64,000 nucleotides of DNA from Ulota crispa (Eukaryota; Streptophyta; Bryopsida; Orthotrichales; Orthotrichaceae): contig OY987242.1 in the NCBI GenBank assembly GCA_963920765.1, positions 19,182,002-19,246,001 of the forward strand, read 5' to 3'. Below, in pieces: positions 1 through 64,000 of this stretch (positions are counted from its first letter, which is position 1; the number at the start of each line of letters is the position of its first letter). The translations under genes and the position numbers were made by a program. The notes under the pieces are model-generated. The model did not search any database, was not told the DNA's origin, and saw only the letters and a program-made list of their open reading frames with translations.

Positions 1-2164
1 AGTACATCATGACTGCTAGAATTTGATTGGTCCATTGGGGTGTGGGAATCGGAGGGAAAACCTAGTCACAGGGGCCCATGACACCTCAAAGCATGTTCTT
101 GATAGCACTTTGCACAAATCCAAATTTATAAGAAAGGGCCTTTTTGCCACCCCATTCTTCCTCTAATGTGAGTTGTGAGCTATGAATCTAATTACTTTGT
201 TAAAATATTAACTTTCATCTATAACTATGTATAGTGGCCTTATAATTGTGCATTTAAACTTTCATCTTTGAAAAACTTGTTATTTTTTTGTGTTTTCTCA
301 TTGGTTTTGAGCTCAAAGTTGGTTCCTGTTTATGGCTCATTGTTTTACATTCAAAATAGCATTGTCCACTTTCTAGCATGGTCAAGTTGAACAAATTTGA
401 ATTTGAAAACACTATCCCCTAAAAAAGGCCAACCACTCAATTGTGAGAATTTGAAGAAAAAAAAAAAAAAAACCAGCCAAAGGCCAATAAAAAAACCCCG
501 TCTTGCCAAACAAACCCTCGTGCAGCTAGTGGACAACAAGTAATTGAAGAAAACCCCTTTGCTATTGCAGATTTCAAATAAGTTATCCCTTATCGTTTGC
601 AAGGTGAACTAATATCACACAAATACAAGTAAGCTTCTAGGGCAGACAAGGATCTTCTCACAATCACTAGTCTCAAATTATTGAACCAATAAAATTATGC
701 CACATGCACCCCTTTCAATTTTGGCTAAATGTTTACCCTAATTAATGTTTCATGTGTACATGATTCTAATTGATTTCTTTGCGCGTGCCCTCACTATGCA
801 CTCAAAGATACACAATGTCATGGTAATACATACCACTAAAACACTATGAGGAGAGAATCTGTCATCAAGCCTATTAAACACTATTTTAAGCCCATCTCAC
901 ACTCAAAGGTTTAGGTGTCCTTGGTGATTCTTTGATAAGTTTTGATTTGTTCCTATGCAAATGTATGAAAATCTCACAAATGGATGGGTTCATCCACAAA
1001 TGGATGGATTTATCCATTGCATTCATGTGTCCATAACAAGTGGATATAGGGATTTTAGTGTAATATGCTTTTCTTGGATACTAAATTTTTCCTTATCAAC
1101 TCTACTGCAAAACCAAATTCTAAATATACTTATTCAAAATCTATATCCTTTGTTTGAAATAGCCTAAAATTGACAATAGATACGTTAGAAACAACATCCC
1201 AATGTTTTTATATCTATTTATACACTATAAAAGAACCAAAATTTACAAAATCTAAATTTCAACAAATGAATAGGTAAATAAAAATACAAATCTACTACCA
1301 CTTAGCACCCAATTCTGCCTATGCATATGAATAAATTACATTCCACAAGTGATGTTCACCGTTTGTAAATAAGGATGGAATTGTGAAATGAGTGTTAATG
1401 GATCCTCTCTTGGAGGGAGCTCAATAACAGAAACTAAGGTAGAACTACTTGATTTTATCTTCCATTTTATTTAATGAACTCCTCTCTAGATTTGTCTTTG
1501 TAAATGATATCACCTTTTGCTTACAATGCATCATCATCATAAAAACATATGGAAACTAGATGATGGTTTTGAGTCTTTCAAAAGAGGGCTGAAAAGTGCA
1601 CCTATTTGACAATTTTGAGCACTACACTTTAACTTCAAAATTTCAAAAAGACCACAAAAAAACTCATAAAGTAATTAAATAACTACAATTTGTTGTTTTT
1701 ACAAATCAATGTGCCTATATATGACCAAATCCTCAATTTCTAATTTGTTTACAAATGTAAGAGATTGCTAAATCTCACTTTGACTCTACATATGCAAGCT
1801 TGCTAGGTCTCTACGTGTTGGAGGGTACCTTAGAAATCAGTACTTCTAAGACCCTCTTTATAAAAGAGATGGAGAGCAAAACTTCAAGCAATGAGAATTG
1901 TAAAAATTGAGAATTGTAGTTTTTGTTGGCTGAAATATTGTCACCATGGCTTCTCACCTCTAGTGTAAAGAGGTCCTAAGATGAATAGATTGTAAAAGTG
2001 TAATGCTTAACCCTTGAATGTCCCAAAGGACCAAAAGTATCCTCACATGATTTTAGAGACTTGTTTGAGGTACTAGATTTAATTCTTTGATTTTGCTTTA
2101 AAATACAATTCTCAAGACATTTAAGTGGTCCATGCAAATAGAGTGATGGCAAGGCAAGCCACAT
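1..2164. other. AT-rich non-coding DNA, no gene seen
   Basis: Open frames here are short, overlap on both strands and show no protein motif. A poly-A run lies near 453-472. I see no paired element ends and no RNA gene. Ordinary decayed intergenic DNA is the best description. Confidence 0.5.
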
Positions 2165-2167
2165 ATT

Positions 2168-2800
2168 AGGGGGTTTCAGATATCTAAAAAAAACGGTGAA
2201 CAAATGGTCGTGAACAAGTTTTCATTCATGGTGAACTTGAAGTCACGAAAGTGAACGATGCATGAGGACCTCCAGGAGGTCTTCATGGCTCGTTCACGCG
2301 GGAGCAACATGAAGCCTCTCTCTCCTTGCCTCTCCCACTAGCTCCAATTGTGTTCTTGTTGCTCCAGCTCCTGCGCCCGTGTTCGAGCCTACACCGCGCT
2401 TGTTTGTGTTGTTGCTCGCCTTTGGGCTCTTGCTCCGGGCCTTTGGCTCTTGCTTTGCGCCTCTAGACAGTTTGGATGCAAAGTTGATTGCCAAATCAAG
2501 GTCATTCAAGGAATTGCAATGCGCGAGAAGCGACAATGGTGGAGCTGAAGAGATCTTGATTAGAAGGGGACAATTGTGGAGACTAAGGGTTCCAGATTAG
2601 AAGCAACAATAGTGAAGTTCAAGGAATTTGTACAGAATTAGTGATTGTGGGCAAAGTTGAAAGGGTGGTGAGTAGTTCACTACAATTTGGATATTTGAAT
2701 GGGTGATTGTGAGAACATGAATGGTGGCTTGACTAACTTGTTCACCAATTTCATTCACGTGAAGAAAAATTGCCTTTGAACAACAAATCTGAAACCCCCT
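2168..2800. mobile_element. 633-bp MITE, AGGGG ends, 3-bp ATT target duplication
   Basis: The ends are inverted: AGGGGGTTTCAGATATCT at the left and its complement, ending GAAACCCCCT, at the right. The element is flanked by ATT on both sides (2165-2167 and 2801-2803). Subterminal sequence after the left end (a GGTGAACAAATGGTC-type stretch) is shared with the 190-bp element at 27190-27379, which has the same ends and an AAT duplication. The interior holds a GC-richer segment (about 2294-2600) with shadow frames on both strands but no recognisable protein. TIR and 3-bp duplication suggest a PIF/Harbinger-like non-autonomous element, though the usual target is TTA/TAA. Confidence 0.8.
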
Positions 2801-2803
2801 ATT

Positions 2804-3385
2804 GTACAAGTGTCTCAAGAGCCTTAATTGGGTGAAACTCCATATAGGAAGGGCATGGTGGCAAGCAACATTTTACAAGTTGCAAGTAGTTAATACCCCT
2901 TGCAAGCTTTCTTGAGTGTGCTTTTTGGTAGTGGAAAATTTGCCGCCAAGGGTTCAAGCATGTTCTAAACCCTTATTGTGGTAACCCTTATTGCGCAATA
3001 GCAGTGTGAAACCCTAAAATTTTACATAAAAAGAAGTATAAACTTCAATAATTTGCAAGTGTGTGCATTGACATCTAATCTTGCTACTCACAAACATGGA
3101 GATGAATCAGGGGCTTTTAGAATTTTGTAAAAATCAATAAATAGCAACTACTTGCCAAAAAAAAGATTTTATTATAACATGTTGTTTGATCAAAATTAAT
3201 GTTATAAACTGTTCTCAAAATTTGCAAGTCGTTTTCTAAATAGGTGTTCCACTATTTTCAATGGTCGCTTTCTGTGGATCATCTGAGATACAATGCATCA
3301 AAGTTGTAGGTCTCCCAAAACCCTAATTTTGGTGAAAATAGCTTGCGCACTCAGGGGGTTAATCGGATGCTTTTGGATGCAGTGC
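2804..3385. other. Non-coding interval
   Basis: No open frame with recognisable content and no terminal repeats found. It separates two MITEs. Confidence 0.4.
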
Positions 3386-3388
3386 TTA

Positions 3389-4087
3389 GAGCATCTCCTG
3401 CAGCACACTTTGCAAGACTTGGAAAAATGAGATTTCACGAGGAGAATGATGCAAACCTTCACGGCTAGGCTTGAAGTTCTCTTGTAGCCTTGAAACCTTC
3501 CAGAGCTGCACTTGAGTTACAACAAATTGCACGGATACACTTGGCTATGTAATGGGGTTGTGCGTGAACAATGCTTGGGAGGGAACGTGAAGGGAGCTTG
3601 GAGAAAGCTAGAATTTGACAAGAAGGAGTTCTCACCATGAAGACCTTGCGCCTGCACAAGGATGTTTCCGGTGCTGTTGGGGACTTAGGCCTGGTTCAAA
3701 CTAGCATCTGGCTAAAAATTTCTCAAACATGATTAGTTGAAATTTGGCTTTTCTTTGCTGTTTGGTTCAAACTAAGGGTTTGTCCGGTACTTTTACATCC
3801 ATCCTCACTACTATGGGAACCACCTATATAGCCACGTTAGCAACCAAGATAGTGAAGATTTGGGGCCTGCTCCAAGGGTGGTACCAAACTTGTCCGGCAG
3901 AGGCACACTCTTGGATGACATGTGATTATACAAAAAAGTTTCTACTAGGCAAAACACCAGACCAGGTGCCGATTTCCATGTTTCAGCTGGACGCTAGTCT
4001 AAACCAGGCCTTAAAATGCAAAAGCCATTGCTGCTGAGGAGCATAGGGCTGATTTAACACTAATTTAAAGTGCTCTAGGAGATGCTC
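3389..4087. mobile_element. 699-bp MITE with GAGCATCTCC ends and TTA duplication, interrupted by a second MITE
   Basis: The left end reads GAGCATCTCCTGCAGCAC and the right end is its imperfect complement, ending GGAGATGCTC. TTA flanks both sides (3386-3388 and 4088-4090). The GAGCATCTCC terminus is a common type among plant TTA-target (Tourist/PIF-Harbinger-like) MITEs. A second complete MITE sits inside at 3688-4010, so this one is older. Removing the insert leaves roughly 373 bp including one copy of the inner target. Confidence 0.85.
3688..4010. mobile_element. 323-bp Tourist-like MITE nested in the 3389-4087 element
   Basis: The left end is GGCCTGGTTCAAACTAGC and the right end GCTAGTCTAAACCAGGCC, a near-perfect inverted pair. 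TTA flanks both ends (3685-3687, 4011-4013). This is the classic PIF/Harbinger target duplication. No coding capacity. The plus-strand frame at 3744-4037 runs across the element end and is not a gene. Confidence 0.88.
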
Positions 4088-4149
4088 TTACTTGCAAAAC
4101 TGCACTACACATGCAACAAGGAAACAAAACCAAGGGTGGGCTAAAGAAT

Positions 4150-4620
4150 GACCAACACGATTGGCGGAGACAAAAGCACCGCAATCCCCACGACGCCACT
4201 GGAACCAGATCTCTGGCTTCAAGATAAGGTCACTTAACTTACATGACCTCCGCCCAACGAGCCTCGCATTCTCACCGTTGCCACCACCAAGGCCGCTACC
4301 AAAGGCCACTACCAAGGCACACACTCCTCAACTCTTCACATCATCACCGCAACGCCCCCCCAATTCCAATTTGCAGTTGCCTCTGACAACAATAGGCCCG
4401 CGCACATGATGTTTTATAAGCCCTCCATTTGACGTCGTACGGGTGTAGGCGGGCCTCCACCTCAACCTGGTTTTTTTGGGGGAGTAGGTTTGGAGGACCT
4501 TTCCCTGGGTGAAAAGAACACCCCCTCCTCTCTGTAGTCTCGAGATAAAAACTATTGATGGCCTCTTTTTCATTCACATAATATAGCGTAAGGTAGAGGT
4601 ACCTATACCTGAGCATTTAA
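4150..4620. other. GC-richer island, no gene recognised
   Basis: Base composition rises well above the surroundings. Overlapping frames occur on both strands (plus 4161-4409; minus 4088-4324, 4328-4573 and 4344-4616). None carries a motif I recognise, and the plus frame is low-complexity and rich in Pro, Thr and Ser. It may be a decayed exon or promoter fragment. The direction of any former gene cannot be told from sequence. Confidence 0.3.
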
Positions 4621-4999
4621 GGGTTGGGGGTACCTCAAGGTTTTAGAGCATTCTAGAAAAAACATCCTTATGGTTAGCCTTTCAACAAGGTATCACGGAA
4701 CATAATTTTTGGGGAAAAACATACTATAGATAATTTTATATTAAAGGGCAAAGTTGCAACTCATACGGTCTCTATTAGCAACTCTAGATTGCCCTTGAAA
4801 TTTCTTGGATGAGTTCCTATACATGTGCTAGACGATTCCAATTCCAACCCTCCCAAACTAGCTCCTAAGCTCACATGTGGTAAGATTTGCTTGTGCAAAT
4901 GGCATTCACTACTCCACTATGGGTTCAAAAGTGAGTGGTAAACACCTCAAGACTAGGGGTTGGCATTGGGTGACGCTCGGTGAACAATATGTTTACCTT

Positions 5000-5858
5000 A
5001 TATCAAAATAAAATTGGCGTCTTATTACTTTGCATCATTTACATTCTATTTTTACTACAAATCCCAATCTAGCATACCAAAGTTCAACTCCAAAAAACCA
5101 AACACCAATTTTTAGTGAATTATTTTGTATAACAACCATGATATTACAAGAAATGTGATTGAAAAATATTGGTGATGGAATTTTGAAATTGGACGAGAAA
5201 TCAGATTGCGTGGGTGTGTAGGAAACCTCCATGTGCACATTTTCCATGTTGAAAATCACCCCCTTAAGTAACAAAATTTTGATTTACAAAAATATCAATG
5301 CAACTTGTGATATGCACAAATTTTGTAAAACAAGCATTTCTTTGTAATCATCCAAATTTTTTGTGTAATTCATATACTATGACTAAGTTTGAACTTTTGA
5401 ACAAGATTTTATGTCTACTTAGTGAAAATCTAGTTAAAACATATAATTACTTGTTTTACAATATCACAAGTTGCATTGAATTTTTTGTAAAACAAGATTT
5501 TGTTACTGAAGGGGGTGATTTTTAGCATGGAAAATGTGCACATGGATGTTTCCTACACACCCATGCAATTCGATTTCTTGTCTGATTTCTCATCCAATTT
5601 CTTGTTTGATTTCTCATCCAATTTCTTGTTTGATTTCTCATCCAATTTCTCATCCAATTTCTCATCCAATTTCAAAATTCCATCACCAATATTTTTCAAT
5701 CACATTTTTTGTAATATCATGGTTGTTATACAAAATAATTCACTAAAAATTGGTGTTTGGTTTCTTGGAGTTGAATTTTGGTATGCTAGATTGGGATTGG
5801 TAGTAAAAATAGAATATAAATGATGCAAAGTAATAAGACACCAATTGTATTTTGATAT
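5000..5858. mobile_element. Foldback element, copy A
   Basis: Two long inverted arms (about 5000-5340 and about 5450-5858) pair around position 5429. The outermost paired sequence is ATATCAAAAT on the left against its complement on the right. The arms carry the family core, seen on the right as ATGGAAAATGTGCACATGG followed by a CCTACACACCCATGCAAT stretch. The mirror-image open frames (minus 5035-5274, plus 5500-5823) come from the palindrome and are not evidence of a protein. The right arm alone carries an expanded minisatellite (5571-5672). The arms read inward to a CCCCCTTAAGTAACAAAA-type sequence (C-type arm, see the elements at 36092 and 55187). Confidence 0.85.
5571..5672 (+). repeat. 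24/12-bp minisatellite inside one foldback arm
   Basis: Units built on GATTTCTCATCCAATTTC, alternating with a TTGTTT spacer, repeat about five to seven times. The matching position in the left arm (near 5190) has a single unit. The expansion therefore arose after the hairpin formed and makes the right arm about 84 bp longer. Confidence 0.85.
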
Positions 5859-7038
5859 ATGCTATATTATGTGATTGGAAAAGAATGGAAAAGAGGATGG
5901 CAACAATTTTTATTGGGGATTGTGTAATAGCAAAAATGAAGTATATGTAAGCTCTCTTATAGTATTCAAAGAAGTTTGCATAAGAAAGAATATAATTGGC
6001 ATATTATGGGTGAGTGTACACTAGAAGTATACCAATATTGGCAAAAGTTGATTGTACAAAAACATAAAGGTAATACAAATTTGTATTATTTTGTACTTCT
6101 GTCCTCTTTTTTAGGGGCTGAGAACATGTAGATTCCTGTCGTGCCGTTCTAGAAGGTGTATATGGATTGACCAATGGAATGCAAGTACATTGTCAAAAAT
6201 TTTAAAACGTGGCGTTTGTTGATCTGGCTCATTCCAGATTTGGTAGCCACAACTTGCACTGCTGTATTTTTGGGCCCCTTCCTTAGGCTTTATAGAATTG
6301 TTTTTGAAATTTAAGTAATGGATACAATGACCCCTTCCTGCCCTCCCTGTTCTCATTATTTATTACAAATATCATCTAATGTGTAGCATTGGGAATTAGT
6401 GAATTGAGCAAAACCTTAGTATGTTTTCAATTATCAACATTCTTTTAGATAAAACTTGAATGAAATGTTGTTTACATTGCATATATGTACAAAATAGAAG
6501 ACAAGTTTAGAAGGAAACAATAGTAGGTGGTACACATATTGTAGCTATGTTTACAAGTCTTTGGGATAATAAAATATAAATTGCATAAGTAACATTGGAT
6601 ACATCATAAAACATTATTGTTGTTTCTTTTAATAATCTATGAGGTTTTTGTAAGTATAAGTTTAAAGGGAGATTGAAATATAATAAAATATACTTATACC
6701 AACACTTTGTTAAATAAAAATTAATGCAAAGGAAAGTTAATGTTACCTTAGGGCTTGCAAGTAAGCTTACCATGAAGGTATTTGAATTCTAGGGTCTTAG
6801 GACATTTGGGATGTTCTTTAGTAATTTAAGGAAATATGCGTTCTCGAGATCAAATGACTTTGCAAGAATGATTGGGAATTTGCTATCACAAATCATGTGG
6901 AATTATAATTCCAATGTCTCTCTTTTTTGTAATTATGGCCTCAAAGGCATTTACTTCTACAAAAATTCAATTTTATGACATTTCTATTGCTACAATGAAT
7001 ATACTAACAGAAATTGGAATGTGTCATCATTTTTTAAG

Positions 7039-7063
7039 CATGTTAGGGTTTAGGGTTTAGGGT
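7039..7063 (+). repeat. Short interstitial telomere-type repeat (TTTAGGG)
   Basis: About three tandem TTAGGGT units occur in an otherwise AT-rich stretch. TTTAGGG is the usual plant telomere unit. Single or double units also occur near 8130 and 57670. Three copies is compatible with chance or an old repair scar. Confidence 0.6.
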
Positions 7064-8651
7064 TGGTTAAAAAAAACTTCTTTCATACTTGTTTTAAAAA
7101 AAAATTATTATTTGTGTTTATAAGTTATTATGTAAGTTTATAAATTTCATATTCATGTTACTTTCATGGATCCACAAAAGATCAATCAATTATTGTTAGC
7201 ATCAACTAATGTTATGGTATCTCATTAAGCACAGAAGTTGCAAATTGTATTTATTGAAATACCACAGAATATTTGATCAAGAAACACCTTTGAAATCCAA
7301 AATTCTATTTAATGAAAAAATATCTAAGAATTTGTGTAATGCATATAGTTTTATTAACTTCACAATTTTGGTTTTGGGTTACCATTTATTTCCTTTTTAA
7401 ATTAAGAATGTGAAGTTTGTTTCCTAAATTTATGTATATAGATGACTAATTTCAAGTAAATTCATTCTTATTTACAATTTTAAAATGATGGCAATTATAA
7501 ATTTACAAGCCTACTTGGAATTTTTATTTTCTAAGCCATAATTAGAAGTATCACTCCCTAAAAATTTCCTATTTATCTTAAGAAATTTAAACTTATAATA
7601 AAACTCATTATATTTATTATATTAAAAAAATCAATTGTAACCATAGTCATTTAATTCTAACACAACATTATTGATAATGTAGTTTAGAAACCATCCAGTC
7701 TAATCCCTTGAGTGTGCAAAATGTTCTTGAAAGAATTGTGTAATATTTAATAGTATTTAAAGCCTAGATTTTTTTTTCATGAATACATGTCGTTGGACTT
7801 GCCTTGTCAATGACTATACCATGGAAAAAAAGGAATTTGAAATATGTACAAATTGTTGGGCAATTCATGAGCATGGAATATGACATGTAATTATTATAAA
7901 GATTCTTCAAAACTCAAATTGATAGTTAAATATCACAATTTTCCAATTCAGTTGATTCTTACACATTGAAGTATTACAAGATTTAATGCAATTATTTAAA
8001 CTCCCGTATCTTACAACCAATTGGATTTGTTTAAAATCAAATACACTTGCACATTTTGGGTTTAAGTAATACACTAGAGAAGTTAAACATTTCAGATCCT
8101 CTTTTGAAAATGAAAGAAACTTAGGAGTTTAGAGTTTAGGGTTATATCAATTAAATGGGGGTTCTTAGGGTACACTCATTATAATAAATGTTTACATGGG
8201 TCTTAGAAGAAATAATAAATTATCAATTCATCATTGAAATTAATAGAGAACGTGCAATAATCATTTTCAAGAATTTGACAAACTATGTACGTTTGTAGAG
8301 TGACTTATAAAATATGAAAACATGTACTGTAAGGTTTTAATTGTTATGAAAAGTTTTGTTAGTAATATGTAGAGATTGGTGAAAGCCTATTATTCAATTC
8401 CACAAAATATTTTTCATTTTTGATATGTGGAGAAGATATAATTGTATCCAAATTCTTTGACCCTTTAAATTCCATTGAATTTTGAAGACACAATTTCTTT
8501 ATTCAAAATGTTAATGTTCACTTCATGCAAAATTGAGTTTTACAATTAATGTGAATGCTACTTTTCATTAAATTTTTTAATTTTCATGTGTTTACTAGAT
8601 GGCGGTTTTCATTAAATCAACACATCTCTTTATAGAAATTGTTTAATGTGA

Positions 8652-8736
<85 letters not shown>
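8652..8736. repeat. (TA)n microsatellite
   Basis: An essentially pure TA dinucleotide tract of about 85 bp with one TATGTA interruption near its start. Confidence 0.97.
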
Positions 8737-8741
<5 letters not shown>

Positions 8742-9530
8742 AATATTCAAGCTTTCATACTAACATTATAATTGTGCATAAAACATCTATCATCATTCAA
8801 TGTATGAATGTGTCCATTCTTTACCATAATTTTTTCAATTACTTTCAATGTAATTTAATGAATCACTAAAATATATGATTGTTAAAACATGATATGCATG
8901 GTTTAGGATTGTTATACACACACATATAATTTGCTAAAAGATTAATTCTACTAGTTTAGTCTATTTCTCAAAATTGTATAAAAATATTTATCATCACAAC
9001 TTTTTTGGATGTCATACACATTAATACTTTGTACATACTAATATGGCTTAATTCTTGAAGCATCAATGATGATTTGAAAAAAGAATTATATGAAAACAAA
9101 ATCAATTGCATTTGGAGGTTGACTACTATTTTATGTTTACTATAAATTATTGTGGAGTCATAATTCTATCAATATTGTTGGAATAAAGGTAATCAACAAA
9201 CCAAAAAATATATATTGGCCCCTTCAATATTTGCAAGTTAACTTTGAACATCCATTCCTTTATTTAAAAGTTTGTGTTCCATTTGGATTTGGAAATTCAC
9301 TTACAACTAAAAACATATAAATGTTCATGCAAATAAACTAGGAGGCACTGATCGACATTATAATAAAATGATGAGTATTAACTACAGTTGGTAAGTAGTA
9401 CCAACCACATGTGACCACATTAAAAATATGTTTCAATGTCATGTGAGTATTGTACAAGCAACAAGACATATGATTTAAAGGAAATCCGTCATTCCATTTC
9501 ATACGTTCCCTTTCCGATGAACACACGGAA

Positions 9531-9630
9531 TCGGTGATTGCTAGTATTCCTTAGCCCTTACCACGTTGCTGACTAGTGACCGCCGGTATCCCTTAGCCTT
9601 TACCACGTTGGTGACCGGTGATTGCCGGTG
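9531..9630 (+). repeat. Tandem duplication of about 47 bp
   Basis: Two adjacent imperfect copies share the block CCTTAGCC(C/T)TTACCACGTTG followed by GTGAC-type sequence. It lies in a GC-richer segment that may be the first untranslated exon of the gene starting at about 9.5 kb. Confidence 0.7.
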
Positions 9631-12191
9631 AGAATATGGCTCCGACTACCAAGCCTCCGATTGCCGTCTTGCACCTATTTGGCGCAAAGTAGTTTCGAAC
9701 TTTTTTTTGAATTCTCAGGTTTCCTTTGTTTCTTTGTAGAGATAAGCTCGTCAATGCTTGAGGAAGGCTCTCTGTTTGCGCAAAGTGCTTTTGTGATCTG
9801 CTCTGTCGTTGCAGGTACGAGAAGTGTTTTCTAATGCTCTAAAGCCAAGAAGTTTGAATGTAGTAAACAAATAAAGCTCATTCTAGTTAGGTCTTGTTTA
9901 AAGTTAGAGATTGCAGTGGGCTGGACTTGGTGCCAATTAGAAGACATTACCTATTATTGTTAGAAGTTCCAAAGACATCATTTTGTGTAGGGTTTTGTTT
10001 GTGGCATTTGGTTTGTGCTTTATTTTCTTCCAATTTCTATTAATGTCTAGAAATTTGGTGCAAGTGAGTCAGCCAAGTTTGTCATTTTTTTTTAGGGTCA
10101 GACCAATCTGCAGTAAGCTCACAAAAATCAGCTTACCTATTGCATTAATATTTTGGCAGCTTTTGAAGCAAATGTTGTAGTTTTGCACATCAAGAGATTG
10201 ATAAAGCAGTATTATACTTTACAAAACGCACATGTAATTCATTTTTTGTAGTTTTACTTGGGATCTTTTGTTGTTTTTGCCATTCTGCTTTTGGATTATG
10301 TACTATGTTGTGTATGTATTTAGATTCAAGATTTGGATTAATGGAGAAATCCGCGGAAACCCTATTGGGGAAGGGCAATCTAGAGAAGGGGAAGATGAGT
10401 GCGCTAAAATCCAAAAGTAGTGGACGGAAGGAGAGGGGGGGTGCCAAAAAAATTCTAGACTACACAAAAACTGGAAGGGTCAGCAGTGGACAGCAGAGGG
10501 GAGTAGCCCCTAGAGGCAACGACAACGATAACAGATCTAAGCATAAAGGAGGGCCGGCCCTTCCAGGCATTGACAACCAAGACCTGAGACAGCAAGAAGG
10601 GAACACCCTAGCAAGAGTCGATGATGGTGAACACAACGACAAAGAAGGAGATCATGGAGAGGGGGAACAACAATCTAGCCGGAGGAGATTTGAGTCAAAG
10701 AGTAAGAAGTTCAAGGTGTATAAAACAACAGAAGACATGGACTTGGAGATTGCCAACCTGAAGCCACCGCCAAGGCTGCTGACTTGCAAGGACTTTGCGA
10801 GTGAATATGCGCTCTACAATGGATGAGGAACTAACCTTCATTAGTATCAAAAACGTTCTGTTGCAACAAAGGTGGTGAGGAAGTGTTTTGGAGAACCCAC
10901 AGGCAAAGGTGGGCAAAATAGATTCTACTGGAAACAGTGTGAGTATCCCAACATTAGGGAGAGAATCAAACATCTGCACCCTATCATGTATCAACACGCT
11001 GTGAACGAGGTGCCTTTGTTGTTGAAGATGCATTTTGCGGAGGAGGTGGCAATAGAGTTTGAGAAGGGAACTAGTGATATAAACTGGTGCTTGTTTGGAG
11101 AGGAAACAAACAAGCGCTAGCGTAACCGATATGATCAAGACCTCCAGAAGCTAGAATCATTGAAGGGATCTTTACAGTGCTCTAAAAAACCGGCGGACTT
11201 GCGGGGGAAGGACCGGAGGTCCATAAAGTTGGAGCAAGGTGTCAAATTGGAAGGAGGTGGAGGTAGTAGAATGGGATACACCGTTGACAGGGTACTTGCT
11301 TTGTCACATTCAAAGCATGGAGAGACTGGGGGAGAATTGGGGGTGTCTGTAGATTTGGAGAGTTATCACAACAAGCTGGAAATGCCTCCAAAGGTGTTTC
11401 ACCTGAGTTGCAGATGGAGGTAGAATCAGTGATGGCGGTGGTGCACATGGAAGGGGAGGTTTTGAAAATCCAACAAACTGAGGCAAAATCTGATCTGGAG
11501 AAATTCAACTTGAGGAGGAGAGACAAAGAGTGTTTGGTAGGTACCTTCCTAGGGCAAATGGAAATAAAAACAAAGCTCATTGCAGCTATGCTGAAATGTG
11601 AGGCGGCTATGGAGCGAGAGTTGATCAAATCAGAGATGCTCCAGGAGCAGCTCCAATCTGAAGAACAACAACTCAAGGAAGCCATATTATAGGTAGAAGG
11701 GGCAGAGATTGCCATGGCTACTTTGGCTCAGAAGATCAAATGCCATAGACTGGAATTCAATGGATTGGGACTCCAGTCAAGGTCAATGAAGAAAGGCAAT
11801 CTAGGTGCTTCATATATTCCAAAGCCCATGGTGTATGCCACTCTAGAAGAAAAGAGTGTACAATTCACAAGCTCTAGCGTGGACCATGATTTTCTTCAGG
11901 CTAAAGTCTACTCTCTCTGTTCATTCTCCTTTCCTCATTATGATATAATTGTATCATCTTGTAGGCATCTATACCATCCATTTTGTGCTTCCATTGTGTT
12001 TGCTAGTAGTAAGAGGTGCATGGCTATGGGATGCAATTCTATGCCGTATCTTGAGTGGCACCGGAGTTATGGATGGGGGGAGCCTAGTACGGAACTAGTA
12101 GAGAAAGCTTTGACATTTGGATTAGCTGAGGAGCGGAAGAAGATACTCCAAGAGCACTTGGATTCAGCAAAGGGTAAATGCCCACTTGCAG

Positions 12192-13250
12192 GTAAATCAT
12201 TCATTGTTTTTACAAATTTCAATGCTCATAGACAACACAACTTTGTATTGTATTTTGATTTTTTTAAGTATCCATGATAAATGGTCAACTTAACATAGCA
12301 TTTTTATGAAAAATCCAATTAGGTTTTCTGATTTTCATGTCTTCTGCACCATAGAGTTTGTGTAGTAAAAGTTAACTTACACAATTATCTATGTTTGTGC
12401 GTGCATTGATTATGAGTGTGTAGATTGGATTGTTATAAACTTATTCATATGTTGTTTGAAATTGTTTGTATTTTGTACGTAGTGTACAACAAGTAGTTTG
12501 AGTTAACATGGTTAGGGTCAAGGTATGTTTTTGTATTATGTTAGCTCTTTTTTCGAACTAAACATACTTAATGGTTTTTTTATAATGTATTATAAGAATT
12601 TGTACTAATAGAATATTTAGTACACCTTTAGCACTTTAGAGTTGTTACTAACTACTTCATTGTATCAAAATGTACGTAGATTAATGTTAATTATAATCAA
12701 CACAATACATTCATACAAGCACTTGGTAATTGTATTATTTAAGTCTAGTACAAATTTTATCAATCCCATTCTATGTTATGAAAAAAAGTATTTGTTGTAC
12801 ATATGTATTGTAATAAAGTACATTTCATGTACATTCCCATCTTGTATAGTACTGTTTCAATTGCAATGACAAATACTATATATAAAATTTTGCAATTTAC
12901 ATAAGTAGATGTTACATTAGTACTAAAAGTACATTGAAAGATTAGGTAATATTAATTGTACTTTGCATACTGTGACTGAAAGTATAAAAATGTATTCATT
13001 TTGGAAAGTTTTTATACTTTTTTGTACTTTGAGTACTAATAACTACTTGTCTGCTTTTTTTAGTCAATAGTCTTTAATATAAATCACAAATCAAAACAAA
13101 AAAAGTATAGCTATTGTACTTTTTTTACAATGTATGGTTAGTTACTAAAGTTGTTTTTAATAGTTTATACCCTTAATTCTAACATACTAGTTATTTTATT
13201 GGGAATTCTTCTTCATAACTACCACTATACTCTTATGGTTTTGATTAGGA
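12192..13250 (+). other. Probable GTAC-rich intron of the 9.5-14.8 kb gene
   Basis: Bounded by a good donor (GCAG before GTAAAT) and an acceptor-like TTGATTAG before GAGTTCAG. The tetramer GTAC occurs about fourteen times within 12600-13150, against about two expected by chance. The same enrichment recurs at 16.0-17.0, 19.0-19.7 and 22.1-22.45 kb. I see no independent gene inside. Confidence 0.5.
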
Positions 13251-14828
13251 GTTCAGGTTAAGCTAATACATGTGAAGAAGTTGGTTGTGTGCAGTTGCAG
13301 TTGCTGGATAGAAGTTTGCCCTTCCAAATTTTCCCACAAATTTCACGGAGGGAGAAACTAGCCATGCTATTTCCTCACCAAAGGCTATGCGTTGGAGAGG
13401 TGCCGGATTGTCTAAAGTGACAGAAGAAGATCAGGATCCAGAAGAAGTGACAAACCTCAAGGATTCAAAGAAGAGAGACTCAACTGTAGTTCAGAGTCCT
13501 GCTTCAAAGTTGAATGCAATGAGGAAGAAAAAAAAGGCTCAAAGGGCTACCCACAGGAATGACAATGAGGAAGAGGCAAATTTTACTTCAAAGTCAAAGT
13601 CAAGCAATGATGGGCTCACACAAAAGGTGTTGAACCTGCCTTCTACTTTCAAGACATCTGTTTCTAATTTTGATGGTGGAAATAAAAGCATTGAGGGGGG
13701 GCATAGGTGATATGCAACTAGATGAAGAAAAAAGGGAATTCCAAGTATGCAAATGTCCACTCTATACTATTCATATCCAATACTTACCAATTTTGTTTAA
13801 ACTGCTGAATTCAAACTAAATTTGTGGACCGAGTGATGATCAGACATTTTAAGAGGAGGCTCTTACACTAATTTCAAGCAGAGGTATTTGCAATTTCACC
13901 TGCAACAACAAACTGCCATTACATGAGCATGCAAGAGACGAGTTCAAAGTATTTCATGAAGGGCTTGTTTTGGGGATGTCTATAAGCGTTGGAAAAGTAG
14001 CTAACAAAGTGCTTATTAGGGGTGTAGGGACTAATGTTTGCAAGGGGGCAGACATCCAAGAATTGACACTAGAAGCAAGCATGTTGCTTCAACTTCCACA
14101 ATCACCTGTTAAGGTTAGAATGGATGAGCCTTCATGCGGACAAGATAGCAAGGCAAAGTATGAGGGGTCTCTTGCAAACGACAATGTCAGTGGAGAGGTA
14201 TCTCCTCCAGAGGGAAATCCAATTGGAGAGGTACATGTCTCAGAGAGGAGGGATTCTGATGAAGGGGGTGGTCAAGAGGTGAGGGATGCTGACCTTGATT
14301 TCACTAGTGAAAGAAAGGGTGAAGGTTACGATTGTGTTGGAGAGGGTGGAGTTGCTACTGAGGTTTGAGGATTTAAGGTTATTTTTTGGATTGGTCAGCT
14401 TGCACAATCAAAGGGAGGAAAGCAGACATTGGAGGAAGAGGCACCAATGGTATGGACCTCCAGAAATTCCAAAAACAAAGAGAAGAAAGAGGGGAAGAAA
14501 AAGCACAACCACTTGGTTGACAACGACAAGGACCCACCAGCACTAGAGAACCTCATTACTGCAAGGCGTAGTACCTTCACCAAATTGAGCGATGCAGTGT
14601 TTGATGTTGTACATGAGGGTGCTAAGGCAGTGGCAACAACAAAGGTTCCTACCCCAATTTTTTCTCCCCCTAGTAGGAGAACAACAAGGTCCCAGCAAGG
14701 GAATTTGTCACTATCTACACAAGTAGACAGAGCTTCATCAAAGAGGCATAGATGATCTTAGCAATTTTACTATTTTTTTCCATTCTTAGCTTTGGTCATA
14801 GTAGTAACTTGAATCTGCAATTGGTTAG

Positions 14829-14856
14829 TTTTTTTTTTTTTTTTTTTTTTTTTTTT
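14829..14856 (+). repeat. Poly-T tract
   Basis: About 28 consecutive T just after the presumed end of the 9.5-14.76 kb gene. A short inverted pair built on CCCAGTAAAA and TTTTACTGGG follows (about 14898 and about 14960). Confidence 0.9.
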
Positions 14857-15063
14857 CTATCAAGAGTATTCATTACTCTCGTTGAGGTTGTTAGTATGTA
14901 GCCCAGTAAAATTTGTACGTTGCCTTGTATTTGAGGTTACTGAAACAGAGACTTTGTTTTACTGGGCAGACATGTTGTTTAATGTTTTTTACATTCTAAT
15001 GTGGTTTTACTAATCTGGTTTGCTTGTTTGTGTTTTAGTTAGGCTACATACTATGTTGAGGAC

Positions 15064-15990
15064 TTGTCTAGAGGTTTGGAGGCAATTTTGATACTAGCAG
15101 CTCCACATGTTTCACTAATGGCGCATTTCAATTATATAACCAGTAGTGTGGTCCATAACAAGGCTACTATACATAATTCTATTGTTGGATTAGGGAATGG
15201 GGAGTTCTGTTCATGTGACAAGGGAGATTTTTTAAATGCAATAGTACCTTGTAATTGTACAAGGGCAACTAGAGGTGAGTTTGCATACAATCCTAATGGG
15301 TTGTTGAAGAACAACTTTTTGCATAGTAGTAGTGGCCAAGGTAAGACTTTCATTACGGAGTGTAATTTGAAGTGTCATTGCCACATTTAATGTGGCAATT
15401 GTGTGGTTCAATAGGGGATGAAGTACTTAATAGAGGTCAACCGTACAAAGCATACTGGATGGGGGATTTGAGCTAGTGAGTCTATTCCTAAAGGTGCGTT
15501 TGTATTTGAGATGAATGGAGAGGTATTGACTAATGAAGAGATGTTAATTAGAAACCTTGTAGTGCATGACGGTCCATCATATAGTTTGCAGCTAGATGCA
15601 AATTGGGCCACTGAAATGAAATTGAACGACAACACAATGTCGTGCTTGGATGCTACTCACTATGGCAATGTTGCTAGATTCTTGAATTGCAGGTTTGAAA
15701 CCTTTGCATCCCCTTTTGAATGTTATATATATTTATTTATGCATATGAGTTTCTAATTGGCAGTGCAATATTGTTGGGCAGATGTGGAGATGCAAACCTT
15801 GTTGACATGCCTGTGACGATTGAAAACACCAGAAAAAATATTTACCATGAGGCATTTTTCACAAAAAAAGTTATTCAACCTAAGGAGTGGCTGACATGGA
15901 ATTATGGTATTGATTTCAACCATAAAGACTAGCAGCTTCCATCATTTTCTTGTAAGTGTGGTAATATACTATGTAGAGACAAGAATTTCT
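15064..15990 (+). pseudogene. SUVR-like histone-lysine methyltransferase (pre-SET, SET, post-SET), decayed
   Basis: One reading frame from 15064 gives a Cys-rich pre-SET module (CSCDKG, IVPCNCTRATRGEFAYNPNG, ECNLKCHC, CGNCVVQ), then the SET core (GWGI, IPKGAFVFEMNGEVLTNEEM, LDAN, CLDATHYGNVARFLNC). An 89-bp intron (about 15693-15781, GT..AG) restores the frame into CGDANLVDMPV, HEAFFT and LTWNYGIDF. A post-SET CKCGNILCRDK follows at about 15950. Order and motifs match plant SUVR1/2/4-type H3K9 methyltransferases. In-frame stops lie at 15388-15390 (TAA), 15412-15414 (TAG), 15469-15471 (TGA) and 15930-15932 (TAG). By family comparison they replace Gln or Arg codons or sit before post-SET. The AdoMet-binding Asn-His pair reads Asn-Cys, and the ELTxDY motif reads WLTWNY. 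The gene is dead. No WIYLD domain was seen. Confidence 0.85.
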
Positions 15991-15992
15991 AA

Positions 15993-17160
15993 TACTATTT
16001 AATACTGCAAATGAACTGATTGTTTTGCAATATCATATGCATATTAAAGTACAATATGTTAAATACCACATGTACTAAACTTTGCATCATAACAAATTTT
16101 TGTTAGGATTTGTTTAGAAACTTTCAAGTAGATTTCTCTTCAACCTTAAAACCAATAAAATAATTCCATAAGGATATAATCCAAGTTGGAATACAACATC
16201 TGACTAAAACTAGAGCACTTAATAGGATACATCAAATTGTAACATTACTATTCTACCTAAACGTTGTCCAACTCATTCATAAGACCTATGGGATGGCTAT
16301 TTAAAAGGCGAAATTAAGAAGACCCTAATCTAGCAGCAATGGATATGGTGTTAAGGGTTATATCAAGTGAAAACAAGCAAAATCTACATAAGCCTATAAC
16401 AATTGATGGATATTGTAATATCTTCTGTTCCAATTTTGGCAGGATAGTTTTTATCCATTATATAATTGTTTTTTGTTATATTTGAATGTAATTAAACTCT
16501 ATCTTTGCATATGGGTCAATATATCTAACTTGATTTCTTTTATAATTACATAAGTGCCACCATACGTGCATATATAAAAAATATCCTATACTCATTTACC
16601 AATGACTTACATATAGCAAAATTTGACCTTCACAAATATACACAGAATTATATGTCAAAACAAAGAGTAAGCCCAAGTAAAAGTTTCAATGGGAACAAGC
16701 AAGTCCATCACTAGACTATGATGGGAGTCAGAGATAAAGATAAGTATTCTACTATAAATTAAATAAAGTCTAGCCACCTGCATTGTGCTACTACTAGCCC
16801 AAAGAACATGAACGTTATGATATTGACATGTTGCATAATTTCTACTTTCAATATGAAAAAGTACTATAACAATAGTACAAAAAATCGCTTATAGTACCTA
16901 CTGATACTAGCAAATACATAATGGGATCACTTCTACTTCAAGTATGTAAAAATATTGTAACAATAGTACACAAAACTCACTTATAGTATTTATCGATATT
17001 AGCAAATACAAAATGGTGTTTGACCAGTAGACTATAAATCCTAGTCATTATTAAACGCCCACCATTCTCTTAGTGCCTCCTCACACATCTGTTGGGATTT
17101 TGAAGAGAGATTATAAACCTCTGTTCCCTTGACCCTGTGCAAAGCAAGTGTCATTGGAAA
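15993..17160. other. Spacer between converging genes, GTAC-rich
   Basis: Lies between the 3' ends of the SET pseudogene (+) and the transposase pseudogene (-). No open frame of interest. Repeated short motifs such as ATAGTACA and AAAGTACAA give it the same composition as the introns on either side. Confidence 0.45.
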
Positions 17161-20100
17161 CTTACACGTTCAAACTAGATGGTCATCTATATGAGCATCT
17201 ACGGCTTTGTTACAAAAAACATATGTCAAATCTAAGCGTCCATACTTCTTGTAGTATTTGCCTTGTATTACAGAATCCCCTACCATAAAATTCCCTCCCC
17301 ATAGACATGCCAAAGGCTCAGTCAAAACAAACTTTGATCTCTGGCATTGGAGAACATAGAACAAAACGCCGTCTTTGTTGTCTTCCTCTGCTTGTACCAT
17401 AAAATTGTCGCCCACATCTACCATGTCCCCAATCTCCATCGACGTGTCATCATGCAGCCAATGATTCGCTTCCTCTAGCTCCTCTGCTAGATCTGCAACC
17501 GCATTGGCATTGACTAGTACTAGCCTCTGAACTTGCCACTCTTGCACGTGGCTCTACCTCTCACAATTGGCCCAGTCTCAATCTACACAAGAAATACAAA
17601 AACAACTCAAATCACATGTCTTCAGAATAGTAGGGTCCGTTAGCAAAAATCCCATTATCAAATACAAACTCTTGGAATCTGCAATTGTATTGCATCTCAA
17701 ACTACTGTCGGTGTGGTTCACCTCCTCCTTGGCAATGTGCCAAAAAACCCTAGACAGAGCAGAAATGTTAGTATCAAAATATGAACTAACAACTCTATGT
17801 TAACACTTCTCATCCAAGAAGTTCACAACTTGTCGTGCATTTTGCAATGGGCGCAATGGATTTTGAACTTGCTCAGCTGATAGCGCCCTCTTCACTACAG
17901 CGCCAGCTCCATCCCACTCCCCTTTACTATGTGTTGACTCAAAATAGTTCTAACGCATTAAATAGCCCCTAGTCAACATGGGGTATCTAGCCACAAAGTA
18001 CATGGCAATGGCACATTTGAATTGTGCACTACAGCCATCACTAAATACCCAGTGCTCTTTAGCAGTAAATCTAGAATCTATGACCCAATTCCAATGCAAC
18101 AGCAAGCAATGTTGAACAAAAGCAAAATCATGTTCTTTATCATCTAAAATATAAAAATGAGTTTGCTTTAACATTTCATTTCCTTCCCTCCACATGGTAA
18201 TATGAACTAGAATAGTTATTGAAGTGGTAAAATAATACATGCTTTGAACCTTGTTTTGGATTGCAAAGGAGTAGTTCTTAGCATAATCTATGTGAGATAC
18301 CAATACCCCTTCAAGAATGTTAGCCATCATGAGCTTACATTGCTTGTCTTGCCGCCTAGCTTTAAAATTGTGCTTAATGAACGTGGTAACTGTCTTCTCC
18401 ATATAAGACATAAATACCTATGTAGAAGTCTCTTTAAAAGCTTCTTTTAAATGTTTTTTGGCCTTGCCCGTCTGAGCATTGACTCCTATTTGGTAATACT
18501 CAAAGCATTTCCATTTCAAGTTAAACAAAGAAGAGCTACACACTTCCAAGTCACAAAACGTTAATAAATGGAAATTGCAATCATTGCAATTACCCTTGAG
18601 ACATTCCAGCCTATGCCAAGAATCATATTCCCCCTTTTGACACACGCATGATTTCCACAACAACGTTATTCTCTTGAAAATATTATGATAGGCTTGACAT
18701 CCTTCTTCACCATTGCCCAAACATATGACACATTTGCACACACAATCTGTGGAAGCATGGAGACCCGTAATTTTGTCTCTTAAATTAATTAGAGCATTTT
18801 TCATGAAGTCCATTTCTATGTGATAAATGCAACAACACGTATTTCTATCTTTCAACTTCCTTATCCACCACGGCTTAAGCCATTCAAATGCTCTTTGCCG
18901 AATACTGCACTCCAGATGTGCCTCTCTGAAATGTAAATAAAAGCTAGTCTGCCAGACAGAGCACCAAATATAATGGAACACTGTTAAAAACTAATAGTAA
19001 TATACAAGTAGTCTTGTATAATTTGAAAGAACTTGTACAACTTGTACAACTTGTACTAGTTTCAGTATGTGCTCACCAAATTGTATTAGATGTACCTTTT
19101 TGTACTAGGAAGTATACAATCTAGCTAAATCCTAAACAACAATTGAACCACCGCAGTATAGAAAGTATCAACAACATTTATTTATATCTAATTGTACTTG
19201 CCATAATGTAGTTAATGTACTAACTGATTTCCAAGAACTCATAAGCACTTTCTGAGTGGAAGTGTAAAGATACTGAAATTGTACTAGTAAGACATTGAGA
19301 ACTACAATAGTACAATTAGTATCAAAACTTTTATATTACAACTAATGTTATTATTGAGCTCTATAGTTGGTACTACATAGAAATATTTAAAATATATTTT
19401 GGTACACAACTAATGATATTTTTTTGCTATAGTTTTTCTATCTGTATTAACTTGTAAAGAAAGAGTCACTGTGTATCAAACACAGTACCTATTAGTACAA
19501 AAAGAGCAATGGGACTATTGACAATTTTAAACCAATAAATTGAGCTATTTGAGCTGTTACTATAACCAGTTGTATTTATTGAAATCTATTAATTGTAGTA
19601 AACTGCAAACAAAAAATCCAATGTCTACTTTATTTGCTGAAGTGAGTACAAATGTAAATTTTCTTAACCACAACGTTTCAACTGTCATTTTATTGTACCA
19701 TACATAGTATATAAACAAACCAGATTAGTCTAGTTTTGTACAAGCGTGTTTGTTGATTTGTAATCTTAAATTTTTTGTATTTCCATGCATAGTAGTGATA
19801 TCACAACTAAGGTACAATTACTTCTTATGAACATGATGTTGTTTATATTCATTACTCTTGAGCAAAAATAAGGAAGACACTGAAATAAGTGCAAGAACAA
19901 GAAAAACAAAAATGAAAACTTATTGAGTCTCACAAAGATTTTCCTACGTCCATTTATATTGGTGATATTACATCTGAAGTATAATTACTTTGTATGAACA
20001 TAATCTTGTTTATATGCATTACTCTAGATAAAAAATAAAGCACCAAAACAAGTGCAAGAACAAGAAAAACAAAGTCGAATTTTACTTGAGTCTCACAAAG

Positions 20101-21319
20101 ATAATGAGTAGGATGAGGCTTGTCCCATTGTAGATGCCCTATTCAATGCCTAATAATGTCTTTCTTGTTTGGTGAAACATTTGTCTATCCATTCCACCAA
20201 GCTAGAACACAGTTTTTTGCATATTCTGATAAACTTTTTTGCTTCAGTTGTTGCAATCGCAACCTAGGCACGATATCTTCATTGTCTTGTGCGGACACCC
20301 TTCTTGTCAAAATGTGGGTTTATACTTCGACGTGTTGTATCCAAAACACGTGACAATGGTCTCACGGCTTCCGTCCCTAAACTCATGGCAGCATCTTGTA
20401 ACGCACTATTCCTTGCTAAGAACTCATTAGAATTGGCTTGTTTCACTAATTGTAATTCATACTTATAATTTTGGAAAAAAGTGTGAATCACCTTTGCTTC
20501 CTGTAGCCTAGGGTAGCATATAGGAAGCAGAGGTGCAACAACATCACAACCAAAAAAGCTCTCCATAACGTCCCTTTTACTATAGGGACCTGGACAGCTT
20601 TCTAGTTTGTCTACAAAAACATGCGCTAAGTGTGCGGATATGCGACGGACCTCCCTCTTTGATAAGTGGTCAGTACAATTGCAATCTTCAGGCCTAACAT
20701 TCATAGGCACAGGTTCATCAAAAATCTCCTTGTCACAAGCTCTTTGACGGGCTTTCCTCACCCTAGCATTCTCTTTGACAGCGACTAAAAGCTTCCTCAT
20801 GAATGGAAGCTTGGGCAATTCTATCAACAAGACCTAAATGAGGAATCCCGTGCCTTACATGTTTTCTATTAGCAGCGTTACCCATTACACATACTTTGAT
20901 TTCAAAATAAAAGAAACAATTACAACCAACCGTTAACACTACCTTTAGAGGGAACTAAAGCATAACTAAATGTTTAGTAGTAGTTCTAGATAAACCAAGT
21001 AAAACTCAAGTTAGGACAACAAGGTTTTTTGTAAATTCTATAGCACGACAAACTCACAACTATCGGCAATAGAACTTCCAATGTTTGATCTATATAGGTG
21101 GTTGCAATCGATACTACAATAACCACTCTTGAATAGTGCACGTCTAGGAGGAGACTCTACTTTGTCGTTGCAGCGGCCCCTATAAAAATCACTGTTGCTT
21201 TGTTTGGATATAGGAGTCTCACACACGTACCCAAAATCGCTGCTACTCACAAAGCACACTGACCCTAACTGACCACTCGACACACAAATCGAGGTAGAGA
21301 CAACCATTTTAGTTGACAA
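17161..21319 (-). pseudogene. DDE-type DNA transposase, decayed, multi-exon
   Basis: Minus-strand pieces read in order. 21319-21038 may be an N-terminal exon. 20880-20279 carries a charged region (KARQRACDKEIFDE), and a frame change lies between its start and the longer open part. Near 20130 there is a VSPNKKDIIRH segment. 18981-17950 is one frame broken by a TAG near 18418: it has a Cys-rich zinc-binding-like part (NTCCCIYHIEMDF, CVCKCVICLGN), then DYAKNYSFAIQNKVQS, DDKEHDFAFVQHC and FSDGCSAQFK. After another frame change comes HSKGEWDGAGAVVKRAL (17940-17820). A C-terminal VGDNFMVQAEEDN tail follows (17547-17170). The two Asp motifs plus the HxKGxxDGAG motif fit an RNase H-fold transposase of a family I remember as abundant in seedless plants but cannot name with certainty. 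An internal GTAC-rich stretch (19.0-20.1 kb) looks intronic. Confidence 0.7.
18990..20115 (-). other. Probable intron of the transposase, GTAC-rich
   Basis: Runs such as TTGTACAACTTGTACAAC and many TTGTACTA copies occur at 19020-19330. No coding content on either strand. It separates the VSPNKKD segment from the zinc-binding-like exon, where a coding join would be expected. Confidence 0.4.
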
Positions 21320-22450
21320 GAAATAAGTGGTGATTAGTTTCTAGACCAAATTAGAGGAAACCGTAGGCAATGACATCCTTCAAACTCAATTGAACACAAT
21401 TAGCACACTTCAGAACTAATAAGCAGTGGTATTCAAGAATTCCTTTGCTGGGACCTTCAAAATAACTTCTTCACAGTGAAGTTTGAAAGGCAAATTTCTC
21501 AAAAACTGAGTGACTAAGCATAGTAATGCACCATAAGAAAGCTTAGATACTTAGAGATCAACCCTGAAAACAAACAAGCTAGGTCAAAATAGACGTTGGA
21601 ATGGAGTTTTTGATCCTTGGGAGTTGACGTTGCAAAGGAGTTTTTGTTCCTAGCAAGTTTACGTTGCTAGGGAAGTAATGTTGCAAGAGAGACAATAACT
21701 ACTCCAAAAAACAACATGCATCCGCGAGGGTGACAAAAATTGAAATCTTGGCGCATTGGCAAAACAAGGAAGCATGCATGATAGATTTGTCAACCATGCA
21801 GATGGAACCCTGTGCGGGGATAGATGAGGGCCACGTGGGCGCTAAGATTAGTTCTTGGCGAGACTCTAAAAAAGGAGATATCTTGAAACAAGCCAACGCC
21901 ATTAAATAACGGATCTTCTAGAAGTACTACAGTTGTACTATTGAAGGATTTGTACGCATAAATTGCAACCTTTACCCAAAACATATTTATGCTAAAAAAT
22001 GAGGTTTTAGTAAATACAACTAGAAGCCATTCTAGGGGTTGCAACAACCGTGTAAATTTTGAAGAAAACTTTAAAAAAAATTATTCTCTAAAAGTTATGC
22101 CATATCAAAAAAATCAGTACAAATTTGTACTTCCTTGCTCAATACAAGAGTTGTTTTTAAATTTGGCTATAGATATGAGTAGATCAGCCTCTAATAACTT
22201 TGCTAAACTAAAAGCAAAACAAAATGGATTCTCTAAGGCGGAAAAAAAAAGTACTTCTCTTGAATTTAAAGTACTGTGACATTTCAATACTATTGATGAA
22301 AAGTACAAAATTAACCGTCTGTGAGATTTGTTTTAGGTCTTTCATTAATCATCCTATGTACTTAAGACTTCTAAGCAACCCTTTCATGAAATAAAACCCT
22401 TAAAAAATTGCTTAAACTAGCAATGAATTAAAGTACAAAAACAGGTATAT
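21320..22450. other. Upstream flank of the transposase, with a tandem repeat of about 34 bp
   Basis: At 21592-21672 two and a half imperfect copies of GACGTTG-AA-GGAGTTTTTG occur in tandem. The 22090-22450 part again has several GTAC motifs, and GTAC density drops just beyond, at the foldback starting near 22521. The frames here (plus 21989-22279, minus 21790-22047) have no recognisable content. This may be the 5' end of the large element; no terminal inverted repeat was found. Confidence 0.35.
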
Positions 22451-22520
22451 GGCCATTTTTGCATTGTAACACCCAAATTGGTATACCTCTAGTGCACACT
22501 TATCCTTATTCTCATAATAT

Positions 22521-23205
22521 TGGTATTTGATTCTTATGCAATTCTAATCATGTATATCAAATTTTAGATACAAAAATCCAAAATTTTATTATTGGTGAAT
22601 TATTTTAAATTAAATTCATGGTTTTACATGATAATTGTTCAAAAAAATTTGGTGACTAAATTTTGAGATTTGATTGCATGGATATGTAGGAAAAATCCAT
22701 ATGCACATCTTCTTTCATCTTCAAAAACTTTCAAAATTTCTTCTACAAGGATTTTTTGTTGTGGTGATCTTGATCAAAATTTGGTATAATAGATGTCTTT
22801 ATATTACAATTTGCTTTTGGCAAAGTAAACATATTATCATGCTTAAAGATATAAATGTAATAAAAATGCATCAGTCAAATAGCAAAATCTAATTATCATA
22901 AAGAAATATATATTTTACAAAATTTGATCATATTTCAAGCCATAATGATACCTTTGAAGATCAACTTTTTATCACTTAAGTGGGGTTCTTTTAGCATGGA
23001 AAATGTGCTTATGGTATTTCCTACAAATCCATGCAGTTAAATCTCAAAAACTCATCATCAAAAATTTTCAATCAATTTGTAAAAAAAATATTTTGGCATA
23101 AAAAAATTTACCAAAATTTGGATTTTGGTTTTTGGGGGTTCAATTTTGATATGCTTGATTGGGATTGGGGGTAAGAATTAAACATAAAAATTGCAAGAAA
23201 CACCA
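22521..23205. mobile_element. Foldback element, copy B (apparent mosaic)
   Basis: The left arm (about 22521-22735) and right arm (about 22970-23205) form an imperfect hairpin containing the family core (GATTTGATTGCATGGATATG on the left; ATGGAAAATGTGC on the right). The inner end of the left arm (CACATCTTCTTTCATCTTC) resembles the D-type arms at 37252 and 56099. The inner end of the right arm (CTTAAGTGGGGTTC) resembles the C-type arms at 36092, 55187 and 5000. The two arms are less alike than in the other copies. Confidence 0.7.
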
Positions 23206-23461
23206 TATTTGTTAATTTGGGAAAAATAGGTGTCCCACTTTGTCCTCCACCTTAAATTCAAAAAGTTACCTTAAACCACATTCAAAGGTATCAGATTCAG
23301 GCTGAGCCACTAAGATTTTTTCCCTTGCAAATTCCTCCTCTCAAGTGAAGACATGTGTAAAAAAAAAAATGTTGAGCTCGGTTTTAGGAGGCCTCCTAAA
23401 TCTTTCATATCAAAATTTGAAAGTCCCAAAATGTACTGTTTTTCCCAAATTAACAAATATG
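23204..23461. mobile_element. 258-bp MITE with CATATTTGTTAATTTGGG ends
   Basis: The left end CATATTTGTTAATTTGGG and the right end CCCAAATTAACAAATATG are perfect inverted repeats, continuing into AAAAA/TTTTT. The left end abuts foldback copy B. Interior sequence (AGTTACCTTAAACC, then AAGATTTT-CCCTTGC) is shared with the element at 62592-63064, and single ends are present at about 41030 and about 42002. The target duplication is unclear. Confidence 0.8.
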
Positions 23462-25029
23462 ACGTTAAGATAATGAAATGCCAATTGATGCCAATTTTAT
23501 TTATAATGTGCTTAATGGTAAAAGGAGCAACAAACTTTGTTTGAGGGCACTGTATTGCCACTCTTAAACTTGCCGCTCTTAAACTGCTCAAAAATTGTGA
23601 GCAATTTTGGAGTGCAGTTTGGAAGAGGTGACAAAGGGACAAGTTCAAATTTTCATGTTATTGTTGAAGTATTTTTTTTAATGTTTAGGAATGCTAATAG
23701 ATGTTGTAAGGAGTGTTTTCATAAATTTGTAGACTTCTATTTTATGGGTATTGAGAGCTTGTGAGGTTTTTTTTTTTTTTTAAATTTGAGAAGCTTTTAC
23801 AAGGGAAAATTCACAAAACCATCCTTATCCCTCTCTTGAATTATTTGAGAACCATCACTTTCTTCATCATTAAACATTAGTGTCAATATCCCCTCTAGGA
23901 AACTCCATAATGTCACTAAAATTTACTACCTAACTCTCTCTCCCTATCTCTTTATTGGAAGAGATCCTTTGTTGGAGGAGAGAAGAAGCCTCAAGAGTTC
24001 AATTTTTGAGAAGTTGTTAGGAGGGTGCTTTCAGGAATTGCTTGACATAGGGAGTTTACCCTGCAGGTGAAAAAAAAGAGTAAACAAACGGTGAGGGCTC
24101 CAAACTTACAATCTGTAAGCCCTAAGCCATAAGGGCTGCAAGGAGCAAATCCGCATCTTTGCGCCCTCATATGCGACGTCACACGGGCTCCGTAAGAGCT
24201 TGTTTCCATTAGCCTGTCGGAGCTCCGAGACCCGGAGGGCAATCAAAGCATAGGCAGAGGCTCCGAGAGGGTCCAAGACTTTCCATGGGAAGATCCTTGG
24301 GCCCAGCTAGAGGAAAAGTAATTACCACTAGAATACTTGTTTCACTCCAAGTTTGAAATAAATATTTGTAAAAATAGACCCTTGCTTGATTAATTTGAGT
24401 TTTATATATCTTCTACCCAATTTGAGGGTTTAGATCCCATACATGAATTCAGAATGTTTAAAATTTGAAAGGAAGGTAAAGAATTAAAAGATTTTGATAT
24501 TTTATATTTGAATAAAAATGAAATTCATGAAGACAAGGCTTGTTAATTTGAACAAGTATCCACACAATTCAAACTTGTCATTTTATATCCAACTATGAAT
24601 CAAAAGTTTAAGGCTAGTCTGATTTCAAATCCAAGTGAATTTGCAAAATCTCCATCGTTGAGAATCTCATATTTGTTAATTTGGTTAGTAGTTTGCAATA
24701 TGGATTTTGGACTTGGATGTGATTTTTTCCCAAAAAAAAATTACCCAATGGTTGATCACATGAAATTGTCTCTAGCTATACTTGATGGAAAAAAAACCCC
24801 TCAAATGGGGAAAAACTCCAAAACTTATGGTCTTTCAAAGTAAGTGGATCTAGCTGACTCACTCATACATGGATCATCTAATGGCTGAAACTAAATTTTG
24901 GAGAGGTGAAACTTCTTGAAGTATGTTTTAGTGAATTTTTTTTGAAAGGAAGGATTGAGATTGAGCCCAAGTTTGTTCTTGTGTTTTGGAGCTTTGTAGA
25001 ATTAGTCATGAAATTTTGAAGTGGAAAGG
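23462..25029. other. Unassigned interval with a GC-rich patch at 24050-24300
   Basis: No gene recognised. 24050-24300 is GC-rich with local palindromes around GGAGCTCCGAGACCCGGAG. Minus frame 23991-24242 overlaps it but has no motif. Sequence at about 24980-25030 recurs in diverged form near 53690-53760, so this is repetitive DNA. Confidence 0.4.
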
Positions 25030-25032
25030 TTA

Positions 25033-25461
25033 GAGGGCTCTAAAATGGTTGAACTCCTGAAATGAACATCTCTTGTGAGGGAGGAGCACCCATAAGGAGC
25101 GCTGTCCCCAAAACTGGTTTCTCTGAAATTGTGGAATACCTATGGAAGTGAATAGATGTAAGGACAAGGATGTATAGTATGTGAACATGAAATCTTGATA
25201 GTGGTCATGGGTACAATGGCAGTTTGCTTTTTAAAAATTCACGACTTATTCTCACAGTATCCAAATAATACATTTAAAATTGCAAAGTAAGTATTTTTTG
25301 TTCTTAATAGGACCCTATAATTTGCTAGCCGGTTATTAATACTCATGTTTGAAACCCTTATATTGACGCTTATGAGTGCTCCTACCTTATGTTGCTCAAG
25401 GGCTATGGGAAAAAACATGTACAAATAGAGTACATTTAAGGAGGTGAACCATTTTAGAGCC
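25033..25461. mobile_element. 429-bp TIR element, TTA flanks
   Basis: The left end GAGGGCTCTAAAATGGTT and the right end AACCATTTTAGAGCC are inverted, with a two-base slip at the left tip. TTA lies on both sides (25030-25032, 25462-25464). PIF/Harbinger-like MITE by TSD. No coding capacity. Confidence 0.65.
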
Positions 25462-25639
25462 TTAACCAAATTAGAGCCTCCTACCTTATGTGTAATTGAA
25501 AATGTCAACTCAAATGGAAAGGGGTTTATTTCACTTTGAACTTAATAGTAATTCATAACCCTAAATTTTTGAAAGACGCCACTATAGTAAAGGGCAAAAT
25601 GCAATGGGATAACCCTAGTATTTCATTGTGCAAAAAGTG

Positions 25640-26040
25640 AAGGGAAATAATATGGGCACACCAATGGTTTTATATAACCACACCTAGAGAGGATGAATTT
25701 ATATTCTTCACATCCAAAAGTTGAATTGGAAAATTTTGAATTCAGAGTTGGATTTGGAGACCTTGCTTTAGTTTAGGACTGTGAAGGAAGTTACAGTTGA
25801 ACAAAGTCCAATGGAGAAGCTTAGTTAGGGGCCAAATTATTACTATTACTTTTGTTTACAAAAAATATAACAATAAAAATAAAGAAAGTAAATGGAATTT
25901 TCCATTGAGTGTTGTTCAACTCTAAACCTTTGTTGTAGTTCTAAACTATATGAAGGTCTCCAAATCTTAGTATAATTGCAGTAATAAAATAATAATAACA
26001 TTGCATGACCACAACAAAGTTGGAGAGTGTTGTGCAAAAT
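25640..26040. mobile_element. Foldback of the GATATGTGCACACC family, diverged copy
   Basis: The left arm contains ATATGGGCACACC and TTGGATTTGGAGACCTT; the right arm contains the complement of the latter (AAGGTCTCCAAATC). Arms and order match the clearer hairpin at 27563-28001. Shared blocks include the Gln-free string GTTACAGTTGAACAA-like sequence and a GGAGAAGCTTA-type block near the loop. Confidence 0.6.
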
Positions 26041-26262
26041 TGCAAATGGCTACATGTTGAAGAACCAACCTAAAACTTTGAGTATATACAAAGAAATGGC
26101 ATTGTTTTGGGAAAGAATGCTACAAATTCTTAATTTTTATTTACAAAATTTTAGAAATGCATTGCAAAGGTATCAATTGAGCTATTAGATGAAGGTGAGT
26201 ATTCTATAATGTAACCCAAAAATGATTTAATGTTAATTTGAGGATCTCTTTTCTTTTTGAAG

Positions 26263-26602
26263 GGCGATGGCACAATTAGGGTACCCCGAAAAGGACTTGC
26301 CAGACCTCCAAAAAGGATTAATATTTGACATGCACTATTGAGTCCTGATTCATTTTGTTTAGTGAAAAAATTGAACTTGCAAGAGATGAGACATTTTTCT
26401 TAGGCTTTCCTTGCATTAAGATATTCATTTAGAAAGTGATCCTTCCATCAAAAGGACTTTCTTGATCTTTTTTCACACCATAAAAGTGATTAGAACCCAA
26501 ATGTCCTGATCCAGACTTTTTGTGACTTGTAATTTGTAATGGCTCCCTAAAATGAACTATTAACATTTTAATCATTTTGACCATACATGCACCTAGAAAC
26601 AA

Positions 26603-26646
<44 letters not shown>

Positions 26647-27105
26647 TTTTGCCACTTTAAAAAAATTACAAATTTTTAGTGTTCTTTATTGAACGTGGAA
26701 AAACTTGCATGAAATTGTCCCTAAAAGAATTCACAACAACTAATTTTAATAATGTATGGACTAATACACTTTAAATTCATGGACTATAGAAGCTTGCACA
26801 ATTATAAATGCATTAATCTAATTCCTACTAACCAAATTTGTTGTCCGGATGAGTCCTTTACTTCATTTTGATGAAATGAGACACTTCCGGAACTTCTCAC
26901 AAAATTTCTCATTTGGACATGATAACATTCATCATTTGAAAAAGTGTATTTTTTTTCTACTAATCTACAAGTATAAGCAACTTCTTGCCAAAAAATAAGC
27001 AGCAAAGCACTCTCTAATAAGACATAATAAATAGCAAAAGTATCATGGGTATGACCAAATCCGAGTTAAGCAGTCCTTTTCGGTTACCCTAATTGTGCCA
27101 TCACC
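26263..27105. mobile_element. 843-bp TIR element with 6-bp TTGAAG duplication
   Basis: Inverted ends of about 32 bp begin GGCGATGGCACAATTAGGG on the left and end CCCTAATTGTGCCATCACC on the right. The left flank (26257-26262) and right flank (27106-27111) are both TTGAAG. A (TA)n tract sits inside (26604-26644). No transposase is encoded. A 6-bp duplication is unusual among plant superfamilies, so I leave the superfamily open. Confidence 0.8.
26604..26644. repeat. (TA)n microsatellite
   Basis: About 41 bp of uninterrupted TA inside the 843-bp element. Confidence 0.95.
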
Positions 27106-27189
27106 TTGAAGCCAATTCAAATTGAGAAGCTAAAATGATTTATAGCCTTCATATAGTGAAAGGCTTTGTCAAGTTTAGTAATTATTAAT

Positions 27190-27379
27190 AGGGGTTTTCA
27201 TATATCTCAAAAAATTGGTGAACAAATGGTCATGAACAAGTTTTTGTTCACCGGTGAATATGCTATGAAGACCTTTCGGAGGTCGTCATGGCTTGTTCAT
27301 GGAGTGTCTTTTTCATGTTTTTCACAAATCTTTTTCACGTGAACAATTTTGGTGCATAATGCCATAATCGAAAACCCCT
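27190..27379. mobile_element. 190-bp MITE, AGGGG ends, AAT duplication
   Basis: Ends AGGGGTTTTC and GAAAACCCCT, flanked by AAT (27187-27189, 27380-27382). The left subterminal sequence TTGGTGAACAAATGG and an internal GGTCGTCATGGCT-type block match the 633-bp relative at 2168-2800. The two define one family. Confidence 0.82.
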
Positions 27380-27562
27380 AATGAAAGTGAATGGTCAATT
27401 CCATACCACTGTAGGATTTTAAATAATAAAAAAAACCCAAAGCAAAAATAAATAATTGATGCAATCATTATATTAGAAGGGAAGACCTGAAGATTTTAGA
27501 AGGAAGAGGATGAACCCAACTAATATTGGAAAAAAATTGGTTTGCTCTTGTAAGAGGAGGAA

Positions 27563-28001
27563 TATGAAGCATTAAAAAGGAGGATTGATATGTGCACACC
27601 GGGGGGTTGATATTTGCACACCCCCTTGGGAGATAAATTACAGATTTCTACCATCAAAAAGCTGAATTTGAGAATTTTGAATTTAGATTGGATTTAGAGA
27701 CAATGGTTTACTCTAGAAAAGTTGCAATTAAACAACACTTAGTGAAAAAGCTTAAGTAGGGGAAAAACTGTTACTTTTACTTTTGTTTGTAAAAAAAGAT
27801 AAGCTTTTTCATTAGGTGTTGTTCAATTGCAGTTTTTTGTATGGTTCTAGAGTAAACCATGGTCTCTAAGTCTAAATATGAATTCAAATTTCTCAAATTC
27901 AGATTTTTGATGATAGAAATGTACAATTTACCTTCCAGGGGGGTGTGCAAATATCAACCCTTGATGTGCACATATCAATTCCCTTTAAAAAATGCTTCAT
28001 A
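27563..28001. mobile_element. Foldback of the GATATGTGCACACC family
   Basis: Near-continuous arms pair from TATGAAGCATT (27563) to AATGCTTCATA (28001). Inside are TTGATATGTGCACA, TTGATATTTGCACACCCCC and GGTTTACTCTAGAA on the left and their complements on the right, closing near an AAGCTTTTTC loop. This is the reference copy for relatives at 25640-26040 and about 60770-61050. No coding content. Confidence 0.82.
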
Positions 28002-28099
28002 CATAAGTCTCAACCATCTATGAAGATAGAAGGCCACAAAGGTAACTTGGACAAGTCCAATGGTGAAAAATGAATTGCAATTAACTGTATTTAGCTGAA

Positions 28100-29135
28100 C
28101 TGGCTTCCCTTCGGAGCCTCCCGGCTCTGCTAAACTTGGTTTCACGGACCAGAACCGGAGTTTTGATTGGCCATGCGTGAGGGGATTGTTTTTCAATGGA
28201 ATGCGCCCAAAAGTCCGGCCCAGAGCTCCGATGAGGCCAATGGAAACTGACTCTAAGCCTCATGTGCATGGGCCTAATCTCACAATCTCGCCGGACTTGT
28301 TGCAGAGAACAAATTTTGCTCTAGAAGCAATGGCGTCCATCTCCATGGCCACTGCCATCGCCCCCGCCGAGCTTGTAGCGGCACTGTCCCACGACGTGAG
28401 CTCCAAAAGCGCGCTCTTGGGCTCTCACGCCTCCATATTTGTGGCCTTGTGGGCACGGACTGTATGCTCCGCTGCGTCTCCATCCGTCGACAAAACCACT
28501 GCGGTCTAGACCGCAAATAGGGTTTGCCATTGCACTAGCGCTGGCCGCCATTGTGGGCTCAAGCGACTTTGTGGTGCTGGAAGCGCGCGTTGATGTGGCA
28601 AGGCTGACCCTGTGCAAGGAGAGCAAGGGCTTTGCGAAGCGGGAGAAGCAAGAGATCAAGAAGCTAGAGAGTAGGTTGAAGCTGTACACACCCGGTAGCG
28701 CCCCGTCATTGGCAATCAACACCACCATTGAGAAAACGAGGCGGCGGTTTGCGTTCTACGGCAAGAAAGGGCTGTTGTGCAGGACTGATGGGCTTCCGCA
28801 TTTGATTGTGGATAGGGGCCAAGCGCATTTGGGCAAATTTGTCCTCCTGGATGTGGTGTTCCTTTACATCATTGGCTGGATTGGATAGGTGGGTAGGGCG
28901 TACTCGATCAAGGTCAAAAACTCCAAGAAGTCCACCAAGAAGGAGATCATCATTGATGTGCCCCTTACGCTTGGGATCATGTCCAAGGGCTTGACTTGGC
29001 CCGTGTCTGCCCTTGGCGAGCTCCAAAATGGCAAGCTCATGGAGAAGAACAGCAATATCACAGTCTCTCCCCAATAAATTGCTGTATGATTCCCTTGTGA
29101 CATTGCTTTTTCTTGATTGGTGTAATAAACTCAAC
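28100..29135 (+). pseudogene. psaF: psaF pseudogene (photosystem I reaction centre subunit III)
   Basis: PsaF is the nuclear-encoded, plastid-imported photosystem I subunit that docks plastocyanin on the lumen side. An ATG at 28330 opens a Ser/Ala-rich transit-peptide-like stretch in one frame. A shift near 28505 moves to the frame with [20 protein letters not shown] (thylakoid-type signal) and the mature part: [76 protein letters not shown], ending ITVSPQ at 29077. TAG at 28886-28888 replaces the Trp of GWIGWVGR (TGG to TAG). Several conserved residues differ from known PsaF (for example CKES preceded by LTL rather than LTP). No intron is visible in the coding part and no poly-A tail follows. 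Promoter-like GC-rich sequence with CCAAT-type boxes precedes it, so a DNA-level duplicate of an intronless gene is as likely as a retrocopy. Confidence 0.92.
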
Positions 29136-30450
29136 CCTTCATTTGTACACTTTTTTTTGTGTATTTTGTACTTTGCATATGCTTAGAAGCATTGATATTT
29201 GTTACTGAGAGTTCACTAGATTTTATATTTTGTTGCAATTGTGGGATATGTTACTTGAATTGGTAGACAATTTTAGAATCAGATTTAAGGTGATTTGGTA
29301 ATACACTCTCAGTTTACTAATTCTATTTATTAGAGTGGCATGAATCTTCATTTTCTTAAATTGATTTGAAAAAAAGGTTTTTACTTTGTGCCTAGCAAAG
29401 TAATGCGAAAGAGTTGTCTTGAATGTGTCTATCACATTCTCACGCTAGGTTCAAATTGTGTCAACATGTGCATACTAGGGCATATTTCTCTGCAGCCAGT
29501 TAATGTGCATATGAAGTGGATGTTGTGCATGCCTGATTGAGAAGGTAGTGCATAGGCGCAAATATTTTGGTATTATAATTTTGTATCCTTGATCACATTT
29601 GCATTGTGATGTTCCTTGCTTTTGTGCTCCTTTGTTTTCTGAAGGGAAAAGAGTCTGAACTTACAAGCTTGAATTAATGGATCTTGCACTAACTGAAGCA
29701 AATCATAAGGATGATGCTAAAGGTTAAGTCACTCCAGATAGAGTTTATTGCCTTAACTGCTGACTTTAGTGTACTAGCTTTTTAAACTATGGATATTTGG
29801 ATAGTTTTCTAAGACCTTGAAATGTACAACCATGGTACTGTGTGCTAAGTTTTAGGTTCATTGTCATGGACTTGTGTGAGTGTTCAAACCTCCCTCTCAA
29901 GAAGTAAGCGCAAGCACAACCGAGTTCTAACAAAACTAAGAAATGAGCTATAATAGCAAGAGGGTGGGTTTGGTTGTAGATTTCCGACTAAAGATGCCTT
30001 CCAAGCAATGGATCTTTACTAACAAGACTACAATATACAATGATGAGCAAAGGAATGGAATAATTTCATTAGTACGCCAAATGTGGCTAAGCGAGGGAGG
30101 GACATGAGTGATCATACCTCATCATGAGGTCCGGCGTACCCCATAGCTTGGTCGTGTTAGGCCTCCATTCTTTTGTGAGGGTGGATGAGGTGGTGTAAGC
30201 CGAAGAGGGGTGAGTTCTATTCTAAGGACAAATAATCACAACATATTAGTGGGCGGATGACACCAATATCTACTAATGGACCCGGTTACGTCATGTGGTT
30301 ATGACAAATAATCACAATGTTGCATACGTATCTAGGAGGGCGTTAGGGCCCCCCTTAGTCCCCTTTTATGCGCACAATGGAATCCATAGTGAAACTAATT
30401 GGCCTTTGGTCTCTTTGGTGGACTAACTATGACGGCTTGTTTTGTCACAC
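29136..30450. other. Non-coding interval
   Basis: No motif-bearing frame. AT-rich up to about 29870, then mixed composition. Nothing further identified. Confidence 0.4.
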
Positions 30451-30829
30451 CTTTCCTATGATGCGGGTGGACTAACCCAAGATATGAGCAATGTATGAAT
30501 CCAATTAACAATTGGATACTTGAAGTTAGGCCAAAAATAATTAAGTGGCGCTAGTTTCTCTTTAAATGATTTGTCCCTTTTTGTTAATACAATTGGCAAA
30601 AATTCACCTGGCTGAGGCTGCCTGGCAGCTTTGGACTTTGAGGTCAGAGGCAAGTCGGAGGGCGCTGACCGCGGTCTAGCGAGCTGGGGTCTGGCAAGCT
30701 GGGTTTGGCAAGCCAAGGACCGGCAAGACTTGTGGGTCAAGGGGACCGGCGGTTGGGGCAGCGGGTTTTGGGTATCGAGCGCTGGTGTTGCGGCCATTGC
30801 AAGGCGCGCGACGCGAGCTCGGAGACAAG

Positions 30830-31150
30830 GTTGACGTGAGTTGGGTGGATAGGGAACTGACGTGAGCTCGGAGACAGGATCAACGTGAACTTGGAGGCAG
30901 GATTGATGAGAGCTTGGTAGACAGGAGTTGACGTGAGCTTGGTGAACTTGGGTGACAAAAAAATTGGCTTGTGAGCTTGGAGACAGGGATCGATGTGACC
31001 TCAGAGATAGGGGCTGACAGGGGCTTGTAGACACGGAATTGACGTGAGTTGGTGAGCTCGGGTGACACGGAATTTCGCTCGTGAGCTTGGGGAATGGCTT
31101 GTGAGCTTGGTAGACAGGGGACAGACGTGGGCTTGTAGACACAGAACTGA
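30830..31150 (+). repeat. Degenerate tandem array, unit about 24-30 bp
   Basis: Repeated imperfect units built on GACGTGAGCTTGGAGACAGG. The minus-strand 228-residue frame (30456-31142) is Ser/Pro/His low complexity created by the array and is not called as a gene. Confidence 0.8.
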
Positions 31151-31164
31151 CGTGAGCTGATGAG

Positions 31165-31465
31165 CTTGGGTGACTGAGAGTGACTAGCTATCAGATTGAG
31201 AGATTGAGAGTAAATTGGCTATTAGCTCAAGAGACTAAGGGTGAATGACTGGAAGCTCAAGAGATTGAGGGTGAACTGGCTGTAAGCTCAAAGAGATTGA
31301 GAGTGATCTGGCTATGAATTCAAGAGACTGAGAGTACTCTAGTTATGAGCTCAAGAGACTGAGGGTGACTGACTGGAAGCTTAAGAGACTGAGAGTGATC
31401 TTGCTATGAGCCCGAAAGACTGAGGATGAACTGGCTGTAAACTCAAGAGACTGAGAGTGACAGTT
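31165..31465 (+). repeat. Second tandem array, unit about 31 bp
   Basis: About nine units of the pattern CTCAAGAGACTGAGAGTGA with a CTGGCTATGAG spacer, period 30-32 bp (unit starts near 31231, 31261, 31293, 31324, 31354, 31385, 31415, 31446). It directly follows the first array but has a different unit. Confidence 0.88.
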
Positions 31466-34400
31466 GCACACTCAGTGGGAGGCAGAGATTTGGCCGTGAG
31501 CTTGTAATGCCAAATATGGGCGGGCGATGAGCTCAATAATCAGCTGCAAGAGCTGGGTGTCTGTTGCTGAGGGGGAAGCTGGCTCACTTACCCAACAAAC
31601 TCTAATAGCGAGGCTAGGCCTCAAGCCAAGGGAGCTCGTGAGCAGGTGACTTCTCAGAAAACTATTGAGCAAATCAAGATAGCTGGCCAATCAAGGCTAA
31701 GCTGAAAGGATTCACAAAGAGCTGTTAGGAAGTCTTAATTTGTTATGGGAGTTCTAATAGTGACTGGTAAGCTAAGACTCAGGCAAAGGGTTCTACACTA
31801 ACCAACTAATGACTTTGAAGGCAAGTGGGACTTCTAAGAAGTTTGGAAGAGCGACTTCGCCAATCAAAATCCAACTTCCTAGGGGTTAGTGGGACTAAAG
31901 CAAGGAGGGCTATGGCTTGGCAAGACACAAGTGATAAGAGGAGTACACATAGGAGAGGTGGGACCAAGTAATGGTAAGTGGTTTAAAACAAGGAGATGGT
32001 TACAAGTGATAAGTGGCCAAGGAGTGTTTTTGGGAGGAGGTGGGCCTCCCTTTATACTTTTGAGGGGGGTCACCTCAACCCTCTATCTAGGAAATCCATA
32101 GATCCCTTGAAATCTACCTAAAATCTAAGAAAAGCCAAAAATAAATGAAATCTGGATGAATTTGTCGTAAATTTTGGAGCGTAACTCCAAACAGCAAATG
32201 GATGGTGGTGTTGGATTCCTTGGATTCAAAATAGCTGGTTTTGGTTGTTCACACTCCCAATTCCAAGCTACAAGACATTGGGAAACTTGAATGAAGGGTT
32301 CAAGGTGGATGGATGAAAAGTCCAGAATTGGGGGTTCATCCCAAATTGAGAAATTAACTTCCCAAGGTCTTCCAATGTTGTCGGGGGAGCCGGGAAACAC
32401 TCCTTGCTTTTGTCAATTGGGCTCCAAATGGGTACAATCTTGAAATTGGATGTTGCGCATTATCTTGAAATTGGATGGATGTCGCCGTTCAAAGTCTTGT
32501 CGCTATTGAAACAACTTGAAACTTGGGGGATCTTCATAAATCCTTGAGAAAATCTTCCATGAATTTTGGTGGCATTTTATTGCCATTTGTCAACCTCCTT
32601 TGACCGGAGTCGACTGGTAGCCTAGCAAGGTTAATTGCTTGGAATCACGCTCTCTGAAAAGCGGAAGGTCTTGGAAACCTTAGGTGTGGACACACCAAAT
32701 TGATAATGTGACTTGGCTAGGTGATGTGGCCCTTGGCCATGGCATAACTAATCTATTCCTCTCTAATTAGGTTAGTGGGGACTTTTAGAGGGGATCCTAA
32801 GTCCCATATATCATTTCCTAAACTAACCCTTTCTAATTAGGTTAGTGGGGACTTTTGGAAGGGATCCCAAGCCCCTAGTATGTGTGTTGCTCAAACTAAC
32901 TAAAAACCACTAAATCTCACTAAATCTCTCTTAATGACTTATCAAATGGAGTAGGGTAAATGACATATTGCTAACCATTTGGTTTAACTAATCTAAATCA
33001 ACATAAATGGCTATTCCACTTATATTAGTGTAATTTCAAAACTAAGTGAAACGAAAAATGAATTCAAGACTTCTGATGCTGAATCTGGAACTCACAACTT
33101 GCTTACCTTATTTCTCATGAGGAGTTGAGGTTTAGTTAACTTGATATGCATGCTGAAGTTTTTGCTGACCATGCATAGGTGCTGGATGAGATTCCTTTAG
33201 CCATCTGCATCTCAAGAACAAGTTTCTTTGTATTTTGGGTCAACATTCAACCTAGTGAATCCAAGGATCATGGGCTGTAATTTTAGATATTACCACACTT
33301 ACATCAAGTATGGGATTATCCGATACATGTAGAGATTGTAAACATTGGATTTGCATGTGATTTTTTGACATTCTTTAGCAGAAAAAGCATGAATGCACCT
33401 TGCCATTCTTGTGATGAACTTCAGTCACAAAAGCTGTTGTTTACGAGTATTTTTTACTAAGAGTGAAAACCTCAAATGTCCAGGTCCAAAAAAATTCATA
33501 CGGTACACTGCTGAACTCAATATGGTATTATAATGCAAATATGTAATTTGACTTCAAGTCCTACTCTAAAATCCTTGAGATTAATTGTGCAACTTTTTTT
33601 GTGAAACCTTTCAAGTGCAACAAGAAGTAGGTGATTGTTTTCAAAGAAGTGAGATGTTCTTAAAGCATCCGACAAAGAAGGTTCGAAGAAGAGAAATCGC
33701 ATGAGGATGTGAAAAGAGGAGGAAGGAGTCGTAGAGAAAGGGAAAGCCGGGAATAAGCGTAGGAGTAGGGGAAAGCATAGAGAAGAAAGGAAGAGAGGAA
33801 GGATTCACCAATGAGAATGATCAAAATATATCACATTTTATGAACCCCTAAAACGCCTACGGGACGTTTTTCTTGAGATAGAAAAAAGTTGTTTTTCATT
33901 TGGATTTTTTTAGAAGTGACCATAGATACACGGTGCATCATGGAAGGTAAATGGCAATCTCACAAAATGCACTCATATTTTTAGATAACCCAAATTGTGA
34001 GAAGATTCAAATACATGGTGTTAGGTCCCATTTTGCCATTCTTGCAAATTTCATGAGGTGTTGATTTATACTTTTAGAAATACTATTACAATGAGTGGAT
34101 ACCTCACACACCACTATAGAACAACGTAGAGCTATTGTTATAAGGCAAGCATGATGACCACTTAGGCGTTCAAGCGTTAGTGCATTGGTTCCAAGGTGGG
34201 CATTTTGAAAAATTTGGAGGAATATAATGTTTGGCTAGGACCATGATAGTATGGCACCAAAATGGTATCGTACAAGCTTCAAGTCATTTTCACATTCTCA
34301 TTCCCAATACCTAATTTTAGATTCTTGACACCCTATTTAAACTTTCCATTGATAAGAATACTTGGTTTTTGAGTTTTCTTGGTCACAATTCCTAGTGCAA

Positions 34401-35051
34401 AATGGCCTTTAATATATGATGGTTGTAGTTGGCCAATGTTGTTAGTGGAAAGAGTTTTCCTTCAGTTGGTAGTACAAATGCTTGTTATCTTTGCAGTGAG
34501 GCTTCACTCCTCGCTTTTGTGATACTAGCAAAATCATGCATTTGACCAGAATCATAGACAATGATTCCTCTAAATGGGTTCAGATTCATGGGATGGTTTT
34601 GATCATTCTGGAGTGTTTGAAGTTGAATTTGGGATGAGAGCTATTGTTGAAACTGCAAACTTTGGTCATGGACTTGGTACCCTTATAGGGATTCGAACCA
34701 AGGCTGCCTGCTTCAGGGGGTGCTTCAGGATAAGGGCCGAGGAGAAATTTCAGCTTCACCAACCTAAATCCGGCATTTCTGAATTTCAATTGGAATTTCA
34801 CTAGCATGGGTTGGTTATTCCTATGAAACTTCTAAAAATATTCTATAATATTCTATAATTATATATTTGGAAGAAGTTGGCCGGTTTTTATCTTGTAGTT
34901 TTAGTTTTAACCCATTTTTTTTGCAATTTCAACTGGCTAACAACACGTTAACTGCCAATTATCCTCTTGGAGTTCAGGGGTGCTTCAAGGGATGGTATGT
35001 CTCTAGTTATCTTGTCAATGATCAAGTGTATATTTTTACTCATGTTACAAT
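31466..35051. other. Unassigned, partly repetitive DNA
   Basis: Higher GC to about 32.9 kb, then AT-rich. Contains a 70-bp tandem duplication (about 32762-32900, block TCTAATTAGGTTAGTGGGG twice). No protein motif on either strand and no paired long repeats found. A tRNA B-box-like sequence lies at 34688-34699 on the minus strand. The minus frame 33517-33702 and both frames at 34574-34807 are unconvincing. Confidence 0.4.
32762..32900 (+). repeat. 70-bp tandem duplication
   Basis: Two imperfect copies carry TCTAATTAGGTTAGTGGGG, then GACTTTT, then GGGATCC, offset by 70 bp. Confidence 0.8.
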
Positions 35052-35126
35052 TTAACCCCTAAAGGACCAAGCCTTTTTTTCTGTGAAAATCACTGAAATC
35101 TACCACTTCTAGGAGGTTTAGTAAAA

Positions 35127-35855
35127 GGGTAGTTGCAAGAAACACTTCACAATTTTGTCTCAAACACCCTTAGTACTAGTAATACTAGGTAGTACTATGA
35201 GCCTTTGGAATAATTTTTTTAAATAAAATAAAATATGGAAAATTTGTAAAGCACTTAAAATAGCATATTTGTGAAAATTCAGACTTAGAAAAATTTTATT
35301 CTAAAAGTTATGCACAAAACAAAATCACCAACAAAAAGCCAATTTCTTTCTTGCTTTTTAGAAAATAGTAAAATAATTCAAAAAAATAAAATAAAAACTA
35401 TCCATTTGAGAACCCATTAAACAAATTCATATGGTACAATTGCTTTGCTGAGAATTTTTTTTGTATTTTGCCAATGAAGGGAGATAGCATGCCTACTTTA
35501 AGACATTGTAGATACCATGGAATTCATAATTTTGCAAAACACTTCTACAAATGCCTGTAAACATGCTCCATAAACAACATCCTTGATTTATAGCCCTAGA
35601 AAAGCTTTTTTGGACCCAAAATAGTACTAAAAACCCCTAAAATGGCCAAGGTAGACACCTATTTGGGGGCTGTTCAAAAATAGTAAAATAATTTAAAAAA
35701 AACTGCAAAAATAATGGAAGGTCTATAACTATGACATGGACCTTTTTCTAAAATTTCAGCTCAAAAGAAATTGTTGCGCAAAAGTTACAAGCCAAAAAGC
35801 ACCTGTAGGAGGGAAAGGGGATAGAAAATAGTACAAGTGTTTCTTGCAATCACCC
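35127..35855. mobile_element. 729-bp TIR element nested in the TTAA element
   Basis: Ends GGGTAGTTGCAAGAAACACTT and the inverted AAGTGTTTCTTGCAATCACCC (one to two mismatches). AAA borders both sides, but the exact target duplication is uncertain. No coding content. Confidence 0.65.
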
Positions 35856-36091
35856 AAAGAGGGATTTTATGTTTTGTTTTTGGGAAATCCAACCATAGGA
35901 TCTTGCCCTAGACTAGAAGAGGTACTTGTGGGAAAAAAATCAGGTCATTCTATATGGAGAGGAGGGAGATATTTACATCTGAAGTGAAAAAAAAAGGTTT
36001 TTTTCCGTGCTGTACAAAAAATTCAAAAGCCTTTGACCACTCTTACATGAAAAAAATTGGTCTACACAAAGTTGAGGTTTACTTTTTGCAT

Positions 36092-37251
36092 GTACAATTG
36101 GGTCCATTATTCTTATGAGTTGCCTTTTGGAAGCATTTAGATTTTTTAATGAAATGTGGAGTACAATTGGTATCTTTTTGTCCAAAAATTTATCATTATA
36201 TTCTCATGTAATCCCAATCAAGCATACCAAATATCAATTTCAGAAAAGCAAAACTTTCATTTGTGGTGAAATTATAAGGCAAAATTCCATGGTTTTACAC
36301 GGCATTTTATTAAACACAATTGGTGATGAATTTTTTGAGATTTGATTTCATGGGTACAAAGGAAACATCCATATGCTCATCTTCCATGCTAAAAATTACC
36401 CCCTTAAGAAACAAAAATTTGATCAATACAACTTATACAAGATTCAATGAAACTTTTGATAGGCCCAAATTTTGAATTTTGAATTTATTTTATGAAAACC
36501 AAATTTAATTGTTTGACTCAAATATTGTGACTTAGTTTGTATCTTTGAACATGATATCTTGTTTACTTGATGAAAAGCTAGTTAAAAAATAAAGATATGT
36601 ATTTTACAAGATTTGGGCTTATCACAAGGTTCATTGAATCTTTTATTGATCAAATTTTTGTTACTTAAGGTGGTAATTTTTAGCATGGAAGATGTGCATA
36701 TGGATGTTTCCTTTGTACCCATGAAATCAAATCTCAAAAGTTCATCACCAATCTTATTTTTATAATAGGCTTGGTTCTATTAGTTGGGTAGTTGGATAGT
36801 TGGGTGTTAAAAATAATAGAATGTAAGGCAATTGAGAAACTAACTAATAACTAGATTTTTTGTAACTAAATTTTCTACCTTACTAGCCAGAATTGGATAG
36901 GGGGCCATGGGCATGGGAAAGGACAAAAACTGAGAATGCAAATCAAGTTTCATGTTAATTTTTTTGCAGGGACCTCCTCCCGTGATGGCTCTCTACTAGA
37001 ACGGCGGGTATACGGGCCCACTAGTTGTTGTTAATAAAATACCATGTAAAACCATGAAGTTTTGTTTTACAATTTCACCACAAATGAAATTTTGCTTTTT
37101 TGAAATTGATATTTGGTATCCTTGATTGGGATTACGTGAGAATGCAATGATAATTTTTTGGGCAAAAATATGCCAATTATACTTCAAGTTTCATTAAAAA
37201 ATCTGAATGCTTCCAAAAGGCAATTTGTAAGATCAATGGACCCGACTGTAC
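36092..37251. mobile_element. Foldback element, copy C (first half of a double foldback)
   Basis: The left arm from GTACAATTGGGTCC (36092) pairs with the right arm ending GGACCCGACTGTAC (37251). Shared inner blocks include TTGCCTTTTGGAAGCATT, AATCCCAATCAAG-ATACC and the family core GATTTGATTTCATGGGTAC...AACATCCATATG. The inner end reads TACCCCCTTAAGAAACAAA (C type). The right arm is split by a 273-bp Helitron-like insertion (36752-37024). Copy D follows with no spacer. Confidence 0.88.
36752..37024 (+). mobile_element. 273-bp Helitron-like non-autonomous insertion
   Basis: Begins TCTTATTTTTATAATA and ends GGGTATACGGGCCCACTAG. It lies between A (36751) and T (37025), without target duplication, as Helitrons do (5' TC, 3' CTRR, A|T target). 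The left arm of the same hairpin supplies the empty site: removing the insert restores CACCAATTGTTGTTAATAAA, which matches the complement of the left arm. A CCCGT/ACGGG pair near the 3' end could form the expected short stem, though it is imperfect. Confidence 0.75.
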
Positions 37252-38116
37252 TATGGCCTCCAAGCTAGTTTCGTTCACCATGTTTTACCCTTCCAATTTT
37301 TTGGTATTTTATAAAATAAAATTAGCATTTTAAAATCTTGTACCATTATTTTTTAATATTTACTCAATTCCAATCAAGCATACCAAATTTTGAGTTTCAA
37401 AAAACCAAAATCATTTTTTTGGTGAATTATTGTTTTACATAATATTTATGGTTTTACGTGATAAATGATTAAAGAAAATTGGTAATGAATTTTTGAGATT
37501 TGATTGCATGGATGCATAGGAAACATCCACGCACACATCTTTTCTTTTGACAAGCATCTCCAAAAAAATTATAATTCCTTCTATTTAGATTTTATTGGCA
37601 AAGTGATTACATCCAAATCTTGTAAATTAGATATTTCTTCATGGTAATTGTATTTTTTTGTTTGACTCATTATAGTTAGGTTTGAATCTTCAATTATAAT
37701 GATATAGTTATTTTGCCAAAAACTAGGGTTTATTACATAAATCCCTATTTTACAAAATTCGATTATGATCACTCCAACGTTAATTCTACATAGAAGGAAT
37801 TATAATTTTTTTTGCTTGTTAAATGAAAAGAGTTGTGTGTGGATGTTTCCTATGCATCCATGCAATCAAATCTCAAAAATTCATTACCAATTTTCTTTAA
37901 TCATTTATCATGTAAAACCATAAATATATGTAAAACAATAATTCACCAAAAAAATGATTTTGGTTTTTTGAAATTCAAAATTTGGTATGCTTGATTGGGA
38001 TTGAGTAAATATGAGAAAATAATGGTACAAGATTTTAAAATGCTAGTTTTATTTTATAAAATACCAAAAAATTTGAATGGTAAAACATGGTGAACAAAAC
38101 TAGCTTGGAGGCCATA
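37252..38116. mobile_element. Foldback element, copy D (second half of a double foldback)
   Basis: Arms run from TATGGCCTCCAAGCTAGTTT (37252) to the exact complement ending at 38116, symmetric around 37684, and are nearly identical. The core GATTTGATTGCATGGATGCA is present. The inner end is of D type (ATCTTTTCTTTTGACAAGCA, then AATTATAATTCCTTCTA). It abuts copy C exactly. Mirror open frames inside are by-products of the palindrome. Confidence 0.9.
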
Positions 38117-38752
38117 ATAGAAGACCAAGTAAGGTATGTGTGGAAGAATTTTCAAATCAATTGGAACTATACAACACATGGAAAAAAATAGTAAGTAAAA
38201 TGTAGAGAATGAGTCAAATCACTAAATTGTTAAGAATTTAATTATTGAAATGAAAAACGCAAATCACAATGGTTATAATGTTGTAATACACAATCCGCTT
38301 CCTTAGGTTTAGTTTCTTTTCCAAAATAGTGAAAATTGAGTAAAATAAAGGACTTCAAAGTTTATTTTACAGTAGAGGATCCATAACTGCCCACAAACTA
38401 AAACATCTCATAACTTTCATCTCATTGATTGAAATTGTATGATTCAAAGCTTCCCACATATAAAAATATATAAAGAACCAATTTCAAATTTTGATTTTAA
38501 AAAAATAAAATTTTTAAAGAAGTTTTTGGGCTGCCTAGATTGCCCTCCCTCTTTCAGGTAGCAAAAGTTCTTGCATATTATTAACTTCTTTGTCAAATGT
38601 CAAAATGAAGAAAAAACTAGATGCTTGTGTAGGTCTTGGAATTCCCCACCTTCAATAAAAGTTTTAGAAAATCACACAAAGTAATTTAGCCATAGGTACA
38701 TGCCCAAAGTACAACTTGTCCTCCAAAGAGACAATAGCCCTTTAGGGGTTTA

Positions 38753-40484
38753 TACTCTTGTGATGACAAGGGTTGCTACACTGAGCACAAATCTATGAGC
38801 CATAAGCTTGAACTTTTTGTCAAAATACTAAATTTCACATGTTGTGTTCATAAGGACCTATAATTGTATGATTTTCAAAACAATCTTATTGTATATGAAC
38901 AATTCTAGATTGTATGCCTACCTTTGCAATTTTGAGAGGGTTTAAATTTTGATCTTGGTCCAAAGTTGAAATCTTTAGCTTTAGTTCATGATTGGTACTC
39001 TAAGTTGTCAAATACAAATACATACTAACAATTTGACATGGATCTAAATAAAACAAAATAACACACCATTTTTTTTGGATTTATGCTAAAAATGTTTCAA
39101 ATGATGCAGATTATATTTTTCACGCCAGAAACGTCGTTAAGAAGAAAAATAACATTGAAAATTAAAATAGATATTAAAAAGCTGAAAACTCTTCTAAATT
39201 AGGAAATATGTCAATAATGACTTCCTTTTTTCTCAAAGTTTCTCATATTCCTCTAAATAAAAGCATTCTTGAAGAAACTTCTGCTGATACTCACGGCCGC
39301 TTCACACTATGGTCAAAGACCAAGAGGCTATTGATTTCCACCAATCAGATTGCAAGAAATCAAGAGTTCAACACTTCAACCCTTCACACTAGAGGCCAAA
39401 CTCCAAAGGTCGTCATCCTCTAAATACCTACATGGCATCACTTAATCATTCAAAGTGACGGCCTCTCAAATAGAAGTTTGGGTTCAACAAAAATAATGAC
39501 CCAAACTATGGGAGAGAGGTTGTCAGCTTTAGCATTTATTGCCTATTTTGAGTATTTTCAATAGGATTTCTTGGCCTCTCAACAAAGTTTGGCCACTCAA
39601 TTTGATGACTTCTTGACTTGCTCAACCATAGTGTGAAGTAGTCTTCATTGTTGTTTGTAAGTTTTTAGAGCTTTGAAAAGTTTGATAGTTAAATCACTTA
39701 AATGTTATGTTGGACACTTTAAGTTACTTCACTTTAGCACTTCACTTTAGCACTTAATATGGTAAGTTGTCATAGAACTTTTCTTTGTATCTAAATAAAT
39801 AATAATTGCTCTTAATTCATAGTTGTGGAATGTGGACTCTTACCTAGCTCAATGAACTAGAAAGTTTTGAAGTTCTAAGAATGAAATTCAACTCCACTAG
39901 TACTCAATTATGTTGAGTTCCACCGACCATCGTTGTTTGCATTACATATTCACCTCTTCATAAGAAGTCATGTATATTGCCAACCCTAGATGCAAAATTT
40001 GAACATTGTCCCAATTCAATGAACATGGTGTTAATTGCATCCATGGTCATGGTTTTATAAATGACATGCAAAAGATGTTACATAACAACAAAATTATGAG
40101 CTTTTCCATCCTAGCAAATCCTAACAGCAATTCAAGCTGGAAAATACTAAATCTCAGACTAGACTTAATTATGATTTTGACACTGTATTTGTGCATATAG
40201 GATTCCAGGTTGAAAAACTTTCCCCATGTCAAAAAATGTACAAAAGTGGAAATTTACTAGCACGGACAAGGTTGAATTTGTGAATTTTGTATACACGTTT
40301 GGATTCAGAGGTCTTGACTCTTGACTTAATCGGGGAACACCAAAGAAAATAAAAATGACCAACTCCAAAAAGGGACAGATTCTTACTTTAATTACAGTTT
40401 TACAAATTTTCCAGTTTTACAACTTTTACCTATATTTGTGAAATAGAGGAACTTTTCCACCCTGGCCCCACAAACAAGGTGTTA
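38753..40484. other. Unassigned AT-rich interval
   Basis: No recognisable gene. A block at about 40240-40320 (GAATTTGTGAATTTTG, then TTGGATTCAGAGG) weakly resembles an arm of the 27563 foldback family. The plus frame 39208-39423 has no motif. Confidence 0.35.
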
Positions 40485-40492
40485 GCGTCATT

Positions 40493-41118
40493 CATGGTTG
40501 TCATATTAGATCAACCCCAAAGCAGGGTTGTTACATTGGGCAAGATTTTGCTGTCGGACAGGACAAGCAAACGGACGGACGGGTCCAAATGGGGTGGTTG
40601 TTCACTCTAAAATTAAGAAGTGGATGTTTTGGTGTAAGTGCAAGGTTGTGTCTAATCCCATACTGAAATAAAATATAAGAAAAAAAAGTATATGTGTCCG
40701 TGCCTTGACCATTTATATTTGCGTCATACAGACAGACAGGTTAGAATTGGTCCAATGTAACAACCATGCCCTAAACCACCCACATGTCCGGCACAAACAT
40801 AAATGGTCAAGGCACGGACACGGACACATGTACTTTTTTTTCTTATCGTTTATTTTAGTATGGGCACAAACACAACCTAACTTGCAATTATGTTAACTTT
40901 TGCATCTTGATTTTAGCATGGAACGTTATTCATTAAATTGAAGAAATCAGATTCCCAAGTTGTACTTACCTTACACTTAGAGCTCGATTTAAAGTGGTCA
41001 CCTTAAATTCCCAAAATCAGGGTTTCTTCCCAAATTAACGAATATGCCCGGACATTGGACAACTACCCCCATTTGGTCAAGCCCGTCCGTCGGCGTCCGA
41101 CCCAATGTGACAACCCTG
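40493..41118. mobile_element. 626-bp hAT-like non-autonomous element with 8-bp GCGTCATT duplication
   Basis: The left tip CATGGTTGTCATATT and the right tip AATGTGACAACCCTG are inverted. GCGTCATT flanks both sides (40485-40492, 41119-41126); 8 bp is the hAT signature. Extra copies of the end motif lie inside: CAGGGTTGTTACATTGGG at about 40523 and the inverted CCAATGTAACAACCATG at about 40752. A second internal hairpin pairs AGGTTGTGTCTAATCCCATA (about 40643) with its complement near 40880. One end of the 23204-type MITE is present near 41030. Confidence 0.82.
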
Positions 41119-41126
41119 GCGTCATT

Positions 41127-42600
41127 TAGTCCAGCGAGAGACTTAATGTTGTCCGTCTAGTGTCGGTGGCGAGCAGTGTGGGAATCAGTCTCCAGTCAGT
41201 CGGCAGCACTTCTAGCGTCAGTCGGCGGCATCATGGGCATCAGTGGGCAGTCAGGCGGTATGAATCATAGCGGGCATCAGACGGCAGGAATCATAGCGCT
41301 TGTCGGAACATTTAAGCTTGGCAGCACTGATCTATTTTATGACCGTCCAGCAGCAGCAGCATATCGAAGAAACTAACTCACAATCCAACCTTAATTTCGA
41401 GACAGAGTCACAAACCAACTTCTTGCAAATTTCATTCTTGGGCTTGGCCAGCTTTCAATTAAGGATGGGGTTAACATCAATCAACGGCTGCACACTCTTT
41501 TGTCAATGTGATGTTGCCAAATTAGCTTTGAAGGCGCGTGAAAAGGGAGAGGGATATCACGGCCATACCCGTTAAATTGGTGGAAATCAGCAACCTGTAG
41601 GTCTGCAGTATAGGCTGAGTTACTACGACGAATCGCGTCGAGTAGTTCTGAGTCACCTGATTGAAGTTTTAATATGGGGTAGTTTTGAGTTGCTCAACTA
41701 CAACTTCAAATCGACCAACTGAAGCTCATTGATATCTGGCTAATATTTTCACCTTATCGCCTTATCGCCTTATCGCCTTATCGCCTTGTCGGTATTCTGA
41801 ATTTGTTATACTAACGCACATGACGAGGCCTGACTTCGTTCCTTGGCCTCCGTCCAGACAATCGTACACACCTCACCAGCGCCTTGACAGAACATTCAGA
41901 TTCTCACTCGAAATTGGCACCAGCTCAACATTATCTGTAACTGCTTGAAGTTCAAGAGTTGCAAACAAAAGGATCCTGACAAACCCTAGCCATGGATACC
42001 ATATTAGGTAAATTGGGAAAAACAGTACATTATAAGATTTTCACTATTTCTGTTATTATGTACAATTTAGCATATTATAAAAAAATAAGCACGTATTTTT
42101 TGCTATAATAACGAAGTCTTAACGATTGCTTCCAAGAATTTCAAATAATTACAACTAGCTAAGCCTACATTTATTGTATGTAAGATTAAGGTGGAGTACA
42201 AAATGGTCCCTCCGTGGTGACCGCCTCCAGGGAACGCCCACAGACCTAGTGGTCGACGTGATATAGATATCCCTCTGCCTCAGCTTCGTCCAGTAGGGTC
42301 TTTTGTACACACTGACACTGGTCCCTATCTTGTCCATATCTTAATTTCTTAAGCGATGATGAGATTTGACTTTCGGGCACCTCAGGTGCTGCAGGCATGT
42401 TTTAATACGTGTCCTGCCAACCTACCTATTTGAACACTGGCAGCACTCAGTTCCATCTCATGCCAAGTTGAAAGGTTCTCAAGTGTCCGTGATTCTTTCA
42501 ATACATACAGGTCGACACTAGTGATCATGGTTACCACATGGCTCTGGATTATTAGGTTGATTTTACCACGTACCAACTGCTACGTCCAACGATTCAAATT
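41127..42600. other. GC-richer unassigned interval upstream of the cysteine-rich gene
   Basis: 41150-41300 has degenerate repeats around CAGTCGGC. An octamer array follows at 41752-41791. Near 42002 a single end of the 23204-type MITE occurs (CATATTAGGTAAATTGGG). No gene recognised; frames at 41176-41575 lack motifs. Confidence 0.4.
41752..41791 (+). repeat. (CCTTATCG)n microsatellite
   Basis: Four exact octamers and one variant (CCTTGTCG) in tandem. Confidence 0.95.
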
Positions 42601-42640
42601 CTTTCTTTAGATCTTACCACTTTTTCTCTGGCTTTGTACC

Positions 42641-42650
42641 TATAAAAAGG
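42641..42650 (+). promoter_or_regulatory. TATA box of the cysteine-rich peptide gene
   Basis: TATAAAAAGG lies 140 bp before the ATG. A transcription start near 42670-42680 would leave a leader of about 105 bases. The spacing and strong consensus support a functional promoter. Confidence 0.65.
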
Positions 42651-42780
42651 GTACCACTTCGATGCCGTCCTCACCAAGGTCTCCACCTCTTGTGCATGTG
42701 CTTAGTAGCTCGATCGACTCTGCATTCCATCTCGTATCGACTACTAAGGGATACTTTTTTGAAGCATCTAGCAAGCTGCG

Positions 42781-43107
42781 ATGGCATCTGCAATGAAGGG
42801 TCGGGGACCCGGCCTGGCTGCGGTAGTGCTGGTCTGCGTCGTGATGCTGCTTGCATTAGCCAGCTGCGCGCATTCCGACGGAAAATCGGGAGTGCAAGTA
42901 CAGAAGACCACGCACCTGAGCACGGCGAAGAAGATGGCGTTTGGGCAGCAGCTATACTTCCAATGCCCTTGCTCCTACCAATATTGCGATGAAGATGACT
43001 GGAACTACTGCACCTGCGATTACAGCTCGTGCTCATGCATATGCCACAATTCTGCCGAGGCCAAAATTCCCGACGGAGCCACCATTCAGGTTCTTCCGAA
43101 TCCGTGA
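42781..43107 (+). CDS. Small secreted cysteine-rich protein, 108 residues
   Basis: The start codon sits in a strong plant context (CTGCGATGGCA) downstream of a TATA box, and no intron is needed. Residues 1 to about 30-32 form a signal peptide: basic start (MASAMKGRGP), hydrophobic core (LAAVVLVCVVMLLALA), likely cleavage after the Ala or Ser of ASCAHS. The mature part has a basic linker, then eight cysteines at 62, 64, 69, 77, 79, 84, 86 and 88, spaced CxC-x4-C-x7-CxC-x4-CxCxC. The motif CxCxYxxC occurs twice (CPCSYQYC and CTCDYSSC), with acidic residues between. Even cysteine number and secretion suggest a disulfide-rich extracellular peptide, perhaps defensive, signalling or metal-binding. 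I do not recognise the family. Codon use and GC are richer than the surroundings, and there is no stop or shift, so this is the best candidate for a live gene here. Confidence 0.85.
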   Translation: MASAMKGRGPGLAAVVLVCVVMLLALASCAHSDGKSGVQVQKTTHLSTAKKMAFGQQLYFQCPCSYQYCDEDDWNYCTCDYSSCSCICHNSAEAKIPDGATIQVLPNP

Positions 43108-43313
43108 TTATCGGGGCATCGATCGCCATTCCACCGGCCTCACCGGCCATGCAACCAGCTGGAAGCCTGGAACTGAACATGTGCAACTGAACATTACCAT
43201 GGAGATTCATTCTTCCGAAGCCCTTCTACTCATGTAGCGCTTGTCTTGTCGATCTACATCAGAAAACTAGTTCGTGGTTGATGTTGTGTTGTACTTGTTC
43301 CCTCTAGTTTTGG

Positions 43314-43319
43314 AATAAA
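43314..43319 (+). terminator. Poly(A) signal of the cysteine-rich peptide gene
   Basis: AATAAA lies about 207 bp after the stop codon, followed by a T-rich run (TGCTCTTTTTGTTTTAG). This suits plant 3' end formation. Confidence 0.55.
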
Positions 43320-43329
43320 ATATGCTCTT

Positions 43330-45590
43330 TTTGTTTTAGCTTTGTCCGGCTGAGAAGTAATGAGAACTTTCTCTGTTAGTGCTCTTGGCTCATTCATAGT
43401 AATGTCTAGACTGTTGTTGTATTAGTTGAGACTTGTGTCAAGTGTCTAGCTTTAGCGGGTTCATGCATGCATCCCATATTCCCATTCCCATTGTGTGTTA
43501 CAGTGGAACTCCATCATGTTTGTGTTAATGCCTTAATTTCGAGCTCCAGTATGTGTGAATCATGGTTTGAGCTCTGCACTCTTGTTAGCTGTGAGCCTGT
43601 GAGTATCCTTACGAGATTTTTGCTATGCAAATAAAAAGCAATCTGAAAATTTATGACGGTCCGTATGCATATTTTTCGTTTTTGATGATGGATTTCAGAA
43701 TGCAGATTCTACGATTTTGGGTTGTCTAAACTTTTGATTATTAGGAAATATTTATGAATTAAACCCACACTAGTCAGTAGAGTCAAGGGGTGAGGCCGCG
43801 AGAGTGACATCCCAAATTGACACTCGATAAGCCCAATGACTCTGTCATTTCTTGTAAAGACCTACCTTTTTGAACTGCAAAGAACGAGAGTCATGTGAAG
43901 TTCTACAAGTTTCCCTACCAGAAATTATGCGTTTCAAATCTACAAAAATCACAGTCAGGGTTGTCTAAACCGACATGACGTTGTGTATTATGTTTATGTC
44001 TGGATGTCATGACGCGCTTGTCTTGACGTGTCCAAATGCAGCAAGATCCGTCCACAATGCTGATGGGCCGTTTAGGCCGTAGATGAAGTCTGACAACAAG
44101 ATCGTCGACTAGACGCACGGCCGGTCAACTAGGCGTTGAGTCCGTCAATTGGATGCACAGTTCGTTGTCTAGATGCCGAGTCCGTCGACTAAACGCACGG
44201 GCTATCCATTGGATGGCCCGTTGACGTTTCCAGTCCGTTGGGTAGGATTGGCTGTCCATGAAAGTTTTAGAGTTTAGGGACCATAAGAAGGATTCCCTCG
44301 TATTGAAGGTCACTTTTCCTTGTTCGTCTTTGCTCTTATGACTTGGTTGGATTACAAGCATTGCACTGGAGGGAAGTCCAAGAAGAGTATGTGGGGAGTA
44401 CTTGTTGTGAGAGCAACAAGAGTTGTTTCTTCATCACATTTCATTTAGAATACAAATCTTGCTCTCTTCTTTGCAGGGTTGGGTAGAAGAACAAGTAGTG
44501 GCAATAGGCGGGAGGAGGACTCAATGGGACTCATGGTACACGCAACGACCAGATGAGAAAAGTGCATGCAATTACTACGGGAATTTCATTAGTTATTGAA
44601 AAGATCGCTTGCTTTTCCATTTGGGGTACAAAGGAAATAATAACCTCCTCGGCATGAGGCCATGCAACAAAGTTGCTGCAACTATGAAGGCCATGTTATT
44701 CAATTGTGGAGGAAATGTACCTGTAACACAATATTCATTAAAAAGGGAAAAACATGTGTACCATTTTGTATTCCACCCAAATCCGATTTACCCACCCAAA
44801 ACCAGTTTGGCCAAACTACAATGGGACATTGTTATATTATGGGAATTGTAAGTACAAACCTAATGAGGTGTGTTGCATGATTGCTTCCTCCAAACTGCTC
44901 ATACTTGAATTACAATTTATATAGTTACAGAACATGCAATTAATGTTGTAACCATTTCAAAAGTCTTAGGCGCTATGTACTACTACTCTCAATCTCCTGG
45001 CGTTCCTTCTAGAAGCTTCTCTATGTGAATGTAAGGTCACATCATAACTGTACGTGCAAAAACACCTGGTCCTTGTGAGCCGTATGTAAGCACATAACAA
45101 TAAATTTATCAACACAATGCTTAGAACTCACAAAGCACATATTAAAGTGAGAGTGGGTGAAATTTGTGGAACCAAGGCAATGCATGGCAGATAACATCAC
45201 GTAGTGTGCAAAAAGCCAACTGAAACAAAAAGGCTATTCACATTTCACTTGAACTATGTGGTTCACACCTTTGAATACAAAAATGCTAACTATTGCAATA
45301 CTAGAATGTGAAGGCTGGATTGCACATACACATGAAGCTGCCATGTGCATCATAAATATATTGCCTCAAAACAAGTACAGCATAGTCCGGATTCAAGTGG
45401 TCACCCAAATCTCAATACTTTGCAACACTACTAGCCCTAGCTTGTTCCAATATTATAGGCGTAGTAGCCCAAAATGTATTGAAACTCTAAACATTCAAAG
45501 CAGGCCCTACTATTCAGGCATTGTTGTGGACCAAACCTTTGGGGCAGCTGCATTAATATGATACTAGTAGGCCCCTAAATGCTATATTGC
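43330..45590. other. Unassigned interval with one tandem array
   Basis: Apart from the 20-bp array at 44103-44227 there is no recognisable feature. Frames on either strand are short and motif-free. Confidence 0.4.
44103..44227 (+). repeat. 20-bp tandem array, about six units
   Basis: Degenerate units of the form GTCCGTCNACTAGATGCACG (for example GTCCGTCAATTGGATGCACA, GTCCGTCGACTAAACGCACG). CpG-rich compared with the surroundings. Confidence 0.8.
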
Positions 45591-45591
45591 T

Positions 45592-47485
45592 CTAATTGAA
45601 GTTGTTGTTGTTTGCGTCGCTGTTGCCATCACTGCAGCGCTGAAGATTGTCCTTGGCGGTGATGATGTGTGCCTGTGGAATATAAATGTTCTGAGCACCA
45701 CTCCTAGGTTTCCAAGCTGTGAGGATGGAATCAGTGTGAACCCAACAAGGACCTTGTAATGAGTCAGCCTTCCATTTCAATGGAACTCCACTTAAGGAAT
45801 CCCATCCACAATATGAAGCTTGAACTGCGCAATTCTTCAAGGTAGGTTTGAAGTACTGAATATAAATTTTTTTGAAGTTCTTGCTACTAGCCACTAAATT
45901 TGGATTGGACAAAGCCATGGCAATCCATACAGGCTTTGGAACTTTGTCCCCATCTCTAGGACAAAGCAACACCATGTACCCTTTTGCACAATCTCTAGCT
46001 ACCCAAAAAGACGGTTGTAGACGGTCCCATTGAGGTCCTATGAAATAGTCATTATTGGCAAACTCCTCTCTAGATGTTCCATTTGTATTGAATATATCAT
46101 GTCCGCTTTCTTGAATTCGACTAATCGGCCAGAAGCCTTCCACTAGGCTAGTAGCTACTATGAAAGATGGCAATTCCAATGCATCTTTCACCACTTTCCA
46201 GTAGTTTATGAAGGAACCTTGATTTAGCAAGTAGTTACCAGTGGTGTCTTTTGCAGCAAGGGATTCCCAGCAAACAATAAAGTTGGATAAGCCCTTCACA
46301 ATGTCCTCTTTGTGCCTCATAGCAATTGGCTCTGCTGCGGGTGGATCACCACAGGGCCACCTCTGATTGTCTTCCAAATCTACGTTCCATAATTTGATTC
46401 CTTCTGCAAGTTTCCGAATATCTTCTGTGCAACAAATTTCAAACTGCATGATTAGTTCACGTTCTTGTAAGGAGAACTTGAATCGCTGCCTCCCGGTGTG
46501 GCCAATGAGTTCATTGCCCTTCCTTGGCAAATAAGGAGCAACAAAAGCCTTAAAGTCAAGGACCTCCTCAATCAAGTGTGGGATAACTTTGTGTGATTTT
46601 GGATCTAGATTCATAAAAGACTCCATCAAGTGCGGAAGTGTGGGGTGATCCTTCTTGCAAAACTTCATACTCCATCTGCCAAAAGAGGCATTAATGTCCT
46701 CATGTATTTGTCCCACTAGAAGAAACGACACCACAACTTCTTCAAAAACGCAATTTGCAACAAGCAATGATCAAAAACATAAGACAAATCTACTTTTATT
46801 GTTCTTCCAGCAGTTGTCAAGTTGGATGTGCAAAATAGAAGGGCAATGCAGTACAAAGGGTACCTTTGCCTGGTGCTACAAGTAATGGAGCATACATTTT
46901 TTTTCCTTCAAGAAGGGCTTTAGCTAGCAGAGTTCTTCCAGATTGACAAAAAAGATGGCCACTGCATGAATGGTTTGGTTGCTCTAGGTTTCAAAGTAGT
47001 TTAGCTATGGAGCCAAGAGTGTGGTTGGAGTCCGCCTTGTACAAATCCAGAGCATAATGGGTGAAACCAACATCTCCATGCCCATGTGCTATCATGCCGG
47101 TCACAGAAATTGGCAATTTCATGAGACCATTGACACTCCTATTTCTTGATGCTAGACTTGGTGATGCTGTTTTAGAGTAGTCCATTTTATCATGTATGAT
47201 TGTGAGTACTTGATGTGGCTTTGTGGCATATATGTATTTTGATGCATAATCCGCCTAGCAATGGGCCTCCTAATCAGCAAGATGCTCTTGCAATTCAAGA
47301 TTGTAGACATGAAACGCTTTAGATCCAAGAAGATGCGCGTCCCAAAGTTGCTTGTTCTTGTCGCATGTTCCACAACATGCGAACATATTGCCTTGGCGCT
47401 TAACAAGGCTCTTGCTAAATTCATGACGACGAAGGAAACTCACAGTCAAAACAGATACTAGTGGTAAACCTAGAGCAAAGTTCAC
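45592..47485 (-). pseudogene. DUF7869-like DDE transposase, 3' part, lightly decayed
   Basis: Minus strand, reading from 47485: a Cys-containing segment (MFACCGTCDKNKQ), then ADYASKYIYATKPHQVLTII, HDKMDYSKTASP (first Asp motif) and LPISVTGMIAHGHGDVGFTH. After a frame change near 46870 comes ILHIQLDNCWKNNK. From 46767 a 391-residue open stretch begins VANCVFEEVVVSFLLVGQIH and EDINASFGRWSMK, matching the VGHTHEDIDxxF motif, followed by a long C-terminal region to 45592. These motifs are characteristic of plant and animal DUF7869/transposase-like proteins with an RNase H fold. Stops interrupt LADxEAHCxADY (two, near 47267 and 47255), AKLLxNLE (near 46990) and CFxSLL (near 46768). The C-terminal 391 codons are clean, so it is younger than the 17-21 kb transposase. 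The N-terminal part further upstream is not clear. Confidence 0.8.
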
Positions 47486-47569
47486 CTACATCACTTAGTC
47501 ATTAGCAAATGCTAATGGGTCCTTCATGAGACTTGATACAGCCATAGACGTTCACAACTGGATTTTAGA

Positions 47570-48000
47570 TTTAGGGTGGTCATCCAAATCTGACAAGGTA
47601 GTCAATTGTCAAAGGTACAACTGGGGTCAACAACCGCCTTCAATACTAGTCATCATGTGTGCGAGCCAATCAAATGGTCAGCCGAATTCCAACTAACTAT
47701 CTATAGTTGACTGTGGGATTCTGGTGATCACCCAAATTCTAAGCAGGTACCACCAATCGTGTGTGGGATGCAAGTGATCACTTGAAATTCTAGCGCTGAT
47801 CCTTGTTTGAATGTGGGATTCATGTGATCATCCAAATTTGGACATGAAGGCCTGAGTCAAATATGAAATTCAAGAAATCACCCAAATTCAAACTTTGGTC
47901 ATCATTTGAACATGGGATTCAGGTGATCACCCAAATTTGGACCTACAGTCCTCGATCAAATATGAAATTTAGGTGATCTTCCAAATTTTGAACAATGTTT
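47570..48000 (+). repeat. Tandem array, unit about 50 bp
   Basis: Units carry GTGGGATTCAGGTGATCACC followed by CAAATT. TGATCA sites fall near 47725, 47774, 47825, 47923 and 47973, a period of 48-51 bp. The array lies directly upstream of the recognisable transposase coding sequence. Confidence 0.82.
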
Positions 48001-49484
48001 TCCTATTGCATGTTAAACTATGGTGATGAGCAACATTTTCTATAGGGTAATTGCTTGATTCATGTGGCATTCCCTTAGTCACCCATGTATTTAATGCTAC
48101 TGATCAATTAAGCTCACAGGTTAGGTTATAACCCAAAGTCACCGTCCAATTCTACTTTCAAATTAATATATTTGGTGATAATCCCTACTGCAAATGCTAG
48201 TGATTTTTTGAATGCACATTCCAAAAACTTAAGCAACTTCTACTGATCAACATGCCATTGCTGACGTTGACTCTTACTATTGGTAACTCTTCCAATTCAA
48301 AATCCAAGTTATAACTTATGTATTGACTTTTAGCCACTCTATCAACGCTAGATTTTGATGGTCAGAAATCAATTGCTCCTTCTACTTCTACCGCACTCCC
48401 AAGTAATTTCCTACTTCTACTAACACACGCCTTTATAATTCATCATTTCAAATATTATTAGACTTCTGAAACATAGAAATTATTTTAATGCAAGACTTGG
48501 GTGATCTCCCAAATCCTACATTTCAGTCACTTTCAAGTGCTCATGTCATCGTCACCTTCTGAATGAAACTTTACACTAACCATCTTAGTTTGTTTTCACT
48601 GATAATCTCGTCAATAAGAATGCTAGGCACTTTCCAAATGGGCTATACAAATTATTGCCGAGTAAGTGACTCTTAGATATTACAATTGCTTTCTTAGCGT
48701 GATTACCCCACACATTGCTATTGCACACTCTATAATGAACATTTCTGTTCGTTGAAACTTATTATTTCATTCCCATCTCACAATCAGTACCTAGCTGGAC
48801 AATTACATCCAACATTGTAGGGAAGAACCGCATTCAAGACAAGAACCGCTCCTGTCCACCGACTCAAGATTTCAAAGACTTCCGTATATATGTTCTATAT
48901 AAACCCAAACTTCAAAAGCAGCTTTCCTCGTTCAGCTTCTCTTGAATGTTGCTCCACTTTGAACCGTTCAGCAAGACCTGCTCTACCACCTTCACTTTGG
49001 AAGGAAGAGTCTAATATCTATGTGGCATGCTATCTGCATCCGCATTAATAATGCACGCAAGCAATGCAAGAGCCTGTCTTGTTGCAGGTCTTCTCTTCTT
49101 TGTACCAAGATTTCCGTGGTCCCTTGATCTTACACCTGCCATTGCATTTGCTTGCTATCTATAGAACTCCATTCTAGAGACATGCATGATGATCGTCCAA
49201 GCTTTCAAGCAAACCTCCTGATTGTCAAGCATGACATACTTCCGGTCTGCATATCTTTGCACATGCCTATGAACTTCTAGCTTCATATGTTTTCAAAGTC
49301 GATGACTTGACAACCACATGTCATTCTGAAGTCTCTTCACAATGGCCGAGTCCATCAAGCGCATGTAGTTCCTTTGACAACAAATGGAGGCAGCAACCTC
49401 AAAGAGAGATTCATCGCTAAGGAGTTTCTGTAACTTCATTAACTATTGCTTACTGCGGACTTGACTAGTTTTATACTATCTATG
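48001..49484. other. Unassigned interval
   Basis: No recognisable coding sequence. The position would suit the lost 5' half of the transposase gene or its introns, but I cannot align any part of it. Confidence 0.35.
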
Positions 49485-50278
49485 CTAGACTTTGCCGATA
49501 CCGTTGGTACAATTTAGTAGCTCCTGTGCACTTGCAATTTTGAGGTCGTGCAGACTGTGCCCATTGTATTTGGCATAATTACATGACCATTGCTTTAGGT
49601 TGAGCTTCCATTCTGCGAGCACATAATCTGTCAGTAGGGGTTCAGTTATGAGAACCCCCACATCATCAGCACCCAATTGTCTATTATCCACGCAATCCGT
49701 GGGACTAGTATTCCTAACAATTCCCAGTGCCGTAACGATGCCATCCTTGTTTAACAGCCGGACCTCGGTATTCATCCACTCTTCCTTGGAAAACATGAAA
49801 CTAATAGAGATGTTGACCATCACTATCTTTGTTTGTGAATGGTTGATCGTCTTCAATTTTGCTGCCACTATGCGCACGTCCACTCTATACAATCAAAGAT
49901 GTCAGTTTCTTCTTTATCATTTTGAAACCAATCAACAATCAAACAAGGATATGCAGTTTGTCCACGTAACCTGACTACTTGATGCGCCTTCTGCACCTGG
50001 ATGTAGAACTCGTCTTTGAGAAGTGCAAGTTGCAGCTATAATTGAGTTCTTTGGTATTAGAGATTCCTATCCACAAATATTGAAGGCCATTCTTGTTGAT
50101 TACAATCATTGGATATTGGTATTTGGTAATCAGTAAGGCAATGTCTTGAGAAGGGGGAATGCACTAGCTCACCATCCAAAAGTGATGGGTACTCTATAGC
50201 ATTGTCATGGATGGCGCATGTGAATGTAATCTGCAAGGGAAAAACGTAGGTATTTAACCCTTTCATTTTATGATACAT
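49485..50278 (-). pseudogene. Possible exons of an unrecognised minus-strand gene
   Basis: A 135-residue frame (49892-49485) and a 73-residue frame (50278-50057) are adjacent on the minus strand. The first contains NTEVRLLNKDGIVTALGIVR, TDCVDNRQLGADDVGVLI and a conserved-looking TDYVLAEW. This pattern (variant side chain, then LG..DVGV) vaguely recalls small beta-rich domains found beside plant transposases (DUF8039-like). They may be upstream exons of the 45.6-47.5 kb transposase or an accompanying gene. Function unknown. Confidence 0.35.
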
Positions 50279-50869
50279 ACTTCACATATGCGCACGACAC
50301 GGTCAAGAACTTTATGCTACGAAAGTCAACTAGTATCAACTACCGCTACCTCTTCCAAAAGAGTGTCCATCTTGCTTCCCATAGTCCTTGTATATGCCCT
50401 GCATGTAAAGCCGGCGTCAATAGACGCGTCAATGCATTGTTGCAAATCCAAGTAGTCAATGTCCACCCGTCGACAGTGTAAGGTCTCCCCACCTCCATTG
50501 CCACAAATTCTATGGATAGTGATCTCTAACTTTCTTCTGTCTCAACCAATTGGGCTCCATCTCTACTACATTTGGATGATCTCCTGAATCCAGTACAGAT
50601 AGGCTAGTACTATGAGGCCCTCACATATTAATATCAATTTTCTTGATGTTGTTTTAGGTCATCAAGCTTATTATGTCTTATTCATTACAACATCAATCTT
50701 GAGCATTTGCCCTCCACTTAACATGAAGTTATTCGCTAGAGTCTCTGAGCACTTCAACCTATGTTTCTCAATATGCAGATTGGTATTTTCCTTAGTATAC
50801 GCAGCCTCATTTGGAAGGATTTGCCATAGTGTTTGATTCCGGAGTTTTGCGACTGAACTATATTTAGGT

Positions 50870-51840
50870 GTTACGTCATTTTTGAATGGGTTCCTCGCGC
50901 TTTGGATTTAGCTTTCTATCAGAGGTTTTAGATTTAGCTGACCTCCTGCATTCAAAAATTTAGTGCACTCACTTAAGTAAACCAACTTGTGTTGTTTGTT
51001 ACTAACCTCCTCACACTCCAAGTTCATCTCACTGTCCCATGATTTAGATTTGGCTAACCTACTGAATCTGATAGTTTGTTGCAACCACTAAAAAAGAGCA
51101 AACTGCGTTATTATCTAGTGACTTCTTCACGCTTTGAGTTCTTTCATTGTTGGATGGTGAGGGTTCATGTGACCTCCTCACTTTGATAGTTTAATGCTCT
51201 GACTACTTGAGATGGAACTGCGTTGGCTGTGATTGGCCTCCTCACTCTTCAGGTTTGTCTCTCCTTTAACAATATTGGTTTTGCGTGACCTCCTCAATTT
51301 GATAGTTCTATGCTAGCACTACTTGATTGAGACTAAACTGTGTCGTTTGTGATTTGCCAACTTGCTCATTAGCTTCATCTCCTTCAACATGTTTAGATTG
51401 GGATGACCTCCTCAATTTGATAGTTTACTGCTAGCACTACTTAAGACTGAGCTGCATCGTCTATGACTGGCGTCCTCACTCTTCATGTTCATCTCTCCTT
51501 CAAAGAGTTTAGATTCAAGTGACAACCTCAATTCAATAATTAAACACTAGCACTACTTGAGATTGAATTGCGTCGTATGTGACTACCATGCTTACTCTTT
51601 AGGTTCGTCAATCCATCAAAGGTTTTAGATTCACATGACCTCTTCAATTTGATAAATCAATGCACACAGTTTGTAACACCAATTTCTATTGTCTGCTAGT
51701 GGCCTCCTCACTCTTTGGGTTCATCTCTCCCTCAAAGGATTCAAATTCAAGAGATCTTCCAAATTTGAGATTACATTGCACACGCTACTACAAATCCAAA
51801 CTGCATCACTCTATGTAGCCTTTTCATGCTCAATTTTGAG
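50870..51840 (+). repeat. Satellite-like array, unit about 116 bp, about eight units
   Basis: The block GACCTCCTCAATTTGATAG recurs near 50936, 51054, 51169, 51288, 51402, 51520, 51636 and 51751 (steps 114-119 bp). It is joined by CACTACTTGAGATTGAACTG and GGCCTCCTCACTCTTCAGG-type blocks. Units are diverged, so the array is old. Confidence 0.88.
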
Positions 51841-51899
51841 GCCAATGTCCAAGATATGGATTCAGTTATAACGGTGTTTTCAATAAGGTAAAAAAGAAC

Positions 51900-53345
51900 C
51901 TCTGTGAGGTACCTCACACAAAGTTTCATTCATATGGGCTACGCTTACGCTTGTCACAAGCAACGGCTCAGCCCGCATACCTTTCACGGTTGCTTCAGGA
52001 TAACACTACACACCTCTCACGTATTATATGAGACACAAAAACATTACATGCTCATCTTTCACAAGCCTTCCCAAGTTATGTCGTTAGTACCTTCATTGAC
52101 AAAAAAATCCTCTTCGGCACTCGGATGACTTGTAAAATTACTAGGCAAATAATCTCTTTAAATCAAAGCATTGGCACAAACCTAACGTTCCAAAAATGTC
52201 CGCCGTGTGCGCACTACGAGACTACAATGTTCTAAACCGTGAGCATCTCTTAATCAAGTGGACCCGGCAGACCGTGCATTCCAATGCAAACCCCATGGCC
52301 CCTACCCATGCTACATTTGTTCATTGTAATGAACCCTAAACACAAAGCAGTTATTTGTCATTTCATCAATTTGCAACACCGTCACACTAATTTCTTGACC
52401 TAAATGATGTCACGTCAAGACTCGGTAATTAGTCATTCAATGGCAATTTCTCCTGTACAGAAATACCAAAGCAGTCACTCCGCGCTACTAAATCTCACAT
52501 GATACCAACATAACCTAAATTGCCATGCACATATACCGCCTGCCACAGGGATTATGACACGGACCAAGGGAAGATTTTTGGTTGCAACATGAACTACGGC
52601 AACACTACTCCATCACTACAGACCCATCAACTTCCTCAACACAAGAATCATAATGACACTCATTGTATCAAACGCTTGCAACTGCTACTACAAAACTTGT
52701 AATTGTAAAACATCCAAATGCTCCACTGCCCAGGGTGCACAAACAACCCAAGACAACTACAGCACTAAGAACACACCCTCTTACCTTACAACTGCCGGGC
52801 CTAGAATAGGTAATATGTAATTCACAACACCTAATCCTCAAAACCCTAAAACCCCCTCTTCCAATAGTTTCCACATTTCAGGCGTAAGCAACCCTGTAAA
52901 CCACCACCCTGAGGGGCACTAACACTAACAACTCAAAGTGAACATACTAGATTCCCGTGTACGTAACATCCCTTGCTTCAAGCACCAACAAACGAGCACA
53001 ACCTCGACTGCACCAAATTCCCATGGAAACCACTTCCTCAATAACTGCAACCAAAATTCCACCTACGTTGGCTCTGCACCACACTTGTTGCTACGCTTTC
53101 AACAACGCCATAACTATAGCAGCTACAATGTCCACAACATCCTGGACCACGTCCCGCAATACGACATGAAACAAGCACAAACTACATCAGCGACAACGAA
53201 TACTGGACAACCACCCTCCACTCTGAAGAACGCTCTCGTGCGCGATGTAAACCGCCGGAAAGACAACTGTCCTTTGAAAGCCGTTGGAAACGATCACTGT
53301 TTCCTAGCCACCCCCATTGGGCACCTTGAGAATGCTGCATGAAAA
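51900..53345. other. Strand-asymmetric A/C-rich interval, no gene called
   Basis: The plus strand is A- and C-rich and poor in G and T across more than a kilobase. The plus frame 52938-53342 (134 residues, rich in Asn, Thr, His, Gln) and the minus frame 52668-52874 have no recognisable motif and probably reflect composition. A decayed gene on either strand cannot be excluded. Confidence 0.35.
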
Positions 53346-53808
53346 TTGTGGGAATATTTTTTGTGTTAATAGCCGTCACTTGTCAATTATGGGGCTAATG
53401 TCATGCATTTATTATGTATGTCCTTCTAATGCGAGTAGCTGTATAGTCACTGCCTCATAGACTCTAAGCGTGGAGGAAGGCATGGAGGAAGGCATTAAAG
53501 ATAATAACATTTGTCAGGTTCTACTACTACAAAGTACTTGCTCCCACCTTTGGCACCACTAGATCACCATTGTACAAGGCTAATCAATGGAGCCTCTTAG
53601 TTTAGAGCTGACAAGAATTCTGGGTACAATGAGATCCTTTGCAGATTTCTTAAACACATTCTCCATTGCATTCTAGAGGACTTCACATCTAAACAAATCT
53701 GTTTTGTAGTTCTTTGAGCTCTCTAGAATTAGTTATGAAATCCTCAGGTGGAAAGGCCATGTTCCTCTAAATTGGTGCACTTCCTTGCCAATACAATCTA
53801 TAAACATT

Positions 53809-54701
53809 ACCCTCTAGAAACTCTTGGAACCCCTTTCATTGAGCACTTCAATTTCTTTCTTTAATGCCAATTGTATGAGTGTTTTGTGATAACTCTCATA
53901 GTACTTGTATTTCTTCATAGAGCCTTCACCTGCATGTGAAATTTGAATGTTTAAAAATACGAACATTACTATTGGTGAGGTGTTATAGTTTATTTTCTTG
54001 GCTTGACAATAAATTTAATTGGAAAATATAAGTGATGATTTTTTCACATTTGATTGCAAAATGTATAGGAAACGTTGAGCTCTCAATTGCAACTTTTGTA
54101 TTATACAATTGCACCCTATGTTGGTACAATTTTCCTCTATGTTTCTATATAGCCTATAATGTGTTCTCCAATTCACTTTCATACATAATTGAAGTTATGG
54201 AAATCTATCTCAAGGTATAGTAGTCTTTAACTTGAACTAATATAGTCAAATAAGGTATCATTAGAAAGCAATGTTCAAGTTGAAGACTACTATACCTTGA
54301 GATAGATTTCCATAACTTCAATTATGTATGAAAGTGAATTGGAGAATACATTATAGGCTATATAGAAACATAGAGGAAAATTGTACCAACATAGGGTGCA
54401 ATTGTATAATACAAAAGTTGCAATTGAGAGCTCAACGTTTCCTATACATTTTGCAATCAAATGTGAAAAAATCATCACTTATATTTTCCAATTAAATTTA
54501 TTGTCAAGCCAAGAAAATAAACTATAACACCTCACCAATAGCAATGTTTGTATTTTTAGACATTCAGATTTCACATGCCGGTAAAGGCTCTATGAAGAAA
54601 TACAAGTACTATGAGAGTTATCACAAAACACTCATACAATTGGCATTAAAGAAAGAAATTGAAGTGCTCAATGAAAGGGGTTCCAAGAGTTTCTAGAGGG
54701 T
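53809..54701. mobile_element. Foldback element, copy G (diverged family member)
   Basis: Arms 53809-54239 and 54271-54701 are symmetric about 54255 and nearly identical (about one mismatch per 60 bases in the stretch I compared), leaving a loop of about 31 bp. The same 62-residue frame therefore appears on both strands (54032-54220 plus, 54290-54478 minus). It relates to the other foldbacks through TGGAAAATATAAGTGATGA, CACATTTGATTGCAAAATG and TATAGGAAACG, which align to the family core. Confidence 0.88.
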
Positions 54702-55186
54702 CATGTTCCATACCAAAGACCTCTAGAGAGACAACATCTATGAACATGGTACCTTTCAAATATGGCTCTATTTTAGTGTGTGCAACAATTTACAACACTT
54801 CTAGTAGGGGTTTCCCTATCCCCACCACTAAATGGATGAAGATGTAGGAAAGAAGAAGATATGGAAATGGAAGCCTCACGAGTTCTTCCGTATCTCTTTT
54901 AGTTGTTACTGTCACATGCATTGATTGTTCAATTTCTTCTTTACCTTTTGCTGGCAGAACTTTCTTTTTCAAGTTCCCAATTCTTAGCATAAGATCATTT
55001 ATCTTTATTTTTCCTTGGTTGTACAACATACATAAGAAAATTCACCCCAATTGTAATCATGAATGCAAAAGCAACATAAGTAAAAGATGTAAAATCATTA
55101 CAATAATGATTTTTTAAGAGAGAATCATGCCTTAATTTTTCCCTACCTAGGGCATGATTTGTTTTGAAAAGACAAGCTACCTCTTT

Positions 55187-56122
55187 CTCCTAAGTCCTAG
55201 GTAGTACAAGTGGGTAGAAAAATCTTAGAATTTGCCTTTTGTAATCATTGGGTTTGTTTGGGTAAAAAAAGGAGTATAATTAGTCTAATTTTGTCAAAAA
55301 TAATCATCATTGCATCCTTATGCAAACCCAATGAAGCATACCAAACATCAAATTGTTAAATCTGGCTAAAGTTCAATAATCCCGTTTTTGTGAACTAGGG
55401 TGTAAGAAATTCATGGTTTTATATGACAAGTGACTGGAAAATATTGGTGATGACTTTCTAAGATTTGATTCCATGGATATGTAGGACACATCCACATGCA
55501 CATCTCTCATGCCAAGGTGAACCCCCTGAAGTAATAGAAAGTCCATCCACAAAATAATTGGTGCACCTTGTGATAGCCCCAACTTTTGTAAATTAAACCA
55601 TTTTCTATGAAAAGTAAACACTGTTGCTTAACTCGATATTATAACTAAATTAGTTTCTATAAACATGGTGGTTGATTTACTTGTTGAAAGGCAAATCAAA
55701 ATTTACAAATATATGTTCTACAACACTTACAGCTATCACATGTATTGCCAAATATTTTGTGGATGAAATTTCTATTACTTAAGGGGGTTCACCTTGGCAT
55801 GAGAGATGTGCATGCGGATGTGTCCTACATATCCATGGAATCAAATCTTAGAAAGTCATCACCAATATTTTCCAATCACTTGTCATATAAAACCATGAAT
55901 TTCTTACACCCTAGTTCACAAAAACGGGATTATTGAACTTTAGCCAGATTTAACAATCTGATGTTTGGTATGCTTCATTGGGTTTGCATAAGGATGCAAT
56001 GATGATTATTTTTGACAAAATTAGACTAATTATACTCCGTTTTTTACCCAAACAAACCCAATGACTGCAAAAAGCAAATTTTAAGATTTTTCTACCCAAT
56101 TGTACTACCCAGGAATTAGGAG
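55187..56122. mobile_element. Foldback element, copy E (C-type, first half of a second double foldback)
   Basis: Arms symmetric about 55654.5: CTCCTAAGTCCTAGGTAGTA at 55187 against the complement ending 56122. Sequence TACAAGTGGGTAGAAAAATC at the outer arm corresponds to the terminus of copy C. The core AGATTTGATTCCATGGATAT and the C-type inner end CCCCCTGAAGTAATAG are present. Arms are about 98 percent alike over the outer part; the inner 200 bp has drifted. Confidence 0.9.
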
Positions 56123-56957
56123 TACATAACACCCTTTTATGGCATCCAGCAAAGTATGTATAACAAAGAATATAATTGACATTTCATTCTCACATTTCTA
56201 GTATGTGATCCTCATGCAATCTTGATCAAGCGTATGAAATTTGAGTTACCAAAACTTGGAATCCTATTTTTGGTAAATGGTTTTGTGTCAAAATAATGGT
56301 TTTCCAAGACAATTGATTAATAAACACTGGTGATTCACTTTTGAGATTTGATTGCATGGATATGTGGGAGACATCCATATGCACATCTTTCTTGAAAACA
56401 AACATTTCCAAAAAAATTAAAAATTCCTTTGGTGCATATTTTACTCTTAGAGTGAGTATGATTAAGTTTACTAAAATATTATGTTTCAGCCAAAAGAACA
56501 TATCATCTTATTTACAGATACAAACTTAATTTGAATGTATGAGTCAAGGGCCAAAACAAAATGTCCATGAAGAATTTATTTCAGCAAATTTGATCATACT
56601 CACTCTAAGAGTAAAATATGCACCAAAGGAATTTTTAATTTTTTTGGAAATGTTTGTTTTCAAGAAAGATGTGCATATGGATGTCTCCCACATATCCATG
56701 CAATCAAATCTCAAAAGTGAATTACCAATGTTTATTAATCAACTATCTTGAAAAACCATTATTTTGACACAAAACCATTTACCAAAAATAGGATTCCAAG
56801 TTTTGGTAACTCATATTTCATACGCTTGATCAAGATTGCATGAGGATCACATACTAGAAATGTGAGAATGAAATGTCAATTATATTCTTTGTTATACAGA
56901 CTTCATTGGATGCCATGAAAGAGTGTTATGTACTCCTAATTTTGGGTATTGTACAAT
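56099..56957. mobile_element. Foldback element, copy F (D-type, second half of a second double foldback)
   Basis: Arms symmetric about 56528, from ATTGTACTACCCAGGAATTA to the complement ending GGGTATTGTACAAT. The left terminus overlaps the right terminus of copy E by about 24 bp. Then comes TTTTATGGCATCCAGCAAAG, corresponding to the terminus of copy D. The core GATTTGATTGCATGGATATG and the D-type inner end (TCTTTCTTGAAAACAAACAT, then AAAAATTCCTTT) are present. Confidence 0.9.
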
Positions 56958-59900
56958 GCCAAATTGACAAAATATAAACCAAGTTCTCCTTGGAAAATAA
57001 AGTGCCCAAGGTCTATTTTATTTAAAAGGAAAGTATTTTCATTTATATCCAAATTTAATGTCAATATACTCCTCTATAAAGGCCCCATATAGTAAAATAT
57101 TACACAAGGAGCTCATCTTGAAATCCAGGTAAGTACTTTAGTTCTAATCTCTTAGCAATGAAGGCATGAAAAACAAGCTACCTATGCTACATATTCACGG
57201 GGAGAGCACTCCCTTTTTTTGTATTGTACACGTGCAATCGAATGAAGGGTTATTATAATTGCATTGGTCCTAAATTTTTGACATGGCTTTATAAAAAATA
57301 AGCATCATTGAAGTGGGTGTGGGCTCTTTATAAATAATGAAGGGTAGGGCATACTAGTGAGAATTATAAATTTTTTAGTTGTACAATAGCCTTGCCAATA
57401 TTCAAAAAACAAAATCTACATCTTTATTGGATATATTTTAATTATTTAATGGTTAGTTAAAGCATCCCATGTTTTGAGTGTGAAAATGCATCCCATGTTT
57501 TGAGTATGACAAAATATCCTGTGTTTGATTCCTATCTAAGTATCCAATGTCAGTTGTATTCAGCAGTAGCTTAGGGTCATAGGGTTAATAAATGATGTAC
57601 AGGTAATGATACATTATTGGACACGTGGATGAAGCTTCCATTGCTGTTCATTTACGGGCTTGTGGCCTGGGTTTAGGGTTAGTGTGGGGTTTGAGGGTTG
57701 GGTTGTGCTTTAGCAACTCTTGCTTGCACGCTTGCATGTTTTGTGGTTTTTATTGCACGGTTTATCTTAGATTCTTCAACAACGCTTTCTGTTCGCGACA
57801 ATTTTTGGACTATAAGGATTCAGGTGCAATGCTATTTTTGCGAGTGGATTCATTTCCCATACTTTCTCTGATTTCTCTGCGTGCTCAACTTAAAAAGGGT
57901 TAGTGGTTGAAGTGGAATGGGTTTCACTACTTTTTCCTTCATCCTATATTGAATTCACAAATATACTTTTAGGTCTATTACATGTTTTTCCATGCTTTCT
58001 GTTTTCTCTCAAGTTCTTGTTTGAAGTATTATGTGATTGGTTAAATTTTATGTTTTGAAGTATTTGGTCTTTGATTACACGTGTGTGATTTTGTTTGTCT
58101 CATTGTGTATTTATAATGAATTTAGGGTATACAAAAATATCACAAGAATTTAATTCAAATGAAGCCTAGGGTATATGAAATTGTCAAAATTTAGAAATTT
58201 AGGTAAATATAGCCTTATAGAAATTAACTTTTTTTACCTACATAGCCCACATCTTATAAGGGCTTGAATGCACGTTACCCATAAACATCATGTATAGTGC
58301 ACTCCCCGTGTACATACAGTGATTATTTCCAAAAGAGTTACTTCCTAAGTTGTAAAGCAATCAAATATTCTTGTGTATGTTTCAATTCCTACGGATGTAG
58401 ATTTGTAACGCCCAATTACAACAACTCCAAACTCATAAGTTCTTCATACATGTATAAAATCAAAAGTAATTTAAGTCGTGTCAAATGTCAAGAAATTTAA
58501 GTGGAATAACTTAAAAGTACCATATAAAATAATTAGTATCCACGCGATTAATGATGTTAATTAATTATGCTCATAAATCATGCTCATGAATAAGTAGCTT
58601 GATCTTAGCATAATTTAGACTGCAATTCTACCTCAGAAACTTACTCACATAAATATTGAACTCACTCGCCACAGTATTAGAAACACAAGCTCTTCTTCTG
58701 TATTATCAGACGAGCGATGGACATGAATTTCTAGTCTTCCTTTTAAAATTTCCTTACATAATCAATACTCCCGGTCTAGAACTTCTTTATGACGGATTAA
58801 CCATAGTATAATGGTTTTTTTGTAGAGACACGAGCAATCCAAAATGAGTGACTCATGTACCAGGTGTATGAAAATTTTACATCTTCAAATCCGTTAGATG
58901 AACAACCACATTCCATGCTACGAATGTTAAATTTGTACATAGTTTGTAAAGAATGTCAAATCCTCAATATTTTAGTCTTTGTACTAATGACACATGCATT
59001 CTAGGATCAAATATACCATTTACCAAATGAATGTTAAATCTCCAGCTTTCATGTTGTCATTTGGGCACTCCAATTAAATGTAAAAAGGACCATAGTTGTA
59101 CATGTTGCTAGCTCCTCATTATTGGTGATTTAAAGATTACTAGCAACAATGGTACCTCATATGGGCAAGGCCAAGCTTGTTAGGAGGAGAATGCTCTCCA
59201 ATTGCTTAACTTGCCCTTGTGATAACATTGTACATGAAGAAGACATTGTTAACTATTGAAAATAGCAAGAAGGACCTTTTCAATGGGTCAAGTACTATAC
59301 CTAATTTGGAGCTCTATAGTGAGATAGAGGGAGTACTTTATTTAATATAAAATTGATTACATCATTTAATGGCTCAGAAAAAGGATTAGGATTTATTAAA
59401 TCATGATGTAGATCTAATTAAGAGAAATATTATAGAAAAACATTTAGGAAAATATCCAATTATATTCTATAAGTTTTTACAATCACCAAAAGTTTGTGAA
59501 TTATTTACCACCAATTTACTCTCAAACTATTCCTTATGTAGAACATGCTTGCTTCCGTTCGATCAATTTCAAACTTTCAAAACTGGTGGTTTAGTTTAAA
59601 CATTTCTTGATGGAAGACTAGAAGTTTTTGAATATTGTGTTCTATTTTATAGTGTAGCTAGAATTTCACTTGTCATGGATTACAGGCATGCAGTTGAAAA
59701 GATCTACTCTTAAACAATTATTGCATATTATACCTTGTTCTTTGCTTTCAAATCATTTGAGTAGTTTTAGATGTAGTGGAGAAGCGTTACTTCTATTGTT
59801 TTCAGTGTGCAATTATAGCTACTTCTGTCCGCATGTCTATGTATACATAAAAAAGGAACTGCCACCCCCAAGACTGCCAAAGCCAGACATTGAAAGCTTT

Positions 59901-60765
59901 ATCTTGAGGCACAAAATGTGACAATGACTTGCATGTTTCCTTCATGTCGATCAAAACCGTTTTTCCGCTTCTATTATTTGTCGGCTACATTCCCGAAAGT
60001 AGCACAGACTTCACTGAAATTTTTAAATACGGAACTTCTTAATTAATGAACCAAATTTTAAAAAAAACCAAATAACAGCAATGGCACAATAAGCGTTCAA
60101 CAAAAATTCATAGTCGTTTCTATTCTTCTAGAAAGTCGTATTGCCACGAATGAACAAATGATGGATCACCTCCTGACAATTTGTAGCATGAACTTCTTAC
60201 TGTACATGTCCAAATGGGTGTGGACTTTGCAATTCTCATTATAACATTAGCAATTCCCTTGATATATACATTTATGTATTTATGTACAAGCTCCTGTGAC
60301 TGGTTGTACCAAGAAAGTGGTGATGGAATCCCATGCCATATCTCTCCAATGCCTCATCACCACTCCATGGCACATCACCGTCTCATGTCACGTCTCCATC
60401 CAGTGGCACTTCAAAATTCAAGGGAATAACATGATTGTTCTCTCATCAAACAATATATTGCTTCCCAACGTCCAAGAGGGACAGTACCTTCACAAACCGT
60501 TCAAGCGTGTGCTGGGTTTTTTACATCGACTGTAAACTTCGAAAGACACACTTGCACTTCACCCCCTTCTGCTCCTCTGCCCCCATGAACGCCAGCTGTG
60601 CAGGTGCCCAAAACCACCCCCCCAGAAAAACTAATCACGCTACTGAACAACACCCCCCATTCCTCAGGATTACAGCTGTACTTGAAATCAGACTGCATTC
60701 AATTTTTTAGCTGGGATATTGTAAGTACCCCTAAATCGAAAATAATGAGGACTAAAAATTTAGGG
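56958..60765. other. Unassigned interval, possible first exon near 57.6-57.83 kb
   Basis: Mostly AT-rich and motif-free. Near 57620 a CACGTG box precedes a GC-richer frame (57625-57903) ending near a donor-like TTCAGGTGCAA (57827), which could be a leader exon of an unseen gene. A short 28-bp tandem duplication (GCATCCCATGTTTTGAGT) lies at about 57464-57520. Frames at 60214-60792 overlap on both strands without motifs. Confidence 0.3.
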
Positions 60766-60769
60766 GATT

Positions 60770-61050
60770 TATATATACACGGCACAGGTTGATAGTTCCA
60801 CCCGTGAGGGGTAAATTTTAGATTTATACAGTCATAAAGCTGAATTTGACAATTTGGAAATCAAATTTAAGCTGAGAGACGATGATGCGGTCTACAACCA
60901 TTAAAAGGGATGCATATCAACAACAATCAAATAAAGAATTATTTATTGTGTTTTACAAACAAAAGTTAAAAGTAACACTTCCTCCCCTAGCTAATTTTTG
61001 AACTACATGCTTTTGAGTTGCAACTGTTTTCATGGTTCTAGAGGAAACTG
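60770..61050. mobile_element. Foldback of the GATATGTGCACACC family, degraded copy
   Basis: The left part (GGCACAGGTTGATAG, then GGGTAAATTTT, then AAGCTGAATTTGACAATTT) and the right part (CATGGTTCTAGAGGAAACT) match the arms of the 27563-28001 hairpin in order. The right arm is truncated or diverged beyond about 61050. Confidence 0.55.
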
Positions 61051-61187
61051 TACTAGAAGATGTAACACAGAATAAAGTAAATTTCAAGTAGAAAATGTTG
61101 GTTTTTTGGGTCGATTTCATCATGTCGATTCGGATACTGAGGGTACTCCGGGTATTTCTCATGCCAAAGCCACCACCACAAAGTGGT

Positions 61188-61253
61188 GGCAATGGGGATC
61201 GAATTCCCACCTGGAAGTTCCAAGTACACAGCTCTACAGAGCTACCTCTTGCC
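61188..61253 (-). repeat. tRNA-like sequence, candidate SINE head or tRNA relic
   Basis: On the minus strand a 66-base segment starts GGCAAGAGGTAGCTCTGTAG and contains a D-stem-like GCTC/GAGC pair, a B-box-like AATTCGATCCC and a closing TTGCC that pairs with the initial GGCAA. The anticodon loop is not canonical and no invariant T precedes a plausible anticodon, so it is not called as a functional tRNA. Downstream on the same strand it runs into a short A-rich segment (CCCAAAAAACC). Confidence 0.35.
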
Positions 61254-61396
61254 ATTTGCACACATGCAACCAAACATGCACACATGAGAGTAGAAACTGT
61301 ACTTGTACATGGCATGTTCTAGTTTCCATGGATTTCTAAAACAAGTAGAGTTTGGTGGCTATTTCAGCATGTGAAAGGACTATGTTCCCAAAAACT

Positions 61397-62313
61397 TTAA
61401 CCCGTAAAGGACCAAGCAAAGTTTTCACCAAAAACTCTTCAAAACTGCCATTTTTAGAGCATCAACTAAATTGGAAACTAAAAACGTTTTTATGCATATG
61501 TGACCGTAGGATCTTCTAGAAGAATAGTTTTAGAAGATGTGGGAAAAAATTGAAAGTTATCCACCACGTGAACTAGAAGATAGAATGATTTGAATATTGA
61601 AAAACGTCTTGTGAAAAATCGGGCAACTAACCTTCAAAAGGCAAAATTCCTAAGGAAAAAAGGCCATGTGGGTGGTGCTTTGCTAACTTCCTTATCCCAC
61701 CTAAGTAAAGTACATGCCAAAAAGGTTTCAAATCATTTGGAGTTGTATAACATATGGAAAAAAATTAGTAAGGAAAAAGAAGTAGTGAATCATTCAAAAC
61801 ACTAAATTGTTAAGAATTTAATTATTTAATTGAAAAATGCCAATTCCAAGGGTCATAATGTTTTCATAAACAATCTACATCCTTTGGTTTTATTTTTTTT
61901 TCAAAATGTTGAAAATGGAGTAAAATAAAGGACTTTACAGTTTATTTTGGAGGAGAGAATCCACAACTACCCGCAAACAGAACATCCTCATAACTTTCAT
62001 CTGGTTGATCCAGATGGAATGATTCAAAGCTTCCTACATTCACATAAATCTCCTAAACCTTTTTTTTTTTTTTTTGGAAAAAAGCGGTTTGTAAAAATCT
62101 GCCTAGACTACCTGCCGAACTTAAAAAAGAACATATTAGGCCATAACTTTTTACTCATAATTCCAAATGTCATGAAGTTTAGTGCATATGAAAGATAAAC
62201 CTCGTCCCCACATTGTATTAAAATTTCAGCCTAAATATGAAAAGTTCCAATCACAGGTACCTGCCCGAAATTGCTATGTTTCTAAAAGAGAGATCTGGTT
62301 CTTTAGGGGTTAA
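61397..62313. mobile_element. 917-bp TTAA-flanked DNA element, uninterrupted copy
   Basis: The left tip TTAACCCGTAAAGGACCAAG (61397) and the right tip GGTTCTTTAGGGGTTAA (ends 62313) are inverted, with TTAA at both sides. The interior matches the split copy at 35052-38752. The plus frames 61590-61805 and 61947-62198 are not conserved as proteins between the two copies. Confidence 0.82.
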
Positions 62314-62591
62314 ACCACCAAAAGTTTGTTACTCTGTTCTCATCTCCAATGAACTTTTCAGATTTCATTCCTTTAATAAGAAGTATTGAGCATAAACCAT
62401 AGAGTGTGTTCTTAAATTTATAATAATAATTTATTCCCACCCCCTTTAGATGTCATTTGCAATTTCTCTTTAAAATTCACAAACCTCGAAAGGATTGTTG
62501 CACGTGAATGGTCGCTTCAACTTCAAATGTATTTGAAGCGCTAATTATGTTGATAAAAAGGGAAATAATATGTTAAAATAGCCTCGGAGGC

Positions 62592-63064
62592 CATATTAGG
62601 TGAATTGGGAAAACCTAAGGTTTAGGGCTGTACTCTACCTTAAACCCCAGAAGTTACCTTAAACCGGACTCAATGGTACCAGATTCTGTCAGAGCCATTA
62701 AGATTTTCCCCCTTGCTCAATCCACCTCACAGGTTAGGGCATGTGTCAGAAAAAGAAGGCTGGAGGTCAGATTAACCCTTGAAGAGCCCTTGGGTTTTAG
62801 AGATACGGTACCAAATATGGTCACAACCAATATTCAGAAGTTTGAATTAGTTGAAAATTAAGTGTTACAATCATACATATTGAAGAGTTGTACAATGATA
62901 AATGCATTTTTTTTTGGAAAGCCCTCAAAGCAGCTCAAATATGGCTGTATATACAGTCATACATATAGCCAAAGATGGCCGATGGGCCGTTCAAGGGCTA
63001 ACGTGATGAGCTTAATCCTTCAAAAGTCCGTAAATGTATTGTTTTTCTCAATTTATGAGACATG
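62592..63064. mobile_element. 473-bp relative of the 23204 MITE
   Basis: The left end CATATTAGGTGAATTGGGAAAA and the weaker right end TTTTTCTCAATTTATGAGACATG are inverted. Internal blocks AGTTACCTTAAACC, GGTACCAGATTCTG and CATTAAGATTTTCCCCCTTG follow the 23204-23461 element in order. The extra length lies in the right half. Confidence 0.65.
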
Positions 63065-64000
63065 CTGTTAATCCATAGTTTGCTAGTTTTACATAACAAT
63101 AGATTATGATATTATATGGAAATAAAACCTTGCCATTTCAAAATCTACATTCCTCGAATTGTTGAATTTTTTCAACAGTTTTTGGAGAGTCTAAATATAT
63201 TTCATAGTTTTTCATGTTATTTTGTGGTCAACAAAAGAAGAAAATATACTGAAATAACCTTCAATACTTTAACGATAGCAGATTTACGCGTGAAATACTT
63301 GAAACATCCAAAATACTACTTACGTTTTACAGGAGTATCAATTATACTCATAGACAAGTATATTTGCAAAATTAAAGAAATGCTCTTCCACTTTCAAATG
63401 TGCAGTACACGCTTGTGCCATTTGAAATGTAAAAATCACCTTCAATATTTGTAAGAACGTGAATGGAACTATACCCTTGGTTATTACAGAACACAAAGGT
63501 ATTTTGCAACTTAAAATATTTGAGGACCATTTTGAATATTTTACCACTATATTAGAGGCATTGCTGATATTTTTACAGAAAGTCAAAGGCATTTTTATAC
63601 TATTAACCTTTGAGTGGCGTATATGTCTTTTTGAAAGGACTGAGGGGCATCATTCATGTTTTTTCAGAAATAGATTGTTGATTTAAAAAAACAACTTCTA
63701 GTGCTTTTTATCCGACTTTTATTTTAATAAATGAAGTCTTGTCCAGAAGTGTCGAAATGAACACAATTTCTTTATTTTTTTGTTTTTTGGTCATGTTCTT
63801 AGTAAACTTTGAAGGCAAGTAATTTCAATCATACCAAATTCTAAGAATTGTACCCAAAAACCATTCAATCTACATTTGACATTTTCAAATATACTAAATT
63901 TGTGGTAAACTACTTTCATTTTTGAAACTTCAAAACCTTTTACTGAGGTCCTAAAAGATTTCAATAGATTTCTTAAACGACCCAAACTATTCCAACCGTT
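63065..64000. other. AT-rich non-coding end of window
   Basis: No gene, paired repeat or motif recognised. Frames on both strands at 63116-63686 are motif-free. Confidence 0.4.

Follow-up and report, generated by a model that had tools for sequence, protein, structure and literature searches.

Three decayed genes side by side

The window, meaning the whole stretch of 64,000 nucleotides that was analysed, contains three decayed genes lying next to each other: gene A and a SET gene on the forward strand, and a transposase-like gene converging on them from the reverse strand. Open reading frames, domain matches and stop counts agree with the order and orientation given for these genes in an earlier note on this DNA. 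Coordinates of all features are collected in Table 1.

Table 1. Features of the element and of the repeat that it interrupts (window coordinates).
Feature	Position	Strand	Remarks
Left piece of interrupted palindromic repeat	5912-6007		ends with TTAT 6004-6007; matches 56964-56873 and runs on into the right piece
Left terminal inverted repeat	6008-6036	+	29 bases; 25/29 against the reverse complement of 22477-22505
Left non-coding part	6037-10343		very AT-rich to ~9400; CpG-rich spot 9440-9700 (G+C profile; G+C and CpG profile from 8400)
42-bp tandem repeat	9544-9629		upstream of gene A
Gene A, first exon region	10344-12191	+	decayed; N-part basic, with coiled-coil-like stretch and Cys/His cluster
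Gene A, candidate intron	12192-13248	+	GT..AG letters; word-rich
Gene A, later part, or further gene	13249-14757	+	low-complexity open stretches, without known domain
SET gene, exon 1	15043-15692	+	covers pre-SET and the larger part of SET; internal stops TAA, TAG, TGA
SET gene, intron	15693-15781	+	predicted from splice letters and joined alignment; 89 bases, phase-2 GT-AG, inside SET domain
SET gene, exon 2	15782-15992	+	SET end and post-SET Cys cluster; closes with TAA, has one TAG within
Spacer between convergent 3' ends of SET and transposase	15993-17059		word mostly in 92-bp tandem repeat
92-bp tandem repeat	16840-17016		adjoins transposase
Transposase-like gene, main exon	18990-~17060	-	HIDY, FSDG, HSKGEWDGAGA motifs; 6 stops, without frame change
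Transposase-like gene, candidate intron	18991-20278	-	word-rich; (AACTTGTAC)x3 at 19030-19056
Transposase-like gene, likely N-terminal exon	20279-20885	-	starts MGNAANRK...; one frame change; ORFs 20279-20833 and 20763-20954, joined by eye
Right non-coding part	20886-22476		word present; 34-bp tandem repeat 21592-21667
Right terminal inverted repeat	22477-22505	-	29 bases; 4 differences from left repeat, all transitions
Right piece of interrupted palindromic repeat	22506-23182		begins with TTAT 22506-22509

The open stretches of gene A lie at 10344-11120 (interrupted by stops), 11288-12190, 13312-13710, 13853-14368 and 14369-14755; in its decayed first exon region, 260 codons contain 3 stops, of which one closes the stretch, and these are followed by a frame change and by 301 codons with 1 stop. 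This gene had been described as a coiled-coil/Cys-His gene of the forward strand, a description that holds for the open stretches between 10344 and 14757, and the Cys/His cluster gave no more than weak Pfam hits of RING-like kind (best E value 0.049). Pfam returned nothing at E<=1 for 13312-13710, 13853-14368 and 14369-14755, and no match to the VANC families (DUF1985/DUF287) in the gene A pieces. The PDB matches of gene A, which fell mostly within translated intron, were discarded.

For the SET gene, the Pre-SET family PF05033 was matched by the single ORF 15043-15390 (E 2.2e-11, above the Pfam cut-off) and the SET family PF00856 by the single ORF 15472-15756 (E 2.7e-6). When the stops were read as X and the exons linked over one intron, the resulting translation of 286 residues matched SET with an E value of 1.3e-13 along positions 1-105 of the 105 of the profile, and Pre-SET with 3.8e-11. 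Its best PDB match was EHMT1 (E 1.5e-26, residues 6-282 of 286), followed lower down by SETMAR (7.8e-23) and plant SUVH6 (2.9e-17); thus EHMT1/2 are the nearest PDB relatives among the best 60 of 94 matches, in collections without SUVR sequences. The post-SET cysteines fall inside the EHMT1 alignment, which continues past an in-frame TAG and through FSCKCGNILCR. Both Pfam and this alignment bear out the proposal of a forward-strand methyltransferase with pre-SET, SET and post-SET modules, and by its domain composition the gene is predicted to be a SUV39/SUVR-type, H3K9-type histone lysine methyltransferase gene. We presume it to be SUVR-like on general features of that group. None of the scanned upstream ORFs, from which short or lost exons could escape, matched the WIYLD domain, a feature of SUVR1/2/4, at E<=1, and the SRA domain gave no match among the ORFs scanned; PMC3063831 describes how the land-plant genes are grouped. 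The copy is dead, because it carries 4 internal stops (TAA, TAG, TGA, TAG) in ~285 codons and because the catalytic Asn-His has become Asn-Cys at the end of exon 1 (LNCRC versus INHHC in EHMT1). A second copy of SET did not turn up in the window.

On the reverse strand, the motifs HIDYAKNYSF (18294-18265), FSDGCSAQFK (18045-18016) and HSKGEWDGAGA (17931-17899) follow in order in one frame, separated by ~80 and then ~40 residues, in agreement with the earlier claim of a converging transposase having both Asp motifs and the last of these sequences. The main exon has 6 stops in 643 codons in its own frame versus 28-55 in the other five frames, and the upstream stretch 20279-20885 is probably the N-terminal exon of the same gene, which would then extend as a whole over ~20885-17060. 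By these motifs the product may be called transposase-like, putatively of the DDE type. None of its pieces matched a Pfam transposase family at E<=1, the Pfam matches obtained being weak ones to MATH and coatomer (E 0.085 and above); residues 1-395 had no PDB relative at E<=1, and the structure models (pLDDT 35.5 and 36.2) were unusable. No second transposase motif was seen in the window.

Terminal repeats, target duplication and empty site

No terminal repeats had been found in the earlier note, which placed the element at 9500..22450. Terminal inverted repeats are present, however: the 29-base pair GGGTGAGTGTACACTAGAAGTATACCAAT and GGATAAGTGTGCACTAGAGGTATACCAAT is identical at 25/29 positions, whereas 369 random pairs of 60-base pieces reached a maximum of 19/29. 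Because of the position of these repeats, the element starts at 6008, 3.5 kb to the left of the start formerly proposed, and ends at 22505; an inverted-repeat search with the left end placed at 8.7-10.3 kb gave nothing over shuffled sequence. The 24-base core of the repeat (6013-6036) recurs inverted at 22477-22500 with 22/24 identities; elsewhere in the window the closest match is 17/24. With its two variable bases left open and up to 3 mismatches allowed, this core occurs in the window at these two sites only, so that no other element copy with the same ends was found there, and 100 shuffles gave an expectation of 0 chance matches to the core. The left repeat contains TGTACA.

Both repeats are abutted by an exact duplication of TTAT. 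Joined with one TTAT, the flanks 5912-6003 and 22510-23182 match 56964-56668 and 56134-56387, in each case as one stretch over the junction; for either arm of this palindrome at 56 kb, the 12 bases next to the junction are aligned with 0 gap columns. Since the match to both arms is free of gaps at the junction, the 56-kb copy corresponds to an empty site, in the sense of a paralogous repeat and not of an orthologous locus. Three further matches (37315, 36159 and 37181) also cross the junction, reaching just 17-20 bases to its left, and the 37-kb and 36-kb copies of the palindrome show 1-2 gap columns near it when aligned separately. Self-BLAST raised the question of whether the repeat pair 6013/22500 belongs to the palindromic family itself; this was rejected, as the pair is unique and sits exactly where the palindrome is interrupted. 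The window is dense in repeats by the same comparison. Rfam and tRNA scans gave no matches.

From the inverted repeats, the exact TTAT and the paralogous empty site at 56 kb it follows that all three genes are enclosed by a single insertion of 16,498 bp (6008-22505), in support of the earlier suggestion that they form a unit. The segment 6008-22505 is best explained as a single dead DNA transposon inserted in a palindromic repeat.

Several superfamilies were considered for it. A Kyakuja-Dileera-Zisupton origin is unsupported, there being no KDZ/CxC Pfam family at E<=1, and the same holds for Harbinger/MuDR, no Harbinger or MULE Pfam family being matched by the transposase pieces at E<=1. IS3EU/GingerRoot elements have TA..TA ends and usually a 6-base duplication, and this assignment is likewise unsupported, with ends GGGTG../GGATA.. 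and a 4-base TTAT; if the ends are instead taken to be TATGG..CCTTA, the 6-mers on the two sides differ from each other. Sola elements make 4-base target duplications, the length found here, so that Sola is a possible lead. Relatives were found neither in viral contigs, for which the queries were pieces of the transposase, of gene A, of pre-SET and of DUF7869, nor in prokaryote genome contigs, with a transposase piece as query.

A short word in the non-coding parts

The three genes had also been credited with a shared unusual composition. This does not apply to G+C or GC skew, which follow the coding strand, and a common G+C or CpG level was dropped as proof of unity. CpG depletion is uneven (0.25 in the SET gene, where it is stronger, versus 0.39 in the transposase). 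What some of the non-coding parts do share is a word centred on GTAC. We counted it as TAGTAC or AGTACAA on either strand, overlapping matches being counted once, and compared the counts with those of 200 dinucleotide shuffles. The candidate intron of gene A has 9 sites versus 1.86 in shuffled sequence (0/200) and that of the transposase 9 versus 1.84 (0/200); for GTAC itself the values are 16 versus 5.6 and 17 versus 5.7 (0/200 in both), and it is the top-ranked 4-mer in each of the two introns independently. In the spacer there are 6 sites versus 0.92 (0/200), GTAC not being among its eight top 4-mers, and the right end (20886-22505) has 6 versus 1.22 (0/200), with 11 GTAC versus 4.7 (0/200). 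Altogether, 37 sites lie in the 16.5 kb inside the element versus 28 in the 47.4 kb outside, and the 30 highest WGTACW counts of 628 overlapping 1.2-kb windows all begin at 11.7-21.9 kb.

The distribution inside the element is uneven. Exon pieces have 1 site each; the left part is not enriched (0 sites in 7000-9400, 1 in 9400-10340), with GTAC mildly high in 6008-7000 (6 versus 2.4, 4/200), and neither is the neighbourhood of the SET gene (0 in 14758-15042, 2 in 15999-16820). Outside the element, the word is enriched in 27501-36000 (8 versus 2.69, 1/200) and 36001-45000 (9 versus 3.67, 2/200), and GTAC is high in 36001-45000 (32 versus 19.4, 0/200) and 54001-64000 (43 versus 20.8, 0/200). Being uneven inside and enriched outside, the word supports the element without defining it; the element is defined by its ends.

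By analogy with known systems, the word would most simply represent binding sites for one of the proteins of the element, the likely reader being the transposase or the product of gene A. PMC5735166 and PMC10398659 describe how VANC proteins of Arabidopsis VANDAL elements bind YAGTATTAY, AGTTGTAC or AGTTGTCC, motifs which occupy introns and intergenic and terminal non-coding parts, often as tandem repeats, and how these proteins remove silencing marks. The present element resembles the VANDAL elements in that a transposon with several genes has a short word in its introns, in the spacer and at one end, some of the copies lying in tandem repeats (16840-17016, 19030-19056), and its TAGTAC/AGTACAA is reminiscent of the VANC words YAGTATTAY and AGTTGTAC. 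The likeness is one of pattern only, as the element, unlike VANDAL, shows no match to a MuDR transposase or a VANC domain, has most of its word copies dispersed and includes a SET gene.

Possible origin and role of the methyltransferase gene

The reading that we favour, with a probability of about 70%, is that of a dead 16,498-bp DNA transposon which had a DDE-type transposase, gene A and a carried, host-derived H3K9-type SET gene acting on silencing, the word serving as binding sites. According to it, the transposon would have inserted into the palindromic repeat, duplicating TTAT, and would have encoded a DDE-type transposase on the reverse strand and an accessory Cys/His-cluster protein, gene A, on the forward strand. 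Between the two it would have carried a SET methyltransferase gene of the H3K9 type, acquired from a host, and we infer that this gene was aboard at the time of insertion. The word copies in the introns, the spacer and the right end would have been bound by a protein of the element itself, as VANC motifs are in VANDAL elements, and in a live element the carried methyltransferase may have acted on silencing chromatin, its own or that of the host.

SET genes are also found in other DNA transposons. According to PMC12730594, which cites the Repbase reports of Kojima and Jurka (2014), they occur in the HarbingerS and MuDR families of Phytophthora; as in the present element, a gene for a SET histone lysine methyltransferase accompanies that for the transposase. 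They differ in that the transposase described here matches neither a Harbinger nor a MULE Pfam model at E<=1, and in that theirs are oomycete elements whereas the host here, a eukaryote, is probably a plant to judge by the type of SET gene, the introns and the repeats. The enzyme of our element has the full pre-SET/SET/post-SET module. DNA transposons with SET genes are thus on record for oomycetes, and the present element is a variant whose transposase falls in no Pfam family. Fungal DNA transposons carrying TET/JBP, also treated in PMC12730594, have likewise acquired an enzyme that works on silencing marks; enzyme and transposase families differ. SETMAR, mentioned in PMC12062965, joins a SET enzyme with a transposase as well, in a single fusion gene of the host, whereas SET and transposase are separate and convergent here, inside a transposon. 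No plant element of such a make-up was found in the literature searched, which is weak evidence given its little coverage of subscription journals and Repbase Reports.

Three other explanations were weighed. It is unlikely that the SET gene entered one already inserted copy at a later time, by nested insertion or duplication, the transposon never having carried it: the lack of the word right around the SET gene, in neighbours of which it is present, and the stronger CpG depletion of SET would fit such a late arrival, but SET and transposase are decayed to a similar degree (4 internal stops in ~285 codons versus 6 in 643), SET-carrying DNA transposons are already known, and no ends enclosing just the SET gene were noticed in passing. 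We regard it as very unlikely that the gene was aboard merely as a passive passenger, a caught fragment of a host gene never of use to the element. The intron has been kept, as expected of a host gene copied at the DNA level, and the catalytic Asn-His is altered; these observations are set against the presence of pre-SET, SET and post-SET, all in order, and against the type of the enzyme, precisely the one relevant to silencing. Finally, that unrelated genes decayed side by side, with terminal repeats and TTAT arising by chance, is extremely improbable in view of the 25/29 repeat (at most 19 in the controls), the ungapped empty site and the 0 chance matches to the repeat core in shuffled sequence, even in a window dense in repeats and with 4-base duplications being short.

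Within the favoured reading of a transposon with a carried SET gene, a bolder version, quite unlikely, would be that the element had its own sequence-addressed chromatin system, in which an element protein read TAGTAC/AGTACAA, while H3K9 methylation at those places was set or blocked by the SUV39/SUVR-type methyltransferase that the element had captured, or by a dominant-negative and perhaps inactive version of this enzyme with Asn-Cys. If true, a system parallel to VANC would have arisen independently in a different transposon superfamily, with histone methylation as its means.

There are few systems for which we understand how transposons escape host silencing or turn it to their advantage. 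With a silencing-type histone methyltransferase between its two ends and a dispersed VANC-like word in non-coding parts, the present transposon offers a concrete family to look for. Should intact copies exist elsewhere, they would allow a test of whether transposons bring along silencing enzymes that act on themselves or on their host.

Palindromes of the window

Palindromes, near-perfect to imperfect and ~0.4-0.95 kb each, form a dense family in the 64-kb window, their self-complementarity reaching up to 95.8%; several of them are mutually related, and one was the target into which the element, a dead DNA transposon, was inserted.

Palindromes by window position
Feature	Position
Palindrome	4999-5859
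Palindrome	27563-28001
Palindrome	36092-36755
Palindrome	37249-38119
Palindrome	53803-54707
Palindrome	55187-56122
Palindrome	56099-56957
Palindrome, interrupted	5912-6007 + 22510-23182

Local features within the element

Upstream of gene A, a CpG-rich spot (9440-9700; 15 CpG in 200 bp) lies in CpG-poor surroundings and is accompanied by a 42-bp tandem repeat. Within the candidate intron of the transposase gene, a ~155-bp direct repeat is present twice (19782-20102), the copies being 79% alike.

Sequences outside the element

The GTAC-centred word TAGTAC/AGTACAA, enriched in some non-coding parts of the element, was also enriched at 27501-45000, with 8 occurrences against 2.69 expected from dinucleotide shuffles (27501-36000) and 9 against 3.67 (36001-45000); this stretch possibly represents remains of related elements. 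At 54001-64000 GTAC itself was enriched (43 against 20.8, a count reached by 0 of 200 shuffles), while the extended word showed no enrichment there (6 against 4.71). A 392-aa open stretch at 45592-46770 (-) matched DUF7869 (PF25273; E 2.5e-14) and appears to belong to another transposon-type gene, of a different kind.
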